This document shows positions 1 to 58,299 of a stretch of DNA of 58,299 bases, in pieces. The stretch comes from Labilithrix sp. Its GTDB lineage: Bacteria; Myxococcota_A; Polyangia; Polyangiales; Polyangiaceae. The translations under genes and the position numbers were made by a program. The notes below the pieces were generated by a model. The model was not told the DNA's origin and did not search any database. It saw only the letters and a program-made list of their open reading frames with translations. The stretch's first letter is position 1. Each line of letters begins with the position of its first letter. Where the stretch lies: positions 1-58,299 of the forward strand of contig JAHBWF010000034.1 of NCBI GenBank assembly GCA_019637105.1, given 5' to 3'.

Positions 1-888
1 GAGCTTCTTGAGCAACGGGAGGAGGGCGGGCTCGATGGGGACCTGACGGCGAGCCGCGTTCGACTTCGTGCCCTGGACGGTGATGACGCCGTGCTCGAAG
101 TCGACGTGCGCTGCCTCGAGACGTTCCAGCTCGGAGCGCCGCATGGCCGTGTAGATGGCGACGGCGTAGCAGCGCCGACGCGGAAGAGGGATCTCTTCAC
201 ACGAAAGGAGCTGGCGAACCTCGGAGGGGTAGAGCGCCTCCTGCTCCCGGCTATCCGTCGAGATCGGGGGCTGGACGCCGAAGGTGGGATCCACACGAAG
301 CACGCGGAGATGGTCGAGCTTCGAGGACAGTGCCTCGCGAAAGCCCGACGTGACCTCGGACCAGATGTGGGCCGCCGACTTGGCGGACAGCCCGGCCTTC
401 CGCATCTTGCCGAGCCGTTCTTCACGCTCGACGGCACCTTCGTAGAAACGCATGCGGAGCCGAACCTGATCGTCGAGCTTGGCAACGATGGCTCGGAGGT
501 GCTCAATCGTCACCCTGTTCATCGGGAGGTGCCCGATCTCCGGCTCGATCCAGTTCTTGAATCGGTCACGACGATCGCGAACCGCCGTCTGGGGCTTGCC
601 TCGGTTCTTCCTCCCGACTTCGCTTCGTTCGGCGGCCTCGTGGTACTTGCCGTACCAGGTGGTGACGCTGAGGCAGGGAGGTTCGTTGCTAGCCTTCTCG
701 TCTTCGAGCTTCTGCTGCCCCTTGGCGAGAAGCTTACGTTCGCGCTGCTCGCCCCAACGACGAGCGGCGGCTTCGGTCTTGGCATCGACCACCGTGCGAT
801 CTCGAAGGACGGATCGGTCTGGCCATCGGAAACGGACGACGGCCATGAACTTGCCCGTATTCTTCCACGGGGAGACTCGGACGCTCAT
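1..888 (-). CDS. Tyrosine recombinase (integrase), C-terminus cut by the window edge
   Basis: Site-specific tyrosine recombinase, expected to integrate and excise a mobile element. 296 codons are visible, reading leftward off the window. The N-terminus (SVRVSPWKNTGKFMAVVRFR) resembles the arm-binding domain of phage-type integrases. A SAM-like core-binding domain follows, then the start of the catalytic domain with the first catalytic arginine in YTAMRRSELERLEAAHVD and the following beta strand VITVQGTKSNAARRQVPI. The later His/Arg/Tyr boxes lie outside the window. The ATG at 886-888 sits 3 bases after the stop of the upstream excisionase-like gene, so the two are one operon. Codon third positions are less GC-rich than in the genes beyond 5 kb, which fits acquired DNA. 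Family assignment is firm; element identity is unknown. Confidence 0.9.
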   Translation of the reverse strand, partial: MSVRVSPWKNTGKFMAVVRFRWPDRSVLRDRTVVDAKTEAAARRWGEQRERKLLAKGQQKLEDEKASNEPPCLSVTTWYGKYHEAAERSEVGRKNRGKPQTAVRDRRDRFKNWIEPEIGHLPMNRVTIEHLRAIVAKLDDQVRLRMRFYEGAVEREERLGKMRKAGLSAKSAAHIWSEVTSGFREALSSKLDHLRVLRVDPTFGVQPPISTDSREQEALYPSEVRQLLSCEEIPLPRRRCYAVAIYTAMRRSELERLEAAHVDFEHGVITVQGTKSNAARRQVPIEPALLPLLKKL

Positions 889-891
889 GGG

Positions 892-1143
892 TCACTTCTT
901 CCGGGGCGCGACGAGCCGATCGCGCACATACTGGACACGGCGGCCGGTATACACGACGGAGCCAGCCGGCATCTGGTAGCGCTGGGTTCGCTTCTTCAGT
1001 GCCTCGAGGGTGATGCCGAGCAGGTGCGTGGCCTCCGGGGCGTTGATCAGGAGCGGGCGCTCGCCGCCGTTGCCGTTCGGTGGCGTTGCGGCAGTAGCCC
1101 GCGTGAGCATCCCCGTGAACCCATCGACGCCGGAGAACCGCAC
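892..1143 (-). CDS. Excisionase-like small DNA-binding protein
   Basis: An 83-residue protein (GTG start at 1143; an in-frame ATG at 1110 would give 72 residues). The C-terminal half has the layout of a MerR/excisionase-type winged helix: LLINAPEATHLLGITLEALK (helix-turn-helix), then the wing and basic tail (VYTGRRVQYVRDRLVAPRKK). Proteins of this type direct recombinases toward excision or regulate them. Its stop is 3 bases before the integrase start, so the genes are co-transcribed, which supports the excisionase reading. It could instead be only a repressor of the integrase operon. The N-terminal 20 residues are low complexity and the exact start is uncertain. Confidence 0.65.
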   Translation of the reverse strand: MRFSGVDGFTGMLTRATAATPPNGNGGERPLLINAPEATHLLGITLEALKKRTQRYQMPAGSVVYTGRRVQYVRDRLVAPRKK

Positions 1144-1148
1144 GGTGA

Positions 1149-1394
1149 CGGGCCACTCGCTGTTGGCGGTCGCCGGACGGCGACATTGCGACCTCGGCGG
1201 AGGACAGCCTTTGGCACTTCTCCGAGACGCTTGGACAGCTCATCAAGAAGCACTCGACGATTCTCGGGCACTTCCGTCCCGACTTCGAGGGCTATGCGCC
1301 GTACGCGAAAAACCTCGTCGTCGGAACTCCACCGCTCGAGGACGCCGAACATGGATCGCCCCGTGAGAAAACTGACTCAGCCAGCCTTCGTTGA
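1149..1394 (+). pseudogene. Orphan coding fragment lacking a start codon
   Basis: The plus-strand frame is open from a stop at 1146-1148 to the stop at 1392-1394 but has no ATG, GTG or TTG. The encoded residues look like a real protein rather than a shadow: from 1176 it reads DGDIATSAEDSLWHF, then LGQLIKKHSTILGHF and RPDFEGYAPYAKNLVV, with GC-rich third positions. I do not recognise the family. The simplest explanation is the 3' remnant of a gene truncated when the recombinase module arrived. The competing minus-strand reading of the same DNA has poorer codon usage (CGC GTA CGG CGC ATA). Moderate to low confidence. Confidence 0.35.
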
Positions 1395-1435
1395 ACTCCC
1401 CCGCGTCCACGGTCGCGAAGAGGGGGGGCGTCCGG

Positions 1436-1627
1436 GGTTCTCCCCCTCACAGGTACTAGTGCATCTTACGCGCTTCGTCTGCGTTCACGGGTTCTAGGCG
1501 CAGGTTCTATTTGGGGAGAAGTGGGGTACTCCCGGAGGGCGAACAATAGGCCGTCCCACCAGAGAACGCAGGTTCTCCCCCGGGGGGTCATACAGTTCTC
1601 CCGGCCTGACTTGTTGCTCGCGGTTCT
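1436..1627. repeat. Cluster of GGTTCT-type short repeats upstream of the HTH-ART operon
   Basis: This non-coding stretch, between the leftward xis-int operon and the rightward HTH gene, repeats the core GGTTCT at 1436-1441, 1490-1495, 1503-1508, 1571-1576 and 1622-1627, with a variant AGTTCT at 1594-1599. Two copies share the longer word CGCAGGTTCT (1499-1508, 1567-1576), and GGTTCTCCCCC occurs at 1436-1446 and, nearly identical, at 1571-1581. The inverse word GGGGAGAA appears near 1513. Arrays of this kind are typical of operator clusters or iteron-type replication origins. Which of the two applies cannot be told from sequence alone. Confidence 0.5.
1562..1577. promoter_or_regulatory. Palindrome GAGAAC-N4-GTTCTC, putative operator
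   Basis: A perfect 6-base inverted repeat, GAGAAC GCAG GTTCTC, lies 68 bases before the start of the winged-helix gene. It is embedded in the GGTTCT repeat cluster. A site of this size fits a dimeric helix-turn-helix protein; the first gene of the operon encodes one, so autoregulation is a natural inference. Confidence 0.4.
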
Positions 1628-1645
1628 TGCGCGTATCTGTTTCGT

Positions 1646-2323
1646 ATGCGGAAGGCGAAGCAAGCTGCGAAGAGCGGCTCGACAAAGAAACTGAAGCTGC
1701 CACGGAAGTCGGTAACCGTGGCGGGGGCTCAGCGCTCGATCCCGAAAACAGGAGCATCGCGCGCGACGTCGACGTCGACGTCGACGTTGCCTCCGCACGC
1801 GGCACCCCCAGTTACCGCTCCGACTCCGGACCTCGCGGACAAGGACGACGGCGCACCGGAGCCCCGCACCGCGATGGCGAAGCTGAAGGCACGGTGGGGC
1901 GTCCCGGCTATCGACGCGGGATGGACCGCGCTGCCCTCGGTTCTGCTCGAAAAGCAGGCAGCTCTTCAGCTCGACCCAACGGACATCAACATCATTCTCC
2001 ACATCGCGAAGCACTGGTGGGAAGCGGATCGGCACGCTCACCCGTCGAAAGGAAGTATCGCAAAGGCGATGCAGGTCTCGCCTCGCCACATTCAGAAGCG
2101 GATCAAGGCGCTTGAGGAGGCGAAGTTCATCAAGCGGATCCCTCGGTGGAACGAGAAGGGCAGTCTCTCGTCCGAGTACGACCTGTCTGGTCTCGTGAAG
2201 GCGGTTGAAGGGTTCGCGAAGGAGGCCCTGATCGAACGGGCTGCGAAGAAGAAGATGACTGCCGAACGCATTCACCGAAAGCGTCCGAAGGTTGAGCACG
2301 GAGGGGAGGCAGAAAACTCGTGA
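1646..2323 (+). CDS. Winged-helix (HTH_36-like) protein, putative replication/regulatory protein
   Basis: A 225-residue protein. Residues 1-75 are basic and low complexity, including a Thr-Ser repeat encoded by (ACGTCG)n around 1765-1785. Residues about 90-165 form a winged helix of the HTH_36 type seen in plasmid and phage replication proteins: GWTALPSVLLEKQAALQLDP, then NIILHIAKHWWEADRHAHPS and the recognition helix SIAKAMQVSPRHIQKRIKAL. The C-terminus is Lys/Arg-rich. The stop overlaps the next gene by 4 bases (GTGA at 2320-2323), so it heads a coupled operon with the ADP-ribosyltransferase-fold gene and its partner. It may regulate the operon through the upstream repeats, or replicate the element; the sequence does not decide. 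Confidence 0.75.
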   Translation: MRKAKQAAKSGSTKKLKLPRKSVTVAGAQRSIPKTGASRATSTSTSTLPPHAAPPVTAPTPDLADKDDGAPEPRTAMAKLKARWGVPAIDAGWTALPSVLLEKQAALQLDPTDINIILHIAKHWWEADRHAHPSKGSIAKAMQVSPRHIQKRIKALEEAKFIKRIPRWNEKGSLSSEYDLSGLVKAVEGFAKEALIERAAKKKMTAERIHRKRPKVEHGGEAENS

Positions 2324-2892
2324 AGTACGACCGAACTGTCGTCGCCTACCACGGTTGCGATGCCGAGGTTGCCGAGACGATCCTCCGCGGCGAGGCCACG
2401 TTCAAGAAGAGTCAGAACGCGTACGACTGGCTCGGCGCGGGCATCTACTTCTGGGAATACGGAGCAGATCGCGCTCTCAAGTTCGCCCATGACCAGAAAC
2501 GTCGGGGCAAGGTGAAGACCCCCGCCATCGTGGGAGCCATCATCCAGCTCGGGAACTGCTTCGACCTGATGGACACGAAGTTCACCGACGAGCTTCCAAC
2601 AGCATTTGCCATGCTGAAGAAGCTCCACCGAGCGATCGGGAGCCCCCTCCCGAAAAACCGCGGAAAGACGCCCGACAAAGAGCTGCGGCTCCTCGACTGC
2701 GCCGTTCTGAACCTCTACCTGCAACACGTCAAGGACGACCAGGGCATCGACTACAACACCGTGCGGTGCGGCTTCGTGGAGGGACCACCCGCCTTCCACG
2801 GCAGCCGGATACGGCATCAGAGCCATGTTCAGCTTGCCGTTCGCACCCCCGCTTGCATCGTCGGCGTCTTCCGGCCACAATCTTGGGAGTGA
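2320..2892 (+). CDS. PARP-like ADP-ribosyltransferase-fold protein (putative toxin/effector)
   Basis: 190 residues, GTG start overlapping the previous stop. The sequence shows the H-Y-[QE] layout of the ADP-ribosyltransferase superfamily. A YHG motif carries His11. LGAGIYFWE carries Tyr43 and strongly resembles the PARP GKGIYF segment. A C-terminal strand, SHVQLAVRTPACIVGVF, offers Gln171 as the third position. I recall this layout (YHG ... YDWLGxGIYFWE ... HIQ-AVR-P-CI-G-F) from uncharacterised bacterial proteins, but I know of no biochemical study. Family knowledge would predict NAD-dependent modification of a protein or nucleic acid. The gene is coupled by GTGA overlaps to a DNA-binding protein upstream and a 70-residue protein downstream, on a recombinase-bearing island. 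Toxin or defence effector is an inference; the fold call is fairly secure. Confidence 0.7.
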   Translation: MKYDRTVVAYHGCDAEVAETILRGEATFKKSQNAYDWLGAGIYFWEYGADRALKFAHDQKRRGKVKTPAIVGAIIQLGNCFDLMDTKFTDELPTAFAMLKKLHRAIGSPLPKNRGKTPDKELRLLDCAVLNLYLQHVKDDQGIDYNTVRCGFVEGPPAFHGSRIRHQSHVQLAVRTPACIVGVFRPQSWE

Positions 2893-3101
2893 GCAAGGCG
2901 AAGGACCGACTCGATCCGAACGCTCCTGGTCTCGACGAGATGACCCGGAAGCGGCGTCGTGCGCTTGTCTCGATGCAGAAGATGAGTACGGAGGAGCTTT
3001 TGCAGCTTGCCGTCCGCGCGGGCATCTACACCAAGAAGGGCAAGCTCACGAAGCCCTACCGTAAAAACGGCGAGCCGAGCGCGTCCGGGCCGTCGAGCTG
3101 A
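2889..3101 (+). CDS. Small partner protein of the ART-fold gene (putative antitoxin)
   Basis: 70 residues from a GTG at 2889 that overlaps the upstream stop by 4 bases (GTGA). The frame is open further upstream, but only this start fits translational coupling. The protein is basic and helical: an Arg/Lys-rich segment (MTRKRRRALVSMQKMS), then a compact motif ELLQLAVRAGIYTKKGKLTK and a polar tail. I recall the AVRAGIYTKxGKLT motif from other small mobile-element proteins of unknown function. Size, charge and coupling fit an antitoxin, chaperone or specificity subunit for the ADP-ribosyltransferase-fold protein. No function is established. Confidence 0.65.
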   Translation: MSKAKDRLDPNAPGLDEMTRKRRRALVSMQKMSTEELLQLAVRAGIYTKKGKLTKPYRKNGEPSASGPSS

Positions 3102-3267
3102 TCCCTCTCCGAGACGATCGGAAGCGGAAGCGCCGTGAGGTTCGACGGGGAAACGAACTCTCGACCGGACCGTCCTCCGCGAATGCAGTTCGGGGAGGAG
3201 CCAGTTGTCGTTTCTCCACGCCCGGCTCGTCGGCGTTGACGGTCGCCTGAGCTAGGCAAATGCTGTC

Positions 3268-3702
3268 GTGGTGCCAGTCACGACGGTGTTCAAAGACAGG
3301 CTTCCAAAAAATGTCGGCTTCTCCGTCGGCGCCGCCGCGCTGAACGAGATCCTCCGGAACGCCAACGCGGCCGTCTACTTCGTGAACTCGTCTACCTGGG
3401 TGAGGCAGGCGGCTCCGCTGACCAGACCCAAGCTGCCCTTGCTCCGGTGGCAGCGGCAACGGCCTCGACTCCGCGTAGGGAACGAGCGCGTTCGCGACAT
3501 GCCGGAGGACTGTGGCCTCTACATCCTCGTGTACGCGGTGCCGTCGACGGTGAAGCACGATGCCTATGCTGCCCTCGTGGCTTCGGCCTCAGCGTGGTTG
3601 CCGACCTCGAAAGACGCGTCTACCCGAGAAGGCGCCTTCGTCGAGTTCTCCACGTCGAACGCCAGGGGCTCCGTCACGCACGTGCTGCCGAACTGGTGGT
3701 GA
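3268..3702 (+). CDS. Hypothetical protein, 144 aa
   Basis: The only possible start in this frame is a GTG at 3268 (stop at 3253-3255), with no convincing ribosome binding site. Codon third positions are strongly GC-rich and the protein looks natural: VTTVFKDRLPKNVGFSVGAA near the N-terminus, AAVYFVNSSTWVRQ, and a hydrophobic strand DCGLYILVYAVPSTVKHDAY. There are no signal peptide, membrane segments or recognisable motifs. It stands alone, 166 bases after the ART operon, so it may or may not belong to the same unit. I do not recognise the family. Confidence 0.5.
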   Translation: MVPVTTVFKDRLPKNVGFSVGAAALNEILRNANAAVYFVNSSTWVRQAAPLTRPKLPLLRWQRQRPRLRVGNERVRDMPEDCGLYILVYAVPSTVKHDAYAALVASASAWLPTSKDASTREGAFVEFSTSNARGSVTHVLPNWW

Positions 3703-3902
3703 CGGGGTGTCGCCGTTCCGTTGGCTCCATATTGGCGCGACACCCGGCCCATCCGGTCCCTCGCTGTCCTGGCCGGTCCCTTCGCCGACAAGCACGATCG
3801 CCCGAGAAAACGGCCGCTTCGTGCGTTCTCCAGCTCATAGGGACGCCGCGAAACAGGCCGGCTCGCCTTCAAGTCCCGGTTGGCCCACCAGCTTCGCATC
3901 CG

Positions 3903-3936
3903 AAAAAAGCCCTTCCGTGTCATCGCGAAGGAAGGG
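3903..3936 (-). terminator. Rho-independent terminator of the decayed recombinase
   Basis: On the minus strand, CCCTTCC pairs perfectly with GGAAGGG (7 bp, 3930-3936 and 3910-3916, 13-base loop). A run of six T follows at 3908-3903. It lies 37 bases past the stop of the degraded tyrosine recombinase on the same strand, as expected for that gene's original terminator. Confidence 0.6.
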
Positions 3937-3972
3937 GGGGACATGAGGGGGCACGACGCTCCCTCTTCGCGT

Positions 3973-4330
3973 TTAAGCCGTCCGCTTCGTGGAGGGCAGG
4001 TGCACGAGCTTGGCCCCGCCAAGGACGCTGGCCGGCAGGGGCCGGATGCGGCGTGCCGAACTTCGCGCTCACCGACGCCGCCTTCCCCAAGTACCTGCGG
4101 GGCATGGCGACGTCGAAGAGTCCGCACGGTGAGGAGGAAGAGCTGGCTCTTCTCCGCGACAGCCCAGTGCGTGATCGCCGGATGCCGCGTGTCGTGGACG
4201 TTGAACGGCATTACGTGGGCGTCGTCACGGTAGAGCGCTGCTTTGATGATGCAGCGGCCTCGGCTCCGGCGGCTAGCGGCGCTCGTCGCCGGCCGGAACA
4301 GCTGAATCGAGCGTGTCGGGCGGTGGTCCT
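3973..4330 (-). pseudogene. Decayed C-terminal part of a second tyrosine recombinase
   Basis: The reading is spread over three minus-strand frames. First frame (about 4330-4105): LYRDDAHVMPFNVHDTRHP then ITHWAVAEKSQLFLLT, containing an H-x-x-R box typical of tyrosine recombinases. Second frame: DVAMPRRYLGKAASVSAKFG, with the Tyr of the RYLG box. Third frame: LPASVLGGAKLVHLPSTKR, ending in TAA at 3973-3975. At least two frameshifts separate them, and the expected G-H-T/S-D box has become GLFD, so the product cannot be active. A terminator follows. It is unrelated in position to the intact recombinase at the left edge and suggests an older insertion in the same place. Confidence 0.6.
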
Positions 4331-4367
4331 CCCCTTGCACGTCCCACGTTCGGAGAGGAGTCGACCC

Positions 4368-4658
4368 ATGGCCGGAGACGTCGAAGAACAACAAGCACGA
4401 GAGCAGACCGAGCATCGCACCGAGACCGAGGACATCGGTTCGCCGATCTCGAACGAGGCCTACAACGTGATCACCGCGTTGCAGGCGAAGCTCGAGGGGC
4501 TCGAGGCGTATCGCAAGTACGCGAAGGACGGCGATACGGAGCTTTGGCGCGAGCTCACGCGAAACGAGGTACAGCTCGTCTGTCGACTCGTCGACAAGCT
4601 CGAAGCGCTCGTCAAGGCGGGCGAGCTTCGGATGAAGGAGCCAGGCGATACCCACTGA
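4368..4658 (+). CDS. Conserved-looking 96-aa protein of unknown function
   Basis: ATG at 4368, with an excellent ribosome binding site (GGAGAGGAG, 4351-4359) that fixes the start although the frame is open much further upstream. The N-terminus is acidic and Gln/Glu-rich. The body is helical and coiled-coil-like: NEAYNVITALQAKLEGLEAY, ELTRNEVQLVCRLVDKLEAL, then a short tail. No Cys, membrane segment or signal peptide. I do not recognise a named family. Placed at the right end of the accessory region, just past the recombinase remnant, it may belong to the island or be the first host gene. A soluble helical adaptor is the most that can be said. Confidence 0.7.
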   Translation: MAGDVEEQQAREQTEHRTETEDIGSPISNEAYNVITALQAKLEGLEAYRKYAKDGDTELWRELTRNEVQLVCRLVDKLEALVKAGELRMKEPGDTH

Positions 4659-5252
4659 GTCGCGTGAGAGCTGAGGTGCGCGCGAGCCGTCGCTCGCAGC
4701 CTTCGTTCTCCGGCGATCCGGCTCCGGCGTGCCGGTCGGGACAGCGAGGCGCGCCGCCCGAGCGCGTCGGACGGCACGCATTCGCTTGCAGAGGGCTCGA
4801 TCCCGAACGCTCGCAGAGGGCTCGGGTCCGAACGGAGAGCTGGGTGAACGAGCAGCCAGAGGTCCCCATTCGGATCGCGATCGAGCTCGAGGAGGTGATG
4901 GAGGACGAGGGGCGCGTCGAGGCGGGAGAGACGCGACGGAGTCGGGATGGTTCCACAAACCAAGTGTCCCGAGCGTTCGGGGCGGACATGAGAAGCGTCG
5001 GCGCGGCCTGCACTCCGTGACGCGAACGGCACGTCGCTCATCGGGACAACGAGCGTCGCGGAGCGTGCCCGACGCGGATCGTAGGACTCCCGCGGCTTCG
5101 CGCGCGCTCCAGCATTCGTTGGGACGCCGCACGGCCAGCTCCACTCGAGTCCGGTCGGCCTATGGGGTTCGACTCGGAAACGAGCTTTCGCTTGAGAGCT
5201 CCGCGGAGCGAGCCGTGACGGTAAGCGTCTCTGCTCGGAGCGCGCCGCGCGG
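4659..5252. other. 594-base stretch with no convincing gene
   Basis: Between the 96-residue gene and the end of coq4. Several frames stay open because of GC content but give Arg/Ser-rich shadow products. The only mildly protein-like piece is a plus-strand frame from a GTG at 4842 to 5020 (VNEQPEVPIRIAIELEEVME, then a poor tail), possibly a relic. A two-copy 25-base tandem repeat lies at 4785-4834. Confidence 0.5.
4785..4834. repeat. Tandem duplication, 2 x 25 bp
   Basis: Positions 4785-4809 and 4810-4834 are adjacent copies differing at four positions; both contain GCAGAGGGCTCG and end CCGAACG. No gene covers it convincingly. Confidence 0.6.
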
Positions 5253-5969
5253 TCAGGCCGCTGCGTTGAGCTCGGAGCTGCGGATCTTCGTATAGACCGG
5301 CGGAGCGCCGAGGGAGAGGCGCGCTCGAACGTCGGAGAGCGGTTGGGCGAGGAGCGCGTCCCAGTCCTGGCCGGGGAGCCACGCCGCTCTCCGGCCGCGT
5401 CGGAAGCCGTCGAGGATCGTCCGGCGCGCCGCTCGGCCTCGGTCCGCGCCGCTCGTGGTCTTGCTCAGCCCGATCACGATCACGAGCGCGATGGCCGGGT
5501 TCCAGGTCTGGGCGAAGGAGAAGGCGAGCAGCGCGGTCTCGCCGAGGACGTCTCCCGAGTAGCCGGTCGCGGCGTGCCAGAGGTCGTGCGTGTCGCGCAT
5601 CCAGCGGTGGACCCACGCGAGGTCCGGAGGGAGCGAGACCTCGTTGGTCATCCCGATCTCGCTCGCCGCGCGGATGCCTTCGGCGGAGATGTTCTCGCGC
5701 TCCACGAACGCGAGGTACGCGCGACCGAGCGATCCCTCGGGCAGGCGCGCGAGCGCCGCGCGATCGGCGAGGCGCTCGACGATGTCCGGCCGCGCCTCGT
5801 ACAGGCGGCGGCCCGCGTCGCTCGACTGCATCCGGCGCGCGACGCGGGCGAGCGTGTCCCAGGAGAGCGACTCGATGATCGTGAACACCTGCGGCAGGTC
5901 GTCGGGGTCCGCGGCGAGGATGCGGGCGGCGCGGAGGGCACGGCGAGGCTCGAACTGGACGTGGCGCAT
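5253..5969 (-). CDS. coq4: Coq4 family protein (ubiquinone biosynthesis)
   Basis: 238 residues, ATG at 5967-5969. Coq4 is a scaffold or enzyme of ubiquinone assembly in eukaryotes, with many bacterial homologues. The diagnostic motif HDxxH-x11-E is present: HDLWHAATGY followed by Glu in VLGETALLAF. A hydrophobic segment near TWNPAIALVIVIGLS follows. Length matches the family. The gene is divergent from a TetR regulator, and a TGACA-N4-TGTCA palindrome lies 24 bases upstream of its start, overlapping a TTGACA hexamer that could be its -35 box. Control by that regulator is the obvious inference. Bacterial Coq4 proteins are not all proven to act on quinones. Confidence 0.85.
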   Translation of the reverse strand: MRHVQFEPRRALRAARILAADPDDLPQVFTIIESLSWDTLARVARRMQSSDAGRRLYEARPDIVERLADRAALARLPEGSLGRAYLAFVERENISAEGIRAASEIGMTNEVSLPPDLAWVHRWMRDTHDLWHAATGYSGDVLGETALLAFSFAQTWNPAIALVIVIGLSKTTSGADRGRAARRTILDGFRRGRRAAWLPGQDWDALLAQPLSDVRARLSLGAPPVYTKIRSSELNAAA

Positions 5970-5992
5970 GGCACTCTGACGATGACCGATAC

Positions 5993-6006
5993 TGACAGAC
6001 TTGTCA
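5993..6006. promoter_or_regulatory. Palindrome TGACA-N4-TGTCA between coq4 and tetR
   Basis: A perfect 5-base inverted repeat, TGACA GACT TGTCA, sits in the divergent intergenic region. On the minus strand it overlaps TTGACA (6008-6003), a consensus -35 hexamer facing coq4. The layout suits a TetR repressor that blocks coq4 and possibly itself. Binding is inferred only. Confidence 0.5.
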
Positions 6007-6056
6007 ATTGTGGCCATACGCTTGTCGGCGACGGGCGGGCGCGCGATGCTGAGCCC

Positions 6057-6812
6057 GTGCGGAGGCGCGAAGGGACGAGACCCGCGGTCGCGCGCGGGAC
6101 GCGCGGGAGAGGACGCCCGCGGGCCGCGAAGGCGGGCGACGCCTCGAAGGCGACCGGCAAGGCGTCGCCCGCGGACGGGACGGCCTCGGAGCCGCGCGCG
6201 AAGCCGCCGCGGAGGCGCCTCGACGCCGCGACCGCGCGCGCGCGGATCCTCGACGCGGCGGAGAAGCGGCTCGTGGTCGTCGGGCCCTCGGGCATCCGCC
6301 TCCAGGACGTCGCGGCCGACGCGGGCATCGCGCACCCGACCGTGCTCCATCACTTCGGCAGCCGCGAGCAGCTCGTGCAGGAGGTCATCGCCCGCTCGCT
6401 CGGGGCGATCAACGCCGCGCTGGTCGAGGCGATCCGCGCGTCGAACGGGGGCGAAGCCGAGCTCGAGTCGCTCCTCGAGGACGTCGCCGAGACGTTGAAG
6501 CGGACCGGCCACGGACGCGTGATCCTCTGGCTCGCCCTCGAGGGGCACCCCTTCTACGAGGGCGACGTGAGCCTGACCGACATCGTCGAGGCGACGCACA
6601 CGTTGAGGCTCGCGCGACGGACCTCGAAGGCGCGGCCTCCGCGCGTGGACACGGCGCGCCTCGTGGTCCTCGCCGCGCTCGTCCTGGTCGGCGGCTCGGT
6701 GCTCGGGCCGACCATGCTCGCGAAGGCCGGCCTCGACGGTCCCGGTGCCGAGGCCGGCTTCCGCCGCTGGCTCGCCCGCCTCCTGGTCGAGCACCTCGAG
6801 CACGGAGGCTGA
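6057..6812 (+). CDS. TetR family transcriptional regulator
   Basis: 251 residues from the GTG at 6057. The upstream in-frame ATG at 5982 would place the palindromic operator inside the coding sequence, so the later start is preferred. After a basic, Arg/Ala-rich 60-residue extension comes a TetR N-terminal domain: ARILDAAEKRLVVVGPSGIR, then LQDVAADAGIAHPTVLHHFG with the usual recognition helix and the conserved HHFGSREQLV turn. The C-terminal ligand domain is all-helical and ends in a hydrophobic segment (LVVLAALVLVGGSVLGPTML) plus an amphipathic helix. Divergent from coq4; likely controls coq4 and itself. The ligand is not predictable. Confidence 0.85.
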   Translation: MRRREGTRPAVARGTRGRGRPRAAKAGDASKATGKASPADGTASEPRAKPPRRRLDAATARARILDAAEKRLVVVGPSGIRLQDVAADAGIAHPTVLHHFGSREQLVQEVIARSLGAINAALVEAIRASNGGEAELESLLEDVAETLKRTGHGRVILWLALEGHPFYEGDVSLTDIVEATHTLRLARRTSKARPPRVDTARLVVLAALVLVGGSVLGPTMLAKAGLDGPGAEAGFRRWLARLLVEHLEHGG

Positions 6813-7030
6813 CGGACGCGCGACGGTCGTACACGCCGCGCCACGCGCTTCTTCCGCTCGCGCGTCCGGGCGCGGGCGCTCACGCCGTTTCGGGGCGTGA
6901 ACCGTGGGGATGCGGCGGCCATGCGCAGCCGGCTTCGAGGCCCCGCGACTTCCCGCTGGCGGCGCGCGACCGCTCTGTGCGTCAATGACGTCAGGTTCGG
7001 CCCGCCGGGTCTCGCGAGGAGGCAGCAACG

Positions 7031-8257
7031 ATGAACACTCGACCCACGGTTTCTCTCCTGCGCGTGCGCCGACTCGCTCACGGAGGCGGCCTCGCGTTCG
7101 CGCTCGCGGCGCTGTTCGCGGCCGCGTGCTCGTCGAGCGACGAAGGCGGCGTCGCGCCGTCGCCCGACGCGGGCGGCGACGACGCGGCCTCGCCGTCGCC
7201 CGACGGGGGCGCGGCCGACGGCGACGGCGGAGCGGACGGCGCGAGCGACGGCGGGGACGCGGGAGCCACCACGCCGCTCGACCTCTCGGCGGTCGCCGAC
7301 AGGACGTGGGCGTGGTTCGAGATCCCGGGGGCCGTCTGCCGCGACGGATCGCCCACCGGCATCGGGCTGAACCTGAGCGCGCCGTCCAAGAAGCTGATGA
7401 TCTTCCTCCAGGGCGGCGGCGCCTGCTTCAACGCGCAGACGTGCGCGAACAACCCGTCGGCCGTCGGCGCCAAGAGCGGATCGGGCGGGATCTTCAGCCG
7501 GAGCAACCCCGAGAACCCGATCGCCGACTGGAACCACGTCTTCGTCCCGTACTGCACGGGCGACGTCCACGCGGGGAACGAGCCGAACGGCGACGTCGCG
7601 GGCGTCGGCCCGCAGAAGTTCGTCGGCTACGCGAACATGGAGCTCTTCCTGGCGAAGCTCGCGGCGACCTTCCCCGACACCGAGCAGATCCTCGTGACCG
7701 GGACGAGCGCCGGAGGGTTCGGCGCCGCCGCCAACTACGGCCACGCCCTCCGCTGGTTCCCCACGATCCCGGTGAACCTCGTCGACGACTCGGGGCCGCT
7801 GATGCGCCAGCCGCCGCTCGCGCGCTGTCTCCAGGACCGCTGGAAGACGCTGTGGAAGCTCGACTCGACCGTCATCGCCGAGTGCGGAGCCGACTGTACG
7901 AACCAACCCGACTTCCTGATGGCGGCTTCGAAGCACTGGGCGTCGACCAAGTCGACGCTCGCGCAGGGCCTCGTCTCCGCCACGGGGGACGCGACGATCC
8001 GCGCCTTCTACGGGTTCGGCGCGTCCGAGTGCACGAGCTTCGCGCTCGTGTCGGAGAGCGACTTCGCGGCGGGCCTCACGGACATCCGCACGGAGAGCGC
8101 CGCGTACTCGAACTTCGGCACGTACACGTACGGCGGGACGCGCCACACGCTGCTCGCCGGGGACGTCTTCTATTCGACCACGCTCGGCTCGAAGACCGTC
8201 GCCGCGTGGGTCAAGGACATCGTCGACACCAACACCGTCACGAACGTCGGACCGTAG
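7031..8257 (+). CDS. Pectin acetylesterase/Notum-like lipoprotein
   Basis: 408 residues. The signal peptide ends in a lipobox (LFAAAC, Cys about 35), followed by an Asp/Gly/Ala linker to about residue 80, so the protein is exported and probably anchored in the outer membrane. The rest matches the pectinacetylesterase/Notum (PAE) alpha/beta hydrolase family: KKLMIFLQGGGACFNAQTC near the start, the nucleophile elbow GTSAGGFG (Ser about 226) and a C-terminal His in GGTRHTLL. Several Cys pairs fit disulfides. Family members remove acetyl groups from pectin (plants) or palmitoleate from Wnt (animals); the bacterial substrate here is unknown. The ATG follows GAGGAGGCAGCAACG, a good ribosome binding site. 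Confidence 0.85.
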   Translation: MNTRPTVSLLRVRRLAHGGGLAFALAALFAAACSSSDEGGVAPSPDAGGDDAASPSPDGGAADGDGGADGASDGGDAGATTPLDLSAVADRTWAWFEIPGAVCRDGSPTGIGLNLSAPSKKLMIFLQGGGACFNAQTCANNPSAVGAKSGSGGIFSRSNPENPIADWNHVFVPYCTGDVHAGNEPNGDVAGVGPQKFVGYANMELFLAKLAATFPDTEQILVTGTSAGGFGAAANYGHALRWFPTIPVNLVDDSGPLMRQPPLARCLQDRWKTLWKLDSTVIAECGADCTNQPDFLMAASKHWASTKSTLAQGLVSATGDATIRAFYGFGASECTSFALVSESDFAAGLTDIRTESAAYSNFGTYTYGGTRHTLLAGDVFYSTTLGSKTVAAWVKDIVDTNTVTNVGP

Positions 8258-8370
8258 CCCGTCGGGCGCGCTCGAGCCTCCTCGCTCGGGCGTCGCGCCG
8301 GGGCTCCTCGCGCGGGGGACGGCGATCGCGTCCGGGGGGGCGCCGCCTCGCCGACGCTCCGCCCGCGAGG

Positions 8371-9813
8371 TCAGCTCGCCTGGCCGTCGCGACGCGGCTC
8401 GAGGCCCTCGCGCCGGCGCGTCTCGCGGACGGCCGCGCGGTGCCGTTCCGCGAGGACGCGCGAGATCGAGACCGCGTAGGTCGCGCGGGGCTCGTCCGGC
8501 GCGATCGCGCGGAGCTCGGCGGGCAGGCGCGCGACCTCGGCGGCGTGCGCGGAGCGAAGCTCGGCGAGCCGAGGCCGCCGGAGCGCCCGTCCGTCGGAGA
8601 CGACGGGCTCGAGCAGCGGCTCCCAGTCACCCGACGTGGGCGCGGGCTCGTCGAGCGCGGCGATCCGGTCGGCCACGAGCCGCCCGCCGGAGTCGCGCCG
8701 TCGCCAGACCTGCTTCGGCCCCACGATCGTCGCCTTGCCGGCGCTGAGCTTCAGGCAGGGCCTGCCCGCGTACGCGACGATCTTGTACGCCATGTCGAGG
8801 ACCGGCGCGTCGGCCGACATCCCGACGCGGGTGCCGACCCCGAAGCCGTCGATCGGCGCGCGAGCCCGGACGAGCCTGTCGATGGCGTACTCGTCGAGGC
8901 CGCCGCTCGCGAAGATGCGGACGTCGCGGAGGCCGGCGTCGTCGAGGAGCTGCCGCACCGCTCGGCTGAGCGCCTCGAGGTCGCCGCTGTCCAGGCGCAG
9001 GGACGCGAGCGCGCGCCCTTCGCCGCGCAGGCGCCGCGCGAGCTCGATCGCCCTGCGCGTCCCGCTCAGCGTGTCGTACGTGTCGACGAGGAGCGTCAGC
9101 GGTCCGACCGTCGTGCGGGCCCACGCCTCGAACGCGGCGCGCTCGTCGGGCATCGCCTCGATGAACGCGTGCGCGACGGTCCCGCTGGCGGGGATGCCGA
9201 GCCGCCTGGCGGCGTGGACGTTGCTCGTGCTCGCGAACCCCGCGAGCCAGCAGGCGCGCGCCACGTCGACGCTCGCGTCGATCCCGGGCGTGCGCCGGAG
9301 CCCGAAGTCGACGAGCGGCCTCCCGCCCGCGACCGCGACGCACCGCGCGGCCTTGGTCGCCACGAGCGTGGGGTAGTGGATCGCGTTGAGGATGAGGCTC
9401 TCGGCGAGCTGCGCCTCGATGATGGGGGCGTCGACCTCGACGAGCGGCTCACCCGGAAAGACGACGCGGCCCTCCCGGACGGCGCGGACGTCTCCCGTGA
9501 AGCGGACGCGCGCGAGGGCGTCGGCTTCTTCGGGGCGGACGTGTCCGGTCGTGACTAGGTAGTCGATCCCCTCGTCGTCGAAGCCGAGCCGCTCGAGGCG
9601 CGCGAGCGCGTCCTCGAGGCCGGCCGCGACGAGGAACGACCGGTGCGCAGGCAGCTTGCGGACGAACAGGCTGAACGTCGCGCGGTCGTGCATCCCGAGC
9701 CGGTGGTAGCTCGCCGCCATGGTGAGCTCGTAGAGGTCCGTCACGAGCCCGAGCCTGCGCTCGACGGCTCGTCGTCCCAGGGCGCTCGACCGCCCGCCGT
9801 CCGTCGACGTCAT
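8371..9813 (-). CDS. pncB: Nicotinate phosphoribosyltransferase
   Basis: 480 residues, ATG at 9811-9813. Converts nicotinate and PRPP to nicotinate mononucleotide (NAD salvage). Family signatures: GLVTDLYELTMAASYHRLG at the N-terminus, RSFLVAAGLEDAL, the PRPP/nicotinate site region VDFGLRRTPGIDAS, then ASTSNVHAARRLGIPASGT, SLRLDSGDLEALS, IFASGGLDEY and DGFGVGTRVGMSADAP. Length is typical of the bacterial class. It lies 37 bases downstream of the small Cys-rich gene on the same strand, so the two may be co-transcribed, and next to universal stress genes on the other strand. Confidence 0.93.
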   Translation of the reverse strand: MTSTDGGRSSALGRRAVERRLGLVTDLYELTMAASYHRLGMHDRATFSLFVRKLPAHRSFLVAAGLEDALARLERLGFDDEGIDYLVTTGHVRPEEADALARVRFTGDVRAVREGRVVFPGEPLVEVDAPIIEAQLAESLILNAIHYPTLVATKAARCVAVAGGRPLVDFGLRRTPGIDASVDVARACWLAGFASTSNVHAARRLGIPASGTVAHAFIEAMPDERAAFEAWARTTVGPLTLLVDTYDTLSGTRRAIELARRLRGEGRALASLRLDSGDLEALSRAVRQLLDDAGLRDVRIFASGGLDEYAIDRLVRARAPIDGFGVGTRVGMSADAPVLDMAYKIVAYAGRPCLKLSAGKATIVGPKQVWRRRDSGGRLVADRIAALDEPAPTSGDWEPLLEPVVSDGRALRRPRLAELRSAHAAEVARLPAELRAIAPDEPRATYAVSISRVLAERHRAAVRETRRREGLEPRRDGQAS

Positions 9814-9850
9814 GGCGCGGCCTCGATGCAAGACGGCCGCCCCCGCGGGC

Positions 9851-10057
9851 TCAGACCGCCGCGCGCGGGCGCTCCACCGTCGGGGCGAGCCCCTTGCGAA
9901 GCTCGAAGCGCTTGCATCCGCACGTGCCGAAGACGCGAAGCTCCAGCTTCGCGAGCCCCGGCTCGTCGCAGGCCGCCTCCTCTCCGTCGAGCGGCGCCGC
10001 GGCCGGGCTCGCGAAGTACTTGCAGTGTGAGCAGTGTCCCCAGCTGTTCCGTGCCAT
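9851..10057 (-). CDS. Small Cys-rich protein, possible metal-binding
   Basis: 68 residues from the ATG at 10055-10057. It starts MARNSWGHCSHCKYF, has a Cys at about 30 (EEAACDEPGLAKLEL), and another pair in VFGTCGCKRFELRKG, giving five Cys arranged like a small zinc ribbon or iron-binding knuckle. I recall similar 65-70-residue proteins in deltaproteobacteria and myxobacteria without an assigned role. It is divergent from the universal stress gene at 10190 and upstream of pncB. Function unknown. Confidence 0.65.
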   Translation of the reverse strand: MARNSWGHCSHCKYFASPAAAPLDGEEAACDEPGLAKLELRVFGTCGCKRFELRKGLAPTVERPRAAV

Positions 10058-10189
10058 GACTCCTCCGTCTCGCTGCGATCCCGAGATGCGTGTCCTGGCC
10101 GTCCGAGGTGCAGAGCGCGTGCCGAAGATCCGCGGCGCGCTGGACGAGCGCGCGGCGCAGGCGGCACGCATGATGAATGGTGACGGCGT

Positions 10190-10666
10190 ATGAAGCGGAT
10201 CCTCGCGGCGGTCGATCTGACGTCGACCGCGCACCTCATCATTCGACACGCGGTCGAGCTCGCGCGCTCGATGGGCGGGAGAGTCCGGCTCCTCCACAGC
10301 GTCGTGATCGCGCCGCAGGTCCCGCCGCCCGGCGTGTTCGTTCCGCTGACCTCGTTCCGAGCGCACGAGCTCGCCGACGCCGCCAGGACGGCGATGGAGA
10401 GCTTGGAGGAGTCGATCCCTCGCGAGCTCCGCGACGGCGTCGTGGTCGAGATCGGCCACGCGGCGGATTGCGTCTGCGAGGCGGCGCGCGCGTACGACGC
10501 CGACGTCGTCGTCATCGGGGCCCACGACTACGGGCTCATCTCCCGCGCGCTGGGCACGACCGCGGCGCGCATCGTCAACCGGATGGATCGTCCCGTCTTC
10601 GTCGTCAGGCCCATGCCGACGAGCCACGTCGTCGAGCCCGAGCCCGTCAGCGCGAAGGCCGGCTGA
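10190..10666 (+). CDS. Universal stress protein (UspA family)
   Basis: 158 residues. The N-terminal strand MKRILAAVDLTSTAHLIIRH is the classic Usp opening. The C-terminal part has ADVVVIGAHDYGLISRALGT followed by TAARIVNRMDRPVFVVRPMP, a slightly changed form of the ATP-binding G-2x-G-9x-G(S/T) motif (here GAHDYG...LGTTA). Usp proteins bind ATP or AMP and respond to stress. A second Usp gene follows after 75 bases, then a sensor kinase, so the three may form one stress-response unit. Confidence 0.88.
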   Translation: MKRILAAVDLTSTAHLIIRHAVELARSMGGRVRLLHSVVIAPQVPPPGVFVPLTSFRAHELADAARTAMESLEESIPRELRDGVVVEIGHAADCVCEAARAYDADVVVIGAHDYGLISRALGTTAARIVNRMDRPVFVVRPMPTSHVVEPEPVSAKAG

Positions 10667-10741
10667 CGACCCGTCGCTCTCGTCGCTCTCGAGCGAGCGT
10701 CTCGTGTCCTGGTGCGAGGGCACCGAACCCGGAGGTCAGCC

Positions 10742-11185
10742 ATGACGAAGTTCGCCAACATCCTCGTCCCCGTCGACTTCGGCGCGCCGTCCAGACGAGG
10801 CCTCGAGCTCGCGGTGGACCTCGCTCGACGGAACGGCGCGAGGCTCACGCTGCTCCACGTGTTCGACGTCCCCGTGTCGTACGCGGGGATGGGGCTCTCG
10901 CCGACGGAGCTCCTCGCGCCGATGTGGGACGCGGAGCAGGAGGAGCTCGACCGCGTCCTCGCGAAGGTTCGTGACGAGATCCCCGAGGTGTCCCGCGAGA
11001 CGGCGCGGGGCGTCCCGTGGCGAGAGATCCTGGCGTTCATCGAGCAGCGCCGCCCCGATCTGGTCGTGATGGGGACGCACGGTCGTCACGGCGTACCGCG
11101 CGCGCTGCTCGGCAGCGTCGCGGAGAAGATCGTCCGGCTGTCGCCCTGCCCGGTGCTCACCGTTCGCGCGGAGGACGAGGCATGA
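10742..11185 (+). CDS. Universal stress protein (UspA family)
   Basis: 147 residues; the ATG at 10742 follows a GGAGGT ribosome binding site. NILVPVDFGAPSRRGLELAV at the N-terminus and VVMGTHGRHGVPRALLGSVA at the C-terminus give the complete G-2x-G-9x-G-S nucleotide motif, so this copy should bind ATP. The stop overlaps the start of the following histidine kinase by 4 bases (ATGA), implying translational coupling of a stress protein with a sensor kinase. Confidence 0.92.
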   Translation: MTKFANILVPVDFGAPSRRGLELAVDLARRNGARLTLLHVFDVPVSYAGMGLSPTELLAPMWDAEQEELDRVLAKVRDEIPEVSRETARGVPWREILAFIEQRRPDLVVMGTHGRHGVPRALLGSVAEKIVRLSPCPVLTVRAEDEA

Positions 11186-13365
11186 CGCTGGGCGCCCGCC
11201 GCGAGCCCGAGCGCCTCCCCTCCGAAGCGAGCCTGCTCGCGGACCTGCTCCGTCGGCTCGGCGAGCGGTCCGCCGATCCGCACCGGCTCGCCGCCGGCGC
11301 GATGGAGGCGCTCGCGGCGGCGCTCGGCGCTCCGTGCGCGCTGGTCTTCGCGGTCGACCCGACGGACGCGCTCCGGCTCGTCGGGGCGCGGGGGATCGAC
11401 GCCGAGCTGGAGGCGCGCGTCTCCTCGCTCGCGTTCGACGGTAAGGAGCTCGCCGCGGAGTGCGTGGCGACCGGAGCCGCCCTGCGGATCGACGCGGCGG
11501 GCGCGAGGGCGGAGACGGACCGAGCGATGGCCCGCCGCGCGCGGGCCGAGCAGCTCCGCGCCGTCCCGCTCGTCGCGGACGGGGTGACCCTCGGCGCGCT
11601 CGTGTTCGCGACGAGCCGCGCCGCCGATCCGGGGCCACGCCTCGAGGCGGCCGCCGGCGCCGTCGCGCTCGCGCTCGCCGCCGCGCGCGCGCGGCGCATC
11701 GGATCGCTCACGCACCACAAGCTCGACCGGACCCTCGGCGCGATCCACGAGCTCGGGCGCCGGCTCGCGCGCGTCCCGCAGTCCCCCGTCAGCGCGTTCT
11801 CGGCCCCGCTCGACGACGAGGCCGCCTTCGACGTGCGAGCGTTCTTCGCCGAGCTGGCCGAGCAGGTGCGCGATCTCGTGGGCGCGGAGATGGCGGCGGT
11901 CGGCGTCGGCACGTGCCCCGAGCGGACCTTCGACCCTTGGGTCGCCGTCGGCGTGCCGGAGGGGATGGAGCGCGCCGTCGGCCGGCATCCACGCCCCGTC
12001 GGGACGCTCGGCGTCGTCGCGGTCGGGGGAGCGACGGTGCGCTTGCGCGACGTCCGAGAGCACCCGGCGTTCGTCGGCATCCCGCCCGAGCACGCCGACA
12101 TCCGGAGCTTGCTCGCGGTCCCGCTCTCGACCGGCGAGGAGAGCGTGGGCAACCTCTACCTCGCCAACAAGCGCGGGGGCGAAGAGTTCGACGAAGCCGA
12201 CGAGAAGACCGTCGAGATGTTCGCGACCCTCGCGGCGAGCGGGTTCAGGCTCTCCACCCTGCTGCACAGGAGCGAGCACGACCGGAGCAGGCTGATCCAG
12301 ATCATCGCCGCGGAGCCCGACGGCGTCGCGTTCGTCGACGCCGCGTCGGGCTGGATCCTGGCGAACCGCGCCTTCGAGGACCTGCTCGGACGGCGCGTCC
12401 GGCCCGAGGAGGGCGCGAGGCAGGAGCTCGGCGTCGTCTGCCGTCCCGACGGCAGCGCCCTCGAGGCCGACGACCTGGCGGCGGCGCGCGCGCTGCGGGG
12501 CGAGACGACGTCGCGGGACGACCTCCTCCTGGTGCGCCACGACGGCACGCGCGTCCCGGTCGCCGAGCGCGGCGCGCCCGTCCGGAGCGCCGGCGGGAAG
12601 CTGCTCGGCGCGGTGGTCGTCCTTCGAGACGTCTCGCTCCAGAAGGAGGTGGAGAGGCTGCGCGAGGAGTTCGCCGCGATGGTCGCGCACGACCTGCGGA
12701 ACCCCATCCAGTCGATGCTCCTCCAGCTCGAGCTCTTGCGGAGCGACGCCGAGCAGGGGAAGCCGACGTCGGACGCCGCGCTCGATCGCCTCGATCGGAT
12801 CGGCGCGCGCCTCGCGCGGATGGCGGGCGATCTCCTCGACACCACGCGGATCGAGCTCTCGCGCGTCCCGCTCTCGCGCGTCCCGCTCGACCTCGCGGAG
12901 GCGACCCGGGCGCTGGTCGACCGCGTGCGAGCGACGATCGGGGATCACGCGATCGAGGTCCACGTGACCGGACCGCTCGAGACCGCGCTGGTCGACCCGA
13001 CGCGGTTCGACCAGGTCCTGACCAACCTGCTCGAGAACGCCGGCAAGTACTCGGCGAGCGGGACCACCGTCGAGGTCGAGGTCCGGGCGGTCGACGACGG
13101 CGTCGAGATCGCGGTGACGGATCGAGGAGCGGGCATCGCGCCCGACGAGCTCCCCAAGCTCTTCGACCGCTTCTACCAGGCGCAGCGCGCCCGAGAGCGG
13201 AAGAGCGGCCTCGGGCTCGGCCTCTACATCACGAAGGGCTTCGTCGAGGCGCACGGAGGGCGCATCGACGTCGAGAGCGCCGTCGGCCGAGGCAGCACCT
13301 TCCGCGTGTGGTTCCCTCGCGCGCAGCCCGGCGCCTCTCCCTCGCGCGATCGACCGGCGGCGTGA
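11182..13365 (+). CDS. GAF-GAF-PAS sensor histidine kinase
   Basis: 727 residues with no membrane segment, so a cytosolic sensor. The N-terminus (to about 175) and residues about 200-400 look like two GAF domains; the second has RSLLAVPLSTGEESVGNLYL. Residues about 370-480 form a PAS domain (AFVDAASGWILANRAFEDLL). The dimerisation domain carries the phospho-acceptor His in AMVAHDLRNPIQSML (about 501). The ATPase domain follows with LTNLLENAGKYS, DRGAGI and GLGLGLYITKGFVEAHGG. No receiver domain and no adjacent regulator gene. It is coupled by overlap to the upstream universal stress gene, which suggests a redox, gas or energy stress input; the ligand is unknown. Confidence 0.92.
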   Translation: MTLGARREPERLPSEASLLADLLRRLGERSADPHRLAAGAMEALAAALGAPCALVFAVDPTDALRLVGARGIDAELEARVSSLAFDGKELAAECVATGAALRIDAAGARAETDRAMARRARAEQLRAVPLVADGVTLGALVFATSRAADPGPRLEAAAGAVALALAAARARRIGSLTHHKLDRTLGAIHELGRRLARVPQSPVSAFSAPLDDEAAFDVRAFFAELAEQVRDLVGAEMAAVGVGTCPERTFDPWVAVGVPEGMERAVGRHPRPVGTLGVVAVGGATVRLRDVREHPAFVGIPPEHADIRSLLAVPLSTGEESVGNLYLANKRGGEEFDEADEKTVEMFATLAASGFRLSTLLHRSEHDRSRLIQIIAAEPDGVAFVDAASGWILANRAFEDLLGRRVRPEEGARQELGVVCRPDGSALEADDLAAARALRGETTSRDDLLLVRHDGTRVPVAERGAPVRSAGGKLLGAVVVLRDVSLQKEVERLREEFAAMVAHDLRNPIQSMLLQLELLRSDAEQGKPTSDAALDRLDRIGARLARMAGDLLDTTRIELSRVPLSRVPLDLAEATRALVDRVRATIGDHAIEVHVTGPLETALVDPTRFDQVLTNLLENAGKYSASGTTVEVEVRAVDDGVEIAVTDRGAGIAPDELPKLFDRFYQAQRARERKSGLGLGLYITKGFVEAHGGRIDVESAVGRGSTFRVWFPRAQPGASPSRDRPAA

Positions 13366-13399
13366 TCTCCGCCGAAGGCGCATCGCCATCCGGCTCGTA

Positions 13400-16216
13400 A
13401 TGCGCGATGCTTCGCTCTCGATGGCGCTCCCGTTCGACGCGCTCCGGCGCGACGTCTCGTACCTCGGAAGGATCCTCGGCGACACCCTCGTCGAGCAAGA
13501 AGGCGACGCGCTCCTCGATCTCGAGGAGACCATCCGCGCGCTCGCGAAGGCGCGCCGGGCGCACGAGGCCGCTCACGACGTCGCGCGCGCGCACGCGACC
13601 ACGCAGAAGCTGGTCGACGTCGTGCGCGGGCTCGACACGAGCGTGGCCGAGCGCGTCGCGCGGGCGTTCACGCACTACTTCCAGCTCGTGAACCTCGCGG
13701 AGCAGCATCACCGGACGCGCCGCCGGCGCGACTACGCGCGCGAGGGCAAGCCGCAGCCCGGGTCGCTCGAGGTCGTCTTCGCGGCCATGTCGAAGGAGGC
13801 GTCGCGCGAGCGCTTCATCGAGGTGCTGCGGGGCGCGGCGGTCGAGCTCGTCTTCACGGCCCACCCGAGCGAGGCCCAGCGCCGGACCGTGCTCGAGAAG
13901 CACCGGCGCCTCGTCTCGTTGATCGCCCGCCGAGAGCGCGCCGAGCTCACCCCCGCCGAGGCCGACGACGTCGACCGGGCGATCCGCGAGGAGGTGGCGA
14001 CGCTGTGGCAGTCCGACGAGATCCGCCAGGAGAAGCCGCGCGTCGGCGACGAGGTGAAGAACGTCCTCTTCTACCTCGAGGAGGTCCTCTTCCCGCTCGT
14101 CCCCGGCTTCTACAAGGCGATGGAGAGCGCGGCGGCGAAGGCGTTCGGCAAGGCCGTCGAGATCCCGTGCGTCCTCCACTTCGGGTCGTGGGTCGGCGCC
14201 GACATGGACGGGAACCCGAACGTGACGCCCGAGGTCGCGGTCGACACGGGGCTCGCCCAGACCGCGCGCGTCATCGACCTGTACCTGCGCGAGGTCGCGT
14301 CGCTCGGCGCGTCGCTCTCGCAGAGCACGCGCCGCGTCGCCGTGACGCAAGAGCTCCTCACGTCGCTCGAGGCGGACGCGCGCGCCATGCCCGAGCTCGT
14401 CCACACGCTCGAGACGACCACGCATCACGAGCCCTACCGCCGGAAGCTCCGCTTCGTCGCCGAGCGGCTCCGCGTGACGCGCGCCGCGATCGTCGCCGTG
14501 CGCGAGGCGGCCGCGCGCGACCCCTCCGCCGACGTGGCGCCGCGCTTCGCGGCGCACGCCTACGCCGGCCCGGCGGCGTTCGTCGCCGACCTCGAGCTCA
14601 TCCTCGCGTCGCTCCTCGCGAACCGCGGCGAGCGCGCCGGCGCCGAGCGGGTGCGCGCGCTGCTCCGTCAGGTCCGGACGTTCGGCTTCCACCTCGCGCG
14701 CCTCGACGTCCGCATCCCCGCCGAGTGGGTGCGGGCGGACGCGCGGGTCGCGCTCGGCCTCGCGGAGGGCGCGACGCTCACGTGCGCCGCGCTCGAGGCC
14801 GCGCTCGATCCCGCGCGCGCTCCGGAGCTCGTGGTCCCCGACGGACCGGGCCTGCGCGCCGTCCGGGCGCTCGCGCGCATCCGCGAGGTGACCTTCGGAG
14901 GCGGCGCGGAGTCGCTCGTCCTCAGCATGACCCACGGCGCGGAGGACATGCTCGCCGCGCTCGTGCTCGCGCGGCTCGCGGGGCTCGACGCTCCGGAGCG
15001 ATCGGCGTCGGACGTCGCGATCGTCCCGCTCTTCGAGACGCTCGACGATCTCGATCGCTCGGACGTCGAGCTCTCGCGCGCCGTCACGAGCGCGCCCTAC
15101 GCGGCCTACCTCGCGCGCCGCGGCGGCGTACAGGAGGTCATGATCGGCTACTCCGACTCGAACAAGGACGCCGGGATCGTCGGCTCCTCGTTCGCGCTCT
15201 ACCGAGCCCAGCAGCGGCTGGTCGCCGTGTCCCGCGAGCACGGCGTGTCGCTCAAGATCTTCCACGGTCGCGGCGGATCGATCGGGCGCGGCGGCGGACC
15301 CTCGCAGCGCGCCATCGAGAGCCTCCCCGCGGGCTCGGTGTCGGGGCGGTTCAAGCTTACGGAGCAGGGCGAGGTGCTCGGGTGGAAGTACCTGGTCCCC
15401 GAGATCGCCGAGCGGAACCTCGAGCTCACCGTCGCCGGCGTCCTCGCGCACTCGCTCGCGGGCGGGCCCGGCTCGAGCGGAGCCGGCGCGCGGGGCGCGC
15501 GGCTCGCCGAGTACGAAGCCATCTTCGAGGAGGTCGCGTCGATCAGCGTCGCGCACTACCGCGCGCTCGTGAGCGATCCGGGCTTCCCCGAGTATTTCGC
15601 CGCGACCACGCCGATCGAGGACATCCCGCGCCTCAACATCGGCTCGCGTCCGGCGCGGCGCTCGGGCGGTCGCGGCGGCGAGGCGCCGCGCGTGAAGCTC
15701 GAGGACCTCCGCGCGATCCCGTGGGTCTTCGCCTGGACGCAGTCGCGGCAGATGGTCCCGGGCTGGTACGGGGCGGGCCGCGCGCTCGCGTGGCTCTTGA
15801 AGCAGCACGGGCCCAGGCGCGCCCGTCAGATGCGCAAGGAGTGGCCCTTCTTCGCGAGCACGCTCGACGCGATCGCCGTGTCGCTCGCGCAGGCCGACAT
15901 GGTGGTCGCGTCCCGTTACGCCGATCTCTGCGAGGACGTCGCGCTCGCGCGCCGTCTCTTCCGGCGGATCGCCCTCGATCACGGGCGCGCGGTCCGAGCC
16001 ATCCGCACGATCTTCGAGCGCCCCGACGCGCTCGAGCCGGACTCGACGCTCGCGCGCTCGATCGAGCTCCGCAACCCGTACGTCGATCCCCTGAGCTTCA
16101 TCCAGATCGAGCTGCTCCGGCGCGAGCGCGCCGAGGAGCGAGAGTCGCCCGAGCTGCTCCGCGCCATCCTGCTCACGATCAACGGCGTCGCCGCGGGCCT
16201 TCGCTCGACCGGTTGA
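13400..16216 (+). CDS. ppc: Phosphoenolpyruvate carboxylase
   Basis: 938 residues. Carboxylates PEP with bicarbonate to oxaloacetate (anaplerosis). Catalytic landmarks are intact: the His box VFTAHPSEAQRRTV (about 155), GSWVGADMDGNPNVTPEV, the lysine box MIGYSDSNKDAGIVGSSF, the Arg/Gly loop FHGRGGSIGRGGGPSQRAIE and FKLTEQGEV. The C-terminus is complete (NPYVDPLSFIQIELL, ending TINGVAAGLRSTG), as in functional enzymes whose last residues reach the active site. An alternative start is Met8 (13421). It stands as a single gene, convergent with the CheB-CheR hybrid. Confidence 0.97.
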   Translation: MRDASLSMALPFDALRRDVSYLGRILGDTLVEQEGDALLDLEETIRALAKARRAHEAAHDVARAHATTQKLVDVVRGLDTSVAERVARAFTHYFQLVNLAEQHHRTRRRRDYAREGKPQPGSLEVVFAAMSKEASRERFIEVLRGAAVELVFTAHPSEAQRRTVLEKHRRLVSLIARRERAELTPAEADDVDRAIREEVATLWQSDEIRQEKPRVGDEVKNVLFYLEEVLFPLVPGFYKAMESAAAKAFGKAVEIPCVLHFGSWVGADMDGNPNVTPEVAVDTGLAQTARVIDLYLREVASLGASLSQSTRRVAVTQELLTSLEADARAMPELVHTLETTTHHEPYRRKLRFVAERLRVTRAAIVAVREAAARDPSADVAPRFAAHAYAGPAAFVADLELILASLLANRGERAGAERVRALLRQVRTFGFHLARLDVRIPAEWVRADARVALGLAEGATLTCAALEAALDPARAPELVVPDGPGLRAVRALARIREVTFGGGAESLVLSMTHGAEDMLAALVLARLAGLDAPERSASDVAIVPLFETLDDLDRSDVELSRAVTSAPYAAYLARRGGVQEVMIGYSDSNKDAGIVGSSFALYRAQQRLVAVSREHGVSLKIFHGRGGSIGRGGGPSQRAIESLPAGSVSGRFKLTEQGEVLGWKYLVPEIAERNLELTVAGVLAHSLAGGPGSSGAGARGARLAEYEAIFEEVASISVAHYRALVSDPGFPEYFAATTPIEDIPRLNIGSRPARRSGGRGGEAPRVKLEDLRAIPWVFAWTQSRQMVPGWYGAGRALAWLLKQHGPRRARQMRKEWPFFASTLDAIAVSLAQADMVVASRYADLCEDVALARRLFRRIALDHGRAVRAIRTIFERPDALEPDSTLARSIELRNPYVDPLSFIQIELLRRERAEERESPELLRAILLTINGVAAGLRSTG

Positions 16217-16248
16217 CGCCCGGCCGCCGCGCCGCGCCGCGCGTCGCG

Positions 16249-19200
16249 CTACAGCGCGCCGTCGGTCTCGGTGCCGGCGCCGTCCGCCCGCCCGTCGGTG
16301 ACGCGGCCGTCGCCGTCCGGCTCCGCGCGCCCGGCCCGCGCGCCGCGCCGCCCGAGGAGCTGGAGAAGCCGATCGGGGTGCACCGGCTTCACGACGTGCT
16401 CGTCGAACCCGCTCTCGAGCGCCCGGGCGCGATCGGTCGGCTGCCCGTACCCGGTCAGGGCGACGAGGAACATGTCGCGCGTCGTCGGATCCGCGCGGAG
16501 CCGCCGCGCGACCTCGAAGCCGTCCATCTCCGGCAGCCCGACGTCGACGATGGCGACGTGGGGCTTCTTCGCCGTGATGAGCTCCAGGCCCGCCTTCCCG
16601 TTGTTCGCCGACTCGCAGTGGAAGCTGGCCAGCGAGAGCAGCTCGCACAGCATCGCGCAGCTGTCGACGTTGTCCTCGACGACGATGACGCTGGCGGGGC
16701 TCGGGATCGCGCGCGCTCGCTCCCGCGCCCTCGCGTCGTCCTCGGGCGTCTCGCCCTTCGCGAGCGGGATCCGGACGATGAACGAGGTGCCCTTCCCGAT
16801 GCCGCCGCTCTCCGCCTTCACCTCTCCTCCGTGCAGCGCGACGAGCGAGCGCACGAGGGTGAGGCCGACGCCGATGCCGCCCTCGGAGCGGTCGAGCGTG
16901 CGCTTCGACTGGACGAAGAGCTCGAAGACGTTCTCGATCATGTCCTCGGCGATCCCGACGCCGTCGTCGGTCACGCACACCACGACCCAACCGCCGTCCC
17001 GCTGCACGCTGAGCCGGACGTGGCCGCCGGGAGGCGTGTACTTCGCGGCGTTGTTCAGCAGGTTCACCTGGATCTGCTGCAGCCGCGCGGGATCGCCGTC
17101 GACCCAGAGCGGGCGCGGATCGATCTCCGTCGTGAGCTCGAGCGAGCGCGCCTCCATGAGCGAGCGCACCGCGTCGGCGGCGTCGCGCGCGACGACACGG
17201 ACGTCGACGATCTTCTTGCGGAGCTCGATCTTGTTCTGCGTCACGCGGCTCGCTTCGAGGAGGTCGTCGAGCAGGCGCGCCATCTGAGCGGACTGCCGCT
17301 GGAGGATCGAGAGGAGCCGCTGCGAGCCCTCGCGCGAGCTCTTCCCGTCGGCGAGCAGCGCGGTCGCCGTGACGACCGCGCCGAGCGGGTTGCGCAGCTC
17401 GTGCGAGAGCATCGCGAGGAACTGGTCGCGCCGCCGCACGGCCTCCTGGATCTTCTCCTCCGCGAGCTTGGGTCCGGTGACGTCGCGGATGATCGCGGCG
17501 AGGCCGACGATCTTGTCGTCGACGTCGCGGAGCGGCAGGCGCGAGGCGATGTCCCACGCGGTGCCGCTCCCGTGGCCCCGCTTCTCGAGCACGTACTTCT
17601 GCGGCTCGCCGGTGCGGAGGACGAGCTGGTCGGCCGTGTGCAGCTCGAGGACGTCCTCGGGGGCGCCGAGATCGAACGGCGATTTTCCGACCGCCTCGCG
17701 CGGGTCGTCGATCCTCAGCCGCTTCGCCATCGCGGCGTTCACGCGGATGAAGCGTCCGCGGATGTCCTTGAAGTAGATCGCGTCGGGCGTGGTCTCGAGG
17801 AGGCTGTTGAGGAGATAGCGCTCGTGGAAGAGCGCGTCCTCGGCCGCCTTGAGCCCGCTCACGTCGATCATCGTGAGGACGACGCCGTCGACCGTGCCCT
17901 TCGCGCGGTACGGGAGGATGCGGAGGAAGAACGCGTGCGCGCGCCGGTCCCGCACCTCGCGTTCGATCGGCTGACCGCTCTCGAGGACCTTCTCGAGGTC
18001 GGCGGTGAGCTCGGGGTGCTCGATGTTGTGCGCGAACGTGTGGATCGCCCGGCCGACGTCCTGCGGCAGGAGGTTGAACGCCTCGGCGATCTGCGGGGTG
18101 AAGCGCCGGATGCGGAGCTGTCGGTCGAGGAAGATCGTGCCGACGTCCGTGCTCGACAGGAGGTTGTCCATGTCGTTCGTGAGCTCGGTGAGCTCGCTGA
18201 TCTTGCGCTGGTACTCGGCGTTGACCGTGTAGAGCTCCTCGTTGACGCTCTGGAGCTCCTCGTTCGTGCTCTGGAGCTCCTCGTTGGACGCGAGGAGCTC
18301 CTCGTTCGCGGCCTGGAGCTCCTCGTTGCTCGTCTCGAGCTCCTCGATCGCGGCCTGGAGGTTCTCCTTGGTGAGGCTGAGCTCGTGCTCGAGCAGACCG
18401 ACCTGATCGCGCGAGACCTCCTCGAGGTCCACCTCGGTCTCGGCGTGCCTCGCGGCGACGGCGCCCTCCTGCTCCTCGAACGAGACGAGGACGTGCGGGC
18501 TGACGTTGTTCCTGCCCTGGATGCGTCGGATCGTGATCTTGTGGTGGACCGGCGCGTCGGGGGGGCCGAGCCGGACGCCGCGGAACACGATCGCCGACTC
18601 GGACTTGAGCGCGCGCTGGATGCCCCCGACGACGATCACCTTGAGGTCGTTGTCGAGCACGTCGCGCACGTCGAGGCCCGGGCGCCCGTCGCGCAGCGTC
18701 AGGTACTTGCTGGCGCCGCCGAACGAGTGGATCAGCTCGCCGCGCTCGCTGACGAGGAGGCTCGGCGGCATCAGCTCCTCGAGGAGCCGGTCGTACGTGC
18801 CGAGCAGCCCCGGGAGAGACGGCCGCGGCGGCGGCGCGGGCAGGGCGCCGGCGCGCGAGCCGTCCGGGCGAAGCGACGAGAGTCGCGTGTCGACGGGGAT
18901 CCGGACGTCGCTGAACTTCCGGTAGAAGTGCCAGTGCCGATCGACGGTCTCGAAGTCCTTCGAGAGGAGCCCCAGCGTCTCGCTCGGCCCGAGGAAGACG
19001 ACGCCGCCGCGGTTGAGCGCGAAGTGGAAGAGCGAGAGGACCTTCTGCTGCGCCGGCGGCTGCAGGTAGATGAGGAGGTTTCTGCAGCTTATGAGGTCGA
19101 CGCGCGTGAACGGAGCGTCGCGGATGACGTCGTGGGGAGCGAAGACGATCATCTGCCGGAGCTCCGGCACGACCTGGTAGCTCTTGCCGCGCCGCAAGAA

Positions 19201-20334
19201 GTAGCGCTCGAGCCGCTCGTTCGAGACGTTCGCGACCGCCTCCTCGCCGTAGACGCCACGCCCGGCGACCTCGAGCGATCCGCGGTGCACGTCCGTGGCG
19301 AAGATCTTGACGTCGAGCTTGCCCTCCCGCGCGGCCAGCTCGTGCAGCAAGATCGCGATGCTGTAGGCCTCCTCGCCCGTCGCGCACCCGGCGACCCACG
19401 CGCGGAGCGTCGCGCCCTTGCCCTTCTTCCTCGCGAGCTCGGGCAGGACCTTCGTCTCGAACGTGTGGAACGCCTCTTCGTTGCGGAAGAAGCGCGTCAC
19501 GCCGATGAGCAGGTCGCGGTAGAGGACGTCGAGCTCGCCGCGCTCGCGCGAGAGGCGCTGGACGTAGGCGGGGAGGTCTTCGGTGCGCGCGAGCTTCACG
19601 CGCCGCTCGATGCGGCGCGTGACCGTGCTCGGCTTGTAGTGCGTGAAGTCGATGCCGAACTCCTTCTGGAGCATCCGGTAGACCGCGTCGAAGCCGTCGG
19701 GCTCGATCTGCTCGTTCGACGGAGCGACGCCGAACAGGCGAGCGTGGTCGGAGAGGACCTTCGGCATCTCCTCGGGGCGGAGCACCCACCGCGCGACGCC
19801 CGCGTCCCGCGCGGTCTTCGGCATCCCGTTGAACTGGGCGCTCTCGCCGTCCTGCACGACGACGAGGCCGCCCGCGTCGTGGACCGCGCGCACGCCGCGC
19901 GAGCCGTCGCTGCCCCCGCCCGACAGGACGATGGCGATCGCGCGCGCCCCGCAGTCCTGCGCGAGCGAGCGGAAGAAGACGTCGATCGGCAGCGTCAGCT
20001 CCTGCTGCCGATCGCGCTCGCTGAGGAGCAGCCGCCCGCCGGAGATGATCATCTCCTTCTTCGGCGGGATCAGGTAGACGTGGTCGGCCTCGACGGGCAT
20101 CCCGTCCTCGACGAGGCGGATCGGCAAGTCCGTGTGCCTCGCCAAGAGCTCGTCCATCAGGCTCTTGAAGTCCGGCGAGAGGTGCTGGACGACGACGAAC
20201 GCCATCCCGGTGTCGGGGGGCAGCTTGTCGAAGAAGCGCTCGAGGGCCTCGAGGCCTCCCGCGGAGGCGCCGATCCCGACGACGTGGGCCGGTCTGGAGA
20301 GGGGAGTGCCGTCGGTCGTTGCGCGTTCTGCCAT
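16249..20334 (-). CDS. CheB-CheR-PAS hybrid histidine kinase with C-terminal receiver
   Basis: 1361 residues from the ATG at 20332-20334, preceded by GAGGAA; an upstream in-frame ATG at 20391 lacks such a site. Domains in order: CheB methylesterase ([10 protein letters not shown] about 20, [20 protein letters not shown]); CheR methyltransferase ([16 protein letters not shown] about 230, [19 protein letters not shown]); a long heptad coiled coil built of SNEELQ-type repeats (about 645-720); two or three PAS domains; HisKA with [13 protein letters not shown] (about 976); ATPase ([28 protein letters not shown]); and a receiver at about 1215-1330 ([29 protein letters not shown]). No chemoreceptor, cheA or cheW is nearby, so it probably senses methylation or redox state in a non-flagellar pathway. 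Confidence 0.95.
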
Positions 20335-20650
20335 CGGTTCCTCAAACCGCAGGCCCGCACACCGCGCGACCTGAGCCGCGTCGTGGAGCACCTTCCATGC
20401 CGCGCTGCACCGCAGCGAGATCCGTGCGCACGTGCGCCGCCGGCGCGCCGGGCGGCCGCGAACGCGCGCCGGTATGTGGCGACTTGCCTCGAGTCGCGGC
20501 AGCTCGCGTCAGTCGTGCGACGTTCGGGCTCGCGAACCCCGCGCGCGCCGAACGGCGAGCGCGCGTCGCGCCGGCCCACGTCGGCGACGGCGTGCGCCAC
20601 GTGACCGCATCACGCGCGGGCGCCCTCCTCGAAGAAGGAGGCGGCCCGTC
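20335..20650. other. 316-base intergenic stretch
   Basis: Lies between the start of the CheB-CheR hybrid and the stop of the DUF6918-like gene, both on the minus strand. It should hold the promoter of the hybrid kinase, but no clear -35/-10 pair stands out. A short hairpin, CCTCCT-N6-AGGAGG at 20624-20641, just past the stop of the DUF6918-like gene, could act as a weak terminator; no T run follows it. Confidence 0.4.
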
Positions 20651-21091
20651 TCAGTTGCCGTACTTCTCGATCAGCCGGCCGAGCCGTGGGACCGCCTGCT
20701 CGACGTTCTTCTTCGCGGAGCCGCGGAGCTTGTCGTACGCGCTCTTCGCGACGCCGCTCTTCGCCTTCGCCGCCTTCGCGTCGGTGATCGACAGGAGCGC
20801 GTCGGCCACGCGCTCGCTGTTCGACGTGAAGAAGTCGGCCACGGCCTTGTTGGCGGTCTTCGCGTCGGCGTAAATCGGATCGAGCACCTTCGCGAACTCC
20901 GGTAGGAGGTCCTCGACGGCCTTCTCGACGAAGCCCGGTTTGATCCCCTTCACCGTGCCGTAGCCGGCCTTGATGGCGAGCCCCGAGATCCCGCCTTTGT
21001 CCTTTACTTCTGCGTCGATGAGGTCGCAGCAGTCCCTCACGACATTCTTCTTCTTGGACTCGTCGGTGAGCGCATCGATCAGGGATCCCAT
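20651..21091 (-). CDS. DUF6918-like protein
   Basis: 146 residues from the ATG at 21089-21091 (the frame continues upstream but that part is not protein-like). All-helical and soluble: KNVVRDCCDLIDAEVKDKGG, ISGLAIKAGYGTVKGIKPGF, then KAVEDLLPEFAKVLDPIYAD, AVADFFTSNSERVADALLSI and DKLRGSAKKNVEQAVPRLGR. From memory this is the pattern of DUF6918, found in actinobacteria and myxobacteria; no function is known to me. It is divergent from fadI-fadJ with a palindrome just before fadI, so a link to fatty acid metabolism is plausible but unproven. Confidence 0.75.
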   Translation of the reverse strand: MGSLIDALTDESKKKNVVRDCCDLIDAEVKDKGGISGLAIKAGYGTVKGIKPGFVEKAVEDLLPEFAKVLDPIYADAKTANKAVADFFTSNSERVADALLSITDAKAAKAKSGVAKSAYDKLRGSAKKNVEQAVPRLGRLIEKYGN

Positions 21092-21177
21092 GGGTTTGCT
21101 CGTTAGCACAAACCCGGGGTTCGATGGGGCCCGGTGGAGCTTGACGCCTTGCGTTAGCCGGGTCAGAACGAAAACTG

Positions 21178-21195
21178 ACTGAATCGCCATTCAGT
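21178..21195. promoter_or_regulatory. Palindrome ACTGAAT-N4-ATTCAGT upstream of fadI
   Basis: A perfect 7-base inverted repeat (ACTGAAT CGCC ATTCAGT) ends 19 bases before the fadI start codon. Operators of TetR-type fatty acid regulators have this size and TGAAT-like half sites. Position between the divergent DUF6918-like gene and fadI suggests repression of fadIJ; the regulator is not encoded nearby. Confidence 0.5.
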
Positions 21196-21214
21196 TCGAA
21201 AGAGAGGAGCGGAG

Positions 21215-22513
21215 ATGACGGCTGGCGCGAAGGATCGAGTGGCGGTCGTGGCCGGGCTGAGGACGCCCTTCGCGAAGCAAGCGACGGCCTACCGCGACAT
21301 GACGACGCTCGATCTCGGCCGCGTCGTCGTCAAGGAGCTGCTCGCGCGCGCCGAGCTCGATCCGCGCGAGATCGGCCTCGTCGTCTACGGCCAGGCCGTC
21401 CCCACGCCGACCGCGCCGAACGTCGCGCGCGAGATCGTGCTCGGCTGCGGCATCCCGAAGAGCGTCGAGGCGTACAGCGTCGTGCGCGCGTGCGCGACGT
21501 CGTTCCAGTCGACGACGAGCGCGACGGAGGCGATCCTCGCCGGCCAGCACGACGTCGCCGTCGCGGGCGGCGTCGACAGCGCGAGCGACGTCCCGATCAC
21601 CGTCTCGCGTCGCCTGGCGACGGCGCTCGTCGCGGCCTCGAAGGCGAAGAGCCTCGGCGAGAAGCTTCGCATCTTCTCGCGGCTCTCCGCGCGCGATCTG
21701 GTGCCCGTGCCGCCCGCGCTCCGCGAGCCGTCGACGGGCCTCACGATGGGCGAGCACGCCGAGCGGATGGCGAAGGACATGGGCGTCACGCGCGAGGAGC
21801 AGGATCGGCTCGCGCACCGGAGCCACGCGCGCGCGGCCGCCGCCTGGGAGCGCGGGCTCTTCGAGGCGGAGGTGATGCACGTCATCCCGCCGCCGTCGTT
21901 CGATCGTCCGATCGCGAAGGACAACCTCGTGCGGGAGGACTCGAAGCCCGACTCCTACGCCAAGCTCCGGCCCGTGTTCGACGCGAAGCACGGCAGCGTG
22001 ACGGCGGGGAACTCGTCCGCGCTCACCGACGGCGCGAGCGCGCTGCTCTTGATGCGCGAGTCGAAGGCCAAGGCCCTCGGCTACGAGCCGCTCGGCTTCC
22101 TCCGCGCGTGGGCCTACGCGGCGCTCGATCCGGACGACGGTCTCTTGATGGGGCCGGCGTACGCGTCGCCGATCGCGCTCGACCGCGCCGGGCTCCGGCT
22201 CGCGGACATGGACGTCGTCGACATGCACGAGGCGTTCGCGGCGCAGGTCGTCTGCAACCGGAGGGCGCTCGCGTCGCGGCGCTTCGCCGAGGACAAGCTC
22301 GGCCGCACGTCGGGCCCGATCGGCGAGATCGACGACGACCGCTTCAACGTGCACGGAGGCTCGATCGCCCTCGGGCACCCGTTCGCCGCCACGGGCGCGC
22401 GCATGATCCACACGGTCCTCCGCGAGCTCCGCCGGAGGAAGGGCCAGTTCGGCCTCGCCACCGCGTGCGCGGCCGGCGGGCTCGGCGCCGCCGTCGTCCT
22501 GGAGGCCGCGTGA
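21215..22513 (+). CDS. fadI: 3-ketoacyl-CoA thiolase
   Basis: 432 residues; ATG after a GAGAGGAGCGGAG ribosome binding site. Thiolytic step of beta-oxidation. The nucleophilic Cys is in YSVVRACATSFQSTTSA (about 92), and the other catalytic boxes are NSSALTDGASALLLM, DMHEAFAAQVVCN, GGSIALGHPFAATGARM and ATACAAGGLGAAVVLE, which carries the second Cys. Length fits FadI more than FadA. The stop TGA shares its last base with the start of fadJ (TGATG), the expected fadI-fadJ coupling for the alpha/beta complex. Confidence 0.94.
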   Translation: MTAGAKDRVAVVAGLRTPFAKQATAYRDMTTLDLGRVVVKELLARAELDPREIGLVVYGQAVPTPTAPNVAREIVLGCGIPKSVEAYSVVRACATSFQSTTSATEAILAGQHDVAVAGGVDSASDVPITVSRRLATALVAASKAKSLGEKLRIFSRLSARDLVPVPPALREPSTGLTMGEHAERMAKDMGVTREEQDRLAHRSHARAAAAWERGLFEAEVMHVIPPPSFDRPIAKDNLVREDSKPDSYAKLRPVFDAKHGSVTAGNSSALTDGASALLLMRESKAKALGYEPLGFLRAWAYAALDPDDGLLMGPAYASPIALDRAGLRLADMDVVDMHEAFAAQVVCNRRALASRRFAEDKLGRTSGPIGEIDDDRFNVHGGSIALGHPFAATGARMIHTVLRELRRRKGQFGLATACAAGGLGAAVVLEAA

Positions 22514-24723
22514 TGCTCGACCAGACGATCCCGTCCGCGCCGGCGAGCGCGCGCGCCGCGTCGATCGTGAGGACCGAGCGGCGCGCCGACGGCGTGGCCG
22601 TCCTCACGCTCGACGATCCGGCGGAGTCCCACAACACGATCACGCCGGCGCTCGTCGGCGAGCTCTCGGCCGCGGTCGAGGCCGCGTTCGCCGACGCGGC
22701 CGTCCGCGCGGTCGTCCTCCGGAGCGGCAAGAAGGACTCGTTCCTCGTCGGCGCCAACCTCGACTTCGTCCGCTCGATCCGCTTCGCGCAGGACGCCGAG
22801 GAGGCCTCGCGCGAGGTCGCGCGTCGCTTCGAGCGGCTCGGCGCCGGCCCCAAGCCGGTCGTCGCCTACGTGCACGGCTCGGCGCTCGGCGGCGGCTTCG
22901 AGCTCGCGCTCGCCTGCACGGCGTCGATCGCGACGGACGACGCGAAGACCGCGCTCGGGCTGCCCGAGGTGAAGCTCGGCCTCATCCCGGCGGCCAACGG
23001 CCTGTTCCGGATCGCCGAGCGCGCGGGGCTGCGCGCGGCGCTCGATCTGGGGCTCACCGGCAAGAACCTCCGCCCCGCGGCGGCGCTGCGCCTCGGGCTC
23101 GTCGACGACGTCGCGCCGGCCGCGGTCGGCCTCGAGACGGCCGTGCGCCTCGCCTCGCGCCTCGCGGACGAGCCCGGCCACGCGCGCGCGCTCGCGAAGC
23201 GCCGCCGTCGCCGCGGCGTGGGCGAGCAGCTCGAGCGCGCCCTCCTGGAGGACAACCCGCTCGGCCGCCTCGCGCTCTTCCGCAGGGCGCGCGCCGAGAC
23301 GCTGAAGAAGACGCGCGGCTACTACCCCGCCGCCGAGCGCGTCGTCGATCTCCTCGCCCGCTTCGGCGCGCGGGGCTTCCGCGCCGCCGCGGATCTCGAG
23401 CCGCGGGCGTTCGGCGATCTGGTCGTGAGCGAGACCGCGCATCGCCTGATCGACCTCTTCTTCGCGCAGACCGCGCTCAAGAAGGACGACGGGCTCGCGC
23501 CGAGCGAGCGCGCCGTGGCCTTCCCGGTCGAGCGCGTCGCCGTCCTCGGCGCGGGCTTCATGGGCGCCGGCATCGCCGCGGTGAGCGCGCGCGCCGGCCT
23601 CGAGGTCCGGATGAAAGACACCGACGACGCCGCCGTCGGTCGCGGCCTCCGCTACGTGAAGGACCTGTTCGACGCGCGCGTACGTCGGGGATCGATGACC
23701 GCGCGCGATCGCGACGCCGCCTTCGCCCGCCTCAGCGGGGCGATCGACTACTCCGGCCTGCGCAACGCCGACGTCGTGATCGAGGCCGTCTTCGAGGACC
23801 TCGCCCTGAAGCACTCCGTGATCCGCGACGTGGAGCGGCGCGTCCGCGAGACCTGCGTGATCGCGTCGAACACGTCGTCGATCCCGATCACGCGCATCGC
23901 CGAGGCCTCCTCCCGGCCCGAGATGATCGTCGGGATGCACTACTTCAGCCCGGTCCACCAGATGCCCTTGCTCGAGGTGATCCGGACGAAGGCGAGCGAC
24001 CCGCGCGCGATCGTGACCGCCGTGGCGCTCGGGAAGAAGCAGGGCAAGACGGTGATCGTCGTGAACGACGGCCCGGGCTTCTACACGACGCGCATCCTCG
24101 TCCCGTACCTGAACGAGGCGGCGCACCTCCTCGCCGAGGGCGCGCCGATCGAGGCCGTGGACGCGGCGATGGTCGACTGGGGCTTCCCGGTCGGGCCGTT
24201 CCAGCTCATGGACGAGGTCGGGATCGACGTCGGCGCCCACGTCGGCGAGGTCACCGAGGCCGCGTTCGGCGAGCGGATGCGGCCGCCGCCCGCCTTCGGC
24301 GCGCTCCGCGTCGACGATCGGCGCGGCAAGAAGAACGCGCGCGGCTTCTACCTCTACGGCAGCGCCGCGCCGCGAAGGAGGACCGTCGACGCGACGGTCT
24401 ACGACGTCCTCGGGCTCTCTCCGAAGGCCGGCGCGGTCACCGCCGACGAGATCGCGCTCCGGTGCGGGCTCGCGATGGTGAACGAGTCCATCCGCTGTCA
24501 CGGCGACGGCGTCGTCTCCGGCGCGCGCGACGGCGACGTCGGCGCGATCCTGGGCGTCGGCTTCCCGGCGTTCCGCGGCGGACCGTTCCGCTACGCCGAC
24601 GCGCTCGGCATGCCGGAGGTCCTCCGCCGCATGCGCTCGCTCGAGCAACGCTTCGGCGCCCGCTTCGAGCCCGCGCCGCTGCTCGTCGAGATGGCCCGCT
24701 CGGGAAGGCGCTTCTACGCGTGA
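22513..24723 (+). CDS. fadJ: Multifunctional fatty acid oxidation complex subunit alpha (enoyl-CoA hydratase/3-hydroxyacyl-CoA dehydrogenase)
   Basis: 736 residues. The N-terminal crotonase domain has AYVHGSALGGGFELALAC (oxyanion hole) and the catalytic Glu in GLPEVKLGLIPAANG. The dehydrogenase domain begins at about 340 with the NAD motif VAVLGAGFMGAGIAAVSARA, then NTSSIPITRIAEA and the catalytic His in GMHYFSPVHQMPLLEV. The C-terminal 3HCDH repeats contain VNDGPGFYTTRILVPYLNEA and the terminal GVGFPAFRGGPFRYAD. Acts with FadI in the trans-2-enoyl to 3-ketoacyl steps of beta-oxidation. Both active sites appear complete. Confidence 0.95.
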   Translation: MLDQTIPSAPASARAASIVRTERRADGVAVLTLDDPAESHNTITPALVGELSAAVEAAFADAAVRAVVLRSGKKDSFLVGANLDFVRSIRFAQDAEEASREVARRFERLGAGPKPVVAYVHGSALGGGFELALACTASIATDDAKTALGLPEVKLGLIPAANGLFRIAERAGLRAALDLGLTGKNLRPAAALRLGLVDDVAPAAVGLETAVRLASRLADEPGHARALAKRRRRRGVGEQLERALLEDNPLGRLALFRRARAETLKKTRGYYPAAERVVDLLARFGARGFRAAADLEPRAFGDLVVSETAHRLIDLFFAQTALKKDDGLAPSERAVAFPVERVAVLGAGFMGAGIAAVSARAGLEVRMKDTDDAAVGRGLRYVKDLFDARVRRGSMTARDRDAAFARLSGAIDYSGLRNADVVIEAVFEDLALKHSVIRDVERRVRETCVIASNTSSIPITRIAEASSRPEMIVGMHYFSPVHQMPLLEVIRTKASDPRAIVTAVALGKKQGKTVIVVNDGPGFYTTRILVPYLNEAAHLLAEGAPIEAVDAAMVDWGFPVGPFQLMDEVGIDVGAHVGEVTEAAFGERMRPPPAFGALRVDDRRGKKNARGFYLYGSAAPRRRTVDATVYDVLGLSPKAGAVTADEIALRCGLAMVNESIRCHGDGVVSGARDGDVGAILGVGFPAFRGGPFRYADALGMPEVLRRMRSLEQRFGARFEPAPLLVEMARSGRRFYA

Positions 24724-24816
24724 CCCGAGCGAGGCGCCGCCGAGCGTCGCGCGGGAGGGGCCCGGGACCGTCGCGTCGCTTTGCCTCGCGAGGCCGGGCC
24801 GCTAGAGTTCCGCGTC

Positions 24817-25512
24817 ATGCAGCCGCCCTACGACCCCTACGGTCCGCAAGCTCCCTACGCGCAGCCGTACGCGCCGCCGAACCCGTACGCGGCTCCGGCC
24901 ACGGCGCCGGCGATGTACCGGCAGAACGTGTTCGTCCCGCCGGGCGCGAACGCGGGGCCGCTCGTCGGGCCCACGCTGCGCAAGGTGAAGCTCGCGGCGG
25001 GGATCGCGCAGATCGTCGCGCTGTTCGGCGGCCTCGTCGCGTTCGTCGCCGGGGCCGCGATGGGCGAGGACGGCAGCGCGCTCGCCGTCGCCGGCATGGG
25101 CCTGTTCGGCCTCTGGTACATGCTCCTGTTCGTCTACGGGATCGTCAACGCCGTGTGGCTCTACAAGTTCTGGTCGTGGATCCCGCCGGAGCAGCGCCAC
25201 ACCAGCATGTGGAAGAAGTACATCTCGCCGGGCACGGCCGTCGGCTTCATGTTCATCCCGTACTTCAACCTCTACTGGATGTTCGTCGTCTACCTCGGCA
25301 TCGCCGACGTCATGGAGCGGCTGCGCGTCCAGTACCCGAGCAGCAAGGGGTCGGCGAAGACGCTCGCGATCCTCACGCTCGTCATCCCGTTCGTGTTCTT
25401 CCCCGCGGGTCCGTTCTTGCAGTTCTTCTTCGCCAAGCACGTCGAGGAGATGGCGAGCGAGATGCACGCGCGCATGGCCGGCGCGGCGAGCCCGATGGGC
25501 ATGACGGCCTGA
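24817..25512 (+). CDS. Membrane protein with Pro/Tyr-rich N-terminus
   Basis: 231 residues. Residues 1-45 are a Pro/Tyr/Ala-rich tail (PPYDPYGPQAPYAQPYAPP). Four hydrophobic segments follow: about 60-85 (IAQIVALFGGLVAFVAGAAM), 88-115, 140-165 (VGFMFIPYFNLYWMFVVYLG) and 190-210 (AILTLVIPFVFFPAGPFLQF). The short loop has KFWSWIPPEQRHTSMWKKY. Similar architecture is common in bacterial proteins of unknown role, where the tail is thought to be cytosolic. It stands between fadJ and purB without overlap. Not recognised further. Confidence 0.8.
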   Translation: MQPPYDPYGPQAPYAQPYAPPNPYAAPATAPAMYRQNVFVPPGANAGPLVGPTLRKVKLAAGIAQIVALFGGLVAFVAGAAMGEDGSALAVAGMGLFGLWYMLLFVYGIVNAVWLYKFWSWIPPEQRHTSMWKKYISPGTAVGFMFIPYFNLYWMFVVYLGIADVMERLRVQYPSSKGSAKTLAILTLVIPFVFFPAGPFLQFFFAKHVEEMASEMHARMAGAASPMGMTA

Positions 25513-25645
25513 CGGCCGGAGGTGGAGCCGGGCGGCGCGCGAGAGGCGGCGGCGAGCGGGATCGGGCGGACGAAACGCCGCCCGAACGGCCGCCTTCGCT
25601 TCTGGTCTTCCTGTCTCACCGCGCGCTCGCTAGGGTCCGCCCCGC

Positions 25646-26944
25646 ATGATCCCGCGCTACACCCCGCCCGAGCTCCTTTCGCTGTGGTCTCCCGAGCGTC
25701 GCTACCAGATCTGGCTCGAGGTCGAGCTCGCCGCCTGCGCGGCGATGGAGGAGGAGGGCCTCGTCCCCCAGGGCGTCGCCGAGAAGATCCGGGCGAAGGA
25801 GCTCGTCCTCGACGCGAACCGCATCGAGGAGATCGAGCGCACCGTCAAGCACGACGTCATCGCCTTCCTCACGCACGTGGAGGAGCTCGCCGGCGCGGAC
25901 GCCCGCTGGCTCCACCGCGGCATGACCTCGAGCGACGTGCTCGACTCCTCCTTCGCGATCCAGCTCCGCGACGCGACCGACGCGATGCTCGCGCGGCTCG
26001 ACAAGCTGCTCGACGCGCTCGCCCGGCGCGCACGCGAGCACGCCAAGACCCCGATGATCGGGCGAAGCCACGGCATCTTCGCGGAGCCGGTGACGTTCGG
26101 CGTCGTCCTCGCCGGGCACTACGCCGAGATGCGGCGCGGCCGCGATCGCCTCGCGCGCGCGCGCGCGGCGATCGCCTACGGGAAGATCGCCGGCGCGGTC
26201 GGCACCTACGCGCACCTCTCGCCGGCGATCGAGAAGCGCGCGCTCGCGTCGCTCGGCCTCGAGCCGGAGACCGTGAGCACCCAGGTCGTGCCGCGCGATC
26301 GCCACGCCGAGCTCTTCTGCGCGATGGCGCTCGTCGCCGCCGGCGTCGAGCGGCTCGCGACCAACGTGCGCCACTGGCAGCGCTCCGAGGTCGGCGAGGC
26401 GGAGGAGGCGTTCACCGCGGGCCAGAAGGGCTCGAGCGCGATGCCCCACAAGCGCAACCCCATCCTCACCGAGAACCTCTGCGGCCTGGCGCGCGTCGTC
26501 CGCGCGGCGTGCACGCCCGCGCTCGAGAACGTCGCGCTCTGGCACGAGCGCGACATCTCCCACTCGTCGGCCGAGCGCATGCTCGCGCCCGACGCCACCG
26601 CGACGCTCGCGTTCATGCTCGACCGCGCGCGCGGCGTGGTCGACGGCCTCGTCGTCTACGCCGACCGCATGAAGCAGAACCTCGATCGCGCGGCGGAGCT
26701 CTACTTCTCCGAGGCGGTCCTCCTCGCGCTCGTCGAGTCCGGCGTGGCGCGCCAGGAGGCGTACGTCTGGGTCCAGCGCAACGCGATGCGCGCGTGGCAG
26801 GGCGACGGCGCGTTCCGCGAGAACCTCGCGTCGGACGAGGCCGTCCTCGGCAAGCTCACGCGCGCGAAGCTCGACGCCCTGTTCGATCTCGACCACGCGC
26901 TCAGGCACGCGCCGGCGATCGTCGAGCGCGCGCTCGGGGCGTGA
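25646..26944 (+). CDS. purB: Adenylosuccinate lyase
   Basis: 432 residues. Cleaves SAICAR and adenylosuccinate in purine synthesis. The N-terminus [20 protein letters not shown] is typical of the short bacterial PurB. Key sites are present: [20 protein letters not shown], the catalytic His of [14 protein letters not shown], the superfamily signature with the catalytic Ser in [14 protein letters not shown], and [17 protein letters not shown]. Single gene between the membrane protein and a convergent small membrane protein gene. Confidence 0.96.
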
Positions 26945-26965
26945 CGCCGCGCCGTCGTCGGACGC

Positions 26966-27520
26966 TCAGGAGCGGAGCGCGATGAAGGCGACGGCGACCG
27001 CCGCGCCCAGGCAGAGCGTCAGCCCGGTCATCATCGTCAGCGCCCAGCGGGCGTCGCTCGAGTAGCGCTTGCTCGACCAGAGCGCCGCGAGGCCGATGGG
27101 CGGGCAGAGGAGCAAGAGCGATCCGAGCGCGACGGGGTCCTCGTACCAGCGCGCCCGCGCGGGCGCCTTGCCGAGGAGCTTCGCCTGCTCCTCCGCGTAC
27201 AGCGCGCGCTTGTTGGCGGCGTACACGTCCCCGGGCGAGACGGCGGGGAGGAGGCGCGCGTCTTTGGCGGGGTTCCGGCGGTGCGTGACGATCGGCGGCT
27301 CGACCGGCTTGGGGCGCGGCGCCATCGCGGCCGGAGAGACCTGAGCGGCGAGCGCCTGGACGCCGGGCGGGACGGGGAGGAACAGGCACTTCCGCAGCGC
27401 GGATCGCCCGCGGATGTCCCAGCCGCGAGGCCACACGTTCTTCGGCGACTCATGGAGCCACCCGTTGCCGATCAACGTCGCGATCCCGCGTCGGGTGGTG
27501 ATGGGGCGCGGCGTCCGCAT
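26966..27520 (-). CDS. Small membrane protein downstream of a GT2 glycosyltransferase
   Basis: 184 residues; ATG at 27518-27520 with a strong AAGGAG site. The N-terminal half is basic and without recognised motif (LIGNGWLHESPKNVWPRGWD). Residues about 100-115 (GDVYAANKRALYAEEQAKLL) look helical. Two hydrophobic segments close the protein: LGSLLLLCPPIGLAALW and ALTMMTGLTLCLGAAVAVAF. It begins 11 bases after the stop of the glycosyltransferase, so the pair is an operon; it may anchor or assist that enzyme. Not recognised. Confidence 0.75.
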   Translation of the reverse strand: MRTPRPITTRRGIATLIGNGWLHESPKNVWPRGWDIRGRSALRKCLFLPVPPGVQALAAQVSPAAMAPRPKPVEPPIVTHRRNPAKDARLLPAVSPGDVYAANKRALYAEEQAKLLGKAPARARWYEDPVALGSLLLLCPPIGLAALWSSKRYSSDARWALTMMTGLTLCLGAAVAVAFIALRS

Positions 27521-27531
27521 TCGGTGCTCCT

Positions 27532-28332
27532 TCAGGATGATACGGTGGGGGCGCGGCGCAACTCCTTCTTCTCGGCGTCATCCGGACGGGTGACGTCCCG
27601 GAGCGTTCGTCTCCGGCCGCGCCGCCCTCGACGCGTCGCGGCGCGGGCGATCAAGAAGAAGATGGGGGGGAGGTGGCGAAGACGTAATTTGCTGATTTCA
27701 CTTCCGTAAATGGGCTGGACCGGGACCTCCGCGATGCGGGCGTCGAGAGCGCTCAGCTGGCCGAGGAGATCGTTGGGGTACCCGAAGCTCGGCCAGAGCC
27801 CGGGGAGATCGAGCGCGACGATCGCGCGCCGCGAGATCGCCGTGAACCCGCACTGGCTGTCCGAGATCGCCTGCCCGATCGCGAGCGACGTCAGGCGCGA
27901 GAAGACCTGGCCGCCGATCCAGCGAGGCAGACCCATCGCGTCGCGGACGCTCGGGTCCCCGAAGCGATCGCCCTTCACGTAGTCGGCCTCGCTCGACACG
28001 ATCGGACGGACGACGCGCTCGAGATCCTCCGGCGCCATCTGGCCGTCGCCCGCCATGACGGCGATCGCGTCGTCGGGCCCCGCCGTGAGCTCGAGGGCCG
28101 CGGCGTAGCCCGTCGCGATCGCGGCGCCGACGCCGCGCCGCGCCGGGTGGCGTAGGACGCGCACGCGGCCGTCGCCCGACGCGCGGGCGACGGCGCCGGT
28201 GCGGTCGACGCTCGCGTCGTCGACGACGACGACGTGGTCCACGAAGCGCGGCATCGAGGCGATGACGCCTCCGACGTGCGCCTCCTCCTGGTAGGCGGGG
28301 ACGACGACGACCACGGCGCGATCGTTCAGCAT
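27532..28332 (-). CDS. GT2 family glycosyltransferase (polyprenyl-phosphate sugar transferase-like)
   Basis: 266 residues. The GT-A fold is clear: VVVVVPAYQEEAHVGGVIAS, then VVVDDASVDRTGAVA, VLRHPARRGVGAAIATGYAA and the DxD-like box IAVMAGDGQMAPEDL. QCGFTAISRRAIVALDL and LLGQLSALDARIAEVPVQPI match the polyisoprenyl-phosphate mannosyl/glucosyltransferase branch (DPM1-like). No membrane domain is fused; the coupled small membrane protein may supply one. Likely role: sugar transfer to a lipid carrier for cell-surface glycans. The exact sugar is unknown. Confidence 0.88.
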   Translation of the reverse strand: MLNDRAVVVVVPAYQEEAHVGGVIASMPRFVDHVVVVDDASVDRTGAVARASGDGRVRVLRHPARRGVGAAIATGYAAALELTAGPDDAIAVMAGDGQMAPEDLERVVRPIVSSEADYVKGDRFGDPSVRDAMGLPRWIGGQVFSRLTSLAIGQAISDSQCGFTAISRRAIVALDLPGLWPSFGYPNDLLGQLSALDARIAEVPVQPIYGSEISKLRLRHLPPIFFLIARAATRRGRRGRRRTLRDVTRPDDAEKKELRRAPTVSS

Positions 28333-28476
28333 GCCGCGGGCCCTGGCGGCGACGCGGCGCGCGAGGCGAGCCCGCGACGCCCGAGCTCGACCTTGCTTCG
28401 CGTTCTAGTCAGCGTGATCATTGAGATCCGAGGGGTTGCCGAGCGGTCGGGGGCATCATCACGTCCAAGGTGCCCA

Positions 28477-28496
28477 TGTGACACCTGTTCGTCACA
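28477..28496. promoter_or_regulatory. Inverted repeat TGTGAC-N8-GTCACA upstream of phoB
   Basis: A perfect 6-base inverted repeat with an 8-base spacer ends 21 bases before the phoB start. It contains GTGACA/GTCACA words that resemble parts of the enterobacterial Pho box but in inverted rather than direct order. It is a candidate site for PhoB autoregulation or another dimeric regulator. Confidence 0.4.
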
Positions 28497-28517
28497 CGGC
28501 TAAAGTATTCGCCGATC

Positions 28518-29225
28518 ATGGCGCGAATCCTGGTCATCGAGGACGAAGCCGACATCCAGCAGGTCCTCGACTACAACCTTCGCGAGAAGGGACACAAGGT
28601 CTACATCGCCGGGAGCGGCGAAGAGGGCCTGAAGCTCGCCCGCGAGAAGCGGCCGGACCTCGTCCTGCTCGATCTCATGCTGCCGGGGATGCCGGGCACC
28701 GAGGTCTGCAAGACGCTCAAGGCCGAACCCGCGACGAAGAACGCGCAGGTGGTGATGCTCACCGCGAAGGGCGAGGAGATCGACCGCGTCGTCGGCTTCG
28801 AGCTGGGCGCGGACGACTACGTCGTGAAGCCGTTCAGCGTGCGCGAGCTCCTCCTCCGCGTGCAGGCCATCCTGCGCCGCTCGCAGGGCGAGCAGGAGGC
28901 CGCGGTCGGCTTTCAGTTCGGCAAGCTTCGCGTCGACCGCGAGGCGCACCGCGTCTGGTCCGAGGACCACGAGCTCGAGCTCACGGCGCTCGAGTTCAAG
29001 CTGCTCGTGACGCTCTACGATCGCCGAAACCGCGTCCAGACGCGCTCGGCGCTCCTCAGCGACGTCTGGGGGATCGACGCGGACATCACGACGCGCACCG
29101 TCGACACGCACGTCAAGCGCCTCCGCGAGAAGCTCGGCGACGCCGGCGACTACATCGAGACGGTGCGCGGCGTCGGCTATCGCTTCACGGACTCCCCGGA
29201 AGAAGTCGTCGCGTCCGTCCCGTGA
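28518..29225 (+). CDS. phoB: Phosphate regulon response regulator (PhoB-like)
   Basis: 235 residues. The receiver domain has the acidic pocket (ILVIEDEAD), phospho-acceptor Asp52 in VLLDLMLPGMPG, Thr in VVMLTAKG and Lys in DDYVVKPFS. The C-terminal winged helix has ELTALEFKLLVTLYDRRNRV, and TRTVDTHVKRLREKLGDAG followed by IETVRGVGYRF, as in OmpR/PhoB proteins. It heads the phoR-pstSCAB-phoU operon, so assignment to phosphate control is strong. The phoR start is 7 bases after its stop. Confidence 0.95.
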   Translation: MARILVIEDEADIQQVLDYNLREKGHKVYIAGSGEEGLKLAREKRPDLVLLDLMLPGMPGTEVCKTLKAEPATKNAQVVMLTAKGEEIDRVVGFELGADDYVVKPFSVRELLLRVQAILRRSQGEQEAAVGFQFGKLRVDREAHRVWSEDHELELTALEFKLLVTLYDRRNRVQTRSALLSDVWGIDADITTRTVDTHVKRLREKLGDAGDYIETVRGVGYRFTDSPEEVVASVP

Positions 29226-29232
29226 GGAGAAT

Positions 29233-30648
29233 GTGAGGGGCAAGCTTCGCGTACGCCTCCTCCTCGTCGTATGGGCCGCGGTCGCCGGCTCCGTGGTGTT
29301 CTCCGGGCTCGTCCTGTCGACGACCGCCAACCTCGGCGCGCTCGTCGCGAGCGCGCTCCTCGCCGGCGCGTTCGCCGGCGCGCTCGTCTCCGAGCTGTCG
29401 GTCCGCTGGTTCGACGAGAGCGTCCGCCCGCTCACCGACGCCGCGCGCCGGATGCAGGACGGCGATCTCTCCGTCCGCGCGCGCGTCGGCAAGAGCGAGG
29501 ACGTCGGGCAGCTCGGCGCCGCCTTCGACCAGCTCGCGGGCAGCTTCTCGCGCACGGTCGGCGAGCTCCGCGGCGAGCGCGATCTCGTGAGCCGCATCCT
29601 CGACGGCATGCAGGAGGGCGTCCTGCTCCTCGACAAGGAGGGCAAGGTCGCGCTGATGAACCCGGCGCTCCGCGAGATGCTCCTCCTCAGCGCCGACGTG
29701 ATCGGCCAGCCGCTCCTCGAGGTCGTCCGCCACGCCGAGCTGAAGGAGCTGCTCGACAAGGCGCGCACCACCAAGACCACGTGCTCCGGCGAGGTCGAGC
29801 TCGGCGGGCTCAAGCCGCGGCGGCTCCTCGTGCGCGGGACCGCGTTCACGCAGCACGCCGGCGGCCTGCTCGCCGTCTTCTTCGACGTGACGGACATCCG
29901 CCGCCTCGAGTCGCTCCGCCGCGACTTCGTCGCGAACGTCTCGCACGAGCTCCGCACGCCGGTCACCGCCGTCCTGTCGGCCGCGGAGACGCTGGACCTC
30001 GCGCTCGAGAAGGACCCGGAGGGCGCGCGCCGCTTCCTCGGGATCATCGAGCGCAACGCGGCGCGGCTCCAGGGGCTCATCGAGGACCTGCTCGACCTGT
30101 CCCGGATCGAGTCGCGCGAGCTGAAGCTGCGTCCGGAGCGCTTCGGCTTCGAGCCGTTCGCGCTGCACCTCGTCGGGCTCTTCCGCGACCGCGCCGACAA
30201 GAAGCGGATCGCGCTCCGGCTCGAGTGCCCCGCCGGCGACGCGCTCGAGCTCGAGCTCGATCGGCGCGCGCTCGAGCAGGTGCTGACGAACCTCGTCGAC
30301 AACGCGGTGAAGTACTGCTCCGAGGGCTCCACGGTCGTCCTCCGCGGCGAGCGCGGCGAGTCGGGCACGCGGCTGCTCGTGGAGGACGACGGCCCCGGCA
30401 TCGAGGACAAGCACATGGTCCGCCTCTTCGAGCGCTTCTACCGCGTCGACGCGGGGCGCTCGCGCGAGATGGGCGGCACCGGTCTCGGGCTCTCGATCTG
30501 CAAGCACCTCGTCGAGGCGATGGGCGGGAGCATCCACGTGAAGAGCGCGGTGGGGAAGGGGACGACGTTCGAGGTGCGGTTCCCCGAGGCGGGGGGGCGG
30601 ACGCGCGAGCGCGCGTCGTCGCCGTCGACGGAGGAAGCCGCCGCGTGA
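29233..30648 (+). CDS. phoR: Phosphate regulon sensor histidine kinase (PhoR-like)
   Basis: 471 residues from a GTG. Two N-terminal membrane segments (LLLVVWAAVAGSVVFSGLVL and ALVASALLAGAFAGALVSEL) with almost no periplasmic loop, as in PhoR, which senses through the Pst transporter and PhoU. Then HAMP-like (RPLTDAARRMQDGDLSVRAR), PAS (LDGMQEGVLLLDKEGKVALM), HisKA with His in VANVSHELRTPVTAVLS (about 237) and ATPase (LTNLVDNAVKYCSEG, DDGPGIEDKH, GTGLGLSICKHLVEAMGG). Its stop overlaps pstS by 4 bases. Confidence 0.94.
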   Translation: MRGKLRVRLLLVVWAAVAGSVVFSGLVLSTTANLGALVASALLAGAFAGALVSELSVRWFDESVRPLTDAARRMQDGDLSVRARVGKSEDVGQLGAAFDQLAGSFSRTVGELRGERDLVSRILDGMQEGVLLLDKEGKVALMNPALREMLLLSADVIGQPLLEVVRHAELKELLDKARTTKTTCSGEVELGGLKPRRLLVRGTAFTQHAGGLLAVFFDVTDIRRLESLRRDFVANVSHELRTPVTAVLSAAETLDLALEKDPEGARRFLGIIERNAARLQGLIEDLLDLSRIESRELKLRPERFGFEPFALHLVGLFRDRADKKRIALRLECPAGDALELELDRRALEQVLTNLVDNAVKYCSEGSTVVLRGERGESGTRLLVEDDGPGIEDKHMVRLFERFYRVDAGRSREMGGTGLGLSICKHLVEAMGGSIHVKSAVGKGTTFEVRFPEAGGRTRERASSPSTEEAAA

Positions 30649-31742
30649 AGCTCTTCTCCCCTCGCGTCGCGGTCGCGCTCGGCGTCGCCGCCTCCGCGGC
30701 GCTCGCCGCGGCGTCGTCGTGCTCGCGCTCGGGCGACGGCCCGAGGGTCATCGACGGCGCGGGCGCGACGCTCCCGTTCCCGCTCTACGCCCGGTGGTCG
30801 AGCGAGTTCGCGCGGGTCGACACCTCCGTGCGCGTCAACTACCAGCCGCTCGGCTCCGGCGCGGGGATGCGCCAGACCGCCGACGGCGTGGTCGATTTCG
30901 GCGCGACCGACGAGCCGATGACCGACGAGCAGCTCGGGCGATCGCCGGTGCCGCTGGTGCACGTTCCGATGACGGTCGGCGCGGTCGTCGTCACCTACAA
31001 CGTGCCGGGCGTGACGGAGCTGAAGCTGACGCCGGACGTCGTCGCCGACGTCTTCCGCGGCGAGGTGCGCCGGTGGGACGATCCGCGCGTGCTCGGGACG
31101 AACCCGGGCGTCGCGCTCCCGCCGGAGCCGATCACCGTGGTGCACCGCGCCGACGGGAGCGGCACCAGCGCGACGTTCACGGCGTTCTTGTCGCGCAACA
31201 GCGAGGTCTGGCGCGCCGACGTCGGCGCCGGCGTCGCCCCGCGCTTCCCCGTCGGCGTCGGCGCGCGCGGCAACGACGGCGTCACCGCGTACGTGAAGTC
31301 CACGCCGTACGCGATCGGCTACGTCGAGCTCGCGTACGCGCGGCAGGCGAAGCTGCCCGTCTTGCTGGTGAAGAACCGCGCCGGCAAGTACGTCGCGCCG
31401 ACCCTGGCGTCGCTCGATCGCGCCGCGCGGAGCGCGCTCTCGCGCGTCCCGGACGACCTGCGCCTGTCGATCGTCGACTCGGAGGACGAGGACGCGTACC
31501 CGATCGCGGCGCTCTCGTTCCTCATCCTCCCGCGCGAGGCGAAGGAGCGCCGGCGCGCCGAGGCGCTCGCGCGCTTCGTCTGGTGGGGCCTCCACGACGG
31601 CCAGCGCTTCGCCGCCGAGCTCGACTACGCGCCGCTCCCCCCGGAGCTCGTCGCGCGCGCGGAGCGCGCGGTGCGCGGTCTCCGCGCCGAGGGCAAGCCG
31701 CTCTTCGTCGCCGACGGCGTCGTCGAGGCCGCCGCGCGATGA
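30645..31742 (+). CDS. pstS: Phosphate ABC transporter substrate-binding protein
   Basis: 365 residues from a GTG overlapping the phoR stop (GTGA). The N-terminal signal ends AAASSCSRSG, so probably a lipoprotein with Cys about 26, though the lipobox lacks the usual Leu. Phosphate-site motifs: DGAGATLPFPLYARWSSEF, NYQPLGSGAGMRQ, DFGATDEPMTDEQL, TVVHRADGSGTSATFTAFLS and ARGNDGVTAYVKSTPYAIGY. It delivers phosphate to PstCAB. The C-terminus has a longer tail than the E. coli protein. Confidence 0.95.
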   Translation: MKLFSPRVAVALGVAASAALAAASSCSRSGDGPRVIDGAGATLPFPLYARWSSEFARVDTSVRVNYQPLGSGAGMRQTADGVVDFGATDEPMTDEQLGRSPVPLVHVPMTVGAVVVTYNVPGVTELKLTPDVVADVFRGEVRRWDDPRVLGTNPGVALPPEPITVVHRADGSGTSATFTAFLSRNSEVWRADVGAGVAPRFPVGVGARGNDGVTAYVKSTPYAIGYVELAYARQAKLPVLLVKNRAGKYVAPTLASLDRAARSALSRVPDDLRLSIVDSEDEDAYPIAALSFLILPREAKERRRAEALARFVWWGLHDGQRFAAELDYAPLPPELVARAERAVRGLRAEGKPLFVADGVVEAAAR

Positions 31743-32743
31743 CCCAGCGCGCCCTCTCGACGCCGCCGCGTTCGCTCCGGCTCTCCGTCGAAGGAAACGG
31801 CGGCTCGGCGGATCGCACGTTCGGCGCGATCGGCGCCGGCGCGGCGGGCGCCCTCGGGCTCGTGCTGATCGGCGTCGCGGCCTCCGTCGCGCGCGTCGCC
31901 TGGCCGAGCATCGAGGCGACCGGGCTGTCGTTCGTCACGACCAGCGCCTGGGATCCGTCGCGCGACGTCTACGGCGCGCTCGCGTTCGCGTACGGCACGC
32001 TGGTCACCTCCTTCATCGCGCTCGCGCTCGCGGTGCCGGTCGCGCTCGGCGTCGCCGTGTTCCTGACCGACCTCGGGCCGCGTCGCTTCCAGCGGCCGGT
32101 GTCGTCGCTGGTCGAGCTCTTGGCCGCGGTCCCGAGCGTCGTCTACGGCCTCTGGGCCGCCCTGGTGCTCGCGCCGCTGCTCCGCACCACCGTGCAGCCT
32201 GCGCTCGCCCGCGTCGGCGGACCGCTCTTCCGCGGTCCCAACGTCGGCTTCGGCGTCTTGTGCGCGTCGCTCGTGCTCGCGATCATGCTCCTGCCGACGA
32301 TCGCGTCGGTCTCGCGCGACGTCCTCCGGGCGGTGCCCGCCGAGCTCCGCGAGGGCGCGCTGGCGCTCGGCGCCACGCCGTGGGACGCGCTCCGGCTCGT
32401 CGTCTTCCCGCACGCCCGGCGCGGGGTCTTCGGCGCCGTCCTCCTCGGCTTCGGCCGCGCGGTCGGCGAGACGATGGCCGTCGCCGCCGTCGTCGGGAGC
32501 CGCGCGGACATCTCGCCGTCGCTCTTCGCGCCCGGCTACACGATGTCGAGCGTCATCGCGAACGAGTTCCCGGCGGCGTCCTCCGAGCTCCACGTCGCCG
32601 CGCTGGCGGAGGTGGGGCTCTTGCTCTTCGTGGTGACGGTCGCCTTCAACGTCGCCGCGCGCGTGCTCGTCGCGCGCTCGCGCGAGGGCGCGCCGCGCTG
32701 GCGCGAGGCGGCGCCGCGACCGGGCGCCGGGGAGGCCGCGTGA
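31739..32743 (+). CDS. pstC: Phosphate ABC transporter permease PstC
   Basis: 334 residues; ATGA overlap with pstS. A basic N-terminal tail of about 25 residues precedes six or so membrane helices. PstC/A landmarks: GALAFAYGTLVTSFIALALA, SLVELLAAVPSVVYGLWAAL, LLPTIASVSRDVLRAVPAEL, the EAA-type loop EGALALGATPWDALRLVVFP and GFGRAVGETMAVAAVVGS. The large loop near RTTVQPALARVGGPLFRG is usual for PstC. Forms the channel with PstA. Confidence 0.95.
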   Translation: MTQRALSTPPRSLRLSVEGNGGSADRTFGAIGAGAAGALGLVLIGVAASVARVAWPSIEATGLSFVTTSAWDPSRDVYGALAFAYGTLVTSFIALALAVPVALGVAVFLTDLGPRRFQRPVSSLVELLAAVPSVVYGLWAALVLAPLLRTTVQPALARVGGPLFRGPNVGFGVLCASLVLAIMLLPTIASVSRDVLRAVPAELREGALALGATPWDALRLVVFPHARRGVFGAVLLGFGRAVGETMAVAAVVGSRADISPSLFAPGYTMSSVIANEFPAASSELHVAALAEVGLLLFVVTVAFNVAARVLVARSREGAPRWREAAPRPGAGEAA

Positions 32744-33585
32744 CGCCCGAGCTCGAGTCGGCGTACCGCGGCCGCAAGCTCGCCGCGCGCGTCGCGCCGG
32801 CGGCGTCGGGCGCGGCGGTGGTGCTCGCGCTCCTGCCGCTCTTCGCCGTCTTCGCGTACGTCGCGAGCCACGGCGCGCGGGCGCTCTCGCTCACGTTCTT
32901 CACCGAGCCCGTCGGCGTCCGCGGCGCCGGCATGGCGAACGCGATCTTCGGCACGATCGAGCTCGTCGTCCTCGCGAGCGCGATGGGCATCCCGCTGGGC
33001 ATCGCGGCGGGCCTCTACCTGGCCGAGTACGCGTCGACGCCGCTCGCGAGGGCCGTCCGCTTCTCCGCCGACGTGCTCGCGGGCGTCCCGTCGATCCTCG
33101 TGGGCGTCGTCGTCTACGCGGTCGTCGTCGTCCGGATGAAGCAGTTCTCCGCCCTCGCCGGCGCGGCCGCGCTCGCCGTCGTCATGCTCCCGCTCGTCAC
33201 GCGGACGACCGACGAGCTCGCCCGCGCCGTCCCCGACTCGCTCCGCGAGGCGGCGCTCGCGCTCGGGGCGCCGCGCTGGCGGACCGCGCTCTTCGTCGTC
33301 CTCCGGACGGCGGCCCCCGGGATACGGTCGGGGTGCCTGCTCGCCGTCGCGCGCGTGTCCGGAGAGACGGCGCCGCTCCTCTTCACCGCGTACAATAACC
33401 GCTTCTTCAACGAGAGCCTCCTCGATCCCACGTCCACGCTCCAGGTGCAGATCTTCACGTACACGATGACGCCGAACGACGACTGGCACGCGCAGGCCTG
33501 GGCGGCGGCGCTCGTGCTGGTGACGCTCGTGATCGTGCTCAACGTGCTCGCGCGCCGCCTGGTCGCCGAGGAGGAGTCCGGTTAG
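32740..33585 (+). CDS. pstA: Phosphate ABC transporter permease PstA
   Basis: 281 residues, GTG start overlapping pstC (GTGA). Landmarks: GMANAIFGTIELVVLASAMG, GIAAGLYLAEYASTPLARAV, FSADVLAGVPSILVGVVVYA, the coupling loop EAALALGAPRWRTALFVVL and ARVSGETAPLLFTAYNN. Six membrane helices. Together with PstC it forms the transmembrane pore of the Pst transporter; pstB follows after 3 bases. Confidence 0.95.
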   Translation: MTPELESAYRGRKLAARVAPAASGAAVVLALLPLFAVFAYVASHGARALSLTFFTEPVGVRGAGMANAIFGTIELVVLASAMGIPLGIAAGLYLAEYASTPLARAVRFSADVLAGVPSILVGVVVYAVVVVRMKQFSALAGAAALAVVMLPLVTRTTDELARAVPDSLREAALALGAPRWRTALFVVLRTAAPGIRSGCLLAVARVSGETAPLLFTAYNNRFFNESLLDPTSTLQVQIFTYTMTPNDDWHAQAWAAALVLVTLVIVLNVLARRLVAEEESG

Positions 33586-33588
33586 GTC

Positions 33589-34401
33589 ATGAACGACTCG
33601 GTCGACAGGCTCCGCGCCCGCGGCGCGCGCGTCGAGGCCGTCGAGGCCTCCGCGAAGATGAGCGCCGCCGAGCTCTCGGCCTGGTTCGGCGACAAGCAGG
33701 CGCTCCGATCCATCACGCTGCCGCTCATCGAGCGCAAGGTGACGGCGATCATCGGGCCGTCGGGCTGCGGGAAGTCGACGTTCATCCGCTGCTTGAACCG
33801 CATGCACGAGGTCGTCGCCGGCGCCCGCGCGACGGGCGACGTGCTGCTCGACGGCAAGAGCGTCTACGGCGCCGACGTCGATCCGGTGCGCGTCCGGCGG
33901 CGGGTAGGGATGGTCTTCCAGAAGCCGAACCCGTTCCCGACGATGTCGGTGCGCGACAACGTCCTCGCGGGGCTCCGGCTGAGCGGGATCGATCCGCCGG
34001 ACACCGACGCGCTCGTCGAGGAGGTCCTCGGGCAGGCGGCGCTCTGGGACGAGGTCAAGGACGCGCTCGATCGCCCGGGGGGCGCGCTCTCGGGCGGCCA
34101 GCAGCAGCGCCTCTGCATCGCGCGCTGCCTCGCCCTCGAGCCGGAGGTCGTCCTGATGGACGAGCCGTGCTCGTCGCTCGACCCGATCGCCACCGCGAAG
34201 ATCGAGGAGCTGATCCACGATCTTCGCGATCGGTACACCATCGTCGTCGTCACCCACAGCATGCAGCAGGCCGCGCGCGTCTCCGACTACACGGCGTTCT
34301 TCTACCTCGGCGAGCTCGTGGAGTACGATCACGCCGACGTCATCTTCACCAAGCCCTCGGATCCGCGGACCGAGGACTACATCACCGGTCGGTTCGGCTG
34401 A
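33589..34401 (+). CDS. pstB: Phosphate ABC transporter ATP-binding protein
   Basis: 270 residues. Walker [21 protein letters not shown]-loop region [22 protein letters not shown] signature [20 protein letters not shown], Walker [14 protein letters not shown] and switch His [20 protein letters not shown] are all intact and closely match PstB. The N-terminal 25 residues are slightly longer than usual. Hydrolyses ATP to drive PstCA. Confidence 0.97.
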
Positions 34402-34430
34402 GCCGGACCCGACCGCGCGTGGACCCACCG

Positions 34431-35240
34431 ATGCCCCGCCTCCACACCGACCGCCTCTACGAGGGAGAGCTCCGCAAGATCCGCGAGATGCTCCTGATGA
34501 TGGGGGCGAAGGTGGAGGAGATGCTCTCGCACGCGATGCGCGCGCTGATCGAGCGCGACACCGAGCTGGCCGAGCGCACGCTCTACATCGACCGGCAGAT
34601 CAACCGGCTGGAGATGGAGGTCGACGACCTCTGTCTCCGCGTCCTCGCGCGGCGCCAGCCGGTCGCGAGCGATCTCCGCTTCGTCACGATGGCGCTGAAG
34701 GTCGTCACCGATCTCGAGCGCATGGGCGATCTCGGCGTCAACATCTGCGAGCGCGTGGTCGAGCTCAACGAGGAGCCGCCGCTCAAGCCGTACGTCGAGG
34801 TCGTCAACATGGCCGAGGCCGCGCAGGAGATGCTGCGCGAGGCGCTCGACGCCTTCGTCGCGGGCGACGCCGAGCGCGCGCAGGCGATCGTCGAGCGCGA
34901 CTCGAAGGTCGACGCGTACTATGGCGCGATCTTCCGCGAGCTGCTCACGTACATGATGGAGAACCCGCGCAACATCTTCCGCGCGACGCGCGTGCAGTCG
35001 ATCGCGAAGTACGTCGAGCGCATCGCCGACCACGCGACGAACGTCGCCGAGATGGTCGTCTTCATGGTCCGCGGAAAGGACATCCGTCACGTCGGCAAGC
35101 TCGAGCGCCGCGGCGGGTCGGGCAAGGGCGAGGCCGAGCTCGGCCGTCGCTCGCCGGCGCCGCCCGAGGCCGCGGACTCCGACGCGTCGCTCCGCGACGT
35201 GATGAGCGTCGCGCGTGCTCCTTCGAGCCGCAGGCCCTGA
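34431..35240 (+). CDS. phoU: Phosphate signalling protein PhoU
   Basis: 269 residues. Two PhoU helical-bundle repeats: YEGELRKIREMLLMMGAKVE, then DLRFVTMALKVVTDLERMGD with the metal-binding E/DxxxD pattern, and in the second half VQSIAKYVERIADHATNVAE. It bridges the Pst transporter and PhoR to shut off the regulon under phosphate excess. The C-terminal 40 residues (from about 230) are a polar, low-complexity extension beyond the usual 235. Last gene of the operon. Confidence 0.94.
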   Translation: MPRLHTDRLYEGELRKIREMLLMMGAKVEEMLSHAMRALIERDTELAERTLYIDRQINRLEMEVDDLCLRVLARRQPVASDLRFVTMALKVVTDLERMGDLGVNICERVVELNEEPPLKPYVEVVNMAEAAQEMLREALDAFVAGDAERAQAIVERDSKVDAYYGAIFRELLTYMMENPRNIFRATRVQSIAKYVERIADHATNVAEMVVFMVRGKDIRHVGKLERRGGSGKGEAELGRRSPAPPEAADSDASLRDVMSVARAPSSRRP

Positions 35241-35281
35241 CCGTCGGCCGGGGCTCGCGCGCGGCGGCGTCAACCGGCGTT

Positions 35282-35350
35282 CACCCCGCCCACGGCGCGG
35301 GCGCCCTGGTGCATCGGAGTGTCACCCCGTGTGTCACCGCCGCGGGGTGA
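35282..35350. repeat. Repeated TCACCCCG words and hairpin between phoU and a lipoprotein gene
   Basis: TCACCCCG occurs at 35282-35289 and 35323-35330 and inverted (CGGGGTGA) at 35343-35350; the last two can form an 8-bp hairpin with a 12-base loop. TGTCACC is also directly repeated at 35321-35327 and 35333-35339 (12-base period). It could be a terminator for the pho operon, an operator for the next gene, or both. Confidence 0.45.
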
Positions 35351-35384
35351 ATCGCACTCCGCGCGCGCTCGTCGATCGACGGGC

Positions 35385-35675
35385 ATGGAGAAGTACCTCG
35401 TCGTCGTCCTCTCGGTCTTCGCGCTCTTCGCGGGCGGGTGCGGCTCCTACCGCGTCCTCAGCGAGGCGAAGACCGGAGGCACGGTCGCGCTGGAGGGCGC
35501 GCACGACGGCGCGCGCTCGAAGGCGGAGAGCTACATGCGCGCGCAGTGCCCCGACGGCTTCGAGGTCGTCGAGGAGGGCGACGCGATCGGGAGCGACGGC
35601 GCGTCGCGCGAGTGGCGGATCTCCTACGTGTGCACGGGCGCGTCCGCGCCGCGCACGGCGCTCATCGCGCTCTGA
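35385..35675 (+). CDS. Small lipoprotein, 96 aa
   Basis: ATG at 35385. The signal peptide ends in a lipobox (LFAGGC, Cys about 19). The mature part is a compact alpha/beta module: TGGTVALEGAHDGARSKAES, YMRAQCPDGFEVVEEGDAIG, then REWRISYVCTG, with two Cys that could pair. I recall similar 95-110-residue lipoproteins as frequent, uncharacterised members of myxobacterial proteomes. A repeat-rich region precedes it. Confidence 0.75.
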   Translation: MEKYLVVVLSVFALFAGGCGSYRVLSEAKTGGTVALEGAHDGARSKAESYMRAQCPDGFEVVEEGDAIGSDGASREWRISYVCTGASAPRTALIAL

Positions 35676-35800
35676 GCGGGCGGCGCCGCGGCGGGAGACG
35701 CCGCGTGTGTGCTCTTCGCGCACCTCGAAGCGTCACCCGAGCGGGGACGTGAGCTCGGCTGTGTCTACCGCTCGCCGCGACGATCGCGCATCATCGTGGA

Positions 35801-37624
35801 GTGATCCGCTCTCGCGTCTTCGTCGCGCTCCTCGTCGCCTCGCCCGTCCTCGTCATCGCGGCGTGCACGACGGATCCGACCGGCGACGGCGCGAACGGCG
35901 ACGACTCGTCGAGCTCGGGCGGCGCGAGCTCGAGCGGCGCGAGCGGCGCCGGCGGCGCCAGCGGCAACGGAGGCGGCGGGCCTTCGTGCGCGAACGGCGC
36001 GAAGGACGACGGGGAGACGGACGTCGACTGCGGCGGAGCGTGCCCGACGAAGTGCGAGGCGCTGAAGGGCTGCGCGGGCGATCCCGACTGCGCGACCGAT
36101 CTCGTCTGCGTGAAGGACGTCTGCGCGGCGGCGACCTCGACCGACGGCGTCAAGAACGGCTCGGAGACGGACGTCGACTGCGGCGGGCCGCTCGCGCCGC
36201 CGTGCGCCGTCGGCGCGACCTGCATCGAGGCGAACGACTGCGCGGAGAAGGTCTGCGTCGCCGGCAAGTGCGCCCCGCCGGCGCCGGACGACGGCGTGAA
36301 GAACGGCTCCGAGACCGACGTCGACTGCGGCGGTGGCGAGGCGCCGGCGTGCGCCGACGAGAAGGCGTGCGCCGAGGCCTCGGACTGCACGAGCAAGGTC
36401 TGCACCGGCGGCGTCTGCCAGGTCCCGACCACCACCGACGAGGTCCAGAACGGCGACGAGACCGACGTGGACTGCGGCGGCGGCGCGCCGGCGGAGCCGT
36501 GCGCGTCGGGGAAGAAGTGCGTCGAGGGCCTCCGCGACTGCACGAGCAAGGTGTGCACCGGCAACGTCTGCCAGGTCCCCACCGGCAACGACGGTCAACA
36601 GAACGGCGACGAGTCCGCGGTCGACTGCGGCGGCACCACGACGGGGGCGCCGCGCTGCGGGACCGGCGTCGCGTGCGTCGTCGACAACGACTGCGCCTCG
36701 AACGGCTGCGCGTTCGACAAGAAGTGCGCGGCCGGGCGGAGCTGCACGCGCCAGCTCGGCGGCGTCACGTGCGGCGCGGGCGAGGTCGGCGCGGGCGGCG
36801 CGAGCCACGAGAGCTGCTGCGCGAGGGCGCCGCTCGCGGGCTCCACGGTGCGGATGGACAAGTACCTCGTGACCGCCGGGCGCATGCGCGCGTTCATCGA
36901 GCGGCTCGGCGGCAACGTCCGCGCGTTCGCGCCGTCGACGACCGGGTGGAGCGCGGCGTGGAACCCGCTCGTCCCCGCGACCGCGGCCGAGGCGAACGTC
37001 ATGCTCGGCTCGTACTGGAACGGCGCGCCGAACGACGGCGACGGCCAGCAGTCGAAGCGCTCGTGCGCGCCGGGGAGCTTCGGCGGCCACACGTACTGGA
37101 CCCCGGCGAACGGCGGCGACTACAGCGACTTCACGCAGAACCAGCTCGACGTGAAGGCGCTCAACTGCGTCGGCTGGCACCTGGCGCGCGCCTTCTGCTC
37201 CTGGGAGGGCGGCAGGCTCCCGACGCGCGCGGAGATCATCAACGCGTTCAGGAACGGCTCGACCACGACCTACCCCTGGGGCAACGCCGCGTACGACCCG
37301 AACGTGCAGGACAACCGGCTGAACCACGAGTTCAACTACGGCTTCCCGAACGTCGCCGGCCGGCGTCTGCTCGGCGGAGGCGCCGCCGCCGACATCGCCT
37401 GGCACGTCTCGCCGCCCGGCCGCTTCCCGCTCGGTCGCAACAACAACGGCGTCGAGATCGCCGGCAACCTCCTGCACTGGGTGGGGGACGGCGAGTACTT
37501 CTTCAACTGGACGCTCTCCTGGGAGCGTCACGGCGCCAACCTGAACAACCAGGACTGGCGAAGCTCGTGGCCCGGCGAGCCGAACGGCTACTACGCCATC
37601 GGCTTCCGCTGCGTCTACGACTGA
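35801..37624 (+). CDS. Lipoprotein with Cys-rich repeats and a formylglycine-generating-enzyme-like domain
   Basis: 607 residues from a GTG. Signal peptide with Cys about 22 (VIAAC), then a Ser/Gly linker. Residues about 60-320 hold five or six repeats of about 48 residues around the core NGxETDVDCGG with four or more Cys each, a motif I recall from myxobacterial surface lipoproteins. Residues about 350-607 resemble the sulfatase-modifying-factor/FGE fold: MDKYLVTAGRMRAFIERLGG, WHLARAFCSWEGGRLPTRAE, TTTYPWGNAAYD, EIAGNLLHWVGDGEYF and the end YYAIGFRCVYD. The paired catalytic Cys of true FGE cannot be placed with confidence, so a binding rather than catalytic role is possible. Confidence 0.8.
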   Translation: MIRSRVFVALLVASPVLVIAACTTDPTGDGANGDDSSSSGGASSSGASGAGGASGNGGGGPSCANGAKDDGETDVDCGGACPTKCEALKGCAGDPDCATDLVCVKDVCAAATSTDGVKNGSETDVDCGGPLAPPCAVGATCIEANDCAEKVCVAGKCAPPAPDDGVKNGSETDVDCGGGEAPACADEKACAEASDCTSKVCTGGVCQVPTTTDEVQNGDETDVDCGGGAPAEPCASGKKCVEGLRDCTSKVCTGNVCQVPTGNDGQQNGDESAVDCGGTTTGAPRCGTGVACVVDNDCASNGCAFDKKCAAGRSCTRQLGGVTCGAGEVGAGGASHESCCARAPLAGSTVRMDKYLVTAGRMRAFIERLGGNVRAFAPSTTGWSAAWNPLVPATAAEANVMLGSYWNGAPNDGDGQQSKRSCAPGSFGGHTYWTPANGGDYSDFTQNQLDVKALNCVGWHLARAFCSWEGGRLPTRAEIINAFRNGSTTTYPWGNAAYDPNVQDNRLNHEFNYGFPNVAGRRLLGGGAAADIAWHVSPPGRFPLGRNNNGVEIAGNLLHWVGDGEYFFNWTLSWERHGANLNNQDWRSSWPGEPNGYYAIGFRCVYD

Positions 37625-37634
37625 GGGGCGACGC

Positions 37635-39107
37635 TCAGATCGCTTCGGCTTCGACCGCGCGGCGGAGGGCGTCGAGCGTCGGGACGCTCGCGGCCTTGTG
37701 GCCGAGCTCGGTCGCGGCGGCGCGGATCCAGGCGATCTGCTCCTCGACGCGCTCCGGCGCGGTGCCGCCGGTGCTCTTCTTGGCGGCCACGGCGACGCGC
37801 GGGTCGACGACCGCGAGGACGGACTCGTCGAACGCGGCGTGGACCGACCTCGCCGCGTCGAGGCCGACGCTCGCGAGGTCGACGCCGCGCTCGCGCGCGA
37901 GGTGAACGAGCTGGCCCGTGGCCTTGTAGGCCTCGCGGAAGGGCATCCCCTTGCGCACGAGCGCCTCGGCGATGTCGGTCGCCTGCGTCGAGCCGTCGGA
38001 CACCGCGGCGAGGCAGCGCGCCGGATCGAACGAGAGGTGCGCGATGGCCGCGCGGACGGCGCCGGTCGCGCCGCGGACGAGCGGCCCGGTGTCGAGCGCC
38101 GCCTGGCGATCGTCCTGGAGATCGCGGTTGTAGCCGGTGGGCAGGCCGCGCACGAGCGTGAGCATCGCCATCACGTTGCCGACGCCGCGCGACGCCTTCG
38201 CGCGGACGAGCTCGAAGATGTCCGGGTTCTTCTTCTGCGGCATCATGCTCGAGCCCGCCGCGACGGCGTCGCCGATGCGCAGGAACGCGAACTCGCTGGT
38301 CGTGAAGTCGATCACGTCGGTCGACAGCCGCGAGAGCGCGAGGAGCACGCGGGCCCCCGCCCACGTCCAGTCGAGGATGAAGTCGCGATCGCCGATCGTG
38401 TCGAGCGCGTTGGCGGTCACGCCCGCGAAGCCGAGGAGGCGCGCGACGACGCTCCGGTCGATCGGGAGCGACGTGCCCGAGCACGCGCCGGAGCCGAGCG
38501 GCGACTCGTTCGTGTGCGCCACGGCCTGGGCGAGCACGTCCGCCGCGCGGAGGAGCTGCATCGACCACGCCGAGACGAGGAACGCCGCCGAGACCGGCTG
38601 CGCGCGCTGCCGGTGCGTGTACGCCGGGAGGATGACGCCCTCGTCGCGCGCGGCGCGGTCGGCGAGCTCGCTCGCAAGGGCCGCGACGTCGGCCAGGGTG
38701 CGGGCGGCCTGATCGCGGACGTGGAGCCGGAGGTCGAGCGAGACCTGATCGTTGCGCGAGCGCGCCGTGTGGAGGCGCTTGCCGACGTCGCCGAGCTCCC
38801 GCGTGAGCCGGGCCTCGACCGCCATGTGCACGTCCTCCTCGCCGCCCTCGAGGTCGAGCTTGCCCGCGGCCGCGTCGTCGTACATCGCGAGCAGCGCCGC
38901 CCGGAGCTTCCGCGCGTCGTCCGGCTCGAGGAGCCCGACCTTGCGGAGCATCGTCACGTGCGCCGCGCTGCCGAGGAGGTCCTCGCGCACGAACGTCCGG
39001 TCGTGGTTCAACGACGAGCTCCACGCGAGGAGCTCCGGGATCATCTCCACCCGTCCGGTCGCGTCCGTTCGCGCGATCCCGCTCGCCTTGTCCGCGCCCT
39101 TCACCAT
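37635..39107 (-). CDS. argH: Argininosuccinate lyase
   Basis: 490 residues from the ATG at 39105-39107 (AAAGGAG upstream; a further start at 39140 is less likely). Last step of arginine synthesis, argininosuccinate to arginine plus fumarate. Superfamily sites: ARSRNDQVSLDLRLHVRDQA, YTHRQRAQPVSAAFL (catalytic His region), SGACSGTSLPIDR, the signature AGSSMMPQKKNPDIFELVRA and LPTGYNRDLQDDRQAA. Length slightly above the usual 460. No other arg gene adjoins it. Confidence 0.95.
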   Translation of the reverse strand: MVKGADKASGIARTDATGRVEMIPELLAWSSSLNHDRTFVREDLLGSAAHVTMLRKVGLLEPDDARKLRAALLAMYDDAAAGKLDLEGGEEDVHMAVEARLTRELGDVGKRLHTARSRNDQVSLDLRLHVRDQAARTLADVAALASELADRAARDEGVILPAYTHRQRAQPVSAAFLVSAWSMQLLRAADVLAQAVAHTNESPLGSGACSGTSLPIDRSVVARLLGFAGVTANALDTIGDRDFILDWTWAGARVLLALSRLSTDVIDFTTSEFAFLRIGDAVAAGSSMMPQKKNPDIFELVRAKASRGVGNVMAMLTLVRGLPTGYNRDLQDDRQAALDTGPLVRGATGAVRAAIAHLSFDPARCLAAVSDGSTQATDIAEALVRKGMPFREAYKATGQLVHLARERGVDLASVGLDAARSVHAAFDESVLAVVDPRVAVAAKKSTGGTAPERVEEQIAWIRAAATELGHKAASVPTLDALRRAVEAEAI

Positions 39108-39203
39108 CGTCGGCGGGCTCCTTTCCCTGTCCCAGGTCACGACACAGCTATGACCGACGCTTCACAGTGCTCTTGCACCGTGGGTCACAGCGCGCGCGTC
39201 GAA

Positions 39204-39416
39204 TCAGCGACCGCCGGCCGCTCCCCCGCTCGCGCTCGTCGCGGAGCCGGTGTTCTGGCCTCCCTCCGGCGTCGAGGCGGGCGTCAGGCCCCAGATGAGC
39301 CCGACGATGAGGAAGAGGACCGCCCCGAGCGCGGTCAGCCACAACGGCGTCTTCGGCTCCGGGGGCGCCGGCGGCGCGTGGTGGTGATCGCTCGGATTTC
39401 CGTGCGTTTCGCTCAT
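39204..39416 (-). CDS. Small single-pass membrane protein, 70 aa
   Basis: ATG at 39414-39416. A His/Pro-rich N-terminus (GNPSDHHHAPPAPPEPKTP) leads into one hydrophobic helix (LWLTALGAVLFLIVGLIWGL), then a Gly/Ser/Ala tail. Codon use is GC-rich. It lies upstream of argH on the same strand with 96 bases between. A near-palindrome (GTGC-TCTT-GCAC flanked by CAC/GTG) sits in that gap at 39163-39182. Not recognised. Confidence 0.6.
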   Translation of the reverse strand: MSETHGNPSDHHHAPPAPPEPKTPLWLTALGAVLFLIVGLIWGLTPASTPEGGQNTGSATSASGGAAGGR

Positions 39417-39592
39417 TCCACTGGACCTCGCCGCTTGTTTCCCACACGGGGCCGCGCCTGGTCAAGGCTCGCAGGGACGAAGGCGCCCGTCGGGCCTCGC
39501 GACGGCCCGCGCGGGCGCCCGGGACCGCGCGTGGATCGCCGCGCGGAGAGGGCCGGTTTTCGGCACGGCGAGTGCTAGATTTCCTGGACCCC

Positions 39593-40639
39593 ATGTCCCG
39601 AAGCGCCCTCCTCCTCGCGTCGCTCCTCGGTGGTCTCCTCGCCGTCGCCGCCCCGGCAGGCGCGGCGCCCGCCCCGTTGCCGTCGTTGCCCGGCGCGGCA
39701 GGCTCGGACGGGGGCGGGGGGACGCTGGATCTCGAGCGGCTCCGTCGCGGGGTCGTGCAGATCGAGCAGGGCGGTCGTCCCATGGCGGTCGGCACCGTGC
39801 TCTCGCGGGACGGCCGGGTCCTGACCTCGCTCTCCGGGCTCGGCGCCGTCGAGAGCCCGGAGATCCGCTACGCGGACAACACAGTCGTGAAGGCGAAGAT
39901 CGGCCACAAAGACAAGGGCTGGGACCTCGCGCTCTTGGTCCCGCAGTCGGGCAAGTGGCTCGACGGGCTCATGCCGACCGACGCCGATCCGACCGCCGTC
40001 GACATCAAGGCGTTCCTCCCGAAGTCGGGCAAGCTCGCCGCGTCGGGCGTCCACCTGAAGGGGCGCACGGACGCACGGACGAAGGAAGGCGATCCGCTGA
40101 ACAGCGCGCTCGACCTCGATCTGAAGGGGGTCCCGGGGATCCCGGGCGCGCCGCTGCTCGATCCGAACGGCAAGGTCGTCGGCGTGCTCGTCCGCGCGTG
40201 CAAGGCCGTGGCCGCGCCCGCGAAGGCGGAGAAGGCCGACGCGGGCAAGGACCCCGGCAAGACGGCGGCGCCGCCGTGCTCGCCGATCACGATCGGCGCG
40301 CCGGTGACCGCCCTGCGCGGCTTCCTCATGAAGACGCCGGAGACCGCGGTTCAGCCCGCGCCGTGGCTCGGCCTCGGCGGCGCGCCGACGGAGTCGGGCA
40401 ACGTGAAGGGCGTCCGCGTCGTCGGCGTCGCGCCCGGGAGCCCTGCCGAGAAGGCGGGCCTCACGGCGGCGGCCGACGAGCCGGACACGATCGTCGCGGT
40501 CGACGGCCAACCGGTCGAGACCCCCGAGCAGCTCGCCGAGGTCATCGCCAAGCGCGCGATCGGGCAGAGCGTCAAGCTTCTCGTGTTCAGCAAGGGCAAG
40601 TTCCGCGAGGCGACCGCCACGCTCCGCGCGGCGCCGTGA
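39593..40639 (+). CDS. HtrA-like protein with PDZ domain and lost catalytic triad
   Basis: 348 residues. A cleavable signal peptide (LLLASLLGGLLAVAAPAGAA) gives periplasmic location. Residues about 50-210 follow the trypsin-like fold of HtrA/DegP: GVVQIEQGGRPMAVGTVLSR, DGRVLTSLSGLG where the catalytic His (normally TxxHV) is missing, GWDLALLVPQ which keeps the Asp, and GVPGIPGAPLLDPNGKVVGV where GNSGGPL has become GIPGAPL, losing the nucleophilic Ser. A PDZ domain closes the protein (VVGVAPGSPAEKAGL, IVAVDGQPVETPEQLAEVIA). It is therefore probably a non-proteolytic binding protein. Followed by a PP2C gene. Confidence 0.85.
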   Translation: MSRSALLLASLLGGLLAVAAPAGAAPAPLPSLPGAAGSDGGGGTLDLERLRRGVVQIEQGGRPMAVGTVLSRDGRVLTSLSGLGAVESPEIRYADNTVVKAKIGHKDKGWDLALLVPQSGKWLDGLMPTDADPTAVDIKAFLPKSGKLAASGVHLKGRTDARTKEGDPLNSALDLDLKGVPGIPGAPLLDPNGKVVGVLVRACKAVAAPAKAEKADAGKDPGKTAAPPCSPITIGAPVTALRGFLMKTPETAVQPAPWLGLGGAPTESGNVKGVRVVGVAPGSPAEKAGLTAAADEPDTIVAVDGQPVETPEQLAEVIAKRAIGQSVKLLVFSKGKFREATATLRAAP

Positions 40640-40678
40640 CCCCGCCTGGAACTGATTGACAGGGGCTCGCGGTCCCTG

Positions 40679-41473
40679 TTGGATCCCTTGGTAGTGGGAC
40701 TGCGCATCGAAGTTGCCGGCGAGACGAACGTCGGCATGAAGCGGACGCACAACGAAGACAACTTCGCGATCATAGAGGACAGCGGCCTCTACATCGTCGC
40801 GGACGGGATGGGCGGTCACGCGTCCGGCGAGGTCGCGAGCAAGATGGCCGTCGACTCCCTGAAGGAGTTCTTCGCCGCCACCGCTCAGGATCCGGAGCGC
40901 ACCTGGCCGTACAAGATGGACCGGTCGAAGGGGTACGAGGAGAACCGGCTCATCACCGGGATCAAGCTCGCGAACCTCCGCATCTACGAGACCGCCCAGC
41001 GCGACGCGGGCAAGCGCGGCATGGGCACGACCATCGTCGTCCTCTTCGCGGTCGAGGACGGCGTCTACGTCGCGCACGTCGGCGACTCGCGCGGCTACCG
41101 CTTCCGCGACGGCAAGATCGAGCAGCTCACCGAGGACCACTCGCTGCTCAACGACTACATCAAGATGAAGCGGCTCACGGCCGAGGAGATCGCGAACTTC
41201 CCGCACAAGAACGTCATCGTTCGCGCGCTCGGGATGAAGGACACGGTCAAGGTCGACACCCGCTTCGAGTCGCCGCGCGCGAACGACGTCTACCTGCTGT
41301 GCTCCGACGGCCTCTCGGGCCCGGTCGAAGACCCGGAGATGCTCGAGATCATCACCCGCCACAGCGATCTCAAGGTGGCGGCGTCGAAGATGATCGAGCG
41401 CGCCAACGAGAACGGCGGACCGGACAACATCACGGTCATCCTCGCGCGCTGGGTCGAAGACCGCCCCGGCTGA
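40679..41473 (+). CDS. PP2C-type Ser/Thr protein phosphatase
   Basis: 264 residues from a TTG at 40679; other TTG/GTG starts at 40688-40696 are equally possible, so the first few residues are uncertain. PP2C motifs in order: NVGMKRTHNEDNFAI, LYIVADGMGGHASGEVAS, GKRGMGTTIVVLFAVEDG, YVAHVGDSRGYRFRDG, LLCSDGLSGPVEDPEML and ENGGPDNITVILARW, with all metal-binding Asp present. Likely partner of the Ser/Thr kinases common in this type of genome. It lies 39 bases after the HtrA-like gene and may be co-transcribed. Confidence 0.93.
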   Translation: MDPLVVGLRIEVAGETNVGMKRTHNEDNFAIIEDSGLYIVADGMGGHASGEVASKMAVDSLKEFFAATAQDPERTWPYKMDRSKGYEENRLITGIKLANLRIYETAQRDAGKRGMGTTIVVLFAVEDGVYVAHVGDSRGYRFRDGKIEQLTEDHSLLNDYIKMKRLTAEEIANFPHKNVIVRALGMKDTVKVDTRFESPRANDVYLLCSDGLSGPVEDPEMLEIITRHSDLKVAASKMIERANENGGPDNITVILARWVEDRPG

Positions 41474-41477
41474 CCGC

Positions 41478-42908
41478 TCAGCTCGGCCGAGGCCGGAAGG
41501 TCCAGCGATGCGCCGCCCGGGTCATGGGGCTCGTCCGCGGCCCCTTCGCTCGAGGCAGCTCGAACCAGAAGACGCTCCCCACGCCGTCGTTCGGCAGCAC
41601 GCCGACGTCGCCGCCGTGCGCCTCGACCAGCCGGCGGACCGTCGCGAGGCCGAGCCCGAGCCCGGGGAGCGCGGACTCCGCGGCGCGCAGGTAGGGGTCG
41701 AAGATCCGCTCGCGGAGCTCGACCGGCACGCCGGGCCCGGTGTCGCGCACCTCGAAGCGCACCGACTCGGCGAGCTCGCGGGCTCGGACGTCCACGCGCC
41801 GTTCGGGCGAGCCGCCCATGGTCTTGATCGCGTTGCCGACGAGGTTCGAGACGATGCTGATCAGCACCCCGGGGCTGCACGCCACGACCACGGACGGGTC
41901 GGGCTTGTCCAGCGTGAGCGTCACGCCGTTCGCCTCCGCGGAGCTCTTCATCTCGTCGACCACGCCGCTCAGCACCTCGGCCGCGCTGGTCGTGGCGCTC
42001 TCCTGCGGTGGCGCCCCCGAACGAGCGAAGACGAGGAGGCCGTCCACGAGCTGCCCCACGCGCTGCAGGGTCTTCGTGGCGCGGTCGAGGACGCCGCCCT
42101 CGACGCCGACCTTCGGGTCGCGCTTGGTCAGCTCGAGCGCGAGCCCGACGGCCGCGAGCGGGCTCCGGATGTCGTGAGCGACTCGGCCGGCGAAATGCTC
42201 CATCTCGGAGACGCGCGCCTCCATCAGCCCCGTGAAGCGGTGGAGCACGCGCACCATCATGAGCGCGACGGCGCCGGCGAGCACGACGCTGAGCGCGATC
42301 AAGAACGCGAGCAGCGTCTGCGACGACGACTGGATCGACGCGATGTGGGCGCCGAGCGTCGACGAGTTGCGCGCGTTGAGGTCGATCTCCTCCACGAACG
42401 TCTCGTCGAGCCGATCGAGCGCGGGCTCCGTCCGCGTGCGCAGCTCCATGGTGGCGCCTTCCTTGTCGCCGCTCTCGAGCCGGAGGACGACGCGATCCAT
42501 CGAGTCGTTCATCGAGGCGTCGCGGAGGTCGATCCTGTCCTGTATCGCCTTCTCGCCGGGGTACGCGGGCAGCTCGACGCAGCGCCGCGTGAGCTGCGCG
42601 AGGTCGTGGCGTGACTCGCGCAGCTCCGCCATGTCGCTCTCGGCGTGGCGGACTCGCGCGCTGGTCAGCCGTTCGAGGAGCATCTGGACCTGGCGGAGCT
42701 CGGTGCGGGCGCGTGAGAGGCACGCGATGGAGGGCAGCGCGTTCGTCGTGATGCTCTCGGCCGCGCTCTCGATCCCGCGCGCGCGGTACTCGGCCACGGC
42801 CGTCGCGGCGATGAAGCTCGCGACCGTCAGGACGAAGGAGGCGATGAGCGACCACACGACGCGGACGGAGCGCCGCGTGTCGTCGCGGGGGGAGCCGCGC
42901 CAGCTCAC
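41478..42908 (-). CDS. Membrane sensor histidine kinase with four-helix-bundle sensor
   Basis: 476 residues from a GTG that overlaps the upstream receiver gene by 4 bases. Two membrane helices (VVWSLIASFVLTVASFIAAT and LLAFLIALSVVLAGAVALMM) flank a helical periplasmic part of about 170 residues, like the 4HB sensor of chemoreceptors. A linker of HAMP-like size leads to HisKA with His in FAGRVAHDIRSPLAAVGLAL and an ATPase domain (VSNLVGNAIKTMGG, DTGPGVPVELRE, GLGLGLATVRRLVEAHGG). The HAHDIRSP type of His box is common in myxobacteria. Convergent with the PP2C gene, 4 bases apart. Confidence 0.9.
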   Translation of the reverse strand: MSWRGSPRDDTRRSVRVVWSLIASFVLTVASFIAATAVAEYRARGIESAAESITTNALPSIACLSRARTELRQVQMLLERLTSARVRHAESDMAELRESRHDLAQLTRRCVELPAYPGEKAIQDRIDLRDASMNDSMDRVVLRLESGDKEGATMELRTRTEPALDRLDETFVEEIDLNARNSSTLGAHIASIQSSSQTLLAFLIALSVVLAGAVALMMVRVLHRFTGLMEARVSEMEHFAGRVAHDIRSPLAAVGLALELTKRDPKVGVEGGVLDRATKTLQRVGQLVDGLLVFARSGAPPQESATTSAAEVLSGVVDEMKSSAEANGVTLTLDKPDPSVVVACSPGVLISIVSNLVGNAIKTMGGSPERRVDVRARELAESVRFEVRDTGPGVPVELRERIFDPYLRAAESALPGLGLGLATVRRLVEAHGGDVGVLPNDGVGSVFWFELPRAKGPRTSPMTRAAHRWTFRPRPS

Positions 42909-43306
42909 GGCCGCTTCTCCAGGAGGCGCGGCTGCGGCGCGGCGCGCTCCTCGAGCACCCGCTGGATGAGGCGCGTCAGCGCGCTCGGGTCGTACGGCTT
43001 CGGCAGGAAGTAGCGCGTCCCCACGTCGGCGGCGATGCTCTCGAGGTCGAGCACGCCCGAGCAGAGGATGATCGGGATGTTCTCGAGGCCGCGATCGCGC
43101 AGGAACATCTCGAGCGCCATCTCCGGTCCGGTCAGCGCGGGCATCTCGACGTCGAGCACGACCAGATCCGGCCGTCGCTCGCGCAGGAGGGTGAGCCCCT
43201 CCATGCCGTTGGCCGCCACGCGGGTGGTGTGGCCGTCGAAGCGGAGCAGCTCCGACAGGAGGTCAGCCGTCTCGGAGTCGTCGTCGACGATCAGCAGATC
43301 CGCCAT
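42905..43306 (-). CDS. Stand-alone receiver (response regulator) protein
   Basis: 133 residues, receiver domain only: LLIVDDDSETADLLSELLRF, phospho-acceptor Asp about 52 in LVVLDVEMPALTGPEM, Ser in IILCSGV and Lys in YFLPKPYDPSAL. No output domain, so it probably acts by protein contact or in a phosphorelay with the downstream kinase, to which it is coupled (GTGA overlap). Confidence 0.92.
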   Translation of the reverse strand: MADLLIVDDDSETADLLSELLRFDGHTTRVAANGMEGLTLLRERRPDLVVLDVEMPALTGPEMALEMFLRDRGLENIPIILCSGVLDLESIAADVGTRYFLPKPYDPSALTRLIQRVLEERAAPQPRLLEKRP

Positions 43307-43464
43307 CGCTGCCCGCTTCCGCTCGGCGCCCGGGTCGGGCGTCCGTTCTGAGCTCGCATTCCCCGTACCAGGTCGACGAGCTACGCGGGCGGCGGCGCGC
43401 CCGACCGCGGACGTGCGGCGGCGCGCTCCCGCGGGCCCGGCGGGCCGCGCCGCGGGCGCCGCGC

Positions 43465-43806
43465 TCAGCGCAGGCTGAAGCCCGTCGGCCCGAGGGCCAG
43501 GTAGACGGCCACGATCGTCACCAGCATCACGGCGGCGATGAGCGCGTAGTTCAAGCGCGACTGCGTCGTGCTCCAGCCGTCGCCGTAGAACTTCCCCTTC
43601 GAGCGCTTCCGCAGCTTCTTCTGGACCGAGGCGAGGAGGAGCTCGTCGCGCGCGGGCTCCGGGAGGGCGTCCTCGGGCTCCGCGAGCGAGCGCTTGAGGA
43701 GCGCGCTCAGCGCGGGCTCCGCGTCGAGCTGGGCGAGCTCGGCCTCCGACAGCTCGTCGTCCGCCGCGCCGGCCTCGTCCTTCGGCTTGTCGCTGTCCTC
43801 CGTCAT
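43465..43806 (-). CDS. Single-pass membrane protein coupled to an ECF sigma factor (putative anti-sigma factor)
   Basis: 113 residues; its ATG overlaps the sigma stop (ATGA). The cytosolic N-terminus is acidic (AGAADDELSEAELAQLDAEP), then helical (DELLLASVQKKLRKRSKGKF), with one membrane helix near the C-terminus (LNYALIAAVMLVTIVAVYLA) and almost no periplasmic tail. It has no zinc-binding HxxxCxxC motif. Coupling and topology suggest control of the sigma factor, but it could also be only a membrane adaptor. Confidence 0.75.
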   Translation of the reverse strand: MTEDSDKPKDEAGAADDELSEAELAQLDAEPALSALLKRSLAEPEDALPEPARDELLLASVQKKLRKRSKGKFYGDGWSTTQSRLNYALIAAVMLVTIVAVYLALGPTGFSLR

Positions 43807-44408
43807 CCGATCTTCTCGCCGAGCTCGCGCTCGACGATCTCCTTGAGCTGGGCGCGCGCGCGGAAGATCCTGCTCTTGACTGTACCAGCCGCGAGGCCCG
43901 TGATCTGCTCGATCTCCTCGTAGGAGAGCTCCTCGACGTCGCGCAGGATGAGGCACTCGCGGAACGTCGGCTCGATCTTCTGGATCGCGTCCTGGACGAT
44001 CTTCTCGACCTGCTTGCCGCCGAGCGCCTCGTCCGGACGCTCGATGACGGCGACGTTCGCGCGGCGCGCCTCGCCGAGCGGGACGCGCTCCGCCACCGCT
44101 TCGAGCTCGTCCTGCTCGCCCGCGCGCCGCACGCGCAGGTACTTCGAGCGGTTTTTGCAGAGGTTCACGGCGATGCGATAGATCCACGTCGAGAGCTTCG
44201 ACTCGCCGCGGAAGGTGCCGATCGCCTTGAAGACCTGGACGAAGACCTCCTGCGTCAGGTCCTCGGCCTCCGCCTTGTTCCCGAGCATGCGGAGGACGAG
44301 CGCGGACACGCGTCGCCCGTAGGTCTGCACGAGCTCGTTGAACGCGCGCTCGTCACGCGCGGCCAGGCGCTCGATCAGCTTGGCTTCGAGCTCGTCGGGA
44401 AGCGCCAC
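43803..44408 (-). CDS. ECF-type RNA polymerase sigma factor
   Basis: 201 residues from the GTG at 44406-44408, which gives the usual ECF length; the frame stays open to an ATG at 44675, but that stretch includes a locally AT-rich segment (44418-44460) more like a promoter region. Region 2: FNELVQTYGRRVSALVLRML and AEAEDLTQEVFVQVFKAIGT, FRGESKLSTWIYRIAVNLCK. Region 4: CLILRDVEELSYEEIEQITG and LAAGTVKSRIFRARAQLKEI. It resembles the RpoE group. Co-transcribed with the membrane protein that overlaps its stop. Confidence 0.9.
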   Translation of the reverse strand: MALPDELEAKLIERLAARDERAFNELVQTYGRRVSALVLRMLGNKAEAEDLTQEVFVQVFKAIGTFRGESKLSTWIYRIAVNLCKNRSKYLRVRRAGEQDELEAVAERVPLGEARRANVAVIERPDEALGGKQVEKIVQDAIQKIEPTFRECLILRDVEELSYEEIEQITGLAAGTVKSRIFRARAQLKEIVERELGEKIG

Positions 44409-44845
44409 GTCCGGCCATGGTGAACTACTATCGGGTGAAAGTGCAAAGTCACTCCATCGGACCGACGCCGGGGGCGGCGCGTGGCCGGCCTCGGCGTGAC
44501 AGGGGGCGGGCTCGTCGCCGTCGATTGGCTCCCAGGGGGCGGCGCCGAAACGAACGGGACGCGCGCCCGCGGGGGCGCGTGCCCGTCGGTCGGCCATCAT
44601 CTCTGCCGGTCCGGACACGCGGCCCTCGAGAAAGTTCCACGGCGCCGGGCCCGCCGTGGGACGGGCCCTCGTCACGAGCGGGCGAGATCCAGATCATCAC
44701 GGCCTAACGGCGCGGTATCCGACGACTCGCCCCCTGCGTTCCCCGCGGCCCTCGACGACGATCCGAGATCACCCGTGGCCCGCGTCGATCATTCCACGAG
44801 CTACGGCGATCCACGGGTGGCATCGCGATTGCTGGTCGAGCCGCC
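44409..44845. other. 437-base divergent intergenic region
   Basis: Between the ECF sigma gene (leftward) and a lipoprotein gene (rightward). It is open in the sigma frame for 89 more codons, so part may be coding if an earlier start is used. An AT-richer island at 44418-44460 holds GTGA-N10-TCAC around 44436-44453, a candidate operator or promoter element for the sigma gene. Nothing else stands out. Confidence 0.4.
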
Positions 44846-45943
44846 ATGAACCGTCTCTCTCTCTTCGGCGGCCCGCTCGTGGGCGCTTCGCTGCTCGCCG
44901 GCTGCGCGACCTCGAACGACGGCGCGGCGCCCGCGAGCGAGGACGCGCTCACCTCCGCCGGGAGGATCACGCTCGCGGACTCGATCGGCCCGCTCACGCT
45001 CCGCGGCGACAGCGTCTACTTCATCACGGCGCGGGCGATCTGGAAGGCGCCGGCCGACGGCGGCGACGCGACGAAGATCATCGAAGAGACCGACCCGATC
45101 GGGAAGCTGCTCGTCGACGACACGAGCGTCTTCTGGGTCGCGACGACGAGCGACGGCGAGGTCATCAAGAGGGCCGACGTGGCCGGCGGCGCGCCGGTCA
45201 CCCTGGCGACGACGGACGACCTCGAGGCGATCGCGCAGGACGACGCCAGCGTCTTCTGGATGACGACCCCCTCGAACGCGGCGCACACGATCCAGTCGGT
45301 GCCGAAGGCCGGCGGCGACGCGACGACGCTCGCGGCCATACCGAAGACCGACGGCGGCGTCAGGCTCCGAGACAGCCTCGTGGTCGACGGCGGGCGGCTC
45401 TTCGTCCTCGGCTCGAAGGACGACGGCGTCGTCTGGAGCGGCCTCGTGCTGTCGATGCCGGCGAGCGGCGGCGACCTCGCCGCCGTCCTCTCGGAGGAGA
45501 TCCAGTGTGAGCGCCCCGACGTGTGGGCGAGCGCGTGCACGGCGCCGCGCGGGTTGCGCGTCCACGACGACCAGCTCTTCTACGAGAGCCACGGCACGTG
45601 GCTGATGCGGACGAGCCTCGACGGCACCTCTCCGACGAAGGTGCTCGACCTGCCGCGGCACGCGTTCCACGTCCACGTCCTCGACGGCGACGACGTCCTC
45701 TCCTCCGACGGCGGCGCCGACTACACGGACATCGACGGGACGAACCTCCGATACAAGACGGGTCACCTGACCCGGACGGCGATCGCGACCGGCGTATCGA
45801 AGCAGCTCGCGTCGTTCCCGGCCGCCCTCTCGGTCCCGATCGCGGCCAGCGCGACGAGGGTCTTCTACGCGAACGTCTACGATCTCGACGCTCGTCAGGG
45901 GCTCGAGCCGCCGACGCTCTCGATCCGCTCGCTCCAAAAGTGA
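44846..45943 (+). CDS. Lipoprotein with beta-propeller-like repeats
   Basis: 365 residues. Lipobox LLAGC with Cys about 20. The mature part repeats a blade-like pattern of alternating strands: LRGDSVYFITARAIWKAPAD, then VDDTSVFWVATTSDGEVIKR, QDDASVFWMTTPSNAAHTIQ, VDGGRLFVLGSKDD and HDDQLFYESHGTWLMRTSLD, six or so blades as in DUF5050-like propellers. One Cys pair lies near 225-235 (CERPDVWASAC). Surface or periplasmic scaffold; ligand unknown. Such proteins are abundant in myxobacteria. Confidence 0.8.
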   Translation: MNRLSLFGGPLVGASLLAGCATSNDGAAPASEDALTSAGRITLADSIGPLTLRGDSVYFITARAIWKAPADGGDATKIIEETDPIGKLLVDDTSVFWVATTSDGEVIKRADVAGGAPVTLATTDDLEAIAQDDASVFWMTTPSNAAHTIQSVPKAGGDATTLAAIPKTDGGVRLRDSLVVDGGRLFVLGSKDDGVVWSGLVLSMPASGGDLAAVLSEEIQCERPDVWASACTAPRGLRVHDDQLFYESHGTWLMRTSLDGTSPTKVLDLPRHAFHVHVLDGDDVLSSDGGADYTDIDGTNLRYKTGHLTRTAIATGVSKQLASFPAALSVPIAASATRVFYANVYDLDARQGLEPPTLSIRSLQK

Positions 45944-45972
45944 CGGTCGGGCAGCGCGCGTCGGCCGCCGCG

Positions 45973-45993
45973 TCGCCGGACGGCGACCGGCGA
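45973..45993. terminator. Hairpin between convergent genes
   Basis: A perfect 7-bp stem (TCGCCGG / CCGGCGA) with a 7-base loop lies between the ends of the lipoprotein gene and the TPR gene. Neither side has a T run, so bidirectional termination is only a suggestion. Confidence 0.3.
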
Positions 45994-46028
45994 CGACGCG
46001 GGCCGCGCCGGGCGCGGTCGCGCGCGGC

Positions 46029-46985
46029 TCAGAACGACGCGAACAGGCGGACGGCCGCGCCGTCGCGCTGCGGCGCCGCGACGAGCGCGGCCTCCGGCGC
46101 CCCGCTCCGCGGGCTCGTCCAGAGGAGCCAGCCCCCCACCGCCGCGAAGGCGGCGCCGGCGACGAAGGCAGCCGTCGCGGCGGTCGCGCGGTCGCGCACC
46201 GCGGGATCGCGCTCGTCGGCCGCGATCGCCAGGGCGCCGAACACGGCGCCGGTCACGACGCCGGCGGCGCCGACGCCGAGGCCCGCGAGGCCGAGCGCGC
46301 GCCGCGTCCCGTCGCGCGCCGCGGGCGGGCTCGTCGCGACGCGCTCGTCGGCGAGCGGAGGGACGTACACGACCTGATCGCTCGGCGACGCCGTGACGCG
46401 GAAGGCGACGGTCGCGCGCTGCTTGCCCGGCGCCGTCACGCCGAGCCGGTGCTCGCCGGGATCGAGGTAGAGCGGCAGGTACCAGCGCGGCTCCGGCACC
46501 GGCTCGCCGTCGAGATCGAGCCCGGAGATCGCGCGGTCCGCCGGGAGCTGCAGCACGACGCGCGGGAGCTTCGGCTCGAGCGCGCGCACGTGCTCGGCCG
46601 CGAACTCGTGGCGGTCGCGTTGGCCGTTCTGCGCGGCCCACGCGGCGGCGTGGGAGAACTCGTGCCACGCGGTGACGGGCTTGCCGATCGTCTCGTGGCA
46701 CAGCGCGAGGTTGAGGAGCGTGCCGAGCTTCGGGCCGAGCTTCAGGCTCTCGGAGAAGTCGTCGCACGCGCCCGCGTAGTCGCCGCCGTCGAACTTCTCC
46801 TCGCCCGAGTGGAAGAGCTTCTCGGCGCGCCCCTCCGTCGAGAGCTCGGCGGGGACGGGGCCGCTCCGGCCCGGCGGCGGCGCCGCGTGCGCCGCCGCGG
46901 GGACGAAGAGCGCGAGGAGCGGCGCGACGCGGGCCGAGCGCGCGCGAGGGCGACGAGGGATCAGGGCGCCGCGCAGCAGGGTCAT
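46029..46985 (-). CDS. Secreted TPR protein coupled to a Ser/Thr kinase
   Basis: 318 residues; ATG overlaps the kinase stop (ATGA). Signal peptide about 15-35 (VAPLLALFVPAAAHA). A TPR-like module follows (GEEKFDGGDYAGACDDFSES, GTLLNLALCHETIGKPVTAW). Residues about 180-250 resemble a PEGA domain (LPADRAISGLDLDGEPVPEP, LDPGEHRLGVTAPGKQ). Two hydrophobic segments near the C-terminus (GLAGLGVGAAGVVTGAVFGA and TAATAAFVAGAAFAAVGGWL) anchor it. Kinase plus TPR/PEGA pairs are a recurrent myxobacterial arrangement; the protein may report envelope state or be a substrate. Confidence 0.82.
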   Translation of the reverse strand: MTLLRGALIPRRPRARSARVAPLLALFVPAAAHAAPPPGRSGPVPAELSTEGRAEKLFHSGEEKFDGGDYAGACDDFSESLKLGPKLGTLLNLALCHETIGKPVTAWHEFSHAAAWAAQNGQRDRHEFAAEHVRALEPKLPRVVLQLPADRAISGLDLDGEPVPEPRWYLPLYLDPGEHRLGVTAPGKQRATVAFRVTASPSDQVVYVPPLADERVATSPPAARDGTRRALGLAGLGVGAAGVVTGAVFGALAIAADERDPAVRDRATAATAAFVAGAAFAAVGGWLLWTSPRSGAPEAALVAAPQRDGAAVRLFASF

Positions 46986-48379
46986 TCTCGCGAGTTGAGG
47001 AACTTCGGTCGCTGGGGCTTGCCGCTCGTCTTCGTCGTCCCGCGCGCCCGCGGCGGCGCTTTGCTCCCGGTCGGCGTCGACGGCAGGTCCATGACGACCG
47101 GCGGCTCGGCCTCCCGTGCCTCCGGGGCCTCGGCCGGCGGCGGCGCGATCTCGTCCGCGACGTCGGCGGTCGCGCGCGGCGAGGCGGCGATCTCCGCGGC
47201 CGCCGACGGGCGCGTGGCGTGCACCGCGCCGAACAGGCACGCGCCGAGGAAGAGGAGGAGGCCGATCGCCGCCACCGCCGCGCGGCGCGGCGATCGGCGG
47301 GCGAACCCGGCGAGGCGCGTCGAGACGCCGTCCTCGACCGTCGCGGCGCCGTCCCTCGGCCGGAAGAGGGGCAGCGCGGGCTCGCTCCGCGTCCCGGTCG
47401 TGAACGCGCGCGTCGCGGCGGCGTCGATCGCGTCGACGACGCGCCGGGTCTCGAGCGGCGTCGAGGCCACGCGCATCTGCTTGGCGCGGGCGAGCACCTG
47501 CTCGGTCCGGTCGACGATCGGCGCGGAGGCGTCGCTGCCGAACGGCGCGAGGGCGCGCGCGAGCTCGCCGACGTCGCCCCAGCGCTCGTTCGGGTCGCGG
47601 CGGAGGCAGCGCGCGACGATGTCGGAGAGCGCGGGCGGGATCGACGCGTCGAGGGTCGTGAGCGGGACGGGCTCCTTCTCGAGGATCGCCGCGAAGATCT
47701 CGCCGACGCCGTCGCCGTCGAACGGCGGCGCGCCGCAGAGCAGCTCGTACGCGACGATGCCGATGGACCAGATGTCCGCGCGCGCGTCGATGTCCGTCGC
47801 GTTGCGGAGCTGCTCGGGCGACATGTACACCGGCGAGCCGAGCACGTGGTGGCCCGTGAGCCGCTTGTCTTCCGGTCTGCCGCGGGTGGTCTTGGAGATG
47901 CCGAAGTCGAGCACCTTGATCGCGTTCGAGCCGTCGGGCCGGCACGCGAGGAACAGGTTGGCCGGCTTCAGATCGCGGTGGACGATGTTCGCGGCGTGGG
48001 CGTGGGCGAGGCCCTCGAGCGCCTGGACGACGTAGTCGACCACGTCCGCGACCGGGAGCGTCTTCTGGAGGTGGAGGAGCTCCTCGAGGTCGCAGCCCTC
48101 GAGGTACTCCATCACGAGGAACGGCGCGCCGTTCGCGATCGACCCGGCGTCGAGCACGCGCGCGACGTGCTCCGAGTCGATCTTCGCGGCGGCCCGCGCC
48201 TCGCGCGCGAACCGCTCGACGACGGCCTCCGACGCCACGGCGTCGGGGAGCAGCACCTTCACGGCGACGCGCTGCTTGAGCACGAGGTGCTCGGCCGCGT
48301 AGACGACGCCCATGCCGCCCTCGCCCGCCACCCTGTCGAGGCGGTACTTGGCGGCGATGACCTCGCCGATTCTGGGCAT
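46982..48379 (-). CDS. Membrane Ser/Thr protein kinase
   Basis: 465 residues from the ATG at 48377-48379; the open frame further upstream is repeat-derived. Kinase domain about 8-280: GEGGMGVVYAAEHLVLKQRV, the ATP lysine in VAVKVLLPD, catalytic loop IVHRDLKPANLFLACR, DFGISKTTRG and activation segment VLGSPVYMSPEQLRNATDID. A linker leads to one membrane helix (AAVAAIGLLLFLGACLFGAV, about 355-375) and a Pro/Ala/Thr-rich extracytoplasmic tail ending in a basic patch. No PASTA repeats. Coupled to the TPR protein. Confidence 0.93.
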   Translation of the reverse strand: MPRIGEVIAAKYRLDRVAGEGGMGVVYAAEHLVLKQRVAVKVLLPDAVASEAVVERFAREARAAAKIDSEHVARVLDAGSIANGAPFLVMEYLEGCDLEELLHLQKTLPVADVVDYVVQALEGLAHAHAANIVHRDLKPANLFLACRPDGSNAIKVLDFGISKTTRGRPEDKRLTGHHVLGSPVYMSPEQLRNATDIDARADIWSIGIVAYELLCGAPPFDGDGVGEIFAAILEKEPVPLTTLDASIPPALSDIVARCLRRDPNERWGDVGELARALAPFGSDASAPIVDRTEQVLARAKQMRVASTPLETRRVVDAIDAAATRAFTTGTRSEPALPLFRPRDGAATVEDGVSTRLAGFARRSPRRAAVAAIGLLLFLGACLFGAVHATRPSAAAEIAASPRATADVADEIAPPPAEAPEAREAEPPVVMDLPSTPTGSKAPPRARGTTKTSGKPQRPKFLNSRE

Positions 48380-48438
48380 TCCGCTGCCGGGCACGCGCAC
48401 CGCGAACCTCGTCGTGGGGGCGAGGGTCGCCAGAGGAA

Positions 48439-48444
48439 AGTATA
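48439..48444 (-). promoter_or_regulatory. Possible -10 hexamer for the kinase gene
   Basis: On the minus strand TATACT (48444-48439) matches a strong -10 box and lies 60 bases before the kinase start. No good -35 box is found at the usual spacing, so it would need an activator or an alternative factor. Confidence 0.3.
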
Positions 48445-48464
48445 CGCTTCGGCGCCGCCCGAGC

Positions 48465-48530
48465 GGGCGCTCATTTGCCGGGCCGCCCTCTAGTCGCTCA
48501 TTTCGGGCGCTCATTTTCGGGCGCTCATTG
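48465..48530. repeat. Four copies of CGCTCATT-type repeat
   Basis: CGCTCATT occurs at 48468, 48495, 48508 and 48522, three of them inside GGGCGCTCATT. The last three are spaced 13-14 bases apart. They lie in the divergent region between the kinase and the GH13 enzyme, and could be operator half sites or simple slippage. Confidence 0.5.
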
Positions 48531-48633
48531 TCGGGGGGGGCGCGCCCCGCGCCGCGGCGCGGGCTCGCCGCTGAGGCGCACGGCGCGGCGCTTCGCGCTT
48601 TTGGCCGCGGTGCGGTGGCGCTAGAGGTAGGCC

Positions 48634-51600
48634 ATGCACGCACGGCGGACGGCACGCGACGCGCTCTTCCCCTCGAGGGAGGACGACGTCTTCTTCGCGC
48701 CGCGCAGGGGGGACATCGTGTTCCAGGACGGCGCGGCCGTCCGCGCGTTCGCCGAGCGGGTGAACCGCGGCGAGGGCCGGACGAGCGGCGCGGAGGTGCG
48801 CCCCGCCGAGCTCGCGGCGATGGCGCTCGTCCACGAGGTGCTGCACGCGGTCGTCGGGATGTACCGCCGGCGCTACCCCGAGAGCTTCGCGCGGCTCGCG
48901 TCCGCGCTCGAGGCGTCGCTCGGGCCCGACGCGCGGAGCGTCGTCCTGGAGTTCCTCGGGGCGTTCCCGCCGCCGCCCGTGTACCGCGCGCTCGGGGGCG
49001 ACGGCGACGCGACGCCGGAGGTCTACCTCGAGCGTATGGAGGTCGACGGCGGCGCGCGCCGGTCCGCCGAGGCCGAGATCGACGAGGAGCTGCTCCTCTT
49101 GTGGGTGACGAACCAGAACGCGGCGTACGATCCGGTGCGCACGATCGTGGGCGACCACGAGCTCGGGCCGACCTACCGGGCCTTCGTCCGCGAGGCGCAG
49201 CGGTTCTTCGAGGAGGAGCCGCGCTTCGGCCCGAAGGGCGAGACGCTGCTCGAGCTCATCCTCGCGCCGGGCCGCGCCCACCCGACGTCCATCTTCGCGC
49301 AGCTCGAGTACATCGATCGCGCGTGGGCGAAGGCCCTCGGCCTCGACCAGCTCCCTCTCTGGCGCCGGATGGCGTGGACGCGGGACCTGCGCGTCGAGGA
49401 GGACAAGTGGTTCGAGCGCGGAGGTCCCGGGCCCGGGGAGCCGCTCCTCGAGGCGATGCGGTTCGGCCCGAAGTCGGCCGCCGACGAGCCCGCGCGGTTC
49501 AGCCCCGATCTGAACTGGATGCCGAACGTCGTCTTGATCGCGAAGAGCGTCTACGTCTGGCTCGATCAGCTCGGGAAGAAGTACGGACGCGAGATCACGC
49601 GGCTCGATCAGGTGCCGGACGAGGAGCTCGATCTCCTCGCCGCCCGCGGGCTCAACGGGCTCTGGCTCATCGGGCTCTTCGAGCGGAGCGTCGCTTCACG
49701 CAAGGTGAAGCAGATGCGCGGCGACCGCGACGCGCTCGCGAGCGCGTACTCGCTGAAGTGCTACGAGATCGCGCGGGAGCTCGGCGGCGTCCCCGCCTAC
49801 GAGAACCTCAAGGCGCGCGCCTCGGCGCGCGGGGTTCGGCTCGCGGCGGACATGGTCCCGAACCACGTCGGCATCGACGGCGACTGGGTCATCGATCACC
49901 CGGACTGGTTCCTCCAGGTGCGCCGCCCGCCGTTCCCGGCCTACCGCTTCGGCGGGCCCGATCTCGCCGAGAACAACCGCGTCGGCGTGTTCCTCGAGGA
50001 AGGCTACTGGGACAAGACCGACGCGGCGGTCGTCTTCCGCCGCCACGACGGCTGGAGCGGCGAGGACCGCTACATCTACCACGGCAACGACGGCACGAGC
50101 ATGCCGTGGAACGACACCGCGCAGCTCGACTACCTCAAGCCCGAGGTCCGGCACGCGGTCATCGAGACGATCCTCCACGTCGCGCGGATGTTCCCGATCA
50201 TTCGATTCGACGCGGCGATGACGCTCGCCAAGCGGCACATCCAGCGCCTCTGGTACCCGCTGCCCGGTCAGGGTGGGGCGATCCCGTCGCGCGCCGACTA
50301 CGCGATGACGCAGGAGGAGTTCGACGCCGCGATCCCCGTCGAGTTCTGGCGCGAGGTCGTCGACGCCGTCGCGGAGCGCGCGCCCGACACGCTGCTGCTC
50401 GCCGAGGCGTTCTGGATGATGGAGGGGTACTTCGTCCGGACGCTCGGGATGCACCGCGTCTACAACTCGGCGTTCATGAACATGCTGAAGCGCGAGGAGA
50501 ACGACAAGTACCGCGCGACCATCACGAACGTCCTCGACTTCGATCCGGAGATCCTCAAGCGCTTCGTCAACTTCATGAACAACCCGGACGAGGAGACCGC
50601 GGTCGCTCAGTTCGGCGAGGACGACAAGTACTTCGGCGTCTGCGTCCTCATGAGCACGATGCCCGGGCTCCCGATGTTCGGTCACGGACAGATCGAGGGG
50701 CTTCACGAGAAGTACGGGATGGAATACCGGCGCGCGCGCTGGAACGAGCAGACGAACGAAGAGCTCGTCCGCCGCCACGAGCGCGAGATCTTCCCGCTCC
50801 TCCACAAGCGCTACCTGTTCAGCGGCGTCGAGCACTTCGCGCTCTACGATTTCGTCACCGACGGCGGGCGCGTCGACGAGGACGTCTACGCGTATTCGAA
50901 CGGCGCCGGCGGGGAGCGCGCGCTCGTGGTGTTCCACAACAAGTGGAAGGGGACGCGCGGTCGGATCTTCCGGAGCACGCACCGGGGGAACGTGGTCGAG
51001 GAGCTCGGCCTCGGGGCGGCGCGGGAGCGCGGCGACTGGCTCGTCATCCGCGATCTGCCGCACGGGCTCGAGTACCTACGGCCCACGCGCGACGTCGTCG
51101 AGGGCGGCGTCGCCTGGGAGCTCGGCGCGTTCCAGTACCACGTGCTGACCGGGTTCCGTCCGGTGACCGCGACGCTCGAGCTGCCGTACGACAGGCTCGC
51201 CGCCGAGCTCGCGGGCCGCGGCGTCCCGGACGTCGAGCGCGCGGCGCGCGAGCTGTACCTCCGGCCGGTCCACGCGCCGCTCCGCGAGGCCTGCTCGAAG
51301 GGACACGTCGAGTACCTGGCGGGCGAGCTCGACGCCGACGACGACGTGCGCGCGCGCGCGGCGCTCGAGGAGCGGCTCGGTCACGTCGCGGACGGGCTCG
51401 ACTGGATGCTCTCGCGGCGTACGAGCCTCGACGTCTCCGTCGATCGCGCGGCGCTCCGGCGCGCGGGCGACCGCTTCGCGACGCTCCACGCCGTGGTCCG
51501 AGCGCCGGTGCCGGCGGCGCCATCTCCGGCGGCGTCCGAGCGTGATGTGGCGGCGTCCAAGCGTGATGTGGTGGCGTCCGAGCGTGATGAGGCGGCGTCC

Positions 51601-52662
51601 GAGCGTGAAGTGGCGGCGTCCAAGCGTGATGAGGCGGCGTCCGAGCGTGAAGTGGCGGCGTCCGAGCGGGCCACGGTCGATCGGGCGGAGAAGCTCGCGC
51701 CGCCGGGGGCGGTCGAGCGCGACGAATCCGAGGTCGCGGAGCACGGCGCGCCGCTCGGCGACGCGTCGGTCCTCCACGTGGATCTCCTGCTCGCCTTGAT
51801 CCAGGTCGAGGCGGCGCTCGAGTTGCTCTCCGCGGCGGAGCCGGCCGTCGCCAGGGCGCTCGCCGACGCCGCGCCGAAGGCGCCGCCCTCGTCGGCGGTC
51901 TCCGCCCCGTCGTCGCCGGCCGCCCCGCCGTCGGTCGGCGCCGCGCGGCCGTCGATCGAGGCGGTGGCTCCTGCCGCGGCGCCCGCGTCGGACGAGGCGG
52001 CGTCGGCGTCGAGCGAGGCGGCGTCACCGACGACGTCCGCCATCGCGGCGTCCACGTCGGGCGAGGCGGCATCGGGGGAGGCGGCATCGGGGGACGCGGC
52101 GTCGGCGTCACCGACGACGTCCGCCGCCGCGGCGTCCACGTCGGGCGAGGCGGCGGCGGCCTCGCCGCCCGCGGCCGGCGTGGAGGCTACGGCGCCGGCG
52201 GCGATCACGCCCGCGATGTGGCCCGCGCGTGAAGCCCTCCTCGCGGAGTGGCGGCTCGCCGAGCCGCTCGTCGCGGGCTTCCGCACGATCGCCGGTCCGG
52301 ACGAGGCGCACCGGCGCGCGGCGCTCGTCCTCCTCGCGGCGACGCTCCCGACGGGGCCCGTCGCGGTCGCCATGCGCCTCGCGCTCGGCACCGAGCGCGG
52401 GCAGACGTTCATGAACGTCCACGAGGCCGACGGCACGATCTGGCTGAACAAGGAGCGCTTCGAGGAGCTCGCCAGGTTCCTCGCCGAGCGCGAAGCCGTC
52501 GCGGGGCGCGAGGCCCACGCCGCGGGCGCCGAGGGGGCCGCGGCGCTCATCCGGCTCGCCGCGAGCGAGGGCTACCGCGCCGAGCGCATCGCCTCCGCGC
52601 TGGGGCCGCCTCCCAGCGTCGACGCGCCTCCGGCCCCCGCCGGACCCGCCGAGCCGCGCTGA
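48634..52662 (+). CDS. Large GH13 (alpha-amylase family) glycoside hydrolase/transferase
   Basis: 1342 residues, no signal peptide. N-terminal helical domain about 1-300. The (beta/alpha)8 domain spans about 300-780 with GH13 boxes: region I RLAADMVPNHVGIDG; region II FPIIRFDAAMTLAKRH with the nucleophile Asp; region III TLLLAEAFWMMEGYF with the acid Glu; region IV RFVNFMNNPDEETA, where the usual NHD reads NPD. I recall the last feature, and HGNDGTSMPWNDTAQLDYL, from a family of about 1,100-residue bacterial GH13 proteins of unknown specificity. Residues about 965-1190 are an inserted low-complexity linker with heptad and Ala/Ser/Thr repeats; a C-terminal domain (GQTFMNVHEADGTIWLNKER) follows. 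Cytosolic glucan metabolism is likely. Confidence 0.88.
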   Translation: MHARRTARDALFPSREDDVFFAPRRGDIVFQDGAAVRAFAERVNRGEGRTSGAEVRPAELAAMALVHEVLHAVVGMYRRRYPESFARLASALEASLGPDARSVVLEFLGAFPPPPVYRALGGDGDATPEVYLERMEVDGGARRSAEAEIDEELLLLWVTNQNAAYDPVRTIVGDHELGPTYRAFVREAQRFFEEEPRFGPKGETLLELILAPGRAHPTSIFAQLEYIDRAWAKALGLDQLPLWRRMAWTRDLRVEEDKWFERGGPGPGEPLLEAMRFGPKSAADEPARFSPDLNWMPNVVLIAKSVYVWLDQLGKKYGREITRLDQVPDEELDLLAARGLNGLWLIGLFERSVASRKVKQMRGDRDALASAYSLKCYEIARELGGVPAYENLKARASARGVRLAADMVPNHVGIDGDWVIDHPDWFLQVRRPPFPAYRFGGPDLAENNRVGVFLEEGYWDKTDAAVVFRRHDGWSGEDRYIYHGNDGTSMPWNDTAQLDYLKPEVRHAVIETILHVARMFPIIRFDAAMTLAKRHIQRLWYPLPGQGGAIPSRADYAMTQEEFDAAIPVEFWREVVDAVAERAPDTLLLAEAFWMMEGYFVRTLGMHRVYNSAFMNMLKREENDKYRATITNVLDFDPEILKRFVNFMNNPDEETAVAQFGEDDKYFGVCVLMSTMPGLPMFGHGQIEGLHEKYGMEYRRARWNEQTNEELVRRHEREIFPLLHKRYLFSGVEHFALYDFVTDGGRVDEDVYAYSNGAGGERALVVFHNKWKGTRGRIFRSTHRGNVVEELGLGAARERGDWLVIRDLPHGLEYLRPTRDVVEGGVAWELGAFQYHVLTGFRPVTATLELPYDRLAAELAGRGVPDVERAARELYLRPVHAPLREACSKGHVEYLAGELDADDDVRARAALEERLGHVADGLDWMLSRRTSLDVSVDRAALRRAGDRFATLHAVVRAPVPAAPSPAASERDVAASKRDVVASERDEAASEREVAASKRDEAASEREVAASERATVDRAEKLAPPGAVERDESEVAEHGAPLGDASVLHVDLLLALIQVEAALELLSAAEPAVARALADAAPKAPPSSAVSAPSSPAAPPSVGAARPSIEAVAPAAAPASDEAASASSEAASPTTSAIAASTSGEAASGEAASGDAASASPTTSAAAASTSGEAAAASPPAAGVEATAPAAITPAMWPAREALLAEWRLAEPLVAGFRTIAGPDEAHRRAALVLLAATLPTGPVAVAMRLALGTERGQTFMNVHEADGTIWLNKERFEELARFLAEREAVAGREAHAAGAEGAAALIRLAASEGYRAERIASALGPPPSVDAPPAPAGPAEPR
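51529..51675 (+). repeat. Seven 21-bp tandem repeats inside the GH13 gene
   Basis: Seven in-frame 21-base units encode variants of AASERDV (AASKRDV, VASERDE, AASEREV, AASKRDE and so on), a charged heptad likely to form a helix or spacer. Unit-to-unit differences are few, so the array is recent and probably variable between strains. Confidence 0.85.
52021..52154 (+). repeat. Duplicated ~50-bp block in the GH13 linker
   Basis: Positions 52021-52070 and 52105-52154 are nearly identical (two mismatches side by side), 84 bases apart, and encode SPTTSAxAASTSGEAA in frame. A short imperfect GGGGGAGGCGGCATC-type duplication lies between. Typical of a rapidly evolving Ala/Ser/Thr linker. Confidence 0.75.
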
Positions 52663-52683
52663 CCGCCGCTCACGCGCGGCGGT
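52662..52683. terminator. Strong hairpin at the GH13/DUF5985 convergent junction
   Basis: A perfect 8-bp stem, ACCGCCGC / GCGGCGGT, with a 6-base loop starts at the GH13 stop codon and is followed on the plus strand by TCTTGT. It overlaps the last codons of the convergent DUF5985 gene. Likely a terminator for the plus strand at least. Confidence 0.5.
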
Positions 52684-52945
52684 TCTTGTCGACGACACCC
52701 CACGCGATCAGGACGAACGCGCCGAGCCGCAAGAGATAGAGGTACGGCTGCGACTCGCGCGTCGGCTCGATCAACGCGAGGAGCACGCGGTTCAACGCGA
52801 GCGCTCCGAACGCGACGGCGAAGAGCAAGAACAAGCGGTCCCGCGTGTCCCGCCAGAATCGGAGGAAGAACACGGAGGCGACGAGGAACGCCGCCGTGCC
52901 CGCGCCGGTGAGGTACGCGTGGAGGACGAGCGCGTCCACGGTCAC
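52670..52945 (-). CDS. DUF5985-like small membrane protein (second copy)
   Basis: 91 residues, GTG start overlapping the upstream stop (GTGA). Three hydrophobic helices: ALVLHAYLTGAGTAAFLVAS, LFLLFAVAFGALALNRVLLA and YLYLLRLGAFVLIAWGVVDK, with short charged loops (RFWRDTRDR). I recall DUF5985 proteins as about 90-residue membrane proteins often in tandem pairs. Its last codons share DNA with the hairpin of the convergent GH13 gene. Confidence 0.75.
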   Translation of the reverse strand: MTVDALVLHAYLTGAGTAAFLVASVFFLRFWRDTRDRLFLLFAVAFGALALNRVLLALIEPTRESQPYLYLLRLGAFVLIAWGVVDKNRRA

Positions 52946-53205
52946 CGCGCCCTCCAGACGAGGCCGAACACCAGCGCCGCGACCGACGCGAGGTTGGTGA
53001 GGTCTCGCGCCAAGAGGAGGTCGACCTCGTCCCGCGTCAGCACGACGTCGACCACGAGGAGCACGTTGTTGGCGAAGAGGCCGACGAAGCACACGCTGCT
53101 CCAGAAGAGGAGCGGCGAGCGGCTGGCGAGGTACGAGCGGACGAGGAGGACCGCGCACGCGAGGCTCGTCAGCGCGCAGAGTACGTAGACGATCTCACCC
53201 ATCAT
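52942..53205 (-). CDS. DUF5985-like small membrane protein (first copy)
   Basis: 87 residues; two adjacent ATG codons at 53200-53205. Three hydrophobic helices: EIVYVLCALTSLACAVLLVR, LFWSSVCFVGLFANNVLLVV and LASVAALVFGLVWRAR. It shares the layout of the second copy (a Leu/Phe-rich second helix with FxxLxxN and a charged loop RDEVDLLLARD), so the pair is a diverged duplication and may form a heterodimer. The start overlaps the end of the upstream winged-helix gene. Confidence 0.75.
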   Translation of the reverse strand: MMGEIVYVLCALTSLACAVLLVRSYLASRSPLLFWSSVCFVGLFANNVLLVVDVVLTRDEVDLLLARDLTNLASVAALVFGLVWRAR

Positions 53206-53611
53206 CGCCTCTCTTCCTGGTCGGCCTGCGAATGAGGAACGCGTCGGCGAAGACGTGCGCCGGATCCCGGTCGCTCGCGCTGCGGAGCACGGCGACGACG
53301 TCGGCGGGGCGCTCGCGGTAGAGGTCCTCGATCTCCTGCATCGCGGAGTCGATCGCGGCGCTGACGGGCTGATACCCGTAGATGAGATCGGAGCTGATGC
53401 TCACCTTGAGGAACCCGCGTCCGCACAGGATGGCGAGGTGCTGCTCGGCGAAGGCGCTCGAGACGCGGAGGGCCTCGGCGACGGCGCGAGCTCCGAACGA
53501 CTTCCCCTTGCGCGCGCGCAGGTGGAGCAGGATTTCGAGGCGCTCCACGGTTTCGACCGATGACGCCAGGAGCTGGGCGAGGTGCTCGGGAATGCTGCGT
53601 TCGTCGGACAT
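53195..53611 (-). CDS. Winged-helix regulator upstream of the DUF5985 pair
   Basis: 138 residues. A MarR/ArsR-like winged helix: VETVERLEILLHLRARKGKS, FGARAVAEALRVSSAFAEQH and LAILCGRGFLKVSISSDLIY. The C-terminal helix has MQEIEDLYRERPADVVAVLR. It overlaps the first DUF5985 gene, making a three-gene operon in which the regulator may control expression of the two membrane proteins or interact with them. Confidence 0.8.
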   Translation of the reverse strand: MSDERSIPEHLAQLLASSVETVERLEILLHLRARKGKSFGARAVAEALRVSSAFAEQHLAILCGRGFLKVSISSDLIYGYQPVSAAIDSAMQEIEDLYRERPADVVAVLRSASDRDPAHVFADAFLIRRPTRKRGDDG

Positions 53612-53731
53612 CGACAGACCGCGCGGGGGCGTGCGCTCGCCCGAGTGAACCGCCTCTCTCCGGCGATCTCCAGGCGGCCCTTTGCCGCACTCGCCTCACC
53701 GGACGGCGGCGCCGCGGGCCTTTTCTCGAGC

Positions 53732-54256
53732 TCAGGGCAGGCAGACGTGCCGGCAGTCCTTGCAGTTGGCGCAGCTTCCAGCGCATTTGCAGCCGAGCGA
53801 CGGCGCTTCGCTGCACGTGGCGCCCTCTTCGCACGGCTCGGCGCACACGGGGGTCGGGCCCTGGTAGACGCACACCTTGCCCTTGTCGCAGGCGATCGCC
53901 GAGCAAGGATCCACCTCGGCGCTCGGCGCGCAGGCGGCGACGCACCCGCTCGGCGTCTCGAAGCGGTTCGCGTTGCCCTGGCAGCCGCCGTAGACGAAGG
54001 CCTCGCACTTCCCCGTCCCGGCGTTGAACCCGTACGACTCGATGTACGCTTCGCACGGGCCTTTGACCTTGGGGAGCGAGCAGGTGTCGCCGGGAGACGC
54101 GCCGCGCGAGCCGCCGCTCGCGCCGCTGTCGCCGTCGTCGTTCGTCCCGCCGTCGGAGCTGCCGGCGCCGACGAGCGGCGTCTCGGCGCCGCCCCTGCAG
54201 GCGGGCAGCAGGACGAGCAGCGCGGCGAAGGGCACGGTAAGACGAAGAGAAAGCAT
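53732..54256 (-). CDS. Kunitz/BPTI-domain lipoprotein with Glu at P1
   Basis: 174 residues, ATG at 54254-54256. Signal peptide with lipobox LLPAC (Cys about 20), then a Gly/Ser/Asp linker. Residues about 58-109 are a Kunitz domain with exact BPTI cysteine spacing (8, 15, 7, 12 and 3 residues between the six Cys) and hallmarks FVYGGC and GNANRF. The residue after the second Cys, the P1 position, is Glu (GPCEAY), unlike the Lys/Arg of trypsin inhibitors, so a Glu-specific target or a non-inhibitory role is suggested. The C-terminal part is a second Cys-rich module with a dense C-x2-C pattern. Surface-exposed. Kunitz domains are rare in bacteria. Confidence 0.88.
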   Translation of the reverse strand: MLSLRLTVPFAALLVLLPACRGGAETPLVGAGSSDGGTNDDGDSGASGGSRGASPGDTCSLPKVKGPCEAYIESYGFNAGTGKCEAFVYGGCQGNANRFETPSGCVAACAPSAEVDPCSAIACDKGKVCVYQGPTPVCAEPCEEGATCSEAPSLGCKCAGSCANCKDCRHVCLP

Positions 54257-54340
54257 CGTCGTTCGAGTTTGTGTTCCGCGCGCCGTCGCGTCAAATCGAC
54301 GGATCGAGCGCCGCACGCGCGATCGCCGCGTCGCGAAGCG

Positions 54341-54622
54341 TCAGCGCGTGAGCCGCTTGCGGAGGAGGAAGTACGCCGCGACGCCGCCGAACGCCGCGAT
54401 CGCCAACGCCACCGCGAGGAGGACCCACACCACGCCCGAGTCGCGCTGCTGGGCGCCGGGCGGGCAGTAGACGTAGCCGCGGGGCTCGAGGCGCTCGCAC
54501 GTCACCTCGAGCCCTCCCGCGACCGCCTCGCTCTGGCAGGCGCGGTCGTCCGGCGCGCAGAGCTTGCCGGAGCTCGAGCACTTCTTCTCGACCGTGCAAG
54601 CGGAGAGCTCCGGGGCGGTCAC
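54341..54622 (-). CDS. Small Cys-containing single-pass membrane protein
   Basis: 93 residues from a GTG. The extracytoplasmic part has six Cys (SACTVEKKCSSSGKLCAPDD, RACQSE, VTCERLEP, VYCPPGAQ), followed by one membrane helix (VVWVLLAVALAIAAFGGVAA) and a short basic end (LRKRLTR). There is no clear signal peptide; the N-terminus is probably translocated by the helix. Upstream of the Kunitz gene on the same strand. Not recognised. Confidence 0.65.
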   Translation of the reverse strand: MTAPELSACTVEKKCSSSGKLCAPDDRACQSEAVAGGLEVTCERLEPRGYVYCPPGAQQRDSGVVWVLLAVALAIAAFGGVAAYFLLRKRLTR

Positions 54623-54893
54623 GGGCCCTCCGAGTCAGGCTCGCCGCCGGAGGCCACGACGCCGACGCTGGACGCGCTGGGGGTCACGTCCGGGGAGGGT
54701 AGCCGCGTCGGAAGCTCGGGTGTAGCGCCGGGGAGACACCCGAAGCGCGGCGCTCGCTGAGGCGGATGGGTCGGTTCGTGGCCGTTTTGTCCGGGTCACG
54801 CCCGCCGCGGCGCCGCTCGGGGTCCTCGGTATTCTGGCGTTTCCGACCGGAACGGCCGTTGCACCCGAGCGCCGCAGTGCTATGAGGCCCGCC

Positions 54894-55166
54894 ATGAAGC
54901 TCGAGCATACCCCGCGCGCCCTCGCGGTCGTCGTCGCCGTCCTGGCGGTGGGGTGCGGGCGCGTGTCCAGCGAGCCCGTGTCCGCGCCCACGTCGCCCGC
55001 CGCGACTGTCCGGCTCCTCGCCGCCGAGCTTCATACCGCCGACGACGCGCCGAAGGTCGGGAAGTCGCAGCACTCGGGGGCTTCCGTCCTCGACGAGCGC
55101 GCCGGCAAGGATCCGCCGCGCGCGCGGGCCGACCGCAAGGGCGGCGGTTTCAGCGGCTACAAGTGA
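54894..55166 (+). CDS. Small lipoprotein ending in GGGFSGYK
   Basis: 90 residues from Met at 54894 (an in-frame ATG at 54882 adds four). Signal peptide with lipobox LAVGC (Cys about 21). The mature chain is short and polar (DDAPKVGKSQHSGASVLDER) and ends in a Lys-rich segment with GGGFSGYK. No known domain. Confidence 0.65.
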   Translation: MKLEHTPRALAVVVAVLAVGCGRVSSEPVSAPTSPAATVRLLAAELHTADDAPKVGKSQHSGASVLDERAGKDPPRARADRKGGGFSGYK

Positions 55167-55191
55167 GCCGGAGCGCGCGGCTCCCGCGCGC

Positions 55192-55917
55192 TCACACCGC
55201 CACCCGCCGCGCGCGGATCGTCCGATGCGTGCTCGGCGGGTTCGACTCTCGGTCGAGCGCGAGCGGCGAGCGATCGAGCTGAGACGAGAGATCGGCCGGA
55301 TCGTCGTAGAGGGCGATGGCGCCCGAGAGATCGCCGTCGGACCAGCCCCCGCCGCAGCGCAGGGCGACGACGGGCACGCCCGCGCGCTCGCCGGCGGCGA
55401 TGTCGTAGGGCGTGTCGCCGATCATGAGCGCCTCGCCCGCGGTCAGCCCGATCCGGTCGAGCGCGATCTGGACGAGATCGGGATCGGGCTTGCTGCGGTC
55501 GGCGTCGTCGGCCGAGACGACGACGTCGATGAGGTCCGCGACGCCGGCCGCGCGGAGGAGGGGGCCGATGTCCTCGGCGGACGCGGACGAGACCGCGGCG
55601 CAGACGAGCCCGCGCGATCTCAGGCGATCGACCAGCACGCGCGCGCCGTGAAACGGGCCGAGGTCCGGGAGGTAGTGCGCCTTGAAGATCCTCGCGCGCC
55701 GCTCGCGGATCGACCTCCCCTCCGCCGATTCGTGATCCACCGCGACGAGCTCGGGGAGCAGCTTGTCGGCCCCCATCCCGATCTTGGATCGCACGAGGTC
55801 GAGCGAGACGTTCCGCCCGTGGCCTCGGAGCGAATCGAGCCACGCCTGCGCATGTGCGTCGTTGCTGTCGAGCAGGGTTCCATCGATGTCGAAAAGGACG
55901 GCTCGGATCCGCGCCAT
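55192..55917 (-). CDS. HAD-superfamily phosphatase
   Basis: 241 residues. Motif I FDIDGTLLDSND with the two catalytic Asp, motif II Ser/Thr in AAVSSASAED, motif III Lys in DRSKPDPDLVQIALDRIG and motif IV MIGDTPYDIAAGERAGV. A helical cap between motif I and II (C1 type) matches phosphoglycolate phosphatase and beta-phosphoglucomutase relatives. Substrate not predictable. The C-terminal 25 residues are a polar extension. Confidence 0.88.
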   Translation of the reverse strand: MARIRAVLFDIDGTLLDSNDAHAQAWLDSLRGHGRNVSLDLVRSKIGMGADKLLPELVAVDHESAEGRSIRERRARIFKAHYLPDLGPFHGARVLVDRLRSRGLVCAAVSSASAEDIGPLLRAAGVADLIDVVVSADDADRSKPDPDLVQIALDRIGLTAGEALMIGDTPYDIAAGERAGVPVVALRCGGGWSDGDLSGAIALYDDPADLSSQLDRSPLALDRESNPPSTHRTIRARRVAV

Positions 55918-56161
55918 GGCTCACCTTCTGTGATGCGCGTTGCAGTCGACGTGCCCGGCTCGAGCCACGTCGCGACGGCGCACGAGAGGAGCGACGCCCC
56001 GAGCGCGCGCCGTGACTCGGGGGGCTCCGCCGCGATCCGCGTGGACGCCGCCGCCTCGCTCGGGCGACGCGGTCGGTGCGAGGTCGCGCGGGGCCCACGT
56101 GGCGACGCTCGGACGAGGCGCCGTCGTGCGAGGCATCCTGTCGCTCGCGCCGCCGCCGCCG

Positions 56162-57439
56162 TCACCAGCCGGTCTTCTCGCGGATCCGCGGCGCCAGCTC
56201 GTCGGCGACGCGCTGGTGGAACGCGGGGCTGCCGTGGCCCTCGCAGCCCGTGAGCTCCGAGGGAGGCGCGACGGACGGCGTCACGGCGTAGACGCGCGTG
56301 TCGCCGGCGCCGTTTCGCCGCGCGACGACGCCCGCGACGCCCTCCATCACGTGGGTGCGCGATTGACGCCCGGGCGGCTCGGCGTCGCTCACGGAGGGAG
56401 ACGTCGCGAGGAACACGTGCGCGTGGGGGTAGTGCTGGCGGACGTCGACGACGAAGGCGTCGTACGTGTCCGTGAACTGCGCGACCGTCGGCGCCCCGTC
56501 GTCCTCCGGTTGGCCGATCGCGAAGTCGTTGCCCCCGAGCATGACGATCACGACGTCCGGCACGTAGGCCGTGAAGTCCCACGGGCTCGCGGCGATCGTC
56601 GGCACCGCGCGCGGGAAGACGACGGGCATCGTGTCCTTGTCGGGCCGCCAGATGTTCTTCACCATCCCCTTGCCCGAGTACACGGTGCCCTGGACGTCGG
56701 CCTTCAACGCCTCGCCGAGGAGCGCGCCGAAGGACTTGCGGAAGTTCTGCCACTTCGCGGCGTAGTTGAGTCCGGGGCACATCGGGCCCTGACCGACGCC
56801 CTCGACGCCGAACGCGGCGGGCTGCGAGTCGCCGATGATCTCGAGCTTGCGGAGGTGACGGCCCGGCGGCGCGAGCAGCTTGCCGCCCGCGAAGTCGTAG
56901 CCGAGGAAGCGCGTCGCCCCGGTCTGCGCCTCGCTCCGCTTGTAGAGCTCGACGACGTGCTCGCCGGGGGGGAGGTCCGTCGCGAGGACGTACTCGTGGG
57001 CCCCGGCCTCCATCACCAGCTTCGGACGCAGCGCGCCGTCGATCGTGACGTCCCATTCGCTCGGTCCGCCCGTCATCCACGACTGGGTGATCTCCTCGAG
57101 GCGCGCGGTGACGCGCGTCCCCTCGAAGCGGGCCACGATGCGACAGCCGGGCCATGCGCACGTCGGCCCGGCCGGATCGCGCGCGTCGAAGCGGCCGACG
57201 AAGTCGACGCGCGGCGGCCCCGACGGCTCGGGATCGGGCGGCGCGGTCGACGCGCCGTCGCGCTCGCGGGTCCCACCGTCGCGAGTTGCCCCGGGGTGGT
57301 TCGTGTCGTTCGTGTCGTTCGTGTCGAGAGCGGGAGACGTCGGCGAGCTCTCGTCGACCCGTTCTTGCGCGTCACCCGACTTGCACGACGACACGAGGAG
57401 GAGGACGGCCAAGAGGGGCGAGGTCGACGGGCGGCGCAT
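56162..57439 (-). CDS. SGNH-hydrolase (CE2-like) esterase lipoprotein
   Basis: 425 residues. Signal peptide with lipobox LLVSSC, a low-complexity linker containing a DTN repeat, then a jelly-roll N-domain (FVGRFDARDPAGPTCAWPGC, RIVARFEGTRVTARLEEITQ) and an SGNH domain: IIGDSQPAAFGVEG (nucleophile Ser), YSGKGMVKN, VIVMLGGNDFAIGQ (Asn) and a C-terminal His in CEGHGSPAFHQ, where the usual D-x-H is E-G-H. The two-domain layout matches carbohydrate esterase family 2 deacetylases. Probably removes acetyl groups from polysaccharide. The last box departs from consensus. Confidence 0.82.
   Translation of the reverse strand: MRRPSTSPLLAVLLLVSSCKSGDAQERVDESSPTSPALDTNDTNDTNHPGATRDGGTRERDGASTAPPDPEPSGPPRVDFVGRFDARDPAGPTCAWPGCRIVARFEGTRVTARLEEITQSWMTGGPSEWDVTIDGALRPKLVMEAGAHEYVLATDLPPGEHVVELYKRSEAQTGATRFLGYDFAGGKLLAPPGRHLRKLEIIGDSQPAAFGVEGVGQGPMCPGLNYAAKWQNFRKSFGALLGEALKADVQGTVYSGKGMVKNIWRPDKDTMPVVFPRAVPTIAASPWDFTAYVPDVVIVMLGGNDFAIGQPEDDGAPTVAQFTDTYDAFVVDVRQHYPHAHVFLATSPSVSDAEPPGRQSRTHVMEGVAGVVARRNGAGDTRVYAVTPSVAPPSELTGCEGHGSPAFHQRVADELAPRIREKTGW
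57300..57326. repeat. Three 9-bp repeats TTCGTGTCG
   Basis: Three perfect TTCGTGTCG units inside the esterase gene encode, on the minus strand, DTN-DTN-DTN in the lipoprotein linker. Copy number probably varies between strains. Confidence 0.85.
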
Positions 57440-57630
57440 CGAGCGCTCGCGATGCAGTTCGCGTGCGCATCGACCGCGCGGTCGCGGCGCGCTTGCGGTC
57501 GAGCTCGCCGCCGGGCGAGCTCGGCCGTGGCTCCGGCCGCCGGCCCTCCTCCGCGGGGCGGCCGACGCCGGTCCGGGCGCTCTCGGGGAGGCTCTGGGTG
57601 GCGGGCCGCGGCTGCGGCATAATCACGACG

Positions 57631-58299
57631 ATGGTCGCCGCCGACCCGCAGGCCGAGGAGCGCGTCGGGACCGTGCTCCACGAGAAGTGGACGCTCGAGC
57701 GCCTGCTGGGGGTCGGCGGGATGGGGGCGGTCTACGCCGCGCGCCACCGCAACGGCGCGCGCGCGGCCGTGAAGGTCCTCTCGCCCTCGATGGGGCGCGT
57801 GCCCCACATCCGGAAGCGGTTTCTGCACGAGGGCTACGCCGCCAACCGCGTCGAGCACGCCGGCGCGGTGAAGGTCCTCGACGACGACGTCGTCGCCGAC
57901 GGCGACGGCGAGGGCACGGCGTACCTCGTGATGGAGCTGCTCGACGGCGAGTCGCTCGGCGATCGCGCCAAGCGGGATCCCCCGCTCGGCGAGCGGGAGC
58001 TGCTCGAGGTCGCGGACGGCGTCCTGGCGGTCCTCGACGCGGCGCACGCGAACGGCGTCGTCCACCGGGACCTCAAGCCCGACAACCTGTTCCTCGCGCG
58101 GGATCCCGAGCGCGACGGGATCGTCGTCAAGGTGCTCGACTTCGGCCTCGCGCGCCTGCTCGAGGCGCGCGAGCAGACGATCGCCGGGATGGCGCTCGGG
58201 ACCCCGACGTACATGTCGCCGGAGCAGGCGGCGGGGCAGGTCGATCGGATCGTGAGGCGGCGGCCCCCCTGCGCGCCACGCTCGGACCCCCTCCTGCCC
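57631..58299 (+). CDS. Ser/Thr protein kinase, truncated by window end
   Basis: ATG at 57631, 223 codons to the edge. Kinase lobes: LLGVGGMGAVYAARHRNGAR, AAVKVLSPSM, catalytic loop GVVHRDLKPDNLFLARDPER, VLDFGLARLLEAREQ and the activation segment ALGTPTYMSPEQAAGQVDRI. After about 58250 the frame becomes unlike a kinase (VRRRPPCAPRSDP), where a G-R-x-D-L-W-S-L-G type segment is expected, suggesting a frameshift or low-quality sequence near the end. Likely cytosolic at the N-terminus. Confidence 0.85.
   Translation, partial: MVAADPQAEERVGTVLHEKWTLERLLGVGGMGAVYAARHRNGARAAVKVLSPSMGRVPHIRKRFLHEGYAANRVEHAGAVKVLDDDVVADGDGEGTAYLVMELLDGESLGDRAKRDPPLGERELLEVADGVLAVLDAAHANGVVHRDLKPDNLFLARDPERDGIVVKVLDFGLARLLEAREQTIAGMALGTPTYMSPEQAAGQVDRIVRRRPPCAPRSDPLLP

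Follow-up and report, generated by a model that had tools for sequence, protein, structure and literature searches.

A probable toxin-antitoxin-like gene pair with a CmdT-related ADP-ribosyltransferase-fold protein beside an integrase gene in Labilithrix sp.

Gene order and junctions

Which genes of a tightly overlapping cluster beside an integrase belong together, and what might they do for the element that carries them? The question is raised by one end of the window, i.e., the whole 58,299-nt contig C263 (JAHBWF010000034.1) of Labilithrix sp. (genome 8.45 Mb, 91.5% complete). The contig starts at window base 1, inside a tyrosine recombinase/integrase gene (1-888, minus strand), the 3' part of which is cut off for this reason. 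The preliminary description had placed a recombinase and an excisionase here; the first holds (Pfam Phage_integrase, 1.7e-8), while the second, an excisionase-like ORF of 83 aa adjoining the integrase (892-1143, minus strand), has a PHROG excisionase match at E 0.18 only and no Pfam match.

Three plus-strand genes follow: one for a 225-aa winged-helix (HTH_36/DnaD_N-like) protein (1646-2323, from the ORF list), one for a 190-aa ADP-ribosyltransferase (ART)-fold protein (2320-2892), predicted from its AlphaFold2 model and PADLOC match to be a CmdT-like toxin, and one for a 70-aa partner (2889-3101), predicted from its conserved adjacency to be the antitoxin. The ART gene starts with a GTG within the stop of the preceding gene and the partner gene with a GTG within the ART stop codon, giving GTGA at both junctions (2320-2323 and 2889-2892); ORF coordinates and junction sequences agree with the two overlaps reported earlier. 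Stop-start translational coupling of the winged-helix, ART and partner genes may be expected from this arrangement. NTGA overlaps are a frequent operon junction, however, so the GTGA junctions alone are unremarkable. A genome search gave one copy of the ART gene; Rfam returned no match at gathering scores for window positions 1-15000, and no sigma-70-like promoter was found in 1100-3300. Downstream of the pair, a 144-aa ORF (3268-3702) matches PHROG 27777 weakly (6.9e-4).

We consider it likely that positions 2320-3101 form a two-gene toxin-antitoxin-like module beside the integrase, in which a chaperone-free ART of the CmdT superfamily is paired with a restraining partner.

An ART fold with a proposed H-Y-Q triad

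The AlphaFold2 model of the 190-aa protein (pLDDT 93.8) has an ART fold, and its best structural matches are exotoxin A, PARPs and NatT. Exotoxin A is the top Foldseek match, with identities of 8-18% in the ten best matches. The ART fold with an H-Y-Q arrangement that had been proposed from the letters alone is borne out by this structure prediction, PARPs being among the fold matches, and the motifs on which it was based are all present, i.e., YHG (H11), GIYFWE (Y43) and HVQLAVR (Q171). Alignments support H11-Y43-Q171 as the putative catalytic triad. In a joint alignment of 73 rows (57 family members, set A4, and 16 CmdT proteins), the column of the proposed catalytic His, H11 (codon 2350-2352, plus strand; model strand 6-14), holds H in 56 of the 57 family rows (one gap) and in 15 of the 16 CmdT rows (one Q). 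The column of the proposed catalytic Tyr, Y43 (2446-2448, plus strand; strand 41-46), is Y throughout (57/57 and 16/16), and that of the proposed third residue, Q171 (2830-2832, plus strand; strand 169-174), is Q in 56 of 57 family rows (one H) and in 16/16 CmdT rows. E154 is also invariant across the family, not in CmdT, and its position in the alignment and model is just outside a strand.

Neither Pfam nor NCBIfam has a dedicated model for this family; among the 57 A4 members, Pfam PARP matched five and Exotox-A_cataly one. Exotoxin A/diphtheria-type and PARP ARTs make up the H-Y-E class. The window protein shares their fold and His-Tyr arrangement, but its proposed third residue is Q where they have E and, unlike them, it is a stand-alone protein of 190 aa with an adjacent partner. 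Sequence matches to solved structures, to plant receptor kinases with the window protein alone (0.0024 and weaker) and to aminotransferases with profile A4 (0.06 and weaker), were taken as chance. Fusions of the ART to longer proteins in L114 and L122 were also rejected, as the long frames resemble, by eye, a stop-free reading of GC-rich DNA.

Relationship to CmdT

By profile comparison, CmdT appears to be the closest characterised relative found for the 190-aa protein. The PADLOC CmdT profile (PD-T4-9_A) matches the window protein at 7.4e-5 and 57/57 A4 members (E up to 0.1; best 8.1e-8), and HHalign relates the A4 family to CmdT with a probability of 95.8% over 59 columns. The CmdT set used for comparison comprises 16 CmdTAC loci, from 2 of 274 gammaproteobacterial genomes, 3 plasmids and 11 viral contigs. 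As a separate observation, the CmdT profile PDLC04069 matched the control genome Methanocaldococcus jannaschii at E up to 0.01 and not at stricter limits.

CmdTAC (PD-T4-9) is described as an mRNA ADP-ribosyltransferase toxin with an antitoxin and a SecB-like chaperone (PMC11618068, PMC9519451), and mRNA ADP-ribosylation as a means of defence is known from this system (PMC11618068). In the latter account, the CmdT triad is given as HY-[E,D,Q], Y41 is required for defence, and the target is the adenine N6 in GA of single-stranded RNA (PMC11618068). The window family has in common with CmdT a (predicted) ART toxin of similar size, H, Y and Q in the same columns and the motifs YHxC and WLxxGxYFW, and with CmdTAC a small neighbour gene and copies on plasmids and viral contigs; the window toxin seems to be built on the same plan as CmdT. 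There are also differences: in the tree the window-type toxin branches separately, the partner gene, unlike in CmdTAC, can be found on either side of the toxin gene and also in convergent orientation, and the chaperone-addiction tail of CmdA ends LAA whereas the window's 70-aa partner ends GPSS. The difference in the tail is weakened by two related partners (L002 and L083), which end AAAA.

A small partner gene kept in three arrangements

We take the 70-aa frame to be coding because of its codon-position differences (10/9/27 against G006 and 14/12/30 against G056, each over 64 codons) and because its homologues adjoin the ART gene in relatives. The motif AVRAGIYTKKGKLT quoted for this protein in the preliminary description is present. 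Within the C-terminal motif AGIYTKKGKLTKPYR (A44-R58; 3018-3062, plus strand), conservation of G45 and G51 reaches 90% or more across 60 partners. Directly before the ART gene of six plasmid loci there is a gene for 56-76 aa, the products of which have the ending L..AGI....GkL...Y in common with the 70-aa protein of the window.

To limit circularity, two partner HMMs were built, one from 33 upstream partners and one from 18 downstream partners (window included), and searched against 11,461 six-frame segments of 87 loci (the window, 80 genome loci and 6 plasmids), presence being counted at E up to 0.01 by either HMM. The upstream-partner HMM recovered the window's 70-aa protein (1.2e-6) and had matches in 31 of the 39 loci of downstream or convergent type (E up to 0.01), and the downstream-partner HMM matched 31 of 41 upstream loci. 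Altogether, a partner homologue adjoins the ART gene in 80 of the 87 loci (41 upstream, 33 downstream and 6 downstream convergent; 7 none), with L027 and L060, which have motif-bearing small ORFs under the cut-off, counted as misses, and with L053, where the partner lies directly behind the ART gene and bears the motif pattern, counted as present. Just one partner match in this set lies apart from an ART gene, and it belongs to an additional partner copy in L072. The match in L122 and in L123 is partial, within a longer frame. Outside the 87 loci, the partner was found in 45 of 51 (24 of 25 in genomes and 21 of 26 on viral contigs), a count restricted to loci with an ART E-value under 1e-30 and less than 95% identity, with repeats removed; L129 and L209 (partner matches), L130, L131 and L134 (three-gene type) and L138 (none) were left out of it.

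The preliminary description had itself named a profile search for co-occurrence of the two genes as the check on their association, and the outcome of this search upholds it. A small protein gene kept beside the toxin gene is also a feature of type II toxin-antitoxin systems. The constancy of the partner across three gene orders argues for a functional pair rather than for hitchhiking in an operon, and we regard the ART gene and its partner as a well-supported, real and widespread two-gene family. From this we infer that the partner is the inhibitor (antitoxin) of the ART protein. No Pfam or PADLOC family corresponds to the partner. Its AlphaFold2 model is helical and of moderate confidence (pLDDT 76.3), with no significant match in the PDB (4 matches, best E 5.8).

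A few loci depart from the simple pair: one ART gene is followed by two tandem partner genes in L014 (same as L109) and L110, and contig C104 of G646 (L117/L137) carries two ART-partner pairs at a short distance from each other as well as a fragment match, with five matches genome-wide.

Alternatively, or in addition, the partner might assist the ART protein in folding or set its specificity, the part that CmdA plays for CmdT; we consider this rather unlikely. Its retention in three gene arrangements would fit any obligate complex, and CmdT without CmdA is reported to be insoluble and non-toxic, CmdA being required for its accumulation (PMC11618068). Against it, no profile relation between the partner and CmdA was found (HHalign of 60 partners against 12 CmdA proteins, 0.6%, E 0.1); a CmdA homologue had been considered from a two-helix pattern similar by eye, but was rejected on this score. 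An antitoxin role and a folding role are, moreover, compatible.

Comparison with other ART toxin systems

DarTG and DarT-NADAR consist of an ART toxin with an adjacent partner, an arrangement that they share with the window pair. In contrast to those systems, none of 60 partners had a Pfam macrodomain or NADAR match (E up to 0.5; among the best 25 families listed), so reversal of the mark is not the likely mode of the 70-aa partner. RES-Xre pairs (NatRT, MbcTA) likewise combine an ART-like fold with a two-gene toxin-antitoxin setting; the window family differs from them in that no RES profile matched the 57 A4 members and no Xre-type family matched the 60 partners (Pfam, among the best 25 families listed).

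The RES toxins NatT and MbcT destroy NAD+. If the ART-fold protein did the same rather than modifying a macromolecule, the partner would still be an antitoxin, and the structural comparisons give some ground for this, as the highest VIA Z scores of the 190-aa model are with NatT (8.4) and MbcT (8.0) and NatT is in its Foldseek list (0.017). We nevertheless think NAD+ destruction quite unlikely.

The winged-helix gene and the genomic setting

The preliminary description had read the locus as one module of three genes, a DNA-binding regulator among them. This would require the winged-helix protein to be a dedicated part of the unit, and in G056 the same order is indeed present: an HTH homologue (55% identical over 141 columns) lies before the ART gene and overlaps it by 4 nt as in the window, an integrase is nearby, and ahead of the homologue there is a stretch similar (by eye) to the repeats upstream of the window's HTH gene. 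In the window, these are five same-strand GGTTCT repeats (1436-1627, plus strand); the whole 58 kb has 11 copies on that strand, and the five could be operator or iteron-like sites. In G002, however, a serine recombinase takes the HTH position before the ART gene, and in G006 an ABC-F-type ATPase does (each named by eye), both with the GTGA overlap at the ART start, leaving the winged-helix gene in front in two of four loci (window and G056). Furthermore, an HTH_36/DnaD_N gene of G933 (L178, 1241-1962; 31% identical) overlaps a ParE-like toxin gene by 4 nt, and homologues of the winged-helix gene were found in at least 3 of the order's 184 genomes, the window's own included (at most 16 candidates scored per genome). 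Among the annotated genes listed for the six plasmid loci, the nearest before the partner are likewise varied: traR (opposite strand), AbiEii, a group II intron reverse transcriptase, an FRG protein, an HNH endonuclease and a DNA methyltransferase (opposite strand). The 225-aa protein itself matches HTH_36/DnaD_N-like families in Pfam (5.7e-10 and 5.6e-9), and its PHROG matches are replication-initiator families. On this evidence the three-gene reading is not supported, and we regard it as improbable; the winged-helix gene is probably an element gene (a replication initiator or regulator) and not a constant part of the ART-partner pair. Near the HTH gene of G933 there is also a serine-recombinase-like ORF (by eye).

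GTGA coupling to unrelated upstream genes was considered as a family trait and set aside: it is seen in 4/4 of the window, G002, G006 and G056, and is not the rule in the wider family. In G006 (L139, 8945-11976) the ART start codon is embedded in the stop of the ABC-F-type gene, the last codons of which differ from those of seven same-genus genomes, and similarity ends there. The end of this gene was rejected as a cassette insertion boundary: the sequence behind it also differs among cassette-free genomes, so no insertion site is shown in G006. In the window, the pair adjoins the integrase and probably lies on an integrative element, no borders of which were found.

Absence of a chaperone gene and bridge loci in Myxococcota

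In CmdTAC, CmdC adjoins the antitoxin. An HMM for CmdC, derived from the SecB-like genes at the 16 CmdT loci, matched all of its source loci (16/16), whereas in the stretches covered for the 87 family loci, some of them short, it gave no match (0/87) at E up to 1. It matched nothing at E under 0.01 in 31 viral loci, and Pfam found no SecB (PF02556) in the window's genome (91.5% complete). Given that there is neither a CmdC match nearby nor a SecB in the genome, the window module is not a CmdTAC.

Among further genome loci, CmdC HMM matches were confined to L130, L131 and L134, from the Myxococcota genomes G454, G610 and G462. The ART of these loci matches both the ART-family and the CmdT HMMs, and is followed by a 154-166-aa protein and then by a 142-144-aa protein. 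The last of these matches the CmdC HMM at 6.8e-6 to 7.6e-5 in a small ORF set and at 7.8e-4 to 0.0087 in a larger one; the middle protein matches the CmdA HMM weakly in two loci (0.0051 and 0.022) and not in L130, and no partner HMM match was seen in the three loci at E under 0.1. In L130 the ART frame falls short of the length seen in L134 and appears to be interrupted, and Pfam recognised neither of the two other L130 proteins. With these weak CmdA matches, the L130 frame and the Pfam blanks, it is likely, not certain, that these bridge loci are three-gene operons of ART, antitoxin-like and SecB-like proteins, a chaperone form between CmdTAC and the window family.

Distribution and phylogeny

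The ART family occurs in genome contigs of many phyla, on plasmids and on viral contigs. A viral scan with the window protein alone gave no relative, and one with profile A4 gave 31 loci. In one class, the family was matched in 5 of 369 genomes (centre included), as against 2 of 274 for CmdT. We found no published account of this ART-partner family in the titles and abstract openings searched.

A quick tree of 96 rows, with a midpoint root only, gives the following picture (nine loci, L010, L019, L048, L057, L067, L071, L079, L081 and L083, are absent from it, and L053 bears the label for no partner). Convergent loci group in a single clade (support 96), those of the upstream type fall within one 39-row clade (100), the other two rows of which are without partner, and the downstream loci, window included, are scattered over the rest. 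The five arrangement labels require 7 changes on the tree, compared with 49.2 on average when shuffled. The 16 CmdT proteins are set apart (support 99) on a long branch, and the two bridge proteins placed are on the family's side on a very long branch.

In our view it is highly unlikely that the ART of this family works against CRISPR or another defence, with the small partner as its regulator, in the way of AcrIF11, reportedly an ART anti-CRISPR. Relatives on viral contigs and plasmids would suit this, but the partner has no convincing HTH match (Pfam, 60 partners, among the best 25 families listed) and is kept in convergent orientation too, and the family is present in genome contigs of many phyla.

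Proposed mode of action and significance

We return to the toxin-antitoxin reading, in which the family is probably a chaperone-free relative of CmdTAC. Computation directly gives the fold, the conserved residues, the link to CmdT, the constant pairing and the lack of a nearby chaperone gene, and we picture the family's action as follows. The 190-aa protein would use NAD+ via the H11-Y43-Q171 site and modify an intracellular target, most likely a nucleic acid, which the analogy with CmdT suggests to be RNA. The 70-aa partner would be made from the same transcript by stop-start coupling and would bind and restrain the ART protein without a SecB-like chaperone, and the pair would be expressed from whichever gene stands in front. 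The ART protein would be toxic, the partner would neutralise it, and the pair may serve element maintenance or phage defence.

Tentatively, we postulate a broader view: the pairs would represent an unnamed, widespread and chaperone-free toxin-antitoxin family, whose toxin blocks translation by ADP-ribosylating mRNA and whose antitoxins form a new family of roughly 50-100 aa, with CmdTAC and the three-gene operons of Myxococcota as chaperone-dependent branches of one superfamily. If true, toxin-antitoxin and toxin-antitoxin-chaperone forms of one toxin could be compared directly, and the two-gene pairs, the Myxococcota bridge operons and CmdTAC would offer a natural series on the gain or loss of chaperone control and phage sensing. 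The 70-aa candidate inhibitor, kept in three arrangements, may provide a compact entry to the study of ART inhibition. Should the family act like CmdT, such toxins would be commoner than CmdTAC alone suggests, and a chaperone sensor would not be needed.
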